NCBI GenBank assembly: GCA_034401135.1
Contig: JAWZSP010000007.1
Location: forward strand, 496,001 to 560,000
Source: Volutella citrinella
Taxonomy: Eukaryota > Ascomycota > Sordariomycetes > Hypocreales > Nectriaceae
Direction: 5' to 3'
Length of the DNA: 64,000 nucleotides
The position numbers and the translations under genes are program-made. Position 1 is the first letter of the stretch, and the number at the start of each line of letters is the position of its first letter. Below the pieces are notes generated by a model that was given only the letters and a program-made list of their open reading frames with translations, did no database searches and was not told the origin of the DNA. Below, one piece after another: positions 1 to 64,000 of the stretch.

Positions 1-294
1 TGATGCCGGTGATGATGGGACGGATGTGTGCTGTCGAACAGGAACCGGAGGGGCGCGTTGGGTCTCCTTGGGAACGAGCCCAAAGCGCCGGGGCTGTGTG
101 GTAGCTGACGACGGTGGATAGTGCTTCTTGTTGGGGTCGGAGCCTTGCGCTCGTAGGAGCTGCGGAAGCTTGTTAAAATTCGTTCCCGAGGGCAAATCAA
201 TCAAGTGCCTTACCGAAAGCTGCTTCTCTAGGTCTAGCATGCGCTGCAGGCTGTTGGACCGATCGCGGTCCACCTTCTTGGTTATTTCTGTCAT
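1..294 (-). CDS. Unknown protein, 5' part only (gene runs off the left edge)
   Basis: The reading frame is open on the minus strand from an ATG at 294 to the window edge (98 codons). The visible N-terminus is hydrophilic: a charged stretch (MTEITKKVDRDR), a short Leu/Gln-rich helix-like segment (SLQRMLDLEKQL), then a Pro/Ser/Thr-rich region. I do not recognise the family. A very good intron signal lies inside: donor GTAAGG at 213, branch TTTTAAC and acceptor CCGCAG ending at 160. This 54-nt segment is a multiple of three without a stop, so spliced and unspliced mRNAs both stay in frame; splicing is more likely because its peptide looks unlike the flanks. The 4.4 kb upstream holds no other gene. 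Not in doubt: frame and start; unknown: function. Confidence 0.6.
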   Translation of the reverse strand, partial: MTEITKKVDRDRSNSLQRMLDLEKQLSVRHLIDLPSGTNFNKLPQLLRAQGSDPNKKHYPPSSATTQPRRFGLVPKETQRAPPVPVRQHTSVPSSPAS

Positions 295-3200
295 TGTGTG
301 ATGGGATGCCTCAGTCTAAGCAGAGTGTGGGGCTTTCGAGTTTGCGATTCCAGCTCAAAGCTGAAGAAACACGTTGATGCATAAAATAAAATCCGCGCCC
401 GTGAGGGGATGCAAGACTGAGTCCAACGGAATGCGAGCAAATTTGGAAGCAGGACGGTAATTTTTCAAGGGCTTTGAGTGACGTGAGAGACGCGGACGGG
501 GCGGTGAGGTTGGTGTTTGAGCAGGCGACGAGGGGCTGAACAGGGAACCAGGCTAGATAGTCGTCATGATCCTGGATTTCCTTGGATGGCTGGCTTCCTG
601 TTCCTTGGACTCTGTTCTTCTCCCTCTGCTCTCACAATTCTGTTCCGCAGAGTTCAGAGGAGTGAGAAAATGAAGTGAGAGACTGGAGCGAACGGACGAG
701 CAAGCCACTGTCAGCAGGCAGTGAATTACTCAACGCGCGGCGGTGGGGCGATGACAGGCACAACAACACCACAGGTACGGCCAATTCAGAGGCGGCGCAG
801 AGGGACCAGTGGGATTGCTTTTGCTGGTGGAGGAGTGACACGAAGCAATTGCGAGGAGAGGAGCGAGAGTGTCACGACCCAGTGGCGATGTCAGAGTGGA
901 AGTAGGAGGGAGAAATGCAAAAGAGCTGGGGAAATGCGCTTGGCTTGGGGGGGGGGGCGGCCGTTGAGCGTGTCGTGGAAATATCCATGGATGCCATCCT
1001 AGATATGAGAAGGCGAGCAGCCCGCCAGCCTCCCCCTGCACGCCTGAACAGCGGTCTCCCCGGTTGATGCGGGATAGGACAGGCACGTCGGCCACCCAAC
1101 ATGGGCACCATCTGAGCCGCCAGTGACCCGCCACCCTCTGCACTGTCTGCAGCCGACAGTCGCTAGAATCGGGGCCCGTGCCGTGCGGTGGGTGCCCGGG
1201 CCAAGGAGAGCGAGCTCCTCCCAGCGCCTGCTCTGCGGGCAGCCAGCTCGGCCGGCCGCTAGCAGCATGCGGGCTACACATGGTATCTGCACTGTGACTG
1301 AGGTGCCTTGCTGGTGTCGCCACCCTGGGCGGCAGGATATGATGCTTTAGACGGGCTGGGAACAGTCGTTGCGGTGGGTGTGGGCGGCTGCACCTCGAAT
1401 CCCCGAGCCCTAGCTGGCTGCTGCCGACTGAGGTTGGCCGTACTGGGCGGTCGTTGGCCCGAGTTGGCTGGAGCTGGCTGTAGCTGTCCTGTCAGGGCAT
1501 GGTGCGGCCCCGGAATACGAACTTGTCGTGATGGTGTGGCTGTCTGGGGATCCACGGGCGGCGCTGCTTCACAAGCTTGACAAGCAAGTGACAAGATGCT
1601 GATTCGATTATCCGTCGTTAGTTTCCCCCATCTGCAGCTTGTCAGCCCAGCCCGTCCGTCGCGTACATGATCCGAGTTCATCCAGCAAGACGACAGGTCC
1701 GTCTATCCGTTGAATTGATGCGGGACGCGGGAATGGAAGATGGGATGATCCACTGAGGCGCGTCGTTTCTGTGTCCTTGCTTCTGCGTCATCGTCGCATC
1801 ACGTCTCGCTCTAATTACGCGCAGGACTCGTGCTTACAGGACGGCACAGTACTCACTACCGGAGGCTGGTGTTGGCTTCTAAATTCTATGCAAGACAAAA
1901 AGTGGAGGTTGGTGGCGGACGGAAGGGCTGGTGCGCGCCCGGCACTCTCCACTACTCCCACGATCCCGGTCGGCCCCAGCGGAGGACGGAAGGTAAGGTA
2001 TGGATAGCCCTGAGTCGGCCCAAAAATAGCACAGCACACACACCACGACCAAGAAAGTTGTTGCCAGAACGTGGGCTCATTGCAGAAGCTTTTCGCCAGC
2101 TCTCCCTTGCATCGCTTGGTCGCAATCGCCCACCCACGGCCCCTCCCGGCCGCCGGCTCTGGGCGACAATGACACCATGTTGCCGTTGCACCAGGGAAGA
2201 AGCCTTTTCTCTTTCTAGCGTGCTAGTGTGGGTGGCCAGCCCTTGTGCGTGCTGGCTCTGGAAACCCAAATCTGGACGACTTGTGAGGGAGCTGACTGGC
2301 GGGGATGGGTGCGTATGCGGCTTTGGAGATGCAGCTTCACCCATGACAGCGTGGCAGCCAGGCGTGCCACACCCTCTCACCGGCCGATTTGGATCGAATC
2401 CTACAAGTGGGTGCACGGTAGTTAAGAGTGCGCAGAGTCCTTCAAGATGTGAGGAAGCATTCTATCTTTGGCCGATGCCCCAGAGTGGGGGGACGACGAC
2501 AGCACCAGCCTCCAGATGTTGCTAGGCAGTTGCTACCTTCTGGGTCACCCACCAGCTTCCATGCTTAAGGTACTATGAGACGAGGCAGATGAAATTGCTA
2601 CTAGTACCCTAATTATTCTGTCACTTCAACCTTGATAGTTTCGACATGACGATTAGACACTCTCTCAGGCTTGAACTGGTTAGGCTTAGCAATAGAAGAG
2701 GGCGGTACATGTGCACAGTGGCGTCTCATACTGTGCTGGATGGGCAACCTTGGCATGCCATTTAGCTGGTACAAATGAGCTGCAGGACGAATGCGAGGTG
2801 ATGTGATGGGTGGTGTTGTGCTGTTCGCGTAGCCGCTGTTCTTGCATGGGGCTATATGCGCGAATGCGGTGTGCCATCGCCCACCACGAGATGTGTGGGC
2901 GCTCGCGCTGGGCAAAAACCGGTTGGCCCTGCTCTCACACGCCCGCCTATTGGCAGGCCCTTCGCTCCATCAGCTTGTATTGAACGGCTCTCTGCTGCTT
3001 CCACGCGCGCCGGCCGTTGTGCCTCTCATCGTCCGTCTCATCTTGCGTCGCCGACTCAGGGCACCCGACCTGCTGCAACTCCCTCACCACCTGCCCCTGA
3101 GCAGCCTCAGTTTGGGCCCTCCAGTCCGTCCCTGGCAAATAAAAAAATGGTTTCAGATAGAAGCTGGGCTGCTGTAAGACGCAGCAAATGGGCCCAAGAT

Positions 3201-4727
3201 CGGCGCCCCCAGGCCAGTGGAGCAACTGGAGATGCCATGCCATGTCCTCATCTGCAGCAGGCTTGAGCCGGCCGTCTCGTATTCCATGCTCCAGCAGCAG
3301 AGCTAGACCCTGCGCGCCATGCCCTGGGAAGGCTGGAAACCCTGGGAATACGGAGGTGGAGAACCCCCCGCCCAGTCGCCCGCCCGAATGCAGCGCGGCC
3401 GAATCGTGTGCGTCAATCGGTGCCCTTCCGTGTGGTCATTCGCAGGCGTCCTCGTGTTGCGCCAGCAGTTATGCCCATTTGGTCCCAACTTGATGGTGGC
3501 GGGAGACATTTTTAGAACAAACCCCACCACCCATCACCCGTCATCCCGCCCTCTGTCGCCCGTCTAGACTACCCTGAACCACCAAATGCAGAACTATATT
3601 CGTATTGTTGAGCCCACCGACACTAGCAGGTGGCATTTCGTATAGGTTGCATGAGGTTTCTCAAGGGCATGCAAGTGCTGCCGAGGTTCGGCATGATACT
3701 ATCACCTCTGCAGGCATGAGGAGGTTGGTGTGGAACAACAGAAGTTGTGAAGATGTCATGGGCAATTGCGGGCTTGGTAGGGGTGGTGCAGCAGGTCATG
3801 AGCAGAGAAACCGGCGGCAAATGGCCAAGGTCACAGAAAGACACCCTCACCGAGGTCAATCCCCAACTGTTGTAATGTGAATAGAAAGAGAGCGAAAGGA
3901 TTAGTGATTTGCACCCCCTCTATGCGTTGTGGCGGTTGATCTTCAGGCACAGTGCCATATCCTCCGGCTGACGGCGGGGATACCAGGCACATCAGCGTCA
4001 TTTGCAATGCTGCTGCAAAGGACGCATCAAGCGTTCAATAGTCTACGCCTCTCAAGAACACGGTCAATTAACATGAGTTCCATAGTGTTTCAGTGATTCT
4101 ACACTCTCTGGTAGTGTCATGGTGAGAGGTTGTGTGTGTGGCAAAAAGTCAGTATTGGATTTGCCATGACGGCTGGGTAGACCTCTCCTTGTATACTTTG
4201 AAGCCTCTGGGCTAGAATACGACATATAGAGCTTAGATCACGCAGAGCATCGAGGTTAGGGCATTTACCATCGTGTCGTTTATCTCCCATACATCGAAGC
4301 TTCCGATGCGTAATGCCCGTCACAGCCGGAGCCGTTCGCACTACGGGCCGCGGCCTCAGGGCAGATATCCCATTGGATGGCATAGTCTATGATGCACATA
4401 AATTCTATGCAGGCCCGGCCCCTTGATACAGGGTCTGATCCCATGTTGCATGTCGTATTGAAGTCAGCCCGTTGTTCGTGGTGTCTTGGTTGATGAGTGT
4501 TGGAGTGAGGCTGAATGTGCACTAGCCGCACCGCCACACAGCAGCACCAGCCACAGCACATCGCCACCTGCCCGGCCACAATTTATCCGACAGGGCAAGT
4601 GTCCCGCTCCACGTGATCGCGCCTTCCCGCCCACAATCAGCCGGTTGCAAATTCCCCCAAAAATCTGCCCGCGCCTACCGTCCCGCCGACTCACCAACCA
4701 CCATCACCATCAAGCAAATCATTCAAA
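295..4727. other. Gene-poor 4.4 kb between the left-edge gene and eS30
   Basis: No reading frame here has family resemblance or splice-linked continuity; open frames of up to about 230 codons are GC-rich chance frames on both strands. There is an 11-G run at 947-957. The last 200 bases are the eS30 promoter and leader. The rest probably holds the long promoter or 5' UTR of the left-edge gene, but I see no element I can name. Confidence 0.5.
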
Positions 4728-5118
4728 ATGGGAAAAGTTCACGGTTCTCTTGCCCGTGCCGGTACGTCGCCATCGCCTTTCGAAGCACCTGCTTCTTTTA
4801 TCGCTGCCAATGCTAACTTTCCGTAGGCAAGGTCAAGTCTCAGACCCCTAAAGTACGATGAACCCGAACCCAAACCCAGACCTCACCCGCCGCGACGAAC
4901 CCGATCACTGACCATCCCGTCCAACAGGTTGAGAAGCAGGAGAAGAGCAAGGTCCCCAAGGGCCGTGCCCTCAAGCGCATCAAGTACACCCGCCGTTTCG
5001 TCAACGTCACCCTGACTGGCGGCAAGCGGAAGGTGAGAGGACTCGAGGACCCCCGACGACGACGGAGCGACGGCACTGACACTGGATACAGATGAACCCC
5101 AACCCTGGCGCCGCTTAA
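4728..5118 (+). CDS. RPS30: 40S ribosomal protein S30 (eS30)
   Basis: Four exons: 4728-4761, 4827-4852, 4928-5032 and 5092-5118, giving 63 residues. Introns begin GTACGT, GTACGA and GTGAGA and end in AG; the first carries branch TGCTAAC. The product starts [20 protein letters not shown], has the basic core [16 protein letters not shown] and ends in NPGAA, which is the eukaryotic eS30 pattern. eS30 is a small, very basic component of the 40S subunit near the decoding region. There is no N-terminal ubiquitin-like fusion as in animal FAU, as expected for fungi. Three introns in a 192-nt coding sequence are typical of fungal ribosomal protein genes. The next gene, Y14, is on the same strand 717 nt downstream and is not part of a shared unit. 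Confidence 0.97.
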
Positions 5119-5835
5119 GCGAACTGGTTAAACGACGAAATGGTTATTGGGATGTTGGCTTGTAAAACCGTTCACTGAGGACTGCACGGAAATAGCAGTT
5201 GGATGATGGAATAGGCGGTCGGTTGATAGGCTGAGCAGTCTCCCACCAACGAGAGTTGCAAAGAAGCACGACGGCCCTACGGCGTCCGGTGTCGGTTGTC
5301 AATACAACGCACATTTGTTCGCATCTTCATGGAGCGTCCCGCGCTCAGCAGTGCCTCGAGCCTCTGTTGCTCTGAAAGTGACGACAATATGACCTCCCTA
5401 TGCCCTCGGAGTTACTTCGTGATTACCCCCGATGGGATGGGGGAATCGCTGCCTACCTGTTGTTTCCAACACACTAGCCGCTTGTCCTGCGGTGCTAAGC
5501 CGTAGAAGCCATGCCCTCGGCGAGTGACTCACGCCGAGAGGTGCCGCCAGCCTGGATATTCAGGCGCGTAAAGCTGTGCACAAGCCTTGAATAATTGTTT
5601 TATGCCATCTTCCGCAATTTCGTCATCGAACCTTGCGAAAGAGCTCGGTCAGAATCTCCCGAGTTGGCCGAAACTGCGACGGCAAGATGCAGCTCGGAGG
5701 CGGCGTCACGTGATTCGAATTCTTCACCTCCAAACGGGCTGCCCCACGAAGCTGTAGTCCCGCGAGCAAGCGCGCGCGTTGTCCAGGTCGATACACACTC
5801 AACATTCCCCTTCCTCAACAACCAGACCACTCAAG
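5119..5835. other. Intergenic, eS30 3' region and Y14 promoter
   Basis: No gene seen. The last 60 bases before Y14 are C/A-rich and look like a 5' leader. No TATA box or named factor site was identified with confidence. Confidence 0.5.
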
Positions 5836-6389
5836 ATGGCCGACGTAGAGATGGACGTCGACAATGCGTCGCCCCCGCCTCCGGCGCGCAACGAGTCCGA
5901 CATGCAGACGCACACAAAGGCCACCGCCGTGCGCTCAATCGAGGGCTGGATCATCATCGTCACCAACGTGCACGAGGAGGCCGACGAGGAGGCGCTGCAA
6001 GACATGTTTGGCGAGTTTGGAGAGATCAAGAACATGCACCTCAACCTGGACCGTCGAAGCGGTTATGTCAAGGTGAGGACGATCCCCGCCAACTCGCCCA
6101 ACCCCTCCAAGCCACAGGGCATCTGTGTATGGAGCTGAGCCAGGCTTTGCTGACGCACACTTCTTGTACGTAGGGATACGCGTTGATCGAGTACACAACT
6201 CTGGAGGAGGCCCGCGCCGCCATTGACGGCGCCCACGACACCAAGCTGCTCGACCAGACGGTGCAAGTCGACTTCGCCTTTGTGCGACCCCCGCCTGGCA
6301 AGGGCAACCGGTCCGGACGAGGCGGTAACCGACGAGGAGGAGGCCGCAGCCGAAGTCGCAGCCCAGAAGCCAAGCCGCAGGAGGAATAG
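5836..6389 (+). CDS. Exon-junction complex RNA-binding protein Y14 (RBM8A)
   Basis: Two exons, 5836-6072 and 6174-6389, joined in phase 0 over a 101-nt intron (GTGAGG ... TACGTAG), give 150 residues. A single RRM spans about residues 37-115, with RNP2 (WIIIVTNV, about 38-45) and RNP1 (GYALIEY, about 80-86). An acidic N-terminus precedes it and a Gly/Arg/Ser tail with RSRSRSPE follows. The order and tail match Y14, the Mago partner in the exon-junction complex, which marks spliced mRNAs in the nucleus and follows them to the cytoplasm. Length fits the family (about 150-175). The splice is confirmed by the RRM continuing across the junction (YVK-GYALIEY). Most other small RRM proteins lack this [19 protein letters not shown] arrangement. 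Confidence 0.93.
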
Positions 6390-6967
6390 GAGCGCTTCTG
6401 ATGAGATTATGGTTTATTTACAAATGAGCAAAGCTCTAGGGATGCCCATCGACTGGGCGGGAGAAGCATAATGGGGAAGAAACAAACAGTATGGAACCGA
6501 GCCGATGTGCCAGACTGTGAAGGCCCAGAGCACGTCGGCATATTCAGCGCCGGGTCACAAGGTGCGTTGCCGCAGGTCTTGCGCATTTGCAAGGACGAGG
6601 TGCTGACATGGTACAGACAAAAGACGACGTTGGATAGAGCAATGCTCTTTATGGGTATTGACTGCAGCTCCAAAGAGCGGCTGACGAGAGCTACGATAGC
6701 GACCAAAAAAAGCATAAAATTGGTACAATACCCACTGATGAATGGAAATTCCAACACAAGAGTTCCAACACGAGAAGCAAACGTACATCCGCCGATCCCC
6801 CCTGTTGATTGACATGCCAGAGCCAACCTGGTGACATCCAAAGCGAAAGGTATGGAACGAGTGGCTGGAAAATGATCAAACTACGCATTTCCATGAAGAA
6901 ACCCACCCAACTCATCGTAACAGACGTGTGCTCAATACCCCCAACATTCCCCCTGCCCCTTGGCCGC
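6390..6967. other. Intergenic between convergent Y14 and GH3 genes
   Basis: This holds the 3' ends of two converging genes. I see no further gene; the short ORFs overlap each other in several frames without family resemblance. Confidence 0.5.
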
Positions 6968-9854
6968 TTAGAATACCCACGTAAAAGACTTATCGACGCA
7001 GAACCGCGTAGATCGCCTGCAAGAGTGTTAGATGTGCCCAATCAACCAACTCTCGCCAGAGAACGTACCGGATATCAGAGCTCGATGCCCCGATCAACAA
7101 CTCGAAAGTCCCCTCTTCAGCAATCCACCCGGGGACAGCCTCGTCGTAGTAGCCGACGGCGTACTTGTCCAAGCTCACCGTGATGTGCTTCGTCTCGTCG
7201 GCAGCAAGCGACACCTTTTCGAACGCGACCAGCTCCTTTTCCGGGCGGGGCAGACGGCTCTTCTCGTCACGGACGTAGAACTGGACCGTCTCGGCGCCGG
7301 CTACGGCGCCCACGTTGGAGACGGCCATGGTGATCCTGATCTGGCCCTCGGCGGCGAGGGTCCGGCTCGAGATCTCCGGGCGGCCGTACTCAAAAGACGT
7401 GAACGACAGACCGTGGCCGAATGGGAACAGCGGGGCGATCTTGGCGTGGTCGTAGTGCCTATAGCCAATGTAGAGACCCTCGCCGTACAGCACCTTCCGG
7501 TTCTCCCCCGGCCAGTTGTGCCAGGCGGGCGTTTGCTCGATGCGGCGCGGGAACGTAGACTGCAGGCCAGGATTTAGTAATGGATGGGCATTCAGCTGCA
7601 ACGGGAAAGACTTACGGGGAGCTTGCCGCTTGGGTTCGCGACGCCAAAGAGGACGTCGGCCAGGGCGTTACCGGCCTCCTGGCCTTGATACCAGCCCTGG
7701 ATGATGGCCGGGACCTGGTCGACCCAGGGCATGTGGACGGGGCTTCCCGACTGGTTCACGACAACTGTTCTGGGGTTGACCTTTGCGACAGCCTCGATGA
7801 GTCTGTCCTGGCTTCCGTCGACGGGCAGGTCCATTGTCTGGCGGTCGTATCCCTCTGACTCCCACTCCGCATCCACGCCCACAATGACAATCGCAACGTC
7901 GGCCTTCTTGGCAGCTTCGACGGCCTCCTGCACATAATCGATCTGGTCCTGCTCCTTGAACCCGATTCGACAGCCGCCATATTTATGGGTGATGCTGAAC
8001 TCCTTCTGCTTCGACATGGGGCGCAGTTCATTGGTCATCTCCACACGCAGGTGGACAGCTTTGCCGGCTTCCATGTCAATGTCCACGAGGTAGTCGATTG
8101 AGCCATCAAACATGGCTTCTCCCTCCTCAGTCCAGTTCCACAGGTCAATGGACATCTTGCCATCTATGTATAGCTTGCCTGGCCCAACACTCATGAAGCT
8201 CAAGGTGTGCTTCCCTGTCGTGGTGGCTGTGAGATAGGTTGTGGCAACCGCTGACCACTCTGGACCGACTTGATCCAGGGGCGCCGAATCCCACAGGAAG
8301 AGATCGGTATTGAGCCTTCTCTGGATGACAACGGGATCGCCTTCAAACTTATCTCCAGCATACCAGTCAATGTGGACGCCATCGTTCCCAGACTTGTCCT
8401 TGCAGTACTTGGAAGCGACGGGAAGCCACTTGTGGATGTGACATCCTTGTGCAAACAAAACCTCGGCTTCCGATATTCTTCGGATGCTATCGAGTGGGAT
8501 AGTATTGTAGTAAGGATTGAGGCTGGCACTTCCGCCGCCACCAGCTATGGCCCTGTTAGCGTTTGGCCCAATGACTGCTACCTTGGTCGTCTTTGGGTCA
8601 AGGGGCAAGGTGGCATTGTCGTTCTTGAGTAGCACAAGGCCCTCGTGACCTGCGCTGCGGATCAGCATTCTCGTCTCCTCGCGGTCATCCATGCGCTCAG
8701 GCTGTTCCGGGGACATGTCTCCTCCTTTCAGGCGCTCAACCAAAGCGAGCACATTTTCTGCCGACTGATCAATATCCTCAAGTGCAATCCGCCCCTCATT
8801 CACAGCCTTGGCCAGCCTTTCGTAGCGCCAATGATCTGAGTGCGGAAACTCGATATCGCAACCTGCCTGGATGGACTCGATGGTGGAGTTGATGCCGCCC
8901 CAGTCTGAGACAACAAGCCTAATGGAAGTCAGTAATTAAGCGCGCCAATGTATGAGGTGTTACCTGCCCGTCATATCCCCATTCCCCACGTAGGATGTGT
9001 TTCAGTACATGAGTGTTCATGTCGGCATGAACACCATTTATGAGGTTGTAAGACGACATGAGAGCCCAAGGGTTTGCTTCTCGGATGGCAATTTCGAATG
9101 GGCGAAGGTAGAGTTCTCGGAGAGGTCGCTCAGTTATCAGAGAGTCTATCGTGGTTCTGTGCGTTTCCTGTTCGTTGCCGACAAAGTCTAGCCAATGGTT
9201 AGCACGCTGGTGATCAAACAGCTCGTCAATGCAGCTCACGCTTGATTGTCGCCGCCACGCCCTTGTCCTGGAGGCCGCGGATGTATTGAGCTGAAAGCTT
9301 TCCTGTAAGCAGCGGGTCTTCTGAGAAGGACTCAAAATTGCGTCCTCCAAGGGGATGGCGATGCATGCAAACTGTCGGAGCGAGGAGCACATCTGCGGAT
9401 CTCGCCTTGGCTTCCGCGGCGAGGTGCTGTCCGACATTGTAGAGAAGCTCTTTATTCCAAGTTGCCGCAAGGGATATTCCGCAAGGGAATAAAGCAGCCT
9501 AGATGATTAAAAACTGTTGACACTGAGTCTCGTTGATGTACACACCTTGGTGCCGCCTACAAAAGTGCCGCCACGGGCACCATTTGGGCCGTCGCTTGTC
9601 TTGATGGCGGGGATTCCCTTCTCCGGGATAGATGTTGTTCTCCAGAAATCGGCAGCAGTGAGAAGTGAGATCTAGTCACTTGTTAGAACCCAACAGAACA
9701 GAAGCAACAAGTAGTTGACCTTTTCCTTGAGATCAAGCTTCGCCAACTTTTCCTTGGCGGCATATCGAAACCCTTGGATAGCTCGAGTTTGTTGCGGGCT
9801 ATCCGGTGGTGAAAGCTCTGTATCAGGTGTTGTTGGGTCGTTTGAAGCGCTCAT
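6968..9854 (-). CDS. Intracellular GH3 beta-glucosidase with PA14 domain
   Basis: Seven exons on the minus strand: 9854-9720, 9671-9546, 9498-9240, 9187-8968, 8918-7616, 7559-7069 and 7016-6968, for 860 residues. The N-terminal GH3 barrel shows SDGPNGARGG, GRNFESFSEDP and KHFVGNEQE; the nucleophile Asp is in VVSDWGG (about residue 252). A PA14 module (about 410-565) interrupts the second domain, and a fibronectin-III-like C-terminus holds GEGLYIGYRHYD. There is no signal peptide, so a cytosolic enzyme hydrolysing beta-glucosides such as cellobiose is likely. Six introns are 47-56 nt. The fourth fits the protein only as a GC-AG intron (8919-8967). The final exon, read after an intron at 7017-7068, yields the tail DKSFTWVF. 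An in-frame ATG at 9929 would add 25 residues. Confidence 0.93.
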
Positions 9855-12263
9855 GATGAAATTGGGAGAGAATGGTGCAGGGGAAGTCAAAGACGGTCGG
9901 ACGGCCATGCAATGAAGGATAACGTTCAAGAAGGTGACGGGGTCTCACGTTAGGACTGAATGTCCTGTTCGGACCGTTATGAATGAAAACCCAAATGAAG
10001 CGTAGTGTGTGATGCAGGGGCACAGGCGTGTGTGAGTTCAGGCCTCGTGAGGATGCTTGAGCCAACCAATACGGTTCATATGGTCACTGGATCCAAAACG
10101 ATGTCGGTGGATGGAACTGGATGGAGCAGACGGAGGAAGGGGACCCGAAAGTTGTCACGGGTTTGGAAGGCCAACTTATACAAGTGCTATAAGAGCCAGC
10201 CGCCTGATGGTGAAATGCAGGGCACGCCTTATCCCGGGCACATGGTGTCGAGCAAGGCAACAAACGGATGCGCCCCCGCGGGAGAAATTCTGCCACAAAT
10301 GAGACCACGCCAAGAGGGAAGGGGACTATGAAAAAGGACACGGGAGCCCCCGCAAGGGATTGTTCTTTTTTTACTAAGTGTACTTCGTATGCGTGCAAGA
10401 CTCGGATAGCTCGTTGGGTAGACTGGCTGGCAATGACGAATGTGCGGGTGACGGTTGGAGGACGCGGGTGGGGACGGCAGGGTTTATGTTATTTGGACGT
10501 GGGATTAATGCAACACAATCTGCTATCTGATGAGTTACGACCGCCTGGTAGCATATTTCCGGTATGAACGGTCCGTAGGTGCGGCGGTTCTTAGGCGACG
10601 GTGCCGTCTGATGGCCGAACGAAGGCATGATGCCGCTGCGAAGTCTGTCTATAATTAATCACCTCCAGCAGTTTGAATCAAGGCCATGGCCGTTTGTTTG
10701 GCATGGTGATATTGAGACCCGGACGAGTATGCCGACGCCTGTCACCCATGCTCTCCAGGTCAAGCTGACAATGAGAACGTGCGGCCGGAATGTTCGTTAC
10801 AGGGCAGTGCGCAAGCGGCGATGAGAGAACCATTCATGGCGCCAGACTAACCGCCTCAGTGAAGGTGTCAGCGCACATGGGACGCCAACAAGCCCGTTGC
10901 GCGGCACAACATTGAAGACCCTGGCTCAAGGACGAGCAATTGGCCAAAGAAGGAAGAGCTGGTCGGCTTCGACAAGGCTGAGCAACAGGCGGCGGCCGAT
11001 CATGGCGGAATGGGTGGTCACGATGTTGTCAAGTGGACGGAGATGCGCTGCTGGCTATGCGCCGCCCGGGGATACGGCATGGAATGTTTCGATAGCCTGT
11101 GGCATTGCACATTTCGGAAGGCACAGAAGGGGCATGGCGGCGTCAGCTGGTGGTATACGGCGACTGCATGCGGCGCCGCTATAGACAAAGAAGGTGTGCG
11201 GCGACGCGGCCCGGCGTGCCTGCACTACACCGGCGTCGTCGGGACGAGCGAGGTCCACGGCGCGTGATTCCCGCAACGGCTTCGACGGCTCAGGGGCTTC
11301 GTCGTACGGCGGTAGGGTGAATTCGTAGATAAGAAGCCCCGTGGCATCTCGGTGTCCGTACGCTTGACGCCGCATTATCCGGACCGACCTAGGTAAGGCT
11401 GGCTGGCTCATTGAGGCGATCCGAGCCGCGGCTGGAGGGTTTACTCCCAATTTAGCCGTTGTCATGAGCGGACCACGACACCAAGCGCTGACGGAGCGAC
11501 CGCCGCCACGTTTGATTCGCAGCCGGTTGTCGGGCGCTCGCTCGGCGTTCGATGGTCGATTTGTGTTGTCCATTGGTGGTGATGATTTTCAGCTGCCCCT
11601 CTGCGAAAAAAATGCCTGCACATTTCAGCGGCTTTTGGACCCGGCTGGCCACAGCCATTATCGCTTCTATTGGACCGAGTATCGTGAACTGGAGGATGTA
11701 TTTGGCAAATCGCAATTTCTGGGACTGGAGGATGGCGGTGGTGGAAAAAGTGTACGGCTTCAATTAAGTTTGGTGCCTGCCTCAGTGTTAGTGAGCCCAG
11801 AGCCCAGAGCAGGCGCGGCAAAGAGGAAGGAGTGACCGTTTACAACTGGCAGCCCCGCGAAATCAATGGCTCCTACCTTCTTTTGATTGAGCCCGTCAGG
11901 TGTTATAACACGTGCGGGACTGAACCTTTGAGAATGAAATCCTCATACTTTTCGCATCTTTGTTTCGTTTCTCGGCAGCAGAGCCGAATAACTAGCATCA
12001 AGCTCCCCCGCAATGTCGGCCGCTTGTCGGGCATCCAAGTGCGGCCGTCGTGGGAACCGACACCCGACCAAACCTTGACCTACGAGATGGAAACGTCATG
12101 TTCCAATCAACAATCTCCCCGCCTCATAGTCATCCTGTTGAGCCCTTGTCCAAGTTGCGGCGACTGAAGCTGTGCGACATCAACCATATCTCTGAGAACC
12201 GTCCGCTACGACCACTTTACGCCGGCTGCCGGCTGCGACAGTCTCACTCACAAGCCAATTGCC
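9855..12263. promoter_or_regulatory. Divergent promoter region between GH3 and DUF202 genes
   Basis: No convincing gene in 2.4 kb. The part next to GH3 has three matches to the carbon-catabolite repressor CreA motif SYGGRG (either strand) at 10274-10279, 10348-10353 and 10468-10473. This would suit glucose repression of a beta-glucosidase, but such short motifs occur by chance. The rest shows only short overlapping ORFs. Confidence 0.3.
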
Positions 12264-13459
12264 ATGAGGGGACTTCCAGTTGATCCACGTTCTAGCAACG
12301 ACATTGCGCTGCAGAATATCTCAATATCCAGCGAATCCGGTGCGGTAAGGCGCCAATCGACGGCACGACCCAGGCCGTCCTCATCTAGTCGTGAATCCGA
12401 CACAGACGTGGCGACGTCGGAAACCAATGGCGCAGGGACCGCCGTGCCGCCGGGCTCCCAAGCCGGCAGTGTATCTGAAACATCAGCAACTAGGCGCAGA
12501 CGACGCTGGAGCCTCATCAAGTTCTGGAAGACGCACGTAAGTTGCGATGTGGAACTCTCAGCCAGTCGTGACCATCTTGGTAAGTTGCCGGTTTGCTTGT
12601 TCATATATATATCCTTCTCCGACGTCTGGATTCCGCGGATCTTGTATCATTTGTTCGACACCCAGGAAGCCTTCGAACCAAGCCGGCGTACGCCCGAGAT
12701 ACAACCCCTCGGGCCCCCGGAGCGGGCCTGTCACCCGAGTTCGTTGTGCCATCTTGACACTTCATTGCAAACCTGCAGGACCGCGGCCCTGCTGCGACTC
12801 TTCTCCCCTTCAGCTTGACTTATAATCCCCATTTTGTTGTGAGGCGAGGCGAAGAGACCCTTGCCATGTTCTCCCTGGGGCTACATAGGCGGCGTGAGGC
12901 TCCATTGCCGAAGCCTCCGGAATCAAACCACCTATCCTGCATGTGATTCCTGTCGCATCCGAGGAGACCGGGAGATGCGTTTCATCAAAAAGTACCATGC
13001 ATAATGCATGCCATTTATCCACCTGCTGACCTTTGATTCCATCTGCAGCGCTTGAACGAACTTTTTTGGGGTACCTAAGGACATCTGTTATGATGTCCAT
13101 GACTGGCACCATGATACTGCAACTGTTTGTCATTTCCCACCGAGACACTCCTTACGTCAACAGAGGTTTTGGATACTTCCTTATGGGGAAACCCTTGGCT
13201 ACTCTTTGTTATGTATTCTCAATAGGGACACTTCTCCTCGGAGCGTGCCGGGCGTGGAGACACCAGCATGCGATTGTGCGTGGAAAAGCCTTGGTAGGCG
13301 GATTTGAGATTCATGTGCTGGGCCTGGGCTCATTCCTGGTGAGTGCATCTCCAAAGTCGAGCGATATTTGGCTGATTTGTCCAGTTGCTATTCGTGTTTT
13401 TCGGATTCCTCATTGCTGTCGACGTCGTGAAGACAAAACAAGCAGGGCAAGACCTCTGA
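12264..13459 (+). CDS. DUF202-family membrane protein
   Basis: Three exons, 12264-12579, 13049-13338 and 13385-13459, give 226 residues. A Ser/Thr/Arg-rich soluble N-terminus (about 1-85, with the basic patch TRRRRRW) leads to the DUF202 core: RDHLALERTFLGYLRTS followed by three hydrophobic segments near MTGTMILQLFVIS, PLATLCYVFSIGTLLLG and LLLFVFFGFLIAVDVV. The first splice completes the RDHL-A-LERTF signature, so it is secure although its intron is 469 nt, long for this window. DUF202 domains also occur at the C-terminus of the yeast VTC polyphosphate-polymerase subunits; small stand-alone versions like this have no settled function. The likely location is an internal or plasma membrane. 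Confidence 0.85.
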
Positions 13460-13970
13460 ACTCGACTATTGGGCGATGGTAGCTGGCCCAACCACCTGGA
13501 CGCACCATGGCGCCTGGCCAAACGTTGATATAGCCTCACACCTCCGCAAATTTCGCCTCATGAGTCTCGATTCGGTCTTGGCGCTACTTGAGAGCCGACC
13601 ACACCCGGCCCTTCTGTACGGAGGCAGCCTGTGTGGTGCACTGGGAAAAGACTGACTTCACACAACACCAGCAGAGCGAAGGCTTGGGGCCGAAAATGGG
13701 AGGGCAGTTCACATTTGGCACGATTCTGAACAAGTGGGAGAACCAGCGTGGGTGTTGGTGCCCCCTTTGAGGGAGCCCTCATAATGATCATGTTCATGGA
13801 CGTGCCTGGTGTCCGAGCAGCGATGTCCATTTCCTAAAAAAACACACCAATGGCTTGTATGAACAAAGCCCGCAATTGCCAAGCGCCAACTCCACGCTAC
13901 TGGGGTATCAAACGCCGAAATGCAACACCCGACTTTGAGAGTCAAACTCCGAAATGAAGGTATATGGCCT
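13460..13970. other. Intergenic between convergent DUF202 and unknown gene
   Basis: About 510 bases with the 3' ends of two converging genes. Only chance ORFs are seen. Confidence 0.5.
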
Positions 13971-15037
13971 CTATTGGCCGGCTCCCTCGGGAACGCCTTC
14001 CTCCTGAGCGACGGCACCTTGGGCGGCCGCTTCCTGGGCTTCCTCTCTATGCTTTTGCCTGCGACGCATCCTGATGGGCTTCTTCCGCCGCCTCGCAAGC
14101 CTATCATCAGTGAGCCTGGATGAGCAATTAGCAATGATTAATTTGGGGAAACGCTAATAACAGACCTGGGTCTTAGAGCGAGACCGTCCAGACCGGCTTC
14201 TCTGAGGGCTTGGTCCAAGTTCCTATGCCGCTCCACGAAGGCCTCGTCGGATTCGAGCGCCAGCCCAGATGTTCGCCCCCGGCTGCTCGCGCGACTGGGA
14301 TAAAATGAGGCGAGGGATGCGATGGACGGTGCCCTCGCTACTCGAGGGGTTTCGCCAAGGGGCAGAACCGGACGCTCCTCGTACATTTCGGGGTTGGGTG
14401 CCGTGCTTTGTCCAGCAGCATCAAGCGGGTGATCCAGGCTCATCTTGTCCGAAGACGACGCACGGGAAGGCGACATTTGCGAGGGGTTTATGGCGGGAGC
14501 TGCTGAGGTGGTATGGTGGGATTGCTCTGAATGGGATAGCTGTAGTGCAGATTCGCGCAGCTTCATCATTCGGATCTCGTTCTTGTCCTCATTCTCCAGG
14601 TAGACGTCCAGTGGTCTGGTGATGGAGGGCGGCGAGGGAGTGCTGGCTTGTGATGGGAGTAAGGGACAGCCGACATCCGGGCTGGAGGGAATAGCCGTCT
14701 CGGCTATGGGTTGTAATTCATGAGGCTCAAGAGGCAATAGAGGATCCTTTTCGGAGTTGAAGGCGTGAGTTGAATGAAGATGGTGAAGGTCCCCATCAGC
14801 AGTGTGGTGTGAAGATGACCTGGCAGATGTTAGCGCAAGGGCAGCAAGGGCGAGGGCTGGTACGAGGTGAGCGACAGCAACGTACGGAGGGGGTGAGAGG
14901 TGGATGCTGCTGTCGAGGCTGCAGCTACTGTTGCGGCGCTGGGGTTTGCCCGGAGTGGGAGGCTGGATGACTTCCATACGCGGTGACGCCGATGGGGACA
15001 TGTCGGACGTGTAGCATGGGCTGTCATGGGCGTCCAT
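13971..15037 (-). CDS. Unknown low-complexity protein with basic C-terminus
   Basis: The gene is read from an ATG at 15037. Likely exons are 15037-14886, 14819-14166 and 14115-13971 (316 residues). The second intron (14116-14165, donor GTCTGT) switches into a frame ending RRRKKPIRMRRRQKHREEAQ, a plausible nuclear or membrane-proximal basic tail. The first intron (14820-14885; GTACGT, GCTAAC, CCAG) is 66 nt and stop-free, so an unspliced form stays in frame and would add a hydrophobic stretch (YVAVAHLVPALALAALAL). The body is rich in Ser, Pro and His and probably disordered. It includes a short helical stretch (EDKNEIRMMKLRESALQL) and PSIASLASFYPSRASSRGR. I do not recognise a family. Confidence 0.65.
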
Positions 15038-17482
15038 AATGGCGATGGTGACGAGCCGAGTCTGCACGGCTCTGTCTAATTGAGAGACAGGAAGTGCGAA
15101 GTGAGGCGAAGCGACGATATGAGATCAAAGGCCTAAGGAGTCGAGGACCATGGTAGCGGGATGGAGCGGAGGGGCGTTGCCTATAAAAGCAATTGGGTCG
15201 AACGGGCCCAAGGCGTTGAGGAGGGAGAGAAGGAAAGAAAGTGTGGAAATAGAGTTGGCGAAGCTGGAGGTACCTGGACCCGAGAGTCTGGGTCGGGGAT
15301 CGGGATCAGGCAGGCGGAACGGGACAGGTGGTGTGCGTGCCTGTGTGTGTGGGTTTGGTTGGGTGGGAGCAGGATGCCTCGAGGCAGTGGACGGATTGGC
15401 GGCGGGCGAACCAGAATGCAAACCAGAATGCGAACCAGAAGATGAGCTGGCCGGGGGGGGATGCGATGGAAGCAGAGGAGAGCAGCGTGAGATGGGACCG
15501 TGGAGTCGTGGTAGGTGCTCTCGGTTGGGGGACAAGGCGACGGAGCTTGTGCGCGCCGGGCCAGCCTTGGGATGGGCTTGGGCTTGGGCAAACCGGTCAG
15601 CAGATGGCGCGGCGATGGGCCAAGCTATTTATTCGACCGACTGCACCATCCATCCATCCCGTAACGGATGGCGTACCCACGATAGACCCAGGCTTGCCAG
15701 GAGAGATTGACAAGACACCCCCAATTGACACTCCCCACTCACTGCGCAGGCTTGCCGGGGGTGGAGGGGGGGACGAGAGGGACAAGAGGGACAAGAGAGA
15801 GATGGGACTGGTCATGGACTCATGGATCCCCGTGGATGGGATGGGACCGGCGGGCGCCCCCTGTGAATAGATGCGGGCCGCTGGCAGGGGCTCTGGGGGC
15901 ACGGATTCGACAGAAGTTTGGAAGGGCTGGCTGGGATTTGGGGTATGATGCACCTAAATGACGGTGCTGGTATCTCTCTGGCTTGGTCCGCCTGGGCTAA
16001 GTCCTCGGCTGGGTGGGATCGTCGCTGAGATGGAACCACTGAGCCAATGACCCAAGTTATGCGAGGCGACCAGCGCCAGCAGGGAGCGGCAGCACAGACT
16101 GTCCGAGCCCCATACCCATGTCCACAGTTCCCCCAGGGCCCCAATGAGCTGGAACAGAACGAAGACCGGGGGCGGGCGCGGGCGTCGTTCCGGGAAGCTG
16201 GGCCACGGCTCCAGAGTGGAAGGCCCGAAGGGGGACTCAGGGGAGTGCCAGTCCAGCGGGGCCCAGGGGTGGACCGTGGAATCGGCACGGACTTAATGGG
16301 CGTATTGGGCGGCCTGTTCACAGTGTTTGGGCCGCGGACGCTTTAGGTGGATGATGTCGCACGCTACCCAGACCGCCGGGACGAGAAGGTTTGGCCATGA
16401 CCAAGGGGGAGCCAATGGGGCTGGCGTCGCCCAGACTGACCGACAATGGGATTCTGAATTATGATGGGAGCAGTTGTGGCGCGGGAGGACAGCGGCGGCG
16501 TGATGCTCCAGACGGGGCGTTGTGCTAGATGGCGAGGGATGGGGGAATCTAGCGCAGCGCCCCGTGGTGAGCACGTTGTGCGAATGAATACAGAGCCAAG
16601 CCCGTAGAGCCTCTCTAGCTAAAACCGAATACACTTGCTAGGCCGACTAGCTTATAGCCTAGGGGTCAAGATGAATAATCCCGACGGCCAGGAAATAGCA
16701 GGACATGGCATCCGGGTATATTCCGTCGGTCTAAGGAGCATCAAGCATCAAGCATCAAAGATTAAGCACATCTTGGGCGCAGCATCCCGCGCGCATTTGT
16801 AATGTTTACTTGGCCCTTACCGTATGGACGGACGGCAAGGACAAGTCGGGCTGCGGCACAGCACCCCCAACGGGGCTTTGTTGGCCGATGATCCCCTTGA
16901 GGATGGGACAGGGGGTGGGCGCCCAGTTCGCCTCCCCACACTGCTCTGGGGAAGTACCAATGCAGGCCACAAGCATCGCAATTGTCAGTGACTTGCTCTA
17001 ATAATCTCTTTGGTGCCTCTACTAAATGAGAATAAATATCATGATAAACTCATAAGTGCCTAATATTGTCCTTCCCTAATACTGCACCTACCTAATACTG
17101 TTGTCTGCACCTAAATGAGGTCTCTTGCCCCACACCCGGCCGTTGCAGCGGATAGATGGCGCTGGCAACCTCTTGTCAGCAAAATCCCATCAGATCTGGG
17201 CTGCTGTGGCAGATGGAACATGGGCAAATTCGGGACACGCTCTTTCGATCCCATTGAATAAAAAAGTTCAAATGAAGTTTTCTATATGCTACTTATTAGG
17301 GTGTTCCTTGAGATAACTGCATAGTTGCCTAATCTCAGGCTTTCGGCTCCATATCTGAAAAGCTTGTTCTTGTGACTACTCCTCTCCTCAGCCCAAAATA
17401 CACGTTGCACACCTGGAGCCCTTTCATCCCATCAGAACAACTGCTTCCCTACGCACTCAACCTGCTGCACGCCTACTCAGAA
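15038..17482. other. Intergenic 2.4 kb upstream of two divergent genes
   Basis: No gene is supported. ORFs at 15125-15710 on both strands are low-complexity mirror frames. The segment contains a 12-nt tandem repeat (separate entry), a few AAGCATC copies near 16740, and an AT-richer stretch at 17030-17110 with repeated CCTAATACT words. Confidence 0.45.
15406..15441. repeat. Three tandem copies of a 12-nt unit
   Basis: Units GCGAACCAGAAT, GCAAACCAGAAT and GCGAACCAGAAG follow each other exactly, with one or two differences between copies. This is a small minisatellite in intergenic DNA with no inferred role. Confidence 0.9.
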
Positions 17483-19040
17483 ATGCCTGGGGACAGAAAC
17501 TCCTGGGATCGTCTACCCCCCGAGATTCGAAACGAGATCATTGGCCTCGTGCCAGGTCTTGGCGGGAGGTGCAGCCTGCTCGCGACCGTCGCCCGAAACT
17601 GGCAGTCTATTGTTGAGCCGCTCAACTTTGCCGAGATCAGCCTGACGGTACTGCGCCTGGTTGACCCCAGCTCTCAAGCTATCCTGTCCCGGAGGAGAAG
17701 CCAGATTCGCTATATCTGGTTTCGCGTGGAACTGAAGCCGTACGACTGCAGCCAATGTGACAACACTGAGCGGGAGCGTTGGGGCTTGGATAATGTCGAC
17801 AACGAATTCATCGCGGATGCGTTTGGACGCTTGTTCACGACTCTTAGCGGATGGGAGCCTCGGGGAGACTTGGTCCTCGATATCAGTGTCTATTCGCCTA
17901 GTGACAACCAGCACTTGTTCAAGTACCTCAGCTTCTGCCCAGACACCAACCCTAGCGTGCGCTCGTCTCGCCTAGGATATGAACAAGGAACGACCCTGAT
18001 AAACGACCCGGCTCATGGCTGGGTCTCCGGAAAGCAGGTCCTTGCTCCTAAACAGCTTGCTATCGAATAGACATTTGACGAGATCATGGGCGAGGGGCCG
18101 TTTGACGCCGAGGAACCCGAGATGCAGTGGTGGCGGAGTCTCCCCGTCGTACCCGTCGTCGGGGCCGTGCTCCTTCGCCAGCAGACCCGCCGACGATGGA
18201 AGCCGGTTGCACTGGCTAATATGCTCACCCGGTTCCCTAATATGAAGGAGCTTTGTTACGAGCCCTGGAGGGAGTGGACTGGGATTGAGGCACAAACCGA
18301 CGAACGCAAGTGCTTGCCTGACCTCCATGGCAATTTAGTCGACGCGGCCGCTGACCAACCAGAATACAGGCAACCAGACCCTCATTGAATCTTTGGCTCG
18401 GACGAAGTTGTGCAAATTGACAATATTTGAGAACTTCAACGAGTCATACCCTGGAAGATACTCCCAGTGCCCTGCTATCAGGGTACCGAACCCGGCCGTG
18501 AGCCGGAAGCTTGCCCAGACGAGCTTGCACCTCGCCACGCTAGCTGCCTCTTTCATATCCGATGCTGGACACTTCTTCGCAGCGCGTCAAGATTCATGGA
18601 CGTGGGATAATCTCACTTCTCTAGCGCTAACATCAAGGGTCCTTACTAACGATGCGCACACCTCGGATATCAACAACATGCTTCGAGACGCCGCTACCGC
18701 AGCGCTGAAGATGCCAAAACTTGACACGATGGAGTTGTGGAATGGCAGACGGGGTCTGGCGATGCTCTTTCGCTACCAGAGGATTCGAGATGGGCAGCCG
18801 GCCATTCTCACGGTCCGGGGGACGTCGGTGTTTGCACTAGGGATCGCGGCCACGGAAGCTTGGGAAGCGGTCGCTCACCGGCATTGCCAGTCCAGGGTCG
18901 CCGTGCAAACCTCGTTGGTCGACCCAGACGTGATTCAATGCCACGGGGCTGCGATCCGCGAGCTGGGGCTTTCGGCTCAGGTCGCTAGGCCTGTCTCGCT
19001 GCAGCAGATCCTCAGCGAACAAGGGTTTCGGCGCAGATGA
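17483..19040 (+). pseudogene. F-box-like fungal protein (DUF6546-type), disrupted
   Basis: From an ATG at 17483 the frame reads an F-box-like start (SWDRLPPEIRNEIIGLV) and continues to a TAG at 18068-18070. The same frame resumes directly after it (TFDEIMGEGPFDAEEPEMQW) up to about 18310. The rest of the family sequence (LCKLTIFENFNESYP, LRDAATAALKMPKLDTMELW, FRYQR, EAWEAV) is in another frame from about 18372 to the TGA at 19038. I tried introns over both breaks. The stop would need a 33-nt intron, and no donor near 18310 has the right phase, so a point stop plus a frame change is the best reading. From memory the family is the Sordariomycete F-box/DUF6546 group, function unknown. A sequencing error or very recent inactivation is possible because the rest is well preserved. 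Confidence 0.7.
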
Positions 19041-21001
19041 TCGTCGTCATCGCCATGGATGGGGATTCGGGACTCGATGCATCGTGCACCTTGTCCAACG
19101 AGGCAAACATGGCTGAAACCTCCCCTCTCGCCGGTGAGCAAGGGCCATGCGTATCTTCCAACACGAGGGAAAAACAAGGCATCCAGGCGCAGTCCCCGTC
19201 ATTTCCAAGGGTACCGCTTGTACCGTCGTCGCCTCGAGATGCGATGCACCGCTGCGGCGTCGCCCACCCGGCGGAGGCGGATGCCGGTTACGCAGCAGTG
19301 CATCACAGCAGTGCATCACAGCAGGGCACAGCACCCAGCACAGCGGGCCAACGCACAAAAGGTCCCCTCGGCGCCGACAGCTTGGGCAGACCTGGCCACG
19401 ACAGCGGGCGGCCCAGAACCACGCTGCCGGGAAGAGATGCAGACCTGCAGAAGGCAAACAACGTACGATTGGTAGCCGGACACACTGCGCGGTGTAGCTA
19501 GTGCGCTGCACCTCTGTATGTATGCCATCATCCACGTATCCGTGAGCATGTTTCTAACCTTCTCTGCTTCTAACATTCTCTGTGCTGTGTAATACCTAAT
19601 GATCAAGAGTCTGGGTACTCGAGGTTCCACGCTTGGCTGCACTCTGTCCCGCTGCATCTCTTTTCTTTTTCCTTCACCATTTGTCTTCACTTCTCGTAAC
19701 GCCGGTTGTCCCCGTCTTCATGCACTTGGCTCAAACTGGCTCCGGGTCACTGGGCTGTGTGGCACCAGCTCGTCCTCTCCTTTGTTCTGCGACACGTCCT
19801 TCTACGTCCAGTGTCATCGTCGCAGCTCCAAACTGCGCCTGACCTCGCGCCACATGAATAGGCCAAGAGCCCCCAACGAGCCGGACGATTGCCAGCCAAG
19901 ACCCTTCGCTGCATCGCGCTCAGACACACTCCTCTCGCCCCGCACCCTGGTTAGTGCTGTAGATTCCCGACACCCTTCGGTGCTCTGGTCGTCCTCAGAT
20001 GCTTGGCGACTATTCCCAGTGTGCGCGCGTGGCGTCGACAATGGGATGTGGATAAGTGAGAGCGTGGCCATGGACGGACCAGGAGTCATCCGGCAGTGAA
20101 TGGAAGCAACAACCCCAGCAGCCCTACTTCTTCTTTCTCTTTCGTGCAGCAGCCACGCGCGGGCTAGCACATTGCTTTTTTCCTCACCAACAAGCTGGGC
20201 CTCTCCCAGTCTCCTCCCCTCCACCGCCCGTGATGCACCAGGTAGATTACTCGCAAGAGCGGCCCATTCCTTGGATTCACAGAAAGGTCTCCGCCCTCTC
20301 TGTCTGGTGCAATAAGCTTATCGCATTCTGCTTATTCCCGTCCCACAGACCACTCGGAAAGGCAGCGCGGACATTCTCCCTGTTCTCGTACTAGCGTAGT
20401 TGTCCCGTTGCCTCTGCAGCCCAGTGCAGTGCGGCACGGATACAGCACCCGGCTCTAGGCTCCATTCCTCTTGGTCCCAGCTGCCCGTCCCTTGTCCCGT
20501 GTCCTCGCCGGGTGGACCTTGCACCAGCAGAGGCAGTGAGGCCCTGCTTGTTGGTCTCCAGCTCGCGAGTCAGGGCACGAACCACCATGTCGGGTTCACA
20601 TTCCACACAACACGGCCGCATGCTCACTCCCCCCCTCGCCAACGCGCCCGCTGCAAACCGTTGAAGGCCTCATTTGCGCGCGCATGGTCCTTTTGGGATG
20701 CTACACCGCTTCCTGTGCGCGCACCTGCCTTGTCCCCCCTAAATGACATTACGTACCGTACTGCAGTCCGCCCGAATGCCTCGCGACTGATGGCACCCGG
20801 TGGACTGGTTCAGTCAGATCCCGCGGATGCAACCCTCGATCCCGCCCAGCTGCTCCAGTGTGCTCTTTCTGGCCAATTCGCCAAGGGTTTGTGGCAGCCC
20901 GTTCCATTTCACGTTTCATTCCCCTCCAAGTGCCGAGTTCCTCCGCCCCTTTGCGTGTGACCACCTCAACTCTGAGCTTCCTCCCGATCCAACAAGATCT
21001 G
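19041..21001. other. Intergenic between convergent F-box-like pseudogene and F-box gene
   Basis: About 2 kb with no supported gene. CT-rich stretches at 19640-19700 and 20120-20230 resemble fungal leader DNA, but no credible coding exon follows on the plus strand. A 13-nt direct repeat lies at 19295-19320. Confidence 0.45.
19295..19320. repeat. Two tandem copies of a 13-nt unit
   Basis: GCAGTGCATCACA is present twice head to tail, followed by a degenerate third copy. It is small and of no inferred function. Confidence 0.9.
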
Positions 21002-23216
21002 CTACGTCTCAGTCCCTGGCTTGGGTACCCCTGAGCTCAGAGGCTTCGATAACAAGCCAACGTCGAGGACATATCCGCCCTAAGAAATGGCATTAGTCTC
21101 CAGAGCCGTGTCAGGCGATGCAGCATGCCTACCTCAGCCAACACCATCATTCCCACGACAGTTTCCGTCCCGGGGCTGGTAACTGTGACGCCGGGTGGGT
21201 AGTCTATTTCCCAGCCCGGCGCGACAAAGGATGCTTCGCGATTATGATTTGTCTTGATCTAAAGAATATGTCAATAGAGGTTGCAAGCACTGGTCAGGCG
21301 CTGTGTTCCTACCGTCAGCCCGCCCATCACTCGCTCCATGTGAAGTTCCAATGCGCTGATTGTCTCGCCCCCTGGGCCATCAATGTCTATCGCGAGAAGC
21401 AATTCGTCGCCATCTCCCAACATAACATCTCTTGGGTTCTTGGTTTTGATGAGACGGTCCATTGAAGAATCCGTAAACTTGAACTCAAACCCATTGACGC
21501 GGCCACGGGAACCCCAAACCATGACTTTGAGCAGTTTCGACACGCCCATGTCGTCGGAATCTCCAAAGAAAACGGTCGAGTACGGAGTGTCCGAGCAGCC
21601 ACCATGGCGAAAGCGCCCACTGAAAGTGCATGTCAAGCTGCTCGCTGGCACATCTGGGCTCCAGAGACAGTTGGTCCGGGTCAGCGGGCCGGAGGGGGTA
21701 TCCAACGGGTCGAGAATACCGAGCGAAACCATCCTAAATCCCTATGGACGTTTAGTAAGTCAAGTAGGCGCCTCAGGTGGGAGTTGGAGGCCCAATGGGT
21801 GTGCTACTCACGTCAAACTCTCCTCTCAAACGCATCAAGCTCGATTCCCCCATCAACAACCGACGAGGGACGCCCTCGGGTTCACCAGCCCAGGACGAAA
21901 CTTCCGCATCACCAGTGACGGCTGCAACGGCCTTGATTCCAGCAGTCCCGATGGCCAGCTTCCATCCTTGAAGGGTTTGCGGGGTAGAAAATGTGATGAA
22001 TATCTCGTCGTCGGGATGAACGTAGCCGAGGCTCTCACATTGCTCATCCTGTGTTATAAACCTCAAGCCGGAAACAAACCTCGAGGTATGGGCATGCGTA
22101 AACGAAACCCCTATCTGCCGAATCCGAGGCGGGTCGGGCCAGTCAATCCTTCGAATTCGCAGCGGCCTACATCCATCGAGGTAGTAGCGACTCTCCAAGT
22201 GCTGGCGTTTGCGCGTCGCCGCCTCCCACCACGGCAGATCATGGCCACCACTTGGGTCGAACAGCGTCCGCTGAGGCCTCCCCTGGCACTCAACGCCCAG
22301 CATCTGGTCGTGCAGATCCTGGAGGCTCCCCGCGAGGCCCCATATACGCTTGCGGTTCCGGAAGGACTGGCTGCGGGCGTACTGCTTCGCGGACATGTAC
22401 AGCGCCTTCCAAGAGGCCGGCCGCCTTGTCCGCGCCTCGAATAAGCACTCGAACTCGCGGCCGCAGCTGAATCTCGTCGCCCAGAAGCTCTCTGGCATCA
22501 CGAGGCGGGAGAATGCGGGCGATGCCGAACGGAGCCGGGCGACGTCGACGGATGGGAGGTGGCTGCAGATCATATCCAGGACTTCTGTCGGCAACTGGCA
22601 GAACTTGTCGATGTCGGGAGTCGGGGCTGGGCGGACAACATGATCGTCTCGACTGATACTGCTGTTGGAGGTCCAATCGAGAGCTGAAATGTCCACGGGG
22701 CAGGCTCGGTGAACTATCATCGTGTCTGGCTCAACCGGCCCCCGAGGAACAAGAGAGAAGGCACCGTCAAAGACATGACCCCAGCGCGGGGTGCCCCAGT
22801 CGCTCTGAGGCGTAGACAAGCAGATGCAGTAGAGAAGCTGGATATCGGGCTTGAAGCGGCTTGCGAGGATCTCCCAGCACACGGCATGGAACTCGAAGCC
22901 TGCAAAGCGCGGCGAGTCGAGGCCGAATACCGGGCGAGGGTCAATATGGATGTTAGAGGCGCGGTCCAGATCTGCGTCATCGTGCCTCCTCGAAGAATCA
23001 CTCGGGCAGACGGCCTCGTCCCAGGGCACGCCGATGCCGACGCCAGAGAGCTTCACATTCTCCCAATGGATGCTGTCGGTGTAGACTGGAAGCAGTCAGT
23101 GTCCAGGCCGGCCTCTCGCATTTCTTGTGCTGGGCGGAACGCTTACTCGCTCGGAAATCTATGCGCCAGCCTGCATTGTCGATCCCAACTCCGCAGAGAG
23201 CGCAGTCAACTCCCAT
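21002..23216 (-). CDS. F-box protein with N-terminal cysteine-rich module
   Basis: Five exons: 23216-23147, 23085-21812, 21741-21313, 21258-21133 and 21079-21002, giving 658 residues; introns are 53-70 nt with normal signals. The N-terminus (MGVDCALCGVGID) has a CxxC pair followed by GFEFHAVCWEIL, a pattern seen in a fungal F-box family I believe is annotated DUF7600 (from memory). The F-box is near residue 180 (QLPTEVLDMICSHLPSVDVA). The long C-terminal part is rich in aromatic and beta-type residues and may bind a ligand or substrate. F-box proteins link substrates to SCF ubiquitin ligases through Skp1. The final two splices restore GYVLDVGLLSK, typical of the end of this family; without them the frame runs into unrelated sequence. 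An ATG at 23056 is internal and is not the start. Confidence 0.85.
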
Positions 23217-24054
23217 GATGAAGGTGGGCGACGTGCTTCCGTCCTCGTGACAAGACGCGGCGGTGAGCGTGGGGAAGACGGACGGACGTGAAGAAACGAG
23301 GCTGATCTGGTGCTCTGAGCTGGATCTTTGGTCGAATGTTCGCTGTATGAGGGCTTGGGCAATGCGCAGACGGGATTTCCGCTTCATTTGCTGATTGAAG
23401 CCATCTGGAGCATTGGGCGAAGCGGGAACTGACAGCGGGATCATCTTTCGGGGGCAACCCCACCACGATGGGCAGGCAAGGCAGGGATGCGTATGGCACG
23501 AAAAGACTCCGGCGTCATGGTCCAATCAAACGGCGCAAAAGACGAACAGCCAATATCAGTCCGTCATCGGGAACACGAAACAGCCGGCTCACCATGGCAC
23601 AGCTTGGAAGTGCCTCACGCCGATGTCATCTACAACTCAAGGGTGAGTTAACTTGTTTGGGGCGCATCAAAAACATGGGAGAGGCAAGGGTGGCTTGACC
23701 AGACCAGGGTGAACCGCAATTGCATAGGTGGTATCACCATACCAATCAGTATGCATATGTATATGTATATGTGTAAATGGATGATATCCCAAGACGCCGA
23801 CCCTGTACCAATGCCAAGAACCAAGTACGTAGTATGCTTCGCATACCCGCCATGTGAAAGCCTATATAAAAATGGCTGCAAGAAATAACGCCGCCCATGA
23901 AACGCAGATGCTCCCTCTTTCACTCTCCTCGCCTGTCTCTCGTGCTTCAGTTCGCGCGATTCGTCATTTTCCATTTGCCCATGTCCGAGCGAATCTCAGA
24001 TCATGGAGGCAACCCAAAACCTCTACTGCACACGGTTTAGCTGGGACATCCCTT
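23217..24054. other. Intergenic between F-box gene and ERO1
   Basis: Promoter of the F-box gene and 3' flank of ERO1. No gene seen; a short ATATGT repeat lies within. Confidence 0.5.
23755..23772. repeat. Three ATATGT units
   Basis: An exact hexanucleotide microsatellite of three copies, intergenic. Confidence 0.85.
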
Positions 24055-26092
24055 CTACAGCTCGTCCCGATCCAGGTTGGGGAGCCCGAGCTTCCACCAC
24101 CGAGGCTGCACGGGGAGACCCAGCCAGAACTGGTACAGACGCATCGTCTCGGTGCGGAAAATACGCCACCTAAAGGATGCCGGGTTAGCTTCTGTTACAC
24201 TGACACGTGTGATGACATCGAGGCGCAAACACTTACATGACCTTGGGGCCGCGAATCCAGCCCTTGACGACGACCCTCATGGCCAAGTAGATGCGGTCGC
24301 TTTCGTACTTGAACTTGTCGCCAATAGACTGGCTCTTGGGCCCTCGCCTCTGGAGAAGCAGGAGTTTCACGAGATCCTCGTCAAGCTTCTCCTCATCATC
24401 CTCCTTCTTCTTTTGTTCCTTGCTCACTGGCTTCGTGCTCTCCTCCGGTGCCTTCCCTTCCTTCTCTGTGTTGTCGATAGCAGCATCGACGTCTTGAAGG
24501 GCCGCCTCGTTGTCACGCTCCTCAATCATCCTGCGGAACTCGCCTAGGTTGTAGAGCGAGTTGCTGATGCGGGCATACGTGTTGAAGAGGGCGACTAGCT
24601 CGGTGCGCTTCAGCACAGGGATGTCGTTGCTGTTGTTGTCAATCTCAAAGAGAATCTTGAGGGCGGTGCCGTAGCCGGCGGTCTGGAGCTTGCCCCAGAG
24701 GCGGCACTTGTCACAGCCGACGCAGTCCATGAGACGGCTCACGTTGCGGAACCGGTTACGGAAGTCCTCCTTCAGCGACGGGCCCTCGCCATTAACGAAC
24801 ATGAGGCTCTCGTCAAAGATCTGGGGCACACTGGCCGCGCGATCCGTCACCTCAACAGCCTTGGCGCGGGTCGCGGCGTCCTCCACGGCGTCGCCCAGGC
24901 AGAACTGGTACTCGGGCTTGCGGAGGTAGGGGCCGAGCTTGGCGATGGCCCGGGTCATGATGGCGTAGTTGAAGTAGACGTTGCTAATGCGGTCGGGAAA
25001 CTTGTGCAGGCGGTGCTCGTAGCACGCCACGTTGGGCTGCCACTCGCCTGTGGTCTGGTTGAGGAAGTTCCAGCACAGGTGGGAGCTGATGCTCGCGTGT
25101 AGGCCCGACATGACGCGGTAGAAGACACGCTTCTCGAGACACTCGTCCTCGACCTCGAATCCGGTGTTGGACACGAACGGCACCTTGGGGTTCTGCTGGC
25201 GCTGTTGCTCCAGCTGCTGCTGTCGGCCGGCCTTGTCGAGGACCTGCTTGAAGCCAAGGGCGGCAGGGCCGCTGGGCTTGAACTGGGAGGTGCCGAGGTT
25301 GGCCGAGTGGGGGAACGAGCTCTTCTGGAAGCAGTTCTCGCGGTAGATGGACTCCCAGACCTGCCTGGCGCCGTCGCCAGCGTATCCGGTGAATCGCTCC
25401 GGGTTGCGGACCAGGCTCACGTAGTCGCCTTTGGAGCCAGCGCTCTCGTCCTCGGGGACGCAGTAGTCCCGCTCGTCACACTCGTCGTCGTATTCAAAAA
25501 CACAGCTCTCGCCAACTTTTTCACCAAGGCCGCCCCCTAGCGGCCGTTCACGCTTTCCATGGCCATCCTTCCCTGGATGCTGAGCGCGGGGCCCTTCGAG
25601 CTTGCTGAGACTGTGGGCTCGCCAGATCTCGGGAATGTCCTCTTCATTTTCTAGCGTCTCGACGGCACAGCCAATGTTGCCACACATTCCATTTTCGTCG
25701 TTCCAGAAAGGACAGCTCTTGTGAAAGAGGTTGAGGCGGTAGTGGGAGAAGAAATCCGTGGTGTGGGTAAGGTCTTCGACGGCGGGTTTCACATGGGCGT
25801 TGAGCTTTTCGAGGGTCGAGTACGAGGCGCAGGCGTCACCAACGATGGACTTGGGGGAGATCTATAGCAAATTGTTAGCGTTGAGGAAAGGAGTGTGCGC
25901 ATAGTCGGGTGTGTAATGGTGTGACTCTGTGCGAGCGACGACCCGAAGGCGCCGTCTGGGGCGCAACGAGGGGCATGGGCGACGTGGTGGGGAACAACTC
26001 ACGGAGCAATTTGTTGATTCCTCCGTACATGATCCAGTGGTAGCCCAGAGGGAAAAGACTGATAGGTAGAACAGTCTGCTTGCAGACTTCAT
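24055..26092 (-). CDS. ERO1: ER thiol oxidase ERO1
   Basis: Three exons, 26092-26003, 25861-24237 and 24169-24055, give 609 residues. A signal peptide (MKSASRLFYLSVFSLWATTG) precedes NCSISPKSIV. The shuttle cysteines are in CGNIGC (CxxxxC) and the active site in CVGCDKC (CxxCxxC), near RLMD and LWGKLQ, the FAD-binding core. ERO1 oxidises protein disulphide isomerase in the ER lumen and passes electrons through FAD to oxygen. An acidic, Lys-rich insert (KEQKKKEDDEEKLDEDL) precedes the C-terminal RGPKSQSIGDKFKYESDR. The last exon ends LPNLDRDEL, i.e. a KDEL-like RDEL tetrapeptide. Intron 1 is 141 nt. The gene is a single copy in the window, 3.5 kb from CKS1. Confidence 0.96.
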
Positions 26093-29000
26093 GGTTGCGG
26101 TGTGGGAGACGGCAGCGCGTGGGCTGCTGTCGGCGGGAGGCGGAGAGGAGCGAAGCGAAGGTGGTGCCGTGTCTCAACGGCCAAGAATGCGAGGCGTCGA
26201 TGCGGAGGGGCCAGGCAAGCGAGGGTATTCAGGCGCAATCGGGGGATCTCGACCAGCAAGTGAGGCGGCAGCAGAGCAGGAGAAGTCGTGGGCGGGCGTG
26301 GTCGCAGCTTCGGCAGCGCGCTGCGTCTTATTGTATATGTGCTAGTCGGAGGAACAAGCAGAAGAAGCGACGTAACAATTGAAACCCTTGTCGGAGCGCC
26401 GTGGCGTCACAGACGATGAGGAAGGGGCCAGCTATGCCACATCGGGTCGTGGGCCGACAAATTCAAAGTACCTGGTGGGTACCTGGCTGGCGGGAACCAG
26501 CGCAACGGGTGACGGGCTGAGGACACGGGTGCTCGGGCTATTTTTCGCTTCCTCCGTGTGAGAGACACGATGAGCACAAGACCAGCCACCGCCAGAGATT
26601 TGAGACGGAAACTCAGAGGAGTCACGGGGAGAGAGAGGATGGAACAACCATGGCATCAATGGGAAATTTTGTTCAAGCGATGCCCGATAATAATTAACAG
26701 GGCCATGAACAGTGTGGAGTTCAGGTCGCATGTTGACCATCGTTCAAGGTTGGCACCACGATCAATAATCGAACAGCACAAACGCCCATGCGGAACAGAT
26801 GAGGACACGATTATAGTTTCGATGGACCAGCTGAGCCGCCCAACCGCCAGCCGGTGGGCGGCACACTCACGTTGTATGAGGTGAGCTGCAGCACACCCAC
26901 CACCACATCGTCGTGGGTACCATCAGGTACCGTCTCACGTTTAGGCTTCTGCCCTGTTCTATTTCCGTGCCCTGAACCTGCGCGTGCTACCAATCTCGCA
27001 TCCTTCGGCCTGCACCGCCCCGGAAGGATGCAAAGATGCCACGCTGGCTGCCGGACGGGTTCGGGGCGAGTCTAGCCTCTGCTGCTGATGAATCAAGAAC
27101 TCAATGGGCGGCGCCAGTGGAAGCGGTGGCAAAGCACCTGGCCACCGTCTCGCGGAGTCCAGTGAGGGACGGGCCCAGGATGGCCCCGGAGTGGATCGGC
27201 TCAGAGGGCAGATGCCACCGAAACCCGCGCCATCCAGAGTCAGGTTCCCCCAAGTTAGAAATGTTCGCGCCGCATCGGAGATCCGTCTCATGACGGCGGA
27301 ATAAAACTGCACAGGCGCTGGTAGAGGCAATGTACCTGACTACCCGTCATAGGACACCTCTACACGCTGGACTTGTCAGCCAATAAGTCCGCCGGCGCCA
27401 ATAGAAGAAGGCGGCTTCCTTTGAGTCCCCGAACCAAGCCCGCTCCGCAACGTTACTCCGCTCCGGCAGTTCCGGGGGCGACACAGCGTCCCGGCGGTCC
27501 AAGGCTCGATTACACCGTGCCGCATCATGACACCTCTTTGCGGCACGGTCAGGGCGGAAGCTCTCTCACCGAAGCTGCAAGGTGTCCTCTAAAAGAATTC
27601 GAGACAGACAGGCTCTGTAATTAATAACACCTGCTTGCAACCCCCCAGCAAAGTAAATCTACCGAGCCGCAGCTGGTTGGCTCGGCGCACACGGAAAATC
27701 AGCAGATGGCCCAGACACGGCGTCGTCGCGGCTGGCCCCGATCAGCCCAGAATCCGCTCCCCTGGCTGGGCCAATCCCAGTGGGAACGCGGGCTTGGAAT
27801 GAGCCTAACCGACAGCGAGCTACCCCCCTGCCTGAGACGAGATGACGTCCGGGGTCTGCCTCTGCCGAGCTGTCAGAAATTCGGGTTGCAGCAGCAGCCT
27901 TCTTTTCCCTTTTCTTTGCTTTTTTGCGCATCGTTCCCCGTCCGTTCGACGAAATGTTCCCGGTCAATAATAATTCGCCAACTATTATCGCGACCGTCAA
28001 CCGGCCATGGGACGAACACGTCTGCTATGTAGCTTCGGTGGCCCAACCAAGAAGATCATTCTTCCCATGATATCTTGCGAGAGCAACGAGACACTCTAGC
28101 GAGCTGCATCAGAACTTGCGCCGATGATTACCCAGGGAGGTCATGAGGAGCCAGGCCCTTGTCTAGTTGTGCATCCATCGCCGGTTCGCAATCGTAGCAT
28201 GTACAGCGTATCTTCGCACAAATCGCAGGGCGCGGCTGTTTATGCTTATCCAAGGCCCGATGCCGGCCAAGGAAAGCATGTCGGCAGCCAGCCCTGGCAT
28301 CCTTCCATTGCTTCCTTGATTCTTCTGCGCGCGACGCCACCAACAGAGGAATCCCAAGCAAAGGCCGCCAAGCCTCGTGGCATACACTCAATTCCACGCT
28401 CGAGACACGCGCCCCGCCGACGCCTCAGAGTCCTCAGCGTCATCACAAGAGATTCAATGCCGGAATCCCATCACCATCACTGGGAGCGTGCCATGCCGCA
28501 GACAAGTAGACCATCAGCGTTTTCCTGTCCGGCCTATTCTCTCTCTACATTACCAAGTACAGGCGCCAACTCATTAGCCATGGACCGATAAATCAACCCA
28601 ACCATGGCACCGGCCGTTACATCCAGTTAATCATCCCAGTGCTTGCCCATAGTCTCGTCTCTCGCAGCATCCTGCGCCGGCCTCATAGCCTGTCGGGCTC
28701 CGTCCTTGACAAGACACCGATGTGGTGGTAAAATCCATCGTCATCCCGCGCACTCCACCTCTGGCACAGCATAAAAATATGACCAGTCCAGCCACGCATC
28801 CACCGTTCACTTCTCACCTTCCCTAGTCAAGTCACCGCTCTTCTCATGTTCCCCCGTCCGAGCACCAATTCCGAAACAAAACCATGAGCATGAGCTACTG
28901 TCTCCTCCCCGGCAGAAAAGAGAACTCGGCTAGTGCCCACACAAGTCTCAATCCATGCCAGGGAGAAAGATCAGGGGGCCAGAATCCAGCTGGTGGGCAG

Positions 29001-29552
29001 CCACAAAGATGTCGTACCCAAACCAATCCGCGCTGTTCCGTCCCCTCGTTGCCAGCTTATGGATGGCCCCTCTTGCTGCTGTGCTGTTGCCCTGCTCCGC
29101 GGCTGCTGCCCGACGACCAACCCATGGCCCATGCGTCGGGGCCTTGAAAACATGTTGGGTGCTAGGTGGAGCAAAACACCCCGTGACCGAAACAGAGAAA
29201 CCACAAGCTTCAGAGCACTTGGGGAAGAACGGAGCTGCCACGAAGCAATCGAGCCGGTGCTTGCCACATGGTGAAATAACAAGACTTTTTTTATTCTTTT
29301 CTTTTATCTTTCAACGTTGAGACCGTAAAATCGTGAGACGACGCGGGAACCCTGTCTGTGCCCCGTAGCCGTGGGTTTGGGAGCCCTGTAAGAGCAGGGA
29401 GGTGTTTAGTAGGTATGTATGATACATCGGCGCTTTTCGAAGAGCCGTGGGGGCCTCGGTCGCTTTACTGTGGGGGTTGGTAGTTGAGCGGTCGCCTTGC
29501 CAACATGTCAGTACGATGGAACCAGTCTGGAATCGGGCACCGACGATGTAAC
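26093..29552. other. Gene-poor 3.5 kb upstream of ERO1
   Basis: No recognised gene. The 300 bases next to ERO1 are its promoter and leader. Near 28768 a TATA-like CATAAAAATATG is followed by CT-rich leader-like DNA and ATGs at 28884 and 29009 that open 87- and 103-codon frames. The latter starts with a signal-peptide-like segment (residues about 10-35). These are only candidates. Confidence 0.4.
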
Positions 29553-30099
29553 CTACTTGAAGAGAAGAATGTGTGGCTCGGGCTCGTGGACCTCGTAGTG
29601 CTCCCAGCCTAGACTCTGCGTGTGGGTCAGCAATTGCTGGCCTCGAAATGGTAGTGGAGATTCCGTTGTGGGCGTTGACAAACCTGTGTAATGCCGAGAG
29701 CTCGCCATTCCTCCTCCCATAGCAGCTTCAGCGTGCCTTTGGACGAGTCATGGTAATCCTTGGGGATGGCCTTCAGCATAGCCTTGGGTAGCTGCACGTG
29801 GCGGTACTCGTATTCGCTGTCGGAGTATCTGTGTACAGGGTCAATATTGCTAAGCATAGCAAGAAGGGAAAGCTTCGAAGCTAGCGGGCGGGAAGATGAC
29901 AGCCAGCTCGGGCGAAGGAGCTTCTCCCGAGCTGGTACAGTTCCCTCCGCCTCAGCCAAGATGGTCTCGGACCGGCGCCAAGGTGAATTGCTTACCTGGA
30001 AGAGTAGTGGATGGAGTCGATGTACTCCTCCAACCTGGCGCGCTCCTGGTCGGAGAGAGGGCGGGGGGCCTTATTCCGGCGGGTGGTATCGATATCCAT
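29553..30099 (-). CDS. CKS1: Cyclin-dependent kinase regulatory subunit CKS1/Suc1
   Basis: Three exons, 30099-29996, 29828-29684 and 29615-29553, give 103 residues. The protein starts [20 protein letters not shown] and contains the first CKS signature ([16 protein letters not shown]). [21 protein letters not shown] follows, then the C-terminal signature [11 protein letters not shown]. This is the whole family fold at normal length. CKS proteins bind CDK1 and phosphothreonine docking sites, promoting multi-site phosphorylation of cell-cycle targets. Introns are 167 and 68 nt; both splices fall inside conserved motifs ([10 protein letters not shown] and [10 protein letters not shown]), so the model is secure. 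Confidence 0.97.
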
Positions 30100-32168
30100 G
30101 GTAATTCAGGGGTGAAGCTGGGAGGCTTGCGTCCTTGTGAGTGTGTATAGAGCTCTCACGGCCGATTGTCGGTGTCGGTGCGGAAGAAGGAGAAGCAAAT
30201 GGCTAGATCCCCAGCAGACCAAGGCGGGGTTATGGACCTCGTCCGAGTTGTTTTCTTCAGGATATCGGGAGTGAACACGGCGGGGAACAGGCGAGAAGAG
30301 AGACAACTTCTCGTGTGTTGTGAGCTGCGCGAGATCGGCGGGCTGTGCGCCTTGCGGTTGGTCGGCTGTGTTGGAGCACGCGCGTGGAAAGATTTCGCGG
30401 GGCACCTCGATCAAGCAGGTGATTGCGGGACGTCTCTGCACGGCAACGACTCAGAAACGGCGATTGGCCAGCAATGTGCACGGGAAACGCAAAAGCTGCG
30501 GCCGTATCGTGAGACGGATTAGCCAGGAAGGCAGTCAAAGTGCCGCGGCGGGTGGGAGGAAAGGGGGCGGTGGTCGCGGGAGCAGAGGAGGATGGGGAAT
30601 GCCAGAGGTTGGAGGGGGGGAAGTTTGTGTTGATGGTCCTTGGATGGTGTTGTTGACTGGTTTTTGGCGGCAGCGGGCAGTTGGAAGTGGCAGGCGGGGG
30701 AGAAGGCGCTAAGCGACGGCGGGGACAGGGGATTGCCGGCCAGTTGCAGCGAGGAAAGTAAACAAGCCCCAGGGCAGAAAAAAATAACAATGAATGAGAG
30801 AATGGGCTTCGGGGTGGGATGGGATGGCGGGGCACACGCACTCACCCGACTCCCGCCCCACCACGATGCGCTGAACCGAACGCCCCCCCAACGGTCGCTG
30901 TGGCAGGCGGGCAGGAGTCACAGACTCCAAGGAGCCCACTGAAGATCCACGGAATCCCCACTGGCGGCACTCTCGGCCACTGAGGGCCGGCACCCGCAGC
31001 TGCCCATTGCAGGCATTTCCAGGGCCTTGCAGGGCGCTTGGCTCCAGCTCGCTCCAGGGTGGAGGCGCCGTTGCGCTCACAATTGGACGCAGGCCCGCGC
31101 TGCTGCCGACTAGACATGCGCTCCACTGCGCGGGCAGACGTGGTGGAGATTGCATCATGATGGAATGCTCCTTATCGCCGCAGCAGGAGAATGGAGACGC
31201 TTGTCCGCATGACTGACCGACCTGATGGCCCGTGTGAGCCCGAGAACACCACGGCTCCCAACATTGACGCGTGAATCTGGGATATCGAGCTTGAGGCGCG
31301 GCGGCCGCCGGTGTTTATGAATCATATAGAGTCGCCTCGTCAGTGTGGAATCTGAGACGGGGCTTGAGCGCCACAATGCATGGCCGTTGTGATTCACGTC
31401 ATAATGATAAATCAACATGCCGTCAGAGCCAAAGTTTGTTGATTCAGTCAAATGTCAAGGGTCTTATGGGTTCCTGTTTTCTCTCAGGTGGTACATGTCC
31501 GACGCTGCCCTACCCTAAGGCATGCAATGTTTCATCCCCGCACACTCTTCTTGGTTATGAATATGATAGCTGATTCTAGTAAAATATTGACAATTAACAA
31601 TAGAAGCTTAATGAGAAGTGATTTATTATCAATGGTGATAGTTGTCTCAAATATTATAATATCTGTTTAAAACACTGCCCAGCTCTGTACATGCGTATAT
31701 TGACCGGTACAGCTCTTGTGGCTTGCGGCGCTCTATTGTAAGTTGGGAAATTCTACATAGCCGCGCGGGTCAATTCTATTTTCGGCTTTACCACGAGATC
31801 GGCTAGGCTACATATCCCGAAAGGCATGCTGAACTACCCGGTCGGCTTACTGGGAAAGATCCTCGCTGGCTTGCGCTACATGGTCGTCCAAGAGAATGCC
31901 GGCATAGAGACGTAGACCCTGTTCCTTCAGGAGACGGACAGTGCAGTCTCACCAATGGAAGAAGCACGTCTGGGGTCTTGGGAAGGTGATGGTGTTTTCT
32001 GAGAATACAATACTACATCAGAAAGTCGATAAAGCCTCCGGTGTAGGGCCATAGTGTCATGTGATGCTCGGTCTTAGGGTTTGATAATATCCATCTTCAT
32101 ATGTCTGTAGTTGCTAGATACCAAGGCAGCTGAGATGCTGCTCATATTCGCCTGCCCTGTTGACTTGC
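30100..32168. other. Intergenic 2 kb, CKS1 leader and permease 3' flank
   Basis: No gene supported. On the minus strand the region just above CKS1 is C/T-rich with a CTATACAC box near 30150, like a leader. The segment 31560-31680 is strongly AT-rich. ORFs at 30257-30845 are Pro/Ser-rich chance frames of the leader. Confidence 0.45.
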
Positions 32169-34000
32169 TTAGGCCTTCTCCTCGCCGACGTTCCTCCGTA
32201 GCCCAACCAATTGGGCCATTTCAGTCCAAAAACCGACTGGTGGAGTGGTAAGGGAGTTCTCATAGTCGTCAATCATTGGCCTCTCCCACACGAGATCAAT
32301 GCCCTTGGCGGGAACCATCCGTGTCTTCTTGAAAACCTTCCAGAAGACAAACAAGACGGGCATAACGAGCTGCACCGTGTAGTTGGTGAAGAAGGACTCG
32401 ACGCTCCATGGCTTGAACGAACCGTAGCCATAGGTTATCACAATAACCGCCTGGGCGACAAGTGAGATCCAGCAGCCGTACGGTTGGAAGCGGCCGTAGT
32501 AGGGTCGAGTTGTTCGATCGACGCCTTGGACCTTGCATGCCTCATAATAACGAAGGAACGTGATTGACATAGTGATGTAGTTGATTAGGCCACTGCCTGT
32601 GACGAGGCTAGTGAGCCAGTTCAAAACCTTGGTCGAGTTGCTGCTAACGTTGAGGAACGCCAGTAGACTAAAGAGCATAACGACGCAGAAGGCGTAGATG
32701 GGCACTCCGTGCTTGTTGGTCCGGGAGAAGATCTTTGGGGCTTTTCCATCGATGGATAGACCATAGAGAACCCTAGACGCGCAGTATGTGTAGGTGTTAC
32801 CAGCCGAGAAGATGGACGTAAGAATCAGGGCGTTGACAATATGCGGGAGCACACCAACGTTAAGGTTGGTCATGGCGATGACATAGGGCGAGCCAGCTGC
32901 CGAGCCGCTGCCGCTTCCGCTTCCGAACCAGACGTCAACTAGCTTGGGGTCGTTGTATGCTACAACGATGGAAACACACAAGGCACCGAAGACGAAGAAG
33001 AAACAAAAGCGGTAATAGACCGTCTTGAATGCCGATGCGAGGTATTTGCTCGGGTGTTTGGCTTCGGCCGCAATTGCCGAGATGTACTCGGGGCCGACGA
33101 TGGTGAAGGCGGCACTCCAGAGAGCAGCCAAGAAACCTTCAAACCGTCCGAGGTCGCCGGTTGTGCGGAATTGCGCAAAAGGCCCTGGGTCAGACCAATA
33201 ACGGAAGCCGTACGCATCGTGCAAAGGGTTGCCACCGCACATTGTAATAAGGGTAAAGAAGAAAAGGATGAAGATCAGGATGACCTTGCCGCTAGAGAGC
33301 CAGAACTCGGTTTCGCCATATATACGCACCGCAAGAATGTTCAGCAGACTGTGAGAAGTAATAATTAGTTACGATGCAGCACATCAGAGATGGGTTAAGC
33401 GTCAAGCCGTAGAGGAGTAACAGAGAGAATCAGATAAGGCCATTTGGGAGATATGTTAAGGGGCTCATACCCGTAGCAGACAATAATGGCGGCGCATATC
33501 CCGGCAGTTGTGCCAGGCTCAGCGACAGCCGGATTCCAAAAGGTGAGAACAAACACAATGGCCGTGATCTCAAAGGGGACGATTAGAACCTCAAGGAAGA
33601 AAAAGTTCCAACCCGCCATAAATCCTAGTGCATCATCGACCCAGTAGCCAGCGAGACGGACGAATCCACCGGCGACTGGCATGTGAGTTGTCATTTCGGC
33701 AATCGAGTTGTTGACAAGGGCGAGGATGCAAGAATAAAAGGCGTAGGCAATGACTATGCTGGCAGGACCTCCTCTGGCCAAACCAGCTCCAATGCTGATG
33801 AAGAGAGCCGTGCCGATACTTCCGCCAGTTGCAATGAGCTGGATCTGTCGGTTTCCAAGACGGCGGTGAAGTCCGTTCCCCGTTCCGGCAGCTACTTCAC
33901 CAGACGCGGTCGACCCATTCTCGTCCACGACTTCGCCGAGCTTGGTGGATTCAACTCGCTCCATCTTGGCCATGTCGGGCTTTGTTGACATAGGTTCCAT
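32169..34000 (-). CDS. Amino-acid permease (APC superfamily, YAT type)
   Basis: Two exons, 34000-33471 and 33348-32169, give 569 residues; the intron (122 nt, GTATGA ... CACAG) joins CYG-LLNILAVRIYGE. The N-terminal cytosolic tail is followed by HRRLGNRQIQLIATGGSIGT, the APC/YAT signature leading into TM1. About twelve hydrophobic segments follow, with the conserved AALWSAAFTIVGPEYISAIA and SRVLYGLSIDGKAP loops and a charged C-terminus. Members import amino acids with protons across the plasma membrane; the substrate cannot be read from sequence. It starts 961 nt from the divergent reductase gene and sits at the edge of a metabolic cluster, suggesting import of that cluster's substrate (inference). 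A short Gly/Ser run (GSGSGSGSAAGS) in a loop is unusual. Confidence 0.92.
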
Positions 34001-34960
34001 ACGGAGTGACAGGGTAATGTATGAAGGAGAGACAGGGGGTGTTCAAGGAAATGCTCTGCTTGTGTGTTTCCGCCACCAACCGTGTTAGGCAGAGACGTGG
34101 ACCAAATTGCCCAGAAATGGTGAAGGCCGGTTCAATGATGCAAGATCTTTCGCGCTCTATATAGGGGAGGCTTCCACGACACAACCATGTTAGGTTCGAG
34201 ATAAGACTGGCTCTTGTACGGACGCCCAGAACTGGTGCTTAGCGCAGCCCTGCCAGCTACCCCCGGACCATGGCCTGCGAAGAATCCGGGGGGAACGGTG
34301 CGCGGTGAGATAACGCGGGGTCGGTGTGCTGTAATCGAGGTAAGCCGATTCGAGGACTCGGGCCTTGGCAGGGTCATGGGCCGAAGGCAATCCAATGACC
34401 AGCGTCCATGATATCAAGATTCCAGCCGGTCGCCTGATGGCAGTAAATGGGGGTGCGCTAAGGCCAGTGGCGTGTCCGAGACGAGAGCGCGAAACCGAAT
34501 CCTGATAGGGATTTTTGTCAACTTAGATGGTCGCCAGGGGTGCGACAGGCTCAGAAAACCCAAAGTTGACAACACGAGCGAGCACGCTCCTTGAGAGGGG
34601 GCCTTGATTTGAAGAGGGCATTGGGGAACGAGAACAGTCGAGGCCAATCGGTACATTCAGGTCTTGCGGCTTATCAACATGCATTGATCCATCTCCCCAA
34701 TCCACAAATCCAAATCCATGCGTGCAATCAAAAACAGACCTCTTGATTCTTGAGTTCCGAATTCCCGGCATGCGGTTCTTGGTCGTTTTGAGTGGAGCTC
34801 AACTTTGAATTGTACCATGTAGTGCTGTGCAAGCAGAAGCCAAAACCGATTGGACCATTAGGCGAACTGTGGGGTCATCTGGTCTGGCCCCCACTTGGCG
34901 CAGGTTCCCTTGTCGCCTTAAACAGACATTCGAGTATGGAGGATTGAAGAACAACTCAAG
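34001..34960. promoter_or_regulatory. Bidirectional promoter of permease and reductase
   Basis: There are four GATA-factor motifs (HGATAR, either strand): 34199-34204, 34308-34313, 34503-34508 and 34671-34676. In fungi these are bound by AreA/NIT2-type nitrogen regulators. About three are expected by chance in this length, so weight comes only from the similar pattern at the other cluster promoters. Confidence 0.35.
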
Positions 34961-36107
34961 ATGGACTCATCATCCGGCAGCTTGCAGGGCTCAATATCGG
35001 AGTCTCCTTTCTCGACAACTGGTGAAATGGCAAAGTGCAAGGTCCTGCTCGTCGGCACTGGAGCCATCGGCACTGTCTGTGCCTATGCCCTCGAAAATGG
35101 AGGCCTAGCTGAAGTCACGGCTGTCATGCGTTCAAGCTATGGCCGAGTGATGGAGCGAGGCATCGACATCGATTCGGTCGATTACGGCCGCATAAAGTCT
35201 TGGAAGCCGACCGCAAGTAAGCATTCCGCCATCTCTTGCCAATTCACCAAGCTGATTTCGTCCTGCAGTTGCCAAGAGCGTGCAGGAGGCCTCGGTTGAG
35301 AGCTCGAGGCCATTTGATTTTGTTCTGGTCGCGACCAAAGACATTCCGGATGTTGCCCCAGCCATGGCGGATGTCATAGCCCCTGTAGTCACGCCTGGGA
35401 AGACCGTCATTGTCCTAGCTCAGAACGGCATCAACATTGAGAAGCCCTATATCAACTACTTTCCTGCAAATGCTCTAGTCAGCAGCGTCATTTTTACCGG
35501 TGCATCCATACGCAAAGATGGAACAGTCGTGCACTCGGACCCCGACATTCAGAAGATTGGCCCATTCTCAAGTCCTGACGTGCCCGATACAGTAGCAGAG
35601 GATGCTGCAAGGAGTTTCATCTCGCTTTACAATCCGCACGGCAAGCTGGAAATCACGTTTGAGGCAGATGTTGCGGCGATTCGCTGGCGAAAGCTTGCCT
35701 ACAACGCCTCATTCAACGCCGTCGCTACCGCACTGCAGATGGATACTTCGCGCTTGCGAATGTGTCAGTTCATTTCCGATAACTTGTTAATTCCTATTAT
35801 TCTAGAGATACAAGCTATAGCTGCAGCGAAAGGCATCGCTCTGCAAAGAGACCTAGTGCATGCCGTCATGACGCAAGACGAACCCCACGGCTTTTTCAAG
35901 CCCAGCATGCTGCAAGACTACGAGAAAGGAAACTTGATGGAAGTCGAGAACATTGTTGGAGAACCACTTCGGGAAGGCTTGGCCCTTAACATTCCTGTGC
36001 CAACGCTTCGGATTGTTTATAATCTTGTTAACGGTTTACAGACCAAAGTCAAGGAAAAGCAGGGACTATGGAAGCCAGTTTATACCTCTGATAGCTTGTA
36101 TAAATAG
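34961..36107 (+). CDS. 2-dehydropantoate 2-reductase-like (ApbA/PanE) oxidoreductase
   Basis: Two exons, 34961-35216 and 35269-36107 (52-nt intron), give 364 residues; starting at the second ATG (35027) would give 342. The Rossmann motif GTGAIGTVCAYALENGG opens the NADPH domain. The catalytic Lys and Asn lie in WRKLAYNASFNAV and the Glu region in NLMEVENIVGEPL. PanE reduces ketopantoate to pantoate for CoA synthesis, but fungi carry many paralogues in secondary or catabolic clusters that act on other 2-keto acids. The setting here, next to a permease and regulator, points to such a paralogue. An 83-nt piece of this gene, spanning the intron end, recurs at 44598-44680. Confidence 0.88.
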
Positions 36108-36685
36108 TTAGCTTGAATTGGTTTTAATTTTTCACAATGTATATAAGAAAGTTTATGAATTATATATGAATTTACTGTCAATACGTTTTGACATAGCGGA
36201 TGCAGGTCTGGGCTTGATTCGCCCCATCTCGCCGTCGCCCCCCTGCTATCAGGGAAGTGGAGATGGCAGGCATCATGATAAAGAACTTGCCTGACCAACT
36301 AACCTATCTCTGTGGATCGCAATCTAGCATTCGTATCTGGCTGCCAGACTTGGACAGTAGATAAGAGAGGTCAGGCCCCCACCAAAAGCCTTGACATTGG
36401 CCTAGAGATCCGATGCTGAAACAGCAAACGGTACCGAAAACAGCTGTAGATTGGTGTCATATGTGGAATTTCAGGCCATCTCTGTCCATGGCATACCGAG
36501 GATCCCGAAAAATCTCCTTATCTGAAAGAGCCTGGACGCCAGTAGTTCCCAGCATCATCCAGCTGTTCACCTCACGTCACTTCATTACTTTGTCTCCAAT
36601 GTCGACCCGCATTGGCGAAGAATATTGGTGTCCATACACTTGGGATCGGAATTCCATTTGCTAGGAAGAACATTGCTACATGCTG
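36108..36685. other. Intergenic between convergent reductase and regulator
   Basis: AT-rich 3' flank just after the reductase stop; no gene seen. The ORF at 36413-36664 has no family resemblance. Confidence 0.5.
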
Positions 36686-39022
36686 CTAACTAAGCATCAA
36701 CCGCACACCAGTTCTCTCCACGACATCTCGCCAGTGGCATCCCCCTGATCGTCTGGAAGGCCCAGTTGCCCATACCTCGTCCAGAATAGCAAACCCCGAC
36801 CTAATAGACACGATTCCATAGAACTGGACTTGGAAATACCACTGCCGATATCTGTCCTGGAGCTGAGCATCAAAGGTTTCGCTTGCTGCGATAAATGCAG
36901 GCCAGTATAACGGTGCACTCTGCACTTCTGCTCCGACCTTGAGCTTCTCGATGGCTTCCATGCTCTCCAGCACAGACTGGACGTAAGGCTGCAGGAATCT
37001 GTGTCCGACATGTCGGATGTTTTGTGCAAAGTATATGATCAGCGCGTTGTAAAATGCCAAGATATGATATTGCACAATCTTGACGTTGACTGGCGCGTCG
37101 GTATCCGGGCTGGGTTTGAGGTTCACCACCGAAGGCCAATCCATGATGACCTTTTCCAGCTGATCACATTCGTCCATTAGGCCTCCTGAAACTTCCTTGG
37201 TCGGCTTCTTGGCTCTTTCCTCATCCACCTTGTCCATCAAGTCAATAACTTGGGTTAGGAGAATGAGCAGACCATGGGGGATCCCATAGATTCTCTCGCA
37301 GCTGGTAATGCGAGTGTCAAAGTCCAGATTGATGCCTGTTCCATAAGCAGCCATTTGTTCATCTAGGAGATGGCGGCAGAAGATGTCGACCGAAGGCGGC
37401 GATGCTTCACCGTCCCCACTTGTGTATCGCGATATCTGTCTTTTGTCGCGCTCCTCTCGAGGGGCGGTGCTCTCGTAGATGGTTCTCAAGTAGAAGTAGA
37501 TTCTGTGGAGAGCTTGAGCCTTGAGCGAGTATCGTTTCTTCCATCTCCGAGCTTGTGTAATTAGGCGGAAGCATCCATCCAAGTGGACGCCACAGGTATC
37601 AGTGTCCCCAGACATGACCTGCAATAAGTCAGCCTCACTAGGCGGCTCTAGAAACACTTCGACTTACATTTATTGTCACCATGGACAGCATTGTGGCCAA
37701 ATACTCCTTGTACTTCAGTGGACGCCTGGAAAAGAAGTCGCTTTCCACTGCATTCCTGAGTAGCTCAATCGCCTTGGTGCGATACGAGACACCCGCTGAT
37801 CGCCAATTCTCGGCTTCGTCAGTGTGCTGCTGCCATTGGTGGTCAGTCGCGATGAGAAATGAGCTGATGGCTAGCGTGGTGGTTACGAGAGCCTCGCGGA
37901 TCTTGGTAGTCGATCCTCGAACAGCGAATTCGCCGGTAGCTTGCAGGGCCTTGGGTAGATGGACTGTTTTCCACGGGCTCTTTTCGTGGTCGATGATGCA
38001 AAAGATGAAGATGATTCGTTGTGAGTATTGGTGAAGAAGGAAAGACTGGTCGGACGAGCGGTTTGATGGCGCTGGACAGGAAACAAGAGAGGTGCAAGAC
38101 GCTGGAGAAGTATCTCCATCATCTGCCTGGTCATCTCCGAGTTCTGTGACAGGGTTGTCGAAAATGGGCCCGAGCGACTGATCTGGGTTTACTGGAGCCC
38201 CAATTGCCGCAGATGCTAGTTCATCAAATGTTGATGGTTCCAGGACGATGGGCGCATCAAGTTGAAGCCAAGGGGGTGTCTCCCACACAGTATCAGTGGG
38301 ACAAAGAGGCAGACCAATGGGATTTGGCCGGCGCGATTCTGTAATGTCTAGAGTACTGTCCGCTCCCAGCTGCAGGTCTGAGGGAATATCCCAAGTAGAT
38401 TCTGGGGGCATCTCCCAAGCATCTTCAGGCAGCGGCGGTGGTGGTGTAGTGTCTGGAGTCTGTCTGGGGGATTGAGCAATAGATGCAGGGCTATCGAGGT
38501 CCGTCTGGTCGGGAGTCGAGCCAGGTATCGCTTCTGAGGCTGTAGATTGCTTCTGACTCAGAGGCCCAAACGGCCCAAAGACACCGAAGCCTTCGACAAC
38601 ATGGCAAACATCTTTCCCAGAAGATACTGCCTTGGTCGAGCCCAGTGAATCCACAGCACTCAGGATCTTGTCTAAGCGGCCAGGGGAGAAGACGAGGGTT
38701 GTGGCGACTTCAGTGTCTGTCAGAACGGCCCAGAAAAGGTGGTGTGTTTTGCGGCCTTACCTGGTGTGATACTGCTACGAGGGGCCCAAATGGAGGGAGA
38801 AGGGTGTTCGTTTTCGTCACTGTTGACCTTGTTCCCCTCGCTGTTGACCCACTGAAGCCTTACGCCGTAGCCCTCGCATCGACTGCCTCTCCGGAGACAT
38901 TGGTTGCACTCGGGCTTGGCTTCATCGCACCTCACTCTGCGAATTCGACATGTCCAGCAGCCTGTGAAGGTTTTGGTGTGCTTTCTGAACCGCGGTGCAT
39001 CGCGGTGGGGACCAGCCTTCAT
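36686..39022 (-). CDS. Zn2Cys6 transcription factor
   Basis: Three exons, 39022-38761, 38671-37668 and 37618-36686, give 732 residues. The DNA-binding cluster is near the N-terminus (GCWTCRIRRVRCDEAKPEC followed by NQCLRRGSRC), six cysteines with standard spacing. A long acidic/Pro-rich linker (about 90-290) precedes a helical regulatory domain resembling the fungal-specific Fungal_trans_2 type (ARCA/ACR-2-like; family call from memory). Introns are 89 nt (GTAAGG) and 49 nt (GTAAGT). The start is the first in-frame ATG ahead of the zinc cluster. It lies in the middle of the metabolic cluster, divergent from the aldolase, so it is the obvious candidate for its pathway-specific activator (inference). 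Confidence 0.9.
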
Positions 39023-39661
39023 TCCCCAAGATTCGAGGTCCTTGCTGGAGTGGAGCGTCAGGCCGTGGGGCAGATAAGGCGGATCAACCCAGCAAGTGGC
39101 CCAAGGAGAGATGCAGATGAGCGATGAGCTGTGGTTGCGGATGGTGCAGAGGTTGGCCGTGCCTTCAGTCTCAGGCAAAGGGAAGTTGGGTCCGAGAGGA
39201 ACTAGGCTGTGGTTTTATCTCAGTCTGCTGGGGTGGGGTTGGCTGGTGTTTCATTGCCTGTTCCACCTGGGGCAAGTCATGTCTTCATTGCCGGTGATCT
39301 GATTCGTGAGCCAAGGGAGCTACCAGACGCACTAAAAACGCGGCACATCCTATTCGGCACGATCCTGCAGTCACGATGCGGGGGAATCTCGCTCTAGACT
39401 TAGACTAATGATAAAGTGGGCATAGTACACGAGCCCTCGGACCAGTTCTCCCAAATCGTTTGCAGGTGGACTTGGAGATATGCTATCAACGCCATCGTCT
39501 CGTTGCATTGATGACGAGTCGCCACCCAGACGGGGCATCGCTTGCATATCAAGGCCCTGATGCCTTGATAAGGGCAGTGCTTGGTATCCGCTGGCCCTGA
39601 ATTGGTATTGTCTCTTATCAACTGCCCATTGCGAACCACCTGGCCGATCAAGATATCCGCA
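39023..39661. promoter_or_regulatory. Bidirectional promoter of regulator and aldolase
   Basis: Four HGATAR motifs (either strand) lie in 639 bases: 39072-39077, 39409-39414, 39566-39571 and 39615-39620; about two would be expected by chance. No confident Zn2Cys6 half-site pair was found. Confidence 0.4.
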
Positions 39662-40643
39662 ATGTCCAACACTGTCACTGAGACGCTCTCCCTTCGTGCC
39701 CCTGCGGCAGAAAAGCAGCCTGCGCAGGCTGCGACAGAGCAAAAAGATCAGCCATTTGCCACTGGCGGATACTCTTTCCCCGGCCTTCCGAAGTTCGACG
39801 ACCCTTACAAGTCGCGACAATGGCAGCTGGAGCACATGGCTGCCGCATTCAGAGTCTTTGCGCGCAAGGGCTTCACAGAAGGCACTGCTGGGCATATCAG
39901 TCTCCGTGACCCTGTGCAGCCAGACACTTTCTGGATCAACCCGTAAGTCACCCTACTGAGTCCCATATATAGTGCTGAGATGATATAGATTTGGAGTCCA
40001 CTTCGGTATGCTAAAGGCGAGCGATATGGTCCACGTCAACGAAGACGGCCAGGTCATTGGCGGAAATCGCGTTGCCGTCAATGCGGCCGGATTCCAGATC
40101 CACGGCGCCATCCACAAGGCCCGCCCCGATATCAACGCAGCCTGCCACACGCACTCGCCAGCAGGTAAGGCCTGGTCAACGTTCGGACGCCCTGTAGACG
40201 TCATCAGCCAGGATACGTGCACCTTTCTAGGCATCCAGTCTGTGTACAAGAACTTTGGTGGCATCGTTCTAGAAGGCGAAGAGGGGGAAAGGATCGCCGA
40301 AGCATTGGGTGAGAAGAATCGAGTTGCAATCTTGCAGAACCACGGTATTCTCACAGCCGGATCGACCGTGGATGAGGCCGCCTACCTCTTCACACTCCTG
40401 GAGCGAACCTGCGAGATCCAGCTTTTGGTGGAGGGCACCGGACTAGATAAGAACATTGTTGGTGACAAGGAGGCGGAATATACTGCCAAAGTGTACCAAG
40501 ACCCAGTGAGTCTAGCTTCATGCCTTGCGCATGGGCCTAACGCTAACCATGAGATTCACTAGGAAACACTTTACATCGAGTTTCAGCCGGATTTCAACTA
40601 CGAGGTCTGGAAGTCGAAGGGAGAGCTGAGCAGCGGCTTGTAG
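39662..40643 (+). CDS. Class II aldolase/adducin-family protein
   Basis: Three exons, 39662-39942, 39989-40505 and 40563-40643, give 292 residues; introns are 46 and 57 nt. The fold signature includes GFTEGTAGHISLRDP, the metal-binding ACHTHSPAGKAW and LQNHGILTAG. Bacterial relatives (fuculose-1-phosphate aldolase, ribulose-5-phosphate epimerase) use these histidines to hold zinc and split or epimerise sugar-phosphate-like substrates. Fungal members are mostly uncharacterised and may be decarboxylases or aldolases acting on small hydroxy-keto acids. The ATG at 39662 is the first one after the last upstream stop that leads into the conserved body. It is divergent from the Zn2Cys6 gene and convergent with the amine oxidase. 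Confidence 0.9.
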
Positions 40644-41148
40644 CCAGAATATGAAGGCGTTCTAGGAAGCCAGAGAATGAGAAAGAACTTCATGATAGAA
40701 TATTATTTGAATATCAGTTGGTTGAAGCACATGTGGAAGATAGAGGTAAACGCAGGTGGAATGACCTCATAACAGATTTTCGCCTAGCCATATGAAAGAA
40801 GCGATGAATACACGCCAACCATACTGATCAAGTCACACTGCAGTGTTGGCCTTATAAAGTTATAGATAAGGATAGAGTGTTCCGGGTGGGCACATTGCCT
40901 ATCTACGTCTTCGAGAGTTGTATTAAGGATAACACCACAGCGGGTAGGTTGCAAACGACTGCATTCTACGTCATGAATCAAAGATGGCCGGGTTGAGAGC
41001 TATGATACGTCGAATTGGGTCGCATCAAGATGTTATCTTCAGGTAGTAATAACGCCCGCCAGCTTTCTAACTAACAGATGCATGTTAACTGTACGTCTAC
41101 TTGGATTCAAGAAAGCAAGTACATCAAATTATTTCTTCTCGATAAGCA
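40644..41148. other. Intergenic between convergent aldolase and amine oxidase
   Basis: The 3' flanks of both genes; no gene seen. Confidence 0.5.
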
Positions 41149-42637
41149 TCACAGGCGAGACCTGGGGCCGCCCAGAGCCTCCACCACCTCCTCAGCCCCC
41201 TGTGCTCCAGAAGTCAAGGCTCCCTCCATGTACCCCTTCCAATGGTGAGAGTACTCCGTTCCAACAAAGTGGATGTTGCCCAAGGGCTTGCCGTGCACAT
41301 CCATGTGCTTCACGTAGTGCCCTAGGGCAGGGATCGGCGACAGAGCCCCTTGGCTGTACGGCTCGTGCTTCCAGATCTGGTCAAAGAACTCGATCGGGCG
41401 CCACAGCTCAGAGTCACGGCCAACTGCATACAACTTAGCAAGCTGCTCCAGGATGAGCCTGCGGCGAGTGTTGACGTCCTTCTTGGCCCACTCAGCTCCA
41501 GCAGCTCCGTTGACGAAGCACGTCAGACCATAGAGGCCCTTTTCGGGGACGCTCGAGTCTCGCACGATGCTAATGGGGCCAACGTAGCTAAAGGCAAAGC
41601 CGTTATAGCCCAGGTCCCGCCACCAAGGCTTGTCGTAGCAGACAAGAGCTTTGGTATAGTGCCCAAGCTTGGAGTTGCTGGAGCGCTCCACGAGAGCAGC
41701 GGGCAGAGGAGGGTTGAAGTGCATGTCCTTGAAGAGAGCACTCGGGACCGAGATGATCGCTTTGCGGCCGACAAACTTCTTGCCAGTGGTTGTAGTGATA
41801 ATAACCCGGTTCTTATCATCGTCGATGGATAGTACAGGCTCGGAGAGATGGATGTATTGGCGTCCGACAAGATTGGCGATTCCTTCCGCAATGGCAAGGG
41901 TGCCTACAGTATAGTTGTTAGAAGCTGATTCGATTGTCTGACTATTGGTACTGCTCACCGGTTTCCAGGCGTAGATAATTACCACCCGTGTGATCATCTG
42001 CTCGAGCAGCCAGCAGACCGTGGTTTCGGCGGCAGTAGTCGATAAAGTGAGCAGCCGACTCCTCAGTCGACTCAAGGCCGTGCATGGCTCGCACCCACAA
42101 GTTCACCATCTTGCAGGTCCTCTCGTTGGCCCCCAGCTTTCGTACATATGTATCGAGGGATACCTGATCGTCCTCGTACTTCGGGGCTTCCTTCTTGTGA
42201 GACTCAGCTTCGATGTGATCGCGAATCATCTCCAGGTTCTTCTTATCAGCCGTCGCAAACTACGCAGTCGTGTTAATAAGAAGGCGAGTCAATCCATAGA
42301 CGGAAGCGGGCGTGCGTACGTCGGGAATGACTCCAAAGGGGAACTCGAGGCGCTCGTTCTCAGAGACCTCGACAATGGCAGTCTTGTCGATGGGCTGCTT
42401 GACTGTGCGCATGCCAAACTGACGAACATAGTCCGTCACGCGAGGCTGCATCTCATCGTTGATCCAGGCAGCGCCCAAGTCGGCAGTGCCACGGCCAGAT
42501 GCCAGTGGCACACTCCAGACCTTGCCGCCGACACGGTCTCTCGCTTCGACGACGACGAAGGAGAGTCCAGCCTGCTTGGCGGAATGAGCAGCCTGCAGGC
42601 CACTCATTCCCGCACCGATAATGACAACGTCGAACAT
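41149..42637 (-). CDS. Flavin-containing amine oxidase
   Basis: Three exons, 42637-42320, 42259-41959 and 41903-41149, give 457 residues; introns are 60 and 55 nt. The N-terminal FAD motif is FDVVIIGAGMSGLQAAHSAK with VVVEARDRVGGKVWS, then DLGAAWIND. The C-terminal flavin region is HFVGTEYSHHWKGYMEGAL. This is the monoamine/polyamine oxidase family: amine plus oxygen and water give an aldehyde (or imine), ammonia and peroxide. There is no signal peptide, and the ending SRL* is a peroxisomal PTS1 tripeptide, a good fit for an H2O2-producing oxidase (inference). Substrate is unknown. It shares a 783-nt promoter with the next gene. Confidence 0.92.
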
Positions 42638-43420
42638 GGTGGAGTGATTGGGTATGACGAAGAAGATTGGAGAGTGAAGAATGCGGCTGCCCAAGCGTTC
42701 GACACTCAGCGCAACTCAACTTCTATGTGCTTTTCATTTCGTCTTCTTCCCCGCGGCCATGACTGACGATGGATGGATTCGGTGATGTCGCTTTACACAT
42801 CGGTTCTACCCCCATGCCAGATGGACGCCTTCGCGTTGTCGTCCGAGAGGTATCTCCCCACAGAAATCTGAACGAGGCAAACAGGTCCGAGGCCAGCATG
42901 TGGGCCTCTGTAGCATTTCGCTGCTAGTTGACGCTAAGGAACCGAGGCGTCGTCATGTGCTTCAACTTATCAGCCCTCCTTGATAGCAATTCCCCGCAGT
43001 CCTGGGATAGTGATACCCCTCAGCGCGGGCTGGCCAGATAGCTTGGATGAAATCGGTGCCCGTTATCTTCGCCGGTTCGGCTACCAGACCCTCGGACCCA
43101 ATTTCCATTGTAGATTCATATCAGAATTGGAATCACGAAACGAAGACGGCTGCACGCTCCTCAATCGAGACAACTTACAGACGAGGTCTGGATTGAGTTG
43201 TATCAGGAGTGCCTTGATGACGCCGTGAACTTGAACTTGTCAATCATTTCGATAAGAGATTCATCACATGACCGTGGCGCCCAGCACAGAGCATCCAGCA
43301 TCTGTTCAGCTATAACTATCATAAGCGCTTCATACCATCGCTATTCGATCTGATAAGCTCCCCAGCATCGAAAGCATAAGCATCAACTTCTCTTCAAGCA
43401 CAGCCATCCAACCAGCAACA
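42638..43420. promoter_or_regulatory. Bidirectional promoter dense in GATA motifs
   Basis: Seven HGATAR motifs (either strand) lie in 390 bases: 42967-42972, 42981-42986, 43036-43041, 43063-43068, 43250-43255, 43316-43321 and 43351-43356. About one would be expected by chance. This points to an AreA/NIT2-type factor driving the amine oxidase and oxygenase under nitrogen limitation. Confidence 0.55.
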
Positions 43421-44529
43421 ATGCCTTCGGTTGTCATCGCCGCCCCTATTGTCGAGGGACCCAAGCTGCAAAAGGCCCAACGGCCGACTGCGCCCTTTCC
43501 CCAGTACATTCTCGATGCCGCCCGCCAAACAAAGCGGGTGCCCTTCGACCCGAAGGAGCATCTCGCCTACGTTCCCCCTGAGAATATCGTCAAGATGAAG
43601 GATATTGGCCTCGAGGGCCAGGGAGTCTCTCCCCACGCTGTCACCGACCCGTTCCCGCTCCTTTCTCAAGAGGCCATGCTCCAGATGAGGGCGGAGCTGT
43701 TCAGCGAGTGGGCAGTTGAGAACTGCCGCTTCTCTTCAGACCTAATCGCAAACATCGTGCGAGGCATGACACCAGAGTAGGCATGCCCCAAGACTTGTGT
43801 AAAAGACTTGAGACAGTTGACAGAAAGACAGGCGCGCTCCGTTCTCATTTGCCCTCTGGCATTCCCCAGAGGTCTTGAAGATCATCTCCGATGCTGCTGG
43901 CATCGAGCTCGTCCCATCCTTTGACTACGAGGTTGCCAACATCAACGTCTCGATAAACGATCAGAACGTTTCCTCGGTAGAAGGCGACCAGACCTCCTCT
44001 GTTGGTTGGCATTACGATAGCGTGCCTTTTGTCTGCGTCGTAATGGCGTCTGACTGCATGGGCATGGTTGGTGGAGAGACGGCGATCCAGCTACCTAGTG
44101 GCGAGGTTAGAAAGGTCCGAGGACCTAGCATGGTACGTAAATGACAAGTATATGGGTCGAGTGGCTGCTAATATATCACAGGGCACTGCCGTGGTCATGC
44201 AAGGCAGGTATATCCGCCATCAGGCCCTGAAAGCATTTGGCGGCCGCGAACGCATTGCCATGGTCACCTCTTTCCGGCCCAAGAACCCTCTCGTGCGCGA
44301 TGAGACTACACTTGCTGGTCTGCGTGCTATTAGCGATGTGAATCTGCTGTATTCCCAGTTCAACGAGTACCGGATGGAAATTGTTGAGGAGCGGTTCCGG
44401 GCCAAGCGCATCGAGGAAAGAGAGCGTGTCCGGAGGCAGGCGAAATTCGACGTTCCTGGTATGAGGGAGTGGCTTCTGGAGCAGCGAGATTTTATCAACT
44501 CTACTCTGGAGCAACTCGTTGAACTTTAG
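43421..44529 (+). CDS. Fe(II)/2-oxoglutarate oxygenase-like protein
   Basis: Three exons, 43421-43776, 43832-44132 and 44182-44529, give 334 residues. The first acceptor is at 43831, not at the later CAG near 43869. Only this choice restores the family stretch APFSFALWHSPEVLKIISD. A double-stranded beta-helix is suggested by VGWHYDSVPFVCVVMASDC (HxD metal pair), GGETAIQLPSGEV and GTAVVMQGRYIRHQAL, whose His would be the distal iron ligand. The helical C-terminus is rich in Arg and Glu. I recognise the fungal family only as putative 2OG-Fe(II) dioxygenases of unknown substrate. Divergent pairing with the amine oxidase suggests both act on the same compound. Confidence 0.8.
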
Positions 44530-44597
44530 CTGAATGTCTCAGCTTATACACCCAGCGAGCTTGTGTATGTTAGTAGGGGCACGTAGCGCTGGTGGTC

Positions 44598-44680
44598 TTT
44601 CGTCCTGCAGTCGCCAAGAGCGTACAGCATGCCTCGGTTGAGAGCTCGAGGCCATTTGATTTTGTTCTGGTCGCGACCAA
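44598..44680 (+). repeat. Copy of 83 nt of the PanE-like gene (intron end plus exon 2 start)
   Basis: Aligns without gaps to 35256-35338 with 79 of 83 bases identical, same orientation. The copied part begins 13 nt before the intron 3' end, so it arose from genomic DNA, not mRNA. No open reading frame continues from it: it is a dead fragment. Confidence 0.95.
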
Positions 44681-44958
44681 CGCGCTTTCGGGAGGCGAAA
44701 CTAGCTGACATGCATCTTGGAGGTCGAGTTTCCAATCCATCAGAATGTGTACTGGTCGTCGTTCAGGAGTTCGTAGGGGTGCGCGCTTAATAAAGTGACC
44801 TATACTGTTGAGGTCCTGGTCTAAAACAGTACGCAACTTCCTCGCTTACTGTTTATTATAGTAGTTTTGGGCTTACTTAAAATCATGACTTAATTTAGGT
44901 CTTGAGCACTCGTATTATTTCTATCCTAAACGAGCAGTCCTAATACCTATTAATAGAG

Positions 44959-45215
44959 TGTTAAATGTTGATTCTAATAGGGGCTTGAACATTATGAAAG
45001 AGTGAGACGGGATCCCGTGTTCTCTAGTAGGTATGGTCGTATGTACATAGACCGCCCAGGGATAAGAACTATAAAAGCAGACATTTTGGATGTCCCAAGT
45101 CTGCTTGCCCTGGTGGGGATCAGCTACCCTGAAGCTAGACGAAAATAATATCATTATCATCATCGCTCTCCGCTATCATCATCTCTGGTGTGATAGTAAA
45201 TACATGACTACAACA
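44959..45215. mobile_element. Possible solo LTR (about 257 nt)
   Basis: Begins TGTTAAATG and ends ACTACAACA, giving TGTT/AACA inverted ends as in Copia-type LTRs. A promoter-like ACTATAAAAGCAG is inside, near 45070. The length fits an LTR. The flanking 5-mers (TAGAG and TGACT) do not match as a target duplication, and no internal retrotransposon sequence is present, so this stays tentative. Confidence 0.3.
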
Positions 45216-45492
45216 TGACTAGCGTTGGATGTTGCCCGCCTTACCACCCACTCACCGTCCCGCATGCCCTCTTCCTGCATGCCCCACTCTGCATAATCCA
45301 TTAATAAACACAACCTAACTCACTTCAACCCAAGCCAATGACGTATCAAGAGATAAACGAAACCTAACAACAAAATACCTCTGGCGCGTTCGGCTTTTTT
45401 TGCTTCTCAGATATTTCACACTGCACCATCAGGCCCCAAGCCAGAGGCCACGCCACGCATCTCGACGCCAGAAACCACCCAGTTCGCCCCCG

Positions 45493-46476
45493 ATGGCTTC
45501 ATCCACAGCAGACACCGCCATGAAGGCGCTCCGGCTGGAGCGGGACCAGCCTGGGAATACCCCGACTCTGACTCTCGCCACCGTGCCACGACCTCAGCTC
45601 ATCCCCGACCACGTCGTGGTCAAGGTGCGGGCCTCTGCAATCCACCCCAGCGACATCGGCAATGCTCGCGGCCAGTTCCCCTACACCCAGTACCCGAGAA
45701 TTGTCGGACGCGACTACGCCGGCGTCATCGTCGAGGGCCGCCCCGAGCTGATTGGCATGGAGGTCTTTGGCACCAGTGGCGACACGTATGCATTCACCGT
45801 GGACGGCTTCCAGGCCGAGTACACGCTTGTCCACGAGAAGGACATTGCCCAGAAGCCCAGGAACCTCACTTTTGCCCAAGCGGCAACTCTGGGTGTTCCA
45901 TTCACCACCGCCGCTCTGGCCATCGAGAGGGTGGACATCAAGGCGTCTGATGTCGTCTTGGTCATTGGCGCCGGTGGTGCCGTCGGTTCGGCTGCTGTGC
46001 AGCTCGCCAAGCGCACAGGTGCCAAGGTTCTCACGGCCTCCCGAAGTTCTGCTGATGATATCAACACCGTGGAGGACCCGGAGATGAAGGAACTGAGTGC
46101 ACTTACCAATGGCAAGGGCGTTGACGTAGTTATTGACGCTGTTGGCGTCCCTGCACTGGTCACTGCTGCCATCTCCAACCTTGGGCAGTGCGGCCGCCTC
46201 AGTTACATCTCGGCACCCAAGGCTGGCACCCCGCAGCTTTCCTTTGACATGCGACTATTTTATCGCAACAATTTGAGCCTTCAAGGTGTCAACTCTCTGT
46301 CGTTTTCCGCCGAGTATATGGGCAAGAAACTGGCGGGAATGCGCGAGTCCTTTGAGTCGGGGGAGCTTTCGCCTCTTGGAAAGTGGACTGAAGTTAACCT
46401 TCGCGACGTTGTCGAGGTCTACCGCACGATTTTCGAAGCAAAGGACTCCAAGAAGTATGTAGTGGTTGTGGAGTGA
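45493..46476 (+). CDS. Zinc-independent medium-chain dehydrogenase/reductase (quinone-reductase type)
   Basis: A single exon of 327 residues from the ATG at 45493 (MASSTADTAMKALRLERDQP). The frame is open a further 31 codons upstream but has no ATG there. The GroES-like N-domain (VVVKVRASAIHPSDIGNARG, PRIVGRDYAGVIVEGRP) and the cofactor motif VIGAGGAVGSAAVQLAKRTG are clear. The cysteine/histidine zinc ligands of alcohol dehydrogenases are missing, as in NADPH quinone or enoyl reductases. The reaction is probably NAD(P)H reduction of an alpha,beta-unsaturated carbonyl. It may be the last gene of the cluster, or simply a neighbour: it lies beyond the repeat and AT-rich segment and has its own promoter. 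Confidence 0.9.
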   Translation: MASSTADTAMKALRLERDQPGNTPTLTLATVPRPQLIPDHVVVKVRASAIHPSDIGNARGQFPYTQYPRIVGRDYAGVIVEGRPELIGMEVFGTSGDTYAFTVDGFQAEYTLVHEKDIAQKPRNLTFAQAATLGVPFTTAALAIERVDIKASDVVLVIGAGGAVGSAAVQLAKRTGAKVLTASRSSADDINTVEDPEMKELSALTNGKGVDVVIDAVGVPALVTAAISNLGQCGRLSYISAPKAGTPQLSFDMRLFYRNNLSLQGVNSLSFSAEYMGKKLAGMRESFESGELSPLGKWTEVNLRDVVEVYRTIFEAKDSKKYVVVVE

Positions 46477-46526
46477 AAATTGAGGAACAAATCGAACATC
46501 CCGAGACGCCAAGTCTTGTTATCTGT

Positions 46527-47571
46527 TTACATGAGCAGCTGCAGTCTGGCATCACCCAGCCAATATTCCTTTATTGTATAGCTGAGCGGTGTCCTGCCAA
46601 GATCATCCTGGCTGTTGACATCGATATCCTCCCGCTGAAGCAAGCTGGACGCTGCTGTATCCCGCCAACCCTCAGCTGCATAAGATAGCGGTGTTCTGCC
46701 CAATTCATCTCGTTTGTCAACTCTTTGAAGTAATAACAATATCAGTCCGATAGAGTTTTCCATAATTGCCCAAGTCAGTGCTGATCTGCCTCCTTTGTCG
46801 GTGGTATTGAGGATTATGTCAGGGCGTTTCAGAAGAGCTTCTACCACAGTGGGATGTTTTGTGAAGAATCTTGACTTCATGCCATTGATGAGGGGTGTTC
46901 TGCCTCGTGCATCGCGGCAATTTACATCCTTACTTCCATGCCCAATCAGAATTTCCAGAGAGGCCGATAATTCAGAATGTTCGCTCCAAAATACCGTGGC
47001 ATGCAATAGTAGTGTCTCTCCTTCTCCGTTTTTCCTGTTGATGTCTATTCGTGGAAGGCTTTGCAGAAATTTGGCGACTTCTGTCTGGTGCCATCCAACG
47101 TAGTGAAGCAAAGTGTTCCCAAAACGATCTTCGGCATTGGGATCAACATTGGAAATCGCTAATAGAGCCTTGATATGACCGATTTTGCAGGCAGATGCCG
47201 TTCATCTGGACCATGAGCTATAGTTTGAACAAGGGCTTGTGATAGCCATGGCTCCGTTGTATCAATCAATCTCAAGAGTATTTCGTCATCTCAACCGACG
47301 AGCTCCTGACAGCATGGAATAGCGTTTCGTTGAAACTGATAAGGGATAATGTTGACATCTGCCTCGCCTGTGATTCTCGGGCGGTAAGTGTCTTTCTGTC
47401 TTTTGCTTTATGAGATTGTGCAGCTGTGGAACTGTAATAATCGGTAGCTGCTTCACGGAAGTGTTGAATGGTTGGATCGCCAAGGAGAATCTTGACGTTA
47501 TCGATGGGTCTATACCCCCACTGCCAACATTGGATCAGGCACTTTGGCCAAGGCTCTGATACTGCTGTCAA
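46527..47571 (-). pseudogene. Decayed ankyrin-repeat gene
   Basis: On the minus strand 46527-47201 encodes several ankyrin repeats (GRTPLSYAAEGW, GRTPLINGMKSRF, GNTLLHYVGW, ACKIGHIKALLAI). The frame is closed upstream by a TGA at 47202-47204. A further piece at 47272-47571 in another frame contains SFNETLFHAVRSSSVEM, again ankyrin-like. I found no intron that joins them. The repeats are typical of the sensor end of fungal NACHT/ankyrin (NLR-like) or other large ankyrin proteins, but no NACHT part remains here. It probably represents the 3' remnant of a large gene. Confidence 0.6.
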
Positions 47572-47704
47572 CCTAGGGATGCCTCGTTACTTGAGGAACT
47601 ATCCCTGTTTCTATATGCTGTTTCAGATCTCACCAACCCGTATTTGATAATGCCCATGGCATTCGGGGACTTGCTCGGCCCAAGCTGGATGGTAAGGAGT
47701 TTGG

Positions 47705-48181
47705 ATGAAAGTGCCTCTAGCCGAGGTTGTCAAGCTTCGGTATCGCTACGGCATTGGCGAAGCATACGCTACCCTGCTTTCCTGGCGACCATTTGGGAGT
47801 ACCACACGAGAACTCATCGAACTCGATCTTTGGGACGACCTGGATTCACCTCCTCAGAGACGATATGGGCATTGGATCTGGTGGGTCAAAAGAAAACAGG
47901 GGACCACGAAAACCACGCGAGACATACAACGTGGCTTTAAGATTGACACCGGTCGGTCTTCCAGGGACCTACGAGACCGACTGAAGTTGATCGATTCCGG
48001 CTCGAATGATGGGCTTGAAAACATGAATCCAGCGGATATCAATCTCGCGCCCTCAGTGGCATCAACATGGAAAATGATCTGCTATTGCATGCGAGATATA
48101 TTTGGGGAATCCGACTTGGATGTGTTGGTGTTTCCTGGAGCTAGAGATCATGTTTGGCTTGAACGAATGCGATGGTGCTAG
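47705..48181 (+). CDS. Orphan ORF of unknown function, possibly a gene fragment
   Basis: An open frame of 158 codons with a non-repetitive, Trp-rich composition (RRYGHWIWWVKRKQG, STWKMICYCMRDIFGE). I do not recognise it and see no splice signals linking it to neighbours. Its position between a decayed ankyrin gene and a HET gene makes a degraded accessory gene likely. Confidence 0.3.
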   Translation: MKVPLAEVVKLRYRYGIGEAYATLLSWRPFGSTTRELIELDLWDDLDSPPQRRYGHWIWWVKRKQGTTKTTRDIQRGFKIDTGRSSRDLRDRLKLIDSGSNDGLENMNPADINLAPSVASTWKMICYCMRDIFGESDLDVLVFPGARDHVWLERMRWC

Positions 48182-48644
48182 CGGATCAGCCAAGGTTAGG
48201 CTCGTCTTAACATTCTCTCGTGCTTTAGCAATCCGCAGCCTACAACATCTAGATTGATCAACCCATTGCTGTTTTGTATCCTTCTTTCACAAATAAGCTA
48301 TAAGTGAGATGGAAATAGCAATGAGAGCAAAGAAACCGTCGGACGAGATGCAACCCTATTCGGCATTTGAAATTCCAAAAACCACCTCCTCCGGCAGTCA
48401 TGTTCCTACGCATATTGAACAATCTGACACCCAGTATCCACCTCTTTCCGTTCGTATTCACCATGCAGCTTGGAGCTGCCCCTCAGCCTTAAGGCAACCC
48501 TAGGGTCGCAAGCTGGCTGCCAGTGGCTACCTGTCAGCCGAATGACCCACTTGACTGCTTGTAGCTCGTGGAGTTTGTGACCTTGGCGGGGCACGCATCC
48601 TATCAACCTAAGCTTGCTTGGGATGTCATCTAACTCTATCAATA
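48182..48644. other. Intergenic, HET gene promoter
   Basis: About 460 bases; no gene or named element seen. Confidence 0.45.
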
Positions 48645-50846
48645 ATGGCCCTCCCCATTACAGAAGGCGATATCAATCAGTTTCTAAAGACTCGAAAGGC
48701 TGAGCTGGACTCTTTGCCTGATGATACGACGCCCAGCCGGGAGACATTCACTTTCGAGAACCCCCATTCTTGTGGCCACTGCGCGAATTTGGTCGTGGAT
48801 GGCTGTGCGTACACATGCGATGAAACCGACCAAATAACACCTTTCAATCTCAACACCTCACTGACAGAAGCCATAAAGCTGGCACGAGGTGGCTGTCATT
48901 TCTTCGAGTGGCTCGTCGACACCTGTGCTACTCGGTACGACCAATACTATCACGTTCCTTATGCCGAGGGTTCGCTACAGCTAGGCCTTCCTCATTTTCC
49001 ACAGGTACGCTCATGGTTCGCAAGTCTAGAGGTGGCTCGCGAGGGGAAAGAGAAAGTTCATGTGCCAGAGGCTCCCCCTCCGTGGAGGATATTCTTCTGC
49101 GCAAAGAGCGGTGGGTGATGACCTAGTGTGAATGTTGTGTTAGTACTAACAATGACAGACAACTTGGCAGCCGAGTATGTCCTGTCTCGGCCTCACGAGC
49201 TGGATCTTGAGTCTGACAAGACCGTAAAGTTTGCAAATGAGCGTCTGAGGGAGTGCAAGGCGAAGCATGAAACGTGCCGCATGGGTACAGACACGGCCCT
49301 CTCCAAGGCAGAGATTCTTGACAAGACGCACTTGCCAACTCGCCTCTTGGACATCTCGTCCCCAAAAGAAGGCTCCATCCGGCTGATCAAGCTTTCAGAT
49401 CTCCCGGTTCCTCAAGTCGAGGAGATTGCAAAAGCTGGCTTTGTCACTCTATCGTACTGCTGGGGTGGTGACCAGCCAGTCAAACTGACGCGGAACTCGG
49501 CACAGAAACTCCAGAAGGGCATCCCGATGAGTTCGCTCCCGAAAACGCTGCGGGATGCTATCAGATACACCTCTTTCCTTGGGATGAAGTACATATGGAT
49601 CGATGCCCTCTGTATCACGCAGGACGATGATCTCGACAAGGGCCTTGAGATTGCTCGCATGCCATTGTACTACCACCGCAACACAGTCACCATAGTCGCG
49701 GCGTCGGCTGAGACCTGCAGCAGCGGTTTCCTGGGCAGAGAGAGAGGGAGATTTACTGCTGGGCCATTCGAGATTGCCATGAAGACACCTAAAGGCATGG
49801 GATCAGTTCTCTTCTATTCGATGTTGGAACCTTCCCAACCGACAACGTTCCGCGCCTGGACGCTCCAAGAATCTTTGCTGTCTAGAAGACTCTTGATATT
49901 TGGCCCCGATCGACTCATTTGGTGCTGCATTGCTGGGAATTCGGGCTGCGGAGGTCCCGAGGCGAGCATGACTGCTAGAGCCATGGGTGTTCCAGAGTCT
50001 TTGGTCTCGGGCGTCTACCCCATGACTGTGCTTGAGATTTTTCCTGCTCTTCGGCAGTGGGATAAGGTCCTGCTGAACTATACAAGACGAAAGCTCACGA
50101 ATGGCAGCGATAAGCTCCTCGCGGTTGCTGCCGCGGCCGAGGCTGTGCATGGTCTCTCTCGGCAGCGAGAACAGCAAGACAGCATATATCTTGCGGGTCT
50201 GATCATCATAGTTGACCGATCTGATCTCGTCAGCGACGCCCTAGGCTGGTTGACAACTAACCCGCAAGAGGCTTCGCGAATTCAGAAATTCACTGCCCCG
50301 TCTTGGTCCTGGGCATGCATTGATGGGGCAGTATTCTCCGACCCTGGCCACTCGCGTCTGAACACCGTGGGGAACCTTATGGAAACAAAGCACCGGTTCA
50401 GACTCATCCATCATGAAATTGTCCTTGTTCTTCCGGAAGCACCCTACGGCGCCGTAAGGAGCGGACTCATCAGGGTCAGAGGGCCGGTTTGGCCGCTGGA
50501 GCTTTTTGAAGAGGTCCCAACTTTCATCAATGACGGGCACATTTACGACTTCAAGGCCCCTGAAGAGTGTCGCATAACCCTATATCCAGATACCAGTGCG
50601 GACATGGCACTGATTGCGGCGAAAGGTGGGCAAAAGCTCTACCTCCTGGAGCTTAATCTGAGTCGCGGCAAATTTACCCTGTTCTCCTCTGGGCTGCTTC
50701 TGCGTCCTAGTGAGGACAGCCAGATGACGTTTCATCGAATCGGGGGTTTTAGGTATGAGACATTTGGGAGAGGGAATGATTATAGAGAGGTCACGGACGA
50801 GATATTGCTCCCATCGGGCCCGGAATGGGATGTTATCCTGGTGTGA
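48645..50846 (+). CDS. HET-domain (heterokaryon incompatibility-type) protein
   Basis: Two exons, 48645-49110 and 49159-50846 (48-nt intron, branch TACTAAC), give 717 residues. A Cys-containing N-terminus (HSCGHCANLVVDGCAYTC) comes first. The HET domain starts near residue 260: FVTLSYCWGGDQPVKLTRNS, then LPKTLRDAIRYTSFLGMKYI, WIDALCITQDDD and ARMPLYYHRNTVTIVAASAE. A long C-terminal region has FRAWTLQESLLSRRLLIFG and PSWSWACIDG, both usual in this group. HET domains trigger cell death when unlike strains fuse, but most genomic copies have no proven partner. There is no NACHT, ankyrin or WD40 part here. Confidence 0.92.
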
Positions 50847-51352
50847 GATATGAAGGACGGGGGTGGGGCTGCATCGGACGGTTCCCGGACCCAGAGTCTC
50901 TGGATCCCAGGGAGCTCCCAGGACCGGCAGCCGGTCAACTCGGGCCAGATGCATTCCACCAGAATCCTGTACGTGATGCAAGCCTCGATATTTGCCAAGG
51001 CATCAAACCACACGATAACTCCATCAAGGAGGCGGTAGCCCTCGGTTCCGCCCAAGAGAGAACATATGCAATAGGACAGCGACGCAAACGCAAACGCTGC
51101 GAGACACGTCGGTGCCTCTGAGCAGATGTACGGGTCCTGGAACACGATGGCGCCGTGGATAAGTAAGGTGGTCGGGTCACTGAAGTATTGGCGGACACGC
51201 TCTACAGCCGGAATGCCCAACTTGTCCGCTGCGTTGTTGAGTTTGAGGTGGAGTTGCCTCACGAGCTGTTGCACCGCAGGAATTCCGGACCAATTGATGT
51301 CGTTGGGTGAGGGCCAGTTGTAGATGAAGGTCATAGTGGTAGGAGGGCTCAT
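50780..51352 (-). CDS. Unknown small protein, overlapping the HET gene end
   Basis: An uninterrupted frame from an ATG at 51352 (MSPPTTMTFIYNWPSPNDIN) for 190 codons. It has an amphipathic helix-like stretch (AVQQLVRQLHLKLNNAADKL) and a hydrophobic centre (LAAFAFASLSYCICSLLGG) that could be membrane-embedded. It is convergent with the HET gene and overlaps its last 67 nt; the end may be shorter in reality if an unseen intron exists. No family recognised. Composition argues for a real gene, but there is no homology support. Confidence 0.4.
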   Translation of the reverse strand: MSPPTTMTFIYNWPSPNDINWSGIPAVQQLVRQLHLKLNNAADKLGIPAVERVRQYFSDPTTLLIHGAIVFQDPYICSEAPTCLAAFAFASLSYCICSLLGGTEGYRLLDGVIVWFDALANIEACITYRILVECIWPELTGCRSWELPGIQRLWVREPSDAAPPPSFISHTRITSHSGPDGSNISSVTSL

Positions 51353-52467
51353 GATACTTCGGAGGAACAGGCGGCCTCGGTCGCTGGGGACTGGGTGATA
51401 CTGGAGACAGTGAGTAAAGAAGTAGCAGAGCAACGAGCGACCGGTGCAATGACACCTACATAGGAGTCTTGATCACAAGATGGCCGTTTTATGTCCCAAG
51501 CAACTGACCGGGATGTTAGAGAGCCCGAGTTAGCCAATCATATTCCATTCCCCGCCCAGGGCGCCGCAGAATGCTTTTACGTTGCCTAATCCGTAGTCCG
51601 CACTGGTTCGCCCAACGCGAGAGCCTCATCGGGTAGCCAGCTGGAGGCAACTACTACCAACTGCCTGTTCCTGCTCCAACTGCAGCAGGCTCCCTTGCCT
51701 TTGCAGTCTCCGAGACAAGCCATCATCCGTGCTCATGCCGGTCTCTCCCACCACAATTCGGGTTGGGTCGCTATTGACGCCAGCTCCCATGGTAGACCTT
51801 TAGGTGTAAGAAAGACACGGTTGCGAGCCGGCTGCTCTAGAATGAGCTCCTCATCGAAATCTCTGGTCTGGGCTCGCTTGATGCCATAGTGGGATGGGAT
51901 GGCAAACCTGTAAGTACATTACTGCATTTGCGCAGGAATCTGCAGCATCCAGTTGCACAATGAACTCATGTGCGACCGGCACCCCGGATTCACCATACTC
52001 CGGTGCTATCCCTTATAACCCTATTCTTCAACTCCTTATCCGTTTCCTAAACGGGAGTGAGTCGTCGCCCTGGTATAACCTACCAGGCGTCCGCTTATAT
52101 TGGTGGTGGGGTCGTAGGGTCGTGAGCTCTCAGACTTGGATAACGTGAGTGGCCTGTAAGGGAACGCTATTGAGCAGGTGGAGCCGATATGTGGGCGAGA
52201 GCCATAGGGCACAAGGTGGAATAGATGAGGGGCGGAAGGGAACCCGGGGCTGGGGGTAGAGCTGAGCTCCAAGACAAACAGTACGCCCGGAAGAGGGGGA
52301 AGACAATGCTTTGGGCGATTGATGGAAGCAAGCAGTGCTGCGAGTTGCGTTTCTTTAATGCTAAACTGTCCATACATCAACAAAAGGTTGTCCGTCATAT
52401 ATTACCCCCAATCTACAAAAGAGTCGGAGCCGCAATCCTCCCTTCCTCCATTATCGTGTATGCTACG
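51353..52467. other. Intergenic 1.1 kb
   Basis: Between the small unknown ORF and USB1. No gene, repeat or clear signal seen. Confidence 0.45.
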
Positions 52468-53446
52468 TCATTCTTCGAGGAATGAACCCATAGACTTGCC
52501 ATCTCCTGATTGCGTCTCAAGCAACGGCACATGGGTCACCACGTTGCCGATCTTGCACTTGATGCCGTCGACACTGACGCTCCAAGACCGCATGGCCTTG
52601 TACGTGTCCGTTTCGATCAAACCTAGGGTCTTGGTGGTTACCTTGTCACCTGGCACGTCAAAGGTCCAGCCAATTGAGATGTGAAATGCACTATCTGCGC
52701 TGTCTTTGGGTCGGCGTTGGTATAGGAGAGGCTGATCGAATTGCGACGCAATATTATTGCATCGCTCCAACAAGCGCATCAGTTCCGGATTCTGGGCAAC
52801 CTTGTCATTTGACGAGGCCTCGCTGGAAACTCGAATGATCAGGAAGACGCGATCAGAGTCCGGTGACTTGAACCAGGCTAGGTCCTGTGGGTGCACGCTG
52901 AAGGGCCTGAGCCCACTCGAAGCTATCGAATGCGTCACCTTTTCTTGGAAGTCATCCTTGTTTGCTGTCGTCAGCGACAGTGGCCGAGAAAGGCTGATGT
53001 GCAACGGCAAAGGCGAGCCGAGGTCGCTAGTCAAGAAATCACACAGCGCAACTTCATCCCCAACTTCAGTCTTGATGTCAGCAATCAGCTGGGAGAGCAG
53101 TTTATGCTGCGAACTGCCTGGATGCCCTGTGCTGAGGTCAGTACGAAAACCGAGGGGTTGAAGGGAAGTGCAGACATTCGACATAGAGATGGGATGGCCA
53201 ATTGCCGGCGATATGGGGTATTTGTCGACGACGACCTTGATGCAAACTCGGGTCGTCGACAACGCTTTGGCGAACGGTAGACGCGTAGAGATCGTGGAAT
53301 GCCGATGGCAGCGGAGGCATGCCACTGGTGTCGTCGGACCCAGCTCCGGAGTGGGCCACGGAGCTGGCCGTCGTCTTATGGCGCTTTGGTGGGCGTTCTG
53401 GGGCCTCGTCACCTGAGTCGGAGGAGGAGTAATCCACCAGAGCCAT
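52468..53446 (-). CDS. USB1: U6 snRNA 3' phosphodiesterase USB1
   Basis: Two exons, 53446-53176 and 53126-52468 (49-nt intron, donor GTCTGC), give 309 residues. The N-terminus is [20 protein letters not shown], acidic/Ser-rich as in the family, followed by [20 protein letters not shown] and [10 protein letters not shown]. The two catalytic HxS-type motifs of the 2H phosphoesterase fold are in LHISLSRPL and [12 protein letters not shown]1 trims the 3' oligo(U) tail of U6 snRNA in the nucleus, stabilising U6 for splicing. The splice restores [17 protein letters not shown]; the long open frame upstream of the second exon (to 53715) is not the real N-terminus. Confidence 0.95.
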
Positions 53447-55854
53447 GAGTCAGCGGCTGAGAGAGAGTGCCAGGAATGGAATGACGAAGGCCTGGGTGGT
53501 GGTGGATTAGCGGTAAAGCCCGTAGGGGCGTCGGCCACGGCAGCCCTGTGTTGCAATGCGGCCTCGAGGTTGTGGTGGATTAGGGCTGTGATTATTATTG
53601 GGCGGGCGGCTGTTCCTGCATCCGTGGCGGCTAAAGTGAGCGCTGATGGGGATGGCAATTCGTGTTGGCGATGAAGGGTGACAAGAAGGGTCCCCTCGCT
53701 CCGCAGCGAGATCAAATCGCTAGGTGGCGCTAGGCCAGTGGATAAGACTGGGTGGCCTTGGTCGCGCAGAACGCGGGACGCCCTTGTGCATTACAGTCAA
53801 CTGCATGAACGGCAATCTCAACCAGAGCCCGTGAGTCAGTGTTGAGCCACCAGCGATCTCCTTGGAGTCCCTGATGCTTGGTAACACAAATCCGTCGCGT
53901 AGATAACATATTGGGTGTAAGTTTCTGTCGGGATGTCCGAAGGTTCTCGGCCAGGAAACATCACTGAAGATCACCCTCCGGCTTACCTTGCTGGACCCAA
54001 TAGATTGGAGCACCCTTGGCGGTGTGGCAGCAGCGGGGTGGACGTGTTGCCCACACAATCAATCAGGGACGCAGGCAGGGTGACAGCAATGACTCCAGCG
54101 GCAAGGATCTAGGTCTAAGGTCCCTGCCGTACGCACAGCACATGCCCTGGGCTTTTGGCCACGCATCATTAGGCTAGATGAGGTGCGCTACCTAAAAGAG
54201 ACCACAAGCCAAGTTGGGCTCCTCGAGTATCGAGGACCCTGTGTCCCGTAACCGTCATCCTTCCGCTTGCCCAAAATGCGAAATCGCCGGGCCAGGCCCT
54301 GCCTGGTTGACATGCATCGCGCGGGGCCGTTGAGCGCAGTTGGCATAGCTTAAATTAATGTTGGCCTAAGATGCTAAAACATCGCACGAGTTGCGGGGTT
54401 GAGATAAAACGGTGCTGTTGGAAACCCATTGCCGCGTCTCCTTGTCGGCAGGGCATTGAGATTCATGGGGTGCATATCGTCCCCAAGAAGCGAGGGGAAA
54501 ACAGCCCCTGCCTGCACTTGGTCAAAATAGAGCTGCTAGGGTCCGGTTACGGGCTGCGTGATGCAGGAGATGCCCCTCCGTACGTATTCTCGAACGGTGG
54601 GTTTAGTGGCGGCGGCCGCGGATGTAGTCGGTCACCAGATATGATGCAACCGCTCGGGAGTAATGCCTCTGCCCAAGGGCCAATACGAACTCGGTTCCAC
54701 GACGAGAAGCAAGATTGCGAGAGCTTGCGACATTTGCGGTGAGCTGGCAGAATGTGAGCCTGCCTCCTTTCGTAAGGTATGAGATTCCACGGCGGCCCTG
54801 GATGGTACGCGTAGGGACATACGCACGCCTAGCTCCAAGCCCCAAAGCCAAGAGCTTACCCCTACCCCACGAGGCGGCACACTTTAGCGCAGGCTGTTGG
54901 CCCGCTGGTCCAGTCCCCGGCGCCCGAGGCAGCGGCCATGGTGCGGGTGGCACCAGCCTGTCCTGCCAGAGTGATGGTGGAGGGAATTTGGGCACCCATC
55001 TTGGAGGGTGGCCAAAGCTAGTCAGTCATTAGTTGGGAAATGCCAGCACTGGTCGCGTTCGCTTTTGGGTTGAATGGGGTGGCCGCTTTGCCGCACATCA
55101 CAGCAAGCTCCCGGGGTCCCCGCGCCGGCGACGGAGACATGGTCACGACGGATTGATAGGGATACAGAGTGAGTGGTGTGTGGTGTCGACGGAAGAAACA
55201 AATGTCGCTCCGCGGGATGCCAGCTACAGGAGAACTGGGCTGCGTCGTCGAGAACGAGCGAGTAAAAGCCACGACGGTGCGGCTTGGACAAGGGGAGCAG
55301 GGGGAAGCTTTGGGTGGGCAGTGACAGTTGGGTGCATGAATGATGGTGGGCAGTTGGAGGGGTACCCACCCGGGACACCGGCCGGAGCGGCAGGTGCGTC
55401 GACTTGTCGCAGCCCGCCTTCCCATCCGCAGCACCTGCCCTGTCGCGCCGGTCCATGCCACCACCTCACTGTATGGTGCTAAGAGAGCGGCTGGTAGACC
55501 AGTACCTGCCGTGCCTCTCCTCCCCATCTGGTTCTTAAAGCCACCGACGCCTCCTGCCCTACATCGTCCCTTTTGGATCGACTTCCCAACTCTGTCACTA
55601 AACGTCCAACTCCATCATCTTCATCCCATCTCTGTTTCGGCATCATCACCAGCCCGCCATAGCGTCACAATATATCCACAGCCATCACCGCTTGGACGCT
55701 CGACTCACCACCCAGAAACCCAAGCTCGAAGGTGTCCCTTATCATCTTGAAACCTACCGATAACTCTGAACGATTTACCCGGTCGCGGCCGTGTTTGCTG
55801 TCGCTTGTCGCATTGCTCCTCGATCGCAAGAAAACAGCAGCAGTCTTCGCAACA
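53447..55854. other. Intergenic 2.4 kb between divergent USB1 and Pal1 genes
   Basis: No gene supported. The last 350 bases are C/T-rich (TCCATCATCTTCATCCC) and resemble a long leader of the Pal1 gene. The remaining ORFs overlap in several frames and lack family resemblance. Confidence 0.45.
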
Positions 55855-57750
55855 ATGAAGGACCCCGGGTCCGGAGACAAGCAGTGGGTAAGTCAATCAA
55901 TTTGCTTGTCAAGAATCCTTGTCTCAAGTCCGTCTTTCATCACCTTCTTGCCCACGTCATGCTCTCCCACCCAACGCCGTCGGCTCGACAGCCGCTAGGA
56001 TGGTACCCTCGGACCCTCTGGACCCTGCGTCGTGCGTCTGTCATTGTCTCAATGCGTGTCCCCACCTTTCCTGCTACTGGAGTAAGAGCCTGAATAGCGT
56101 TGCTGCATAACAACAAGCAGCGCCCGGCTAGCTCAATCGGTAGAGCGTGAGACTCTTACCAGAGTACACACATCTCAAGGCTGTGGGTTCGACCCCCACG
56201 TCGGGCTATTCCTATAAACGAATGAGCACAGCGCGGCTTTCATTTTTTGCTCATGATGAGCAAGTCGATTTTCTTTTTGGGGATTCCAAGGAAAACGCCA
56301 TGTTGTGCTGTGATACTGCTGGCCACGCCAGCATTACCCCAGTGGAGCAGCTAAGAGCACAGCCGGTACTGACCTCATGGATCTGCACCCGCTCATGACG
56401 CGCAATCATGTTGGCATTGTCCCCACTGAAATGCCCAATACTTTTTCTTACCTCCGTCATCATTGGCCGTCCGTTGTACATGATGCTAACCTGGATGGAT
56501 AACCTGACTAGGCCAAGGCTTACATCCTCGATCCGTTGACTGATCCAGAGCCTAGTGAAGAAACGGGCATTGCGTCATCTCACAACCTCGCAGCCAACTT
56601 CAAACGGATGTCTTTATCAGGCGGCAGCCCCAGTTCCATAGCCAAAGGGAAACAGCCTGAAGCCAACCAACCTCACTCGCGACCGGCTTCCAACTATCCT
56701 AGCCCGCCCCCGTCCGCCAGCCCATCCAGATCCAGCTTCCATCCTTCCAATCCCTTTTCAGACGCAGCGTCTGCGGAAGTGTCACCGCCACATTCACCAC
56801 CTCTTCGCATTCGACATTCACGAAAATACCCGCCAAACAGCGCAGCCACTCGAGCATCAAGTGCTCGGGCACCACCGCAACCTCCCCGGCCTGAGTCTCA
56901 GGAGAACCGCAGCGTCAGCAGCCCAGTGGGCAATCTTGGAAGGAGTCATTCTCTAGTTCAGAGATATCCCGGTGACATGTCCCACCGTCCTCTTGATACC
57001 CTCCGAAAGGAGGCACGTGCCGCCGACCGGGCACCCCATCTAAGACGGAAGCAAATCCCCGGTTGCGACACCATTGATGCTTTGGACACCATTGGTGGGA
57101 CTTATCATCATGGTGGGCCCTATGATGCCACCTTGGCCAGCCGAAATCGCAACAGACATTATGCTCCCTTGGCAGCTGTTAGAGACACCAACATGGAGGC
57201 TCTCAGGGCCACTCCTCGTCACTACCTCAAGGACTCACTGGATCGCCGCATGCCTCTGGATGGTGTTGCTGCAGTCCCAAACGGATACGAAGATTTTCGT
57301 GGTAATGTCATGAAGTATGAGGAGGGTGCTGATTTGATGCGAGAGCCCGATGCAGCGGGCGGCGCCTACAAGCGCTGGGATGGCTTGGTAAGTTTTTCCT
57401 GAGTCCAGAGGGAGGATAGCATATGCTGACGTGACCAGGAATACGATGACGACGATCTCAAAGGCAAGGGACCCGGGTTCGCCGCTGAGCGGGAGCGCAA
57501 GGAAAAGAAGGCTGCTCGACGCGGACAACTCTCTGACGAGCCGAGACGTCGATCGCTAGTTCCCGAAAGTCGAAGCAGCCATTCTAGAAGCCAGAGCGAA
57601 CACGTTCGCTCACCGTCCTACGAATTGGTCACCACCAACCCTAATAGCGACAATGTTCAACGCAGCAATAGCACTGGCAAACGCATCACTAATGGCTTCA
57701 GGCGACGCTTTGGTAGCATTCGGCGCAAGAAGGTCGGGGAGGCTAGCTAG
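55855..57750 (+). CDS. Pal1-family cell morphology protein
   Basis: Three exons, 55855-55887, 56512-57387 and 57439-57750, give 406 residues. The first exon encodes only MKDPGSGDKQW; the second continues AKAYILDPLTDPEPSEETG, the usual start of this family. A disordered Pro/Ser region (40-190) precedes the Pal1 core (about 205-330): GGTYHHGGPYDATLASRN, NMEALRATPRHYLKDSLDR, YEEGADLMREPDAAGGAYKR. The tail is rich in Arg/Ser and ends GFRRRFGSIRRKK. Fission-yeast Pal1 localises to growing cell ends and keeps cells cylindrical; family members also associate with endocytic sites. The 624-nt first intron contains a tRNA-Lys gene on the same strand. Confidence 0.9.
56123..56208 (+). tRNA. tRNA-Lys(CTT) with a 13-nt intron
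   Basis: The 7-bp acceptor stem GCCCGGC/GTCGGGC (one G-T pair) is followed by the D arm with A-box TAGCTCAATCGG. Anticodon stem TGAGA/TCTCA carries anticodon CTT at 56156-56158. The intron 56160-56172 sits in the canonical place one base after the anticodon. The T arm has B-box GGTTCGACCCC, and the discriminator base is T. The mature length is 73 nt. It lies wholly within intron 1 of the Pal1 gene, sense orientation. Confidence 0.96.
56243..56248 (+). terminator. RNA polymerase III terminator of tRNA-Lys
   Basis: A run of six T on the plus strand 35 nt after the tRNA end; it is the first T-run of four or more downstream. Confidence 0.7.
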
Positions 57751-58188
57751 GTTCCATGGACCACGCATTACCCCGTGGTGAGCCGGACCTCGTGAATTTG
57801 GTTAGTGTGTAAAAAGAATTCTTGATAAAGAATTGGACAGATGTTATAGACTGCGAGAAGGGGACCTACCAATTAGGATTTAACGGGAACGAGTTTGTCA
57901 CTTCGGCGAAAATGGTAAATTATCGAGCATTTTTGTATATACAAAGATTCCTGAATCAACACGATAGATTTCTCGTGCCTTCTTTACAGGTTTCTCAACA
58001 AAGACGTTGACAAATGGAAGCTGAGCGGCGAACACATACGAACAGTCTTCGACACGATAAGAAGATGTTCATCTTCAATCATGTGGCACAAGAATTCTAT
58101 TTGATCATGTCTAGAACTCGCCATGGCCTTAAATCTGATACAAGATACAACGATTTGGTGTTACTCAACCCGTTACCCATAACCACCG
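57751..58188. other. Intergenic between convergent Pal1 and CFT1 genes
   Basis: AT-richer 3' flanking DNA; no gene seen. Confidence 0.5.
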
Positions 58189-61100
58189 CTAAAAGTATGA
58201 CAATCCACTCCAACCCAGGATACCTTCAAGCTCCTCCCTCAGTTCGGCAACGCCATCATATCCACCCTTGCTGGCAATTTCTGCGCGCTTGGCAGCCCCG
58301 AGCTCTGCCCAGCGGGACAGCACGGCGCCGTCGACAATGGTGCGCCCAGCGGCCGTCTCGACGCCTACAGGGCGGTTGCCCTCGCCGTGGCGGTGGGCCT
58401 TGGGGTTCAGGCCGCCATGGGGGGTGAGGGCCGGGAGAAGCTGGTTGGTGACGGAGAGGAGGCGGCGGTAGGTGGTCTCGGGAAGGGGGGTGAGGGCAGC
58501 GAGGTGGCCCGAAGGGGAGGCGAGGAGGAGGATGTGGGCGGAAGGATCTGACGAGGATGGAGGTGACGATGAGAGCGTTCGGGGGAGGAGGAGGGTTGTG
58601 GTCGGTATGTTGGGGGTGACGGAGAAGGTTGTGCGGTGGAGGAGCAGGTGGCCCTGAAGAGACTTGGGATCTGTGCGGTGTTAGCTGGTGGTCATGATGT
58701 TTCAATTCTCGGTTGACTTACGTTCGGGGTTAAAATCGAGGATCTGCAGATCGCCGTCTGCGTCGGAGGCAACAATGGCCAAGTCCTCGCCATCCGGCAG
58801 GAAATCGGCCACAAGGAGCGGCAGGCGGCCGTGGCTCTTACCCAGGACCTTGAAAGTGTAGGGCTCCTCAGTGTATCCGGCGAACCAGACGCCCTTGAAG
58901 GCATCGGCCATGAGGCACAGCCCCGTGCGCGGAAGCTCGCGGGCGCTGGAGACGTGGCAGCTCATGTCGAGAAAGGCGACGGGCAGCAGGGTGCCGTCCT
59001 CCTTGAGGCCGCGGACCATGCACTTCTGGCCCTGGGCGACGAGCATGAGGCCCTGTGTGCCAATTTCGGAGATTGCGGTGACGCCGCCGCGGGGGATGTC
59101 CTCGCGGGCGATGAGCTTGAGGCGCTTGTTGGTCTCGGGCCGGCCGGGCTGCGGGATGACGGTGACGATGTCGAAGACGTGCACGCGGCCGCGGATGGGC
59201 AGGTCCTCGCCCTTGGACAGCGCGGTGCCGACGGCGAGCAGCATGCGGCGCTCCTTGGTCTCCTCCGAGACCTCGAGGTGCAGCGTCTTCATGCACTCGA
59301 TGGACTCGCACGACTCGAGCTCGAGGTCGTGGATGACGGTCCAGGTGACGGGGCTGATGAGCTTGAGCACGCCGCGCGGCATCGTCGGCGGGAAGGACGT
59401 GTTGGTCTCCTTGGCCCACTGCTTGTGGTAGTCGTCGTCGCGCGGCAGCTCAAACGGCTCGTGGGCCGCGCACCCCGCGATGTAGGTGCCCGTCGGGTGG
59501 TGGTACGAGATGCCCCTGACGTCGGCGTCGAGAGCCATCTTGCGCACCGACAGGCCCAGCTCCGTGAGGTTGGTGTCGCCGTCGGGGAGCTGCGTGACGC
59601 GCGCGATGCCCTCGGCGTCGGCGTAGATGAAGCCGCGTTCGCAGCCTTCGGTGTGGAACGGGCTCATGCCGCGCACGCCCTGGCCCTGCAGGCCCATGAC
59701 CCGCGGGAGGCTCTTGCTCGACTTGAGCACGAAGCTGGGCGACGAGCCGGGCAGGAAGACGGTGCTGTGGCCGTTGATGTTGGCGCAACGCCGGAGGGGC
59801 ACGAAGCGTGGCTGCTGGTCGGCGTCGTCTTCAGACTTGGCCTCCGGGGGGGGACGCGAGGCGAGAGTAGGGTTGGGTGTTTTCTTGAAGGTGAGGGAGG
59901 CGGAGAGAGTCGCATTGGCGCCGCTGGCAGGGGCGTTACGGAGCGGCTCATAGATGGTGAGGTCGTCGGTAGCGTGGCGGAGAATGAGATACGGCGACTG
60001 GGAGACACAGTCTCCAAGATCGGCAACGAGAATCTCAGTGAGCGTCTCGCGCGCCATGCCCCGGCGGAGGGTATAGTCGGCTGACAGGAACGGGGGCACA
60101 TATGACAGACCCTCGGCCACGTACACGGGCTTGGAGAGATCCGGCAAGGCGTATATATGCAGGGCTCCTGATGCGCTGAGCAGGAACATCATGATCTTCT
60201 CCTCCGTCTCGGCGCCCTTGTCTCCAATGGAGGGCTGGAAAGCGCCCTTTGTGTCCGAGTATAGACAGCCTGCCTGCCACTTGGTAGAGACTAATGCGCC
60301 TTCTGGCCGCTCGACCTCCTCAATCTCGTTGTTCTTGTCAATCTGCGCAATCATGATGCTGCTATCATCACGGAAAAGCAGCAGATAGGGGTCAGCGATA
60401 CTTGCGCTGAGCACTCTGGGTTCTGCGCCCGTCTCCTCGTCCAGCATGGGGAGGATCTGCGTGAGACCAAGGTCTAGTTTCGTCAGCGTCAGCATCTACA
60501 TCTCGGATCTCGAACGGCACTGCTCACCTCCATCGTAGGATCGGACCTCTGATTTGAGGACCTGGATCATCCGCATCCCCTTGCCCATTGACCCAGCCTC
60601 AACCGTAAAGCCTGCGGCAGGGTCGAACTCGGTCTCCTTTATAGATTCGAAGCCCGCAGCCGTAAGCGCGTAGACATCAGACGTCTCATATCCGTCCAGA
60701 TCCACCTTGGCCACAATCATGTACTTGTCGTACTGGTCCACCGCATCGTAGTCGGTATCATTTGCCACGTTGGCGCCGAGGAGCTTCGGCATGGGCTTCT
60801 GAACGCTCATCGTCCAGAAGCCGCGAGCCTCGGGGAACTCGAACCGGCCAATGGTCTTGGGCTGGATTTCGCGGTTGATGATTGCAACTGCGCCAGCTCT
60901 TCCGCGGCCAACGATCGCTGCCAGTTGAAGGTCGGCGACTAGGCCCTTTGAGTTCTTGGCTTCCTCGCTTCCTGGTAAAAAGGCTGCCTTGCCACATGTG
61001 AAATCCTGAATTGGGGCAATGCTGAGCATGGTATCGTGAACTCGGAACGTCAAATCGCCAGACTTGGCCCCGCCGTTCAGGTTTTGTGCCGGCTTTGCCG

Positions 61101-62607
61101 CTGCTGATTCGGTTCCGTATAAATCATCATCTTCGTCGTCGTCATCTTCAAGGTCGAGGTCATCCACATCCAGTCCTAGCTCCTGATCGATAGCCCGTGG
61201 CTTGCGTCGCTTCTCCTGGCTCTGCTTCCTGGACCAGCCCAACACTACAGAGTCGCCAGTTTCGCTGCCAACAAAGACAGTATTCTTGCCCAGTCTGGAG
61301 ATGCACGAGGCACGACTCTTGACTAGGTGGCCACCGCTCTCCTGGGGCACAAGCCTGACCGTAATCCCCGATACTGTGCGACCGTCGATTCGGAATGACA
61401 CTGTCGCGAGAAGTCCGTTGTTTAGAATCAACAGCAGCTCTCCAGTTTCGATTTGTAGTTGTTCGACATTGCAATTTTCCAGGCGCAGATTCAGGTCGGA
61501 TTGGTCGGTCAAACTGAAGGATGTCATCTGACGAGCCATTGGGTTGACAGCCACGCCGTTAGCTTTGCCAGACTGGTCAACATGGATCAGCTCGTTCTGT
61601 CCCACTAGAAGCGCGCCGCCGACGGGGGCGGGGAGGGCGACAACTCGGGTTAGGTCGCGGGGCAGGTCGGTGACGGAGAGAATGGTCGTCGAAGCTCGTT
61701 GCTGAAGGTCTAGGGTGAAGACCTTGTAGGTGAGGTGGTCCTTCTGGCCCAGCGAGTGCGCCGAGGGCTGGCTCGAAGACAGGATGCCGAACGTCGGTTC
61801 TCTATACTCATGCAAGAAGGCGAGGTGCACTGGGTGAAGCAGACTGGGGTCTAGGAGGGGCAGACGGAGGACAAAAGATGGTGTATACGCTGCTTCTAGC
61901 TTGTCGCTATCTCCATTGGCGACTGCAGTAGCCTCCTTGACCGGACGCGGCCCATCGAGATCCTCATCCCAATCGTCCATCTCCAGATCCTCTTCCGGCT
62001 GCTGGAAGGGGAGAATGGCCAGGTTTCGGGAGCCAAACTTGAAGGCGGCACATCGGCTGCCGGGGTCCGCCTCGACGTAGTTGACGTATTCGCCGAAAGG
62101 GACCTCCCAGGGAGCACCCTGGAGCTCATCTTTCTCGTAGTAGTGGATCGATATCGTCTCGAGGAGGTTCTTCTTTGGGTCCCACTCCGCGAGGCAGAGC
62201 TTGGCTGCCTTGTACGCTAGGAGGAGGGCCTCGCCACCGGATTTTGAGTTTTTGATCTTGATCCTGGCCAGGCCGGTCACGGTTCCAGCAAGGGGTAGCT
62301 CAGACACGAGCACCAGCTTGGTGTTTGTCGTTTTGTCGGTGCGCACGAGCATCGACTCCCCTCCACCGAGGAAGGAGGACTCGAGGCCGTCATCGTCGTT
62401 GGCTCGGACGTCGAATACTGGTTCGGACTTGGCAGCGTTCGCGACGGGGTTCTGGTCGTCTAATTCGGAGGAAATGGTCTTTGTAGTGAAGATTTGGAGC
62501 AGCGACCCTTTGGCGACGACCAAGTTGTTGGCCGTGGCCGATGTGAGCGGGAGACTTAGGGAGTGTGTGACGGCTGAGGGAGCCGCGAGCTCGGTGTAGG
62601 CCTGCAT
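58189..62607 (-). CDS. CFT1: Cleavage and polyadenylation factor subunit CFT1 (CPSF160)
   Basis: Three exons, 62607-60528, 60473-58722 and 58670-58189, give 1437 residues, the usual length. The start MQAYTELAAPSAVTHSLSLP and NNLVVAKGSLLQIFTTKT are family-typical; the in-frame ATG at 62820 would add 71 atypical residues. Beta-propeller sequence runs throughout, with an acidic loop (DLDLEDDDDEDDDLYG), VRSYDGDLGLTQILPMLDEE across the first splice and the CPSF_A-type C-terminal domain (KGVWFAGYTEEPYTFKVLG). The last exon ends near AELREELEGILGWSGL. CFT1 is the scaffold of the 3'-end processing complex in the nucleus, helping to recognise the polyadenylation signal. Introns are 54 and 51 nt. Long antisense frames inside it are codon-bias shadows. 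Confidence 0.96.
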
Positions 62608-63165
62608 CGCTGCAGAACCATGCTTCCACGGCGGGCAGACGAAGAATTGGGCGCGGTAATGTGGTGAAGTTCGCAGTCCCTGCGCCGTGACGAGCAGCGC
62701 AGCGACGTGATGGTGTTGCTCTTTCGCGAAAGCTCGAGCTCCCCGGATCAACCTGGGGCCGGGCTCCGGGACAGGCACCAGGGCTAGGGGAGTGGTTTTA
62801 GATCGTCCTGGGTGTGCCACTACGATCGCCGCTAATACCGTTCATCGGCAACGGGCTATCGATTGCGTCACAAAACAAAAGCCGCCGGCTCCTTGATAAA
62901 GCAAGCTTCGGCAATTTCGTGCAAGCTCCAGGGATCCTGCTTCTCGTCAGTGCGCACACCGGCATTCAGCATAAACCCTCCAGACGCACTAACAGCTCGC
63001 AGCATCAATTATCGCCGCCTGTTATTGCTGCGCCGCTTCAACAGCCCCGCGAAGTCGCCGGACGATTGCCTGCTGCTCCTCATCCGCCTCATCCACACAT
63101 CCTCGGTCCGCAGCTCCTCGACAGCTTTCCCACAATCTTACCCACCGTTTCTCGCTTCAATATTG
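62608..63165. promoter_or_regulatory. Bidirectional promoter of CFT1 and the LMBD1-type gene
   Basis: 558 bases between two divergent starts, with no coding sequence expected. The minus-strand frame upstream of CFT1 stays open to 62820 but lacks family sequence. No named motif identified. Confidence 0.5.
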
Positions 63166-64000
63166 ATGTCTACAGATCCTAGCATAATGGCCAGCGCCGG
63201 CCTCGTCCAGACAAGTCTGATCTGGGTGGCTTACGCGGTCGCCGTCGCTCTCTGCCTGGTCGCTGCGATCATCACAACATTCACATGGCAAACACCTCGT
63301 GAGCGCTCCGTCATCGTCAGCGTCGTCGCCATTGTCAGCTTGACGTCCCTTCTGGCGACCGTACTCCTCCTCCCGGTCGATATTGCCCTGGTTTCGGCGA
63401 CCACCTCCACACATCTGGGCGCCAAGAAGGACTGGGCCACTCCCATACGAGTAGAAGAGATCCTGTTTACTCTCAAGGTCGTCTACTACAGCCTATACAG
63501 CTTCGATGCGCTGCTCTGTCTGGTGGTCATCCCCTTCGCCTACTTCTGGCACGAGGAATACGACGAGATTGAGATCGAGGAGGGTCGCTCGTTCGCTAGC
63601 CGCTTCTGGGCTGCCCTCAAGTACACCCTCTTCTTCGTCGCCTTGGTTGTCATCCTCTTCCTACTGGGCTTCTTCGTCCCCGCGGCTGGCGATAGCTCCA
63701 AGGACCACTGGGACTTTGACTACTTCAAGAAGCTCATTGCACAAAACCATGGCGAGAAGGCGCTCACTTTTGCCCTTGGCCTGCTCGTCACCCTGGGCAC
63801 CCTGCTCTACGTCATGTACACTGGCGCTGGGCTTGCGCTGATGCCCATTTCTTTCATCAAGTCGGCGCCCTCCATCTCGGCACCTCAGCTCTCCGAGAAC
63901 ACCGCGTCGCAGCTTGAGCAGAACCGCGAAAGACAGCGACAAATTGAGATGCGAAACGCTGGCCGCCAAGACGAGATGCCGCGAAAGGACCGCCGCGAGC
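63166..64000 (+). CDS. Probable lysosomal cobalamin transporter (LMBD1 family), 5' part
   Basis: Open from the ATG at 63166 to the window edge (278 codons, no intron seen); a second ATG at 63187 ([20 protein letters not shown]) may be the true start, as the family usually begins there. Membrane segments are near [75 protein letters not shown] and [19 protein letters not shown]. Conserved loops include KKDWATP, WHEEYDE and [12 protein letters not shown]. Human LMBD1 takes part in cobalamin release from lysosomes. Most fungi do not use B12, so the role in fungi is open and the vacuolar name is by homology only. The end [17 protein letters not shown] is the expected cytosolic loop. Confidence 0.9.

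Follow-up and report, generated by a model that had tools for sequence, protein, structure and literature searches.

A candidate amino acid-degrading gene cluster of three divergent gene pairs in Volutella citrinella

We analyzed a 64-kb window of the Volutella citrinella genome and found seven genes arranged as three back-to-back pairs, namely permease/PanE-like reductase, Zn2Cys6 factor/class II aldolase and flavin amine oxidase (AO)/Fe(II)-2OG oxygenase (2OG), followed by a medium-chain dehydrogenase/reductase (MDR). We give an even chance to the reading that these genes make up a regulated fungal cluster that serves to take up and degrade an amino acid or amino-acid-like amine. The core of the locus is not a chance neighbourhood: a sister cluster is present in the same genome, and the 2OG, AO and PanE genes are linked in other fungi.

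Layout, gene families and promoters

The gene models were built by hand as spliced models predicted from the sequence. All seven are intact, being in frame with an ATG start and a single terminal stop, and their strand order is -/+, -/+, -/+, + (Table 1). The layout and coordinates in the preliminary description, three divergent pairs and then a medium-chain reductase, are right. The gene identities proposed there also hold, as Pfam backs six of the seven genes (AA_permease, ApbA/ApbA_C, Zn_clus/Fungal_trans_2, Aldolase_II, Amino_oxidase and ADH_N/ADH_zinc_N) and the 2OG gene is identified by a homolog model, fold matches and a motif.

The proposed import step is supported by AA_permease, which matches the two exons of the permease at 2.4e-73 and 6.1e-25, with 412 bits to NCBIfam TIGR00913, under the cut-off of 578.7. 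The closest paralog of the permease (C3:5464485-5466186, 66-75%) lies outside the sister cluster. Zn_clus (1.2e-10) and Fungal_trans_2 (7.7e-32 and 5.8e-12) are found in the transcription factor, and ADH_N (3.7e-10) and ADH_zinc_N (1e-15) in the MDR, which like the permease is a putative member of the cluster. In agreement with the earlier statement that a PKS or NRPS backbone is absent, no open frame of PKS or NRPS size is present in the window, where the longest frame outside the cluster has 781 aa. By eye this frame was read as CFT1. The partial PanE copy behind the 2OG gene was also recovered by protein search (C7:540601-540684, 82%).

Table 1. Features of the locus (positions within the window)
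Feature	Position	Strand	Description
Permease (APC superfamily amino-acid permease)	32169-34000	-	569 aa; one intron, 33349-33470
Permease/PanE divergent promoter	34001-34960		4 HGATAR sites, not enriched: 102 of 580 GC-matched window stretches reach 4
PanE/ApbA-family 2-keto-acid reductase	34961-36107	+	364 aa; one intron, 35217-35268
Zn2Cys6 transcription factor with Fungal_trans_2 domain	36686-39022	-	744 aa; two introns
TF/aldolase divergent promoter	39023-39661		6 HGATAR sites; 2 of 658 GC-matched overlapping window stretches reach 6
Class II aldolase-fold protein, TqaM/NovR type	39662-40562	+	284 aa; one intron, 39943-39988
Flavin amine oxidase (AO), MAO-like	41149-42637	-	457 aa; two introns, 42260-42319 and 41904-41958
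AO/2OG divergent promoter	42638-43420		7 HGATAR sites; 0 of 376 GC-matched overlapping window stretches reach 7
Fe(II)/2-oxoglutarate oxygenase (2OG)	43421-44529	+	334 aa; two introns, 43777-43831 and 44133-44181
Partial copy of PanE exon 2 start, not a gene	44598-44691	+	94 bp; 90%
Medium-chain dehydrogenase/reductase (MDR), quinone-oxidoreductase-like	45493-46476	+	327 aa; intronless

Nitrogen-type HGATAR sites are enriched in two of the three divergent promoters, whose counts are reached by at most one of 500 shuffles. We regard this enrichment as only suggestive, because the GC-matched stretches overlap one another and all come from this 64-kb window, HGATAR was picked as a motif after the promoters had been seen, and three sister-cluster promoters (6 sites in 1240 bp, 1 in 730 bp and 2 in 440 bp) have no clear excess. 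The higher frequency than elsewhere in the window was counted as supporting the preliminary description. Neither Zn2Cys6-type CGG/CCG dyads nor words of 9-12 bases are common to the three divergent promoters, while two 8-mers are (shuffle mean 0.54, maximum 3).

Residues and predicted activities of the core enzymes

The AO contains the Pfam Amino_oxidase domain and matches MAO-B in the PDB at 1.1e-47, its match to MAO-N being much weaker (2.2e-16). Lys291, the flavin-site Lys, is kept in common with MAO-B. The Cys that binds FAD covalently in MAO-B is missing in the AO, which reads YSQGALSP where MAO-B has YSGGCYTT. Its best listed homolog is from A. sergii (81%), and every other listed protein reaches at most 74%. 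The PanE-like protein contains both ApbA and ApbA_C domains (Pfam) and scores 157 bits with TIGR00745, for which the cut-off is 141; K227, N138, S298 and E310, its catalytic residues, are all present.

No Pfam or NCBIfam family matched the 2OG protein. The AlphaFold2 model of its homolog P0001 (71% identical; pLDDT 89.2) folds like free-amino-acid hydroxylases and halogenases, and enzymes of free Lys and Orn came top among the matches listed in the fold search. The jelly-roll fold with HxD...H and the 2OG-binding Arg is present according to this model and the motif, which in the window protein consists of H179-Y-D181, H232 and R243 and is present in 64/62/64 of 64 aligned homologs. Judging from the P0001 model, the fold matches and the HxD...H...R motif, the window protein is predicted to be an Fe(II)/2OG oxygenase. 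Its fold, as modelled, is shared with the free-amino-acid enzymes BesD, HalB and HalD, including the hydroxylase homolog 7jsd, but the window protein is roughly 80-100 residues longer and by sequence has no match among PDB chains at E<=1. In BesD-type halogenases Gly or Ala replaces the Asp of HxD. This metal-binding Asp is kept in the window protein and in 64 of 64 homologs, with the halogenase-type Gly/Ala not seen, and hydroxylation would therefore be expected rather than halogenation.

Among PDB chains the aldolase-fold protein matches TqaM at 1.7e-73, NovR at 1.1e-45 and the E. coli L-fuculose-1-phosphate aldolase (FucA) at about 1e-10. It has the FucA fold and keeps the metal-site His, as H147, H149 and H212 align with FucA H92, H94 and H155. 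However, in the alignment Gly128 occupies the position of FucA Glu73 and His78 that of Asn29, which in FucA are the catalytic residue and a part of the phosphate site, respectively, and the Glu is also missing in TqaM, 9n43, 4xxf and NovR.

TqaM, from the fungal 2-aminoisobutyrate (tqa) pathway, is the best solved relative, with the same class II aldolase fold, three His and no aldolase Glu. The tqa pathway likewise includes a 2OG oxygenase, but the neighbours of the TqaM-like gene here encode a permease, a PanE reductase and an amine oxidase. As described in a part of PMC11880133, TqaM carries out oxidative decarboxylation of 3-amino-2-hydroxy-3-methylbutanoate. NovR and CloR (novobiocin/clorobiocin) share the fold and the three-His site with the window protein but are bacterial and serve antibiotic biosynthesis. 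Excerpts of PMC13111500 describe a three-His iron site in CloR/NovR, which take a 2-keto acid and the corresponding 2-hydroxy acid as substrates, use O2 and release CO2; their substrates include a mandelate. Because the window "aldolase" is closest to TqaM/NovR and the catalytic Glu of aldolases is missing, it is more likely an oxidative decarboxylase than an aldol-cleaving enzyme. True aldolase chemistry, with TqaM/NovR far closer than FucA and the Glu missing, was accordingly dropped as the leading reading. In this genome as a whole, class II aldolase/adducin matches were counted at seven places, one of them weak (13 segments).

The sister cluster and linkage in other species

A sister cluster lies at C2:401-414 kb in the same genome. 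Paralogs of the regulator, aldolase, PanE and AO are placed there within 10.3 kb (C2:401431-411725); an FMN 2-hydroxyacid dehydrogenase lies between them and an aldehyde dehydrogenase (ALDH) just beyond. The best PanE paralog is the one in this cluster (C2:408438-409511, 59%), scoring 430 bits where the next place in the genome scores 164, and the best non-self match of the Zn2Cys6 factor is also there (C2:401431-403654, 42-57% by segment). The sister-cluster AO is fused to RidA, a member of an imine-hydrolysing family. No match was found for the 2OG protein in the sister cluster, for the permease in C2:399-419 kb or for the MDR in the 10-kb sister-cluster stretch L071. The AO has its closest paralog of the genome outside the C2 cluster, at C7:315804-317251 (57-68%), where the 7 kb read contain no match to PanE, aldolase or 2OG; none of the five other 2OG places in the genome is near an AO place.

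We then analyzed linkage in other species for three of the genes, 2OG, AO and PanE, using for AO and 2OG the best 120 public matches each. Among these matches, with contigs paired by their length, AO and 2OG occur on 29 common contigs from 22 genera, the same species being named in 29 of 29 and 10 of the 29 contigs being longer than 1 Mb. They are at most seven genes apart in 11 of the 12 pairs with readable tags, and the exception, from Penicillium manginii, is 675 tags apart. Common contigs are fewer for 2OG/PanE (4) and PanE/AO (3) among the matches listed. All three genes share one contig in Colletotrichum karsti and Fusarium sp. NRRL 52700 among the matches listed, and the C. karsti tags 08368 (PanE) and 08372 (2OG) are spaced as in the window. 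In F. sarcochroum, PanE adjoins 2OG and the listed AO is on a different contig. A conserved neighbourhood in relatives, one of the expectations from the preliminary description, thus holds for these three genes, which are not scattered.

In bacteria, homologs of the aldolase-fold protein have a 2-hydroxyacid dehydrogenase directly upstream in three of 15 loci and an adjoining RidA in four, all from actinobacterial MAGs, with neither in the other eight. No PanE or AO of the window type was found beside the bacterial homologs in the 15 loci.

Proposed route and alternative readings

In the degradation route that we infer, the permease would import an amino acid or amino-acid-like amine, and the BesD/HalB-fold Fe/2OG oxygenase would hydroxylate the free amino acid, or could alternatively act after the deamination. 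The AO would deaminate the substrate to an imine, giving a 2-keto acid or aldehyde upon hydrolysis, and the PanE-type reductase would convert the 2-keto acid to a 2-hydroxy acid. Finally, the three-His iron enzyme of aldolase fold may use O2 to release the carboxyl as CO2 and so yield an acid with one carbon less, in analogy to TqaM acting on 3-amino-2-hydroxy-3-methylbutanoate and NovR/CloR acting on a mandelate. The Zn2Cys6 protein is the putative regulator of the cluster. In this route the individual reactions on the true substrate, their sequence, the catabolic direction, the co-expression of the genes and the role of the regulator are putative. The reading as a degradation route, already put forward in the preliminary description, is retained in part: the cluster with its conserved neighbourhood and the amino-acid permease speak for it, while the aldol-type C-C cleavage included there is not upheld, the aldolase homolog grouping with TqaM/NovR and lacking the catalytic Glu.

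A cluster making a small non-proteinogenic amino or hydroxy acid, with the permease recycling precursor or product, is unlikely in our estimation. TqaM, the closest solved relative of the aldolase-fold protein, belongs to such a biosynthetic pathway, in which, as a part of the review PMC11880133 describes, fungal tqa genes convert L-valine to 2-aminoisobutyrate by the 2OG oxygenase TqaL and TqaM; NovR is likewise biosynthetic according to excerpts of PMC13111500. However, a TqaL crystal structure is reported in that part of PMC11880133, and the 2OG protein lacks any sequence match in the PDB copy searched at the threshold given above; moreover, no HAD domain, of TqaF type or other, was found in 18 stretches scanned between 32169 and 47201, no synthetase-size frame lies in the window, and the ALDH and FMN 2-hydroxyacid dehydrogenase of the sister cluster fit breakdown. 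Still less probable are two adjacent modules, the AO-2OG pair and a PanE-aldolase-TF unit, with the permease and MDR as bystanders and no common pathway. The AO-2OG linkage is indeed far commoner among the matches listed than either PanE linkage, and no 2OG match lies in the sister cluster, but the C. karsti and Fusarium NRRL 52700 contigs hold all three genes, in C. karsti with the PanE/2OG spacing of the window, and the sister cluster unites PanE, aldolase and TF with an AO. We give the least weight to a catabolic route with true aldol cleavage of a deaminated hydroxy-keto acid and PanE reducing the keto acid fragment: although the protein retains the class II aldolase fold with its three metal-binding His, and hydroxylation plus deamination would yield an aldol substrate, both FucA positions are changed (Glu73 to Gly128, Asn29 to His78), the Glu being absent from the four relatives as well, and the similarity to TqaM/NovR is far above that to FucA.

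Within the preferred reading of amino acid degradation, we tentatively propose a more specific possibility, namely an undescribed fungal route that deaminates, reduces and oxidatively decarboxylates, shortening its substrate by one carbon, in which a TqaM/NovR-type iron decarboxylase, together with a PanE-type reductase, may take the place of a thiamine or CoA enzyme. Its core would be the widely kept AO/Fe-2OG pair acting on free amino acids, the cluster with the RidA-fused oxidase would be a second version, and the bacterial decarboxylase homologs beside 2-hydroxyacid dehydrogenases or RidA may be a parallel. Proteins are called class II "aldolase/adducin" on the basis of their fold, and for at least the group analyzed here the residues and the neighbouring genes point to oxidative decarboxylases that act in amino-acid metabolism. 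The AO-2OG pair, which many Pezizomycotina among the matches listed have on one contig, would mark a shared step for which we found no assigned function.

No description of the cluster or the AO-2OG pair was found in the open-licence PMC literature; one match to this search, in the part available, deals with Penicillium expansum pH genes and a copper amine oxidase and not with this cluster. Horizontal transfer of the cluster, for which the AO identity to A. sergii and the GC3 of the cluster genes were weighed, is not claimed, as low GC3 is also found in other frames of the window (GH3 0.67, HET-like 0.60, ankyrin 0.45). The ribosomal protein L3 of this genome is closest to 7r81, 8oo0 and 7olc, from Neurospora and Chaetomium; the cluster genes have GC3 of 0.56-0.69, versus 0.65-0.87 for the sister-cluster frames.

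Gene layout and the aldolase-fold protein

The gene models were assembled manually, using intron signals to splice the open frames, and their splice sites are predictions. All seven are intact and keep the order and strands of the preliminary description, namely three back-to-back pairs followed by a medium-chain reductase (MDR). The divergent intergenic regions measure 960, 639 and 783 bp. Pfam supported six of the seven cluster genes, and the Fe/2OG-type oxygenase (2OG) had no match in Pfam or NCBIfam. The PanE exon 2 copy appears to be left over from a partial duplication or from a second PanE that has been lost, and the ERO1-like and CFT1/CPSF-A-like frames are likely housekeeping genes.

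Features of the window (C7:496001-560000; genome size 45.1 Mb) and related places; sister cluster order read in C2:399-419 kb
Feature	Place	Position	Strand	Remark
ERO1-like frame	window	24233-25861		one side of region; translation read by eye
Low-G+C stretch	window	32000-50000		0.49-0.55, below most of remaining window
Permease	window		-	
PanE-like reductase (PanE)	window		+	
Zn2Cys6 regulator	window		-	
Class II aldolase-fold protein (aldolase)	window		+	
Flavin amine oxidase (AO)	window		-	
2OG	window		+	
PanE exon 2 copy	window	44598-44691	+	94 bp, 90% identical to 3' splice site + exon 2 start, oriented as PanE; between 2OG and MDR
MDR	window		+	
Ankyrin-repeat frame	window	46527-47201		Pfam; low G+C; directly beyond cluster
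HET-domain-like frame	window	49122-50846		by eye; directly beyond cluster
CFT1/CPSF-A-like frame	window	58702-62841		other side of region; translation read by eye
Sister regulator	C2	401431-403654	-	42-57% by segment
Sister FMN-dependent 2-hydroxyacid dehydrogenase	C2		-	
Sister aldolase	C2	407130-408019	+	67-72% per segment
Sister PanE	C2	408438-409511	-	59%
Sister RidA-amine oxidase fusion	C2	410294-412232	-	L071 7294-9232; AO match 410318-411725, 37-47%
Sister aldehyde dehydrogenase (ALDH)	C2		+	
Closest AO paralog	C7	315804-317251		57-68%
Outlying aldolase paralogs, four	C7	1114690-1115529, 2663449-2664135		49-69% (all four)
	C8	336205-336912, 2279034-2279789		
Weak AO match	C8	340043-340174		E 7.8e-4; nearby frame flavin monooxygenase-like by eye (L075)
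Dehydrogenase + aldolase homolog	L084, Pontibacillus	3146-7242		directly adjoining; range includes the transport genes that follow

The aldolase matched TqaM (9m09) at 1.7e-73, an unnamed relative (9n43) at 1.1e-65, 4xxf at 1.2e-61 and NovR (9ryg) at 1.1e-45, whereas the match to L-fuculose-phosphate aldolase (about 1e-10) was far weaker. In the alignment with E. coli FucA the protein retains the three metal His, whereas Gly takes the place of Glu73, the catalytic acid/base, and His that of Asn29. The aldol-type C-C cleavage proposed at first thus loses ground. TqaM forms 2-aminoisobutyrate from 3-amino-2R-hydroxy-3-methylbutanoate in a decarboxylative oxidation (PMC11880133), and CloR/NovR take a 2-keto acid through a 2-hydroxy acid to a shortened acid, using O2 and losing CO2 at a three-His iron site (PMC13111500). 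Because of this likeness, this chemistry and the replaced Glu73, the window protein would likely decarboxylate a 2-hydroxy or 2-keto acid oxidatively. PanE-type reductases make 2-hydroxy acids from 2-keto acids, and PanE would be a natural partner for it.

Sister cluster in the same genome

Genome-wide protein searches covered six of the seven genes; MDR was compared with L071, a 10-kb stretch of C2, and had no match there. For PanE (430 bits, with 164 at the next-best place) and for the regulator, the best non-self matches adjoin the aldolase and AO paralogs on C2, so four families are common to two clusters of one genome. The same searches gave no 2OG or permease match in C2:399-419 kb. The fusion gene (Pfam on two neighbouring frames) carries an N-terminal RidA (Ribonuc_L-PSP) domain, joining an imine-making to an imine-hydrolysing domain. 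Past ALDH come a GH43 gene and, read by eye, a transporter-like frame.

The closest AO paralog lies outside the sister cluster, with no partners of that type in the 7 kb read there. The genome searches put 2OG at five further places, all away from any AO place, and no PanE or 2OG match is near the four outlying aldolase paralogs.

Linkage in other fungi

For 2OG, PanE and AO, proteins of other species were placed on one contig by equal contig size in bp, plus locus tags where given, among the best 120 of 469, 472 and 1758 homologs, respectively (E<=0.001; AO scored among the 7997 candidates with most words in common). Among the homologs listed, 2OG and AO had at least 29 contigs in common in 22 genera, with identical species names in all 29; 19 are shorter than 1 Mb, 5 of them shorter than 100 kb. 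Readable running tags were available for 12 pairs, 11 of which lie at most seven genes apart (e.g., ACHAPT_012191/012192, FQN54_001848/001849, JN550_010089/010090 and FDECE_15457/15459), the Cosmosporella pair counting on the assumption of tags in steps of ten. The sharing says little for 6 of the 10 common contigs above 1 Mb, which lack readable tags. Common contigs and close tags thus make AO-2OG a widely kept pair.

Likewise among the homologs listed, 2OG and PanE had at least four contigs in common: A. caelatus (56,901 bp), Fusarium sp. NRRL 52700 (74,805 bp), F. sarcochroum (102,159 bp, tags 852/853) and C. karsti (735,911 bp, tags 08368/08372, spaced as in the window). The Fusarium lateritium pair has tags 013466/013468, yet its listed contig sizes differ (32,741 vs 32,112). 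PanE and AO had at least three, in A. sergii (899,996 bp) and in Fusarium NRRL 52700 and C. karsti, where all three genes are on one contig. PanE therefore joins AO-2OG in some of these fungi, several of the closest relatives among them. A conserved neighbourhood accordingly holds widely for 2OG and AO and in those fungi for PanE. The twelfth tagged 2OG/AO pair, that of Penicillium manginii, is 675 tags apart and therefore unlinked, and in F. sarcochroum the listed AO is on a different contig from 2OG/PanE.

GC3 of the cluster genes is below that of most paralogs, and the closest AO homolog listed (81%) is from A. sergii, of Aspergillus section Flavi. Together with the low G+C, this is a possible sign of transfer.

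Proposed pathway, its direction and bacterial homologs

In the order we infer, an amino acid or amine would be imported, hydroxylated, deaminated and reduced to a 2-hydroxy acid, whose decarboxylation would then yield an acid shorter by one carbon; AO may just as well act before 2OG. The permease, the ALDH and FMN 2-hydroxyacid dehydrogenase of the sister cluster, and the absence of any synthetase-sized frame from the window favour a catabolic direction, as the preliminary description had preferred over a classic secondary-metabolite cluster. HGATAR sites, 17 across the three divergent regions and enriched in two but not in the third, favour it weakly; the sister cluster has no clear excess. 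A biosynthetic role resembling that of the tqa genes is less likely. The individual enzyme families are already known, and no description of the gene set or of the AO-2OG pairing was found in open-licence PMC papers. Read as catabolic, the cluster is of a known fungal kind, the proposed reduce-then-decarboxylate step being its more novel part.

Neighbours of the aldolase homologs were sought up to 6 kb each side in 15 bacterial loci. In three of them, L084 (named by Pfam), L089 and L090 (27-29% identical to that of L084, E 4e-19 or better), the gene directly upstream encodes a 2-hydroxyacid dehydrogenase, and in four, all actinobacterial MAGs (L091, L093-L095; 33-38% identity, E 3e-10 or better), a RidA-family protein directly adjoins on the other strand. 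These seven partners are immediate neighbours although the search reached further. Eight loci have neither, and none of the 15 has a window-type PanE or AO. Pfam on ten neighbours from five loci gave helicase, ClpB-like ATPase, luciferase-like, exchanger, DUF72, fatty-acid oxidation, NMT1-like and transport proteins, which, the L084 dehydrogenase aside, suggest no common pathway. The bacterial neighbours offer an independent hint for the proposed 2-hydroxy/2-keto acid chemistry. In Pontibacillus, OpuAC-type binding protein and ABC permease genes follow downstream on the same strand, which suggests a small operon for uptake and breakdown.
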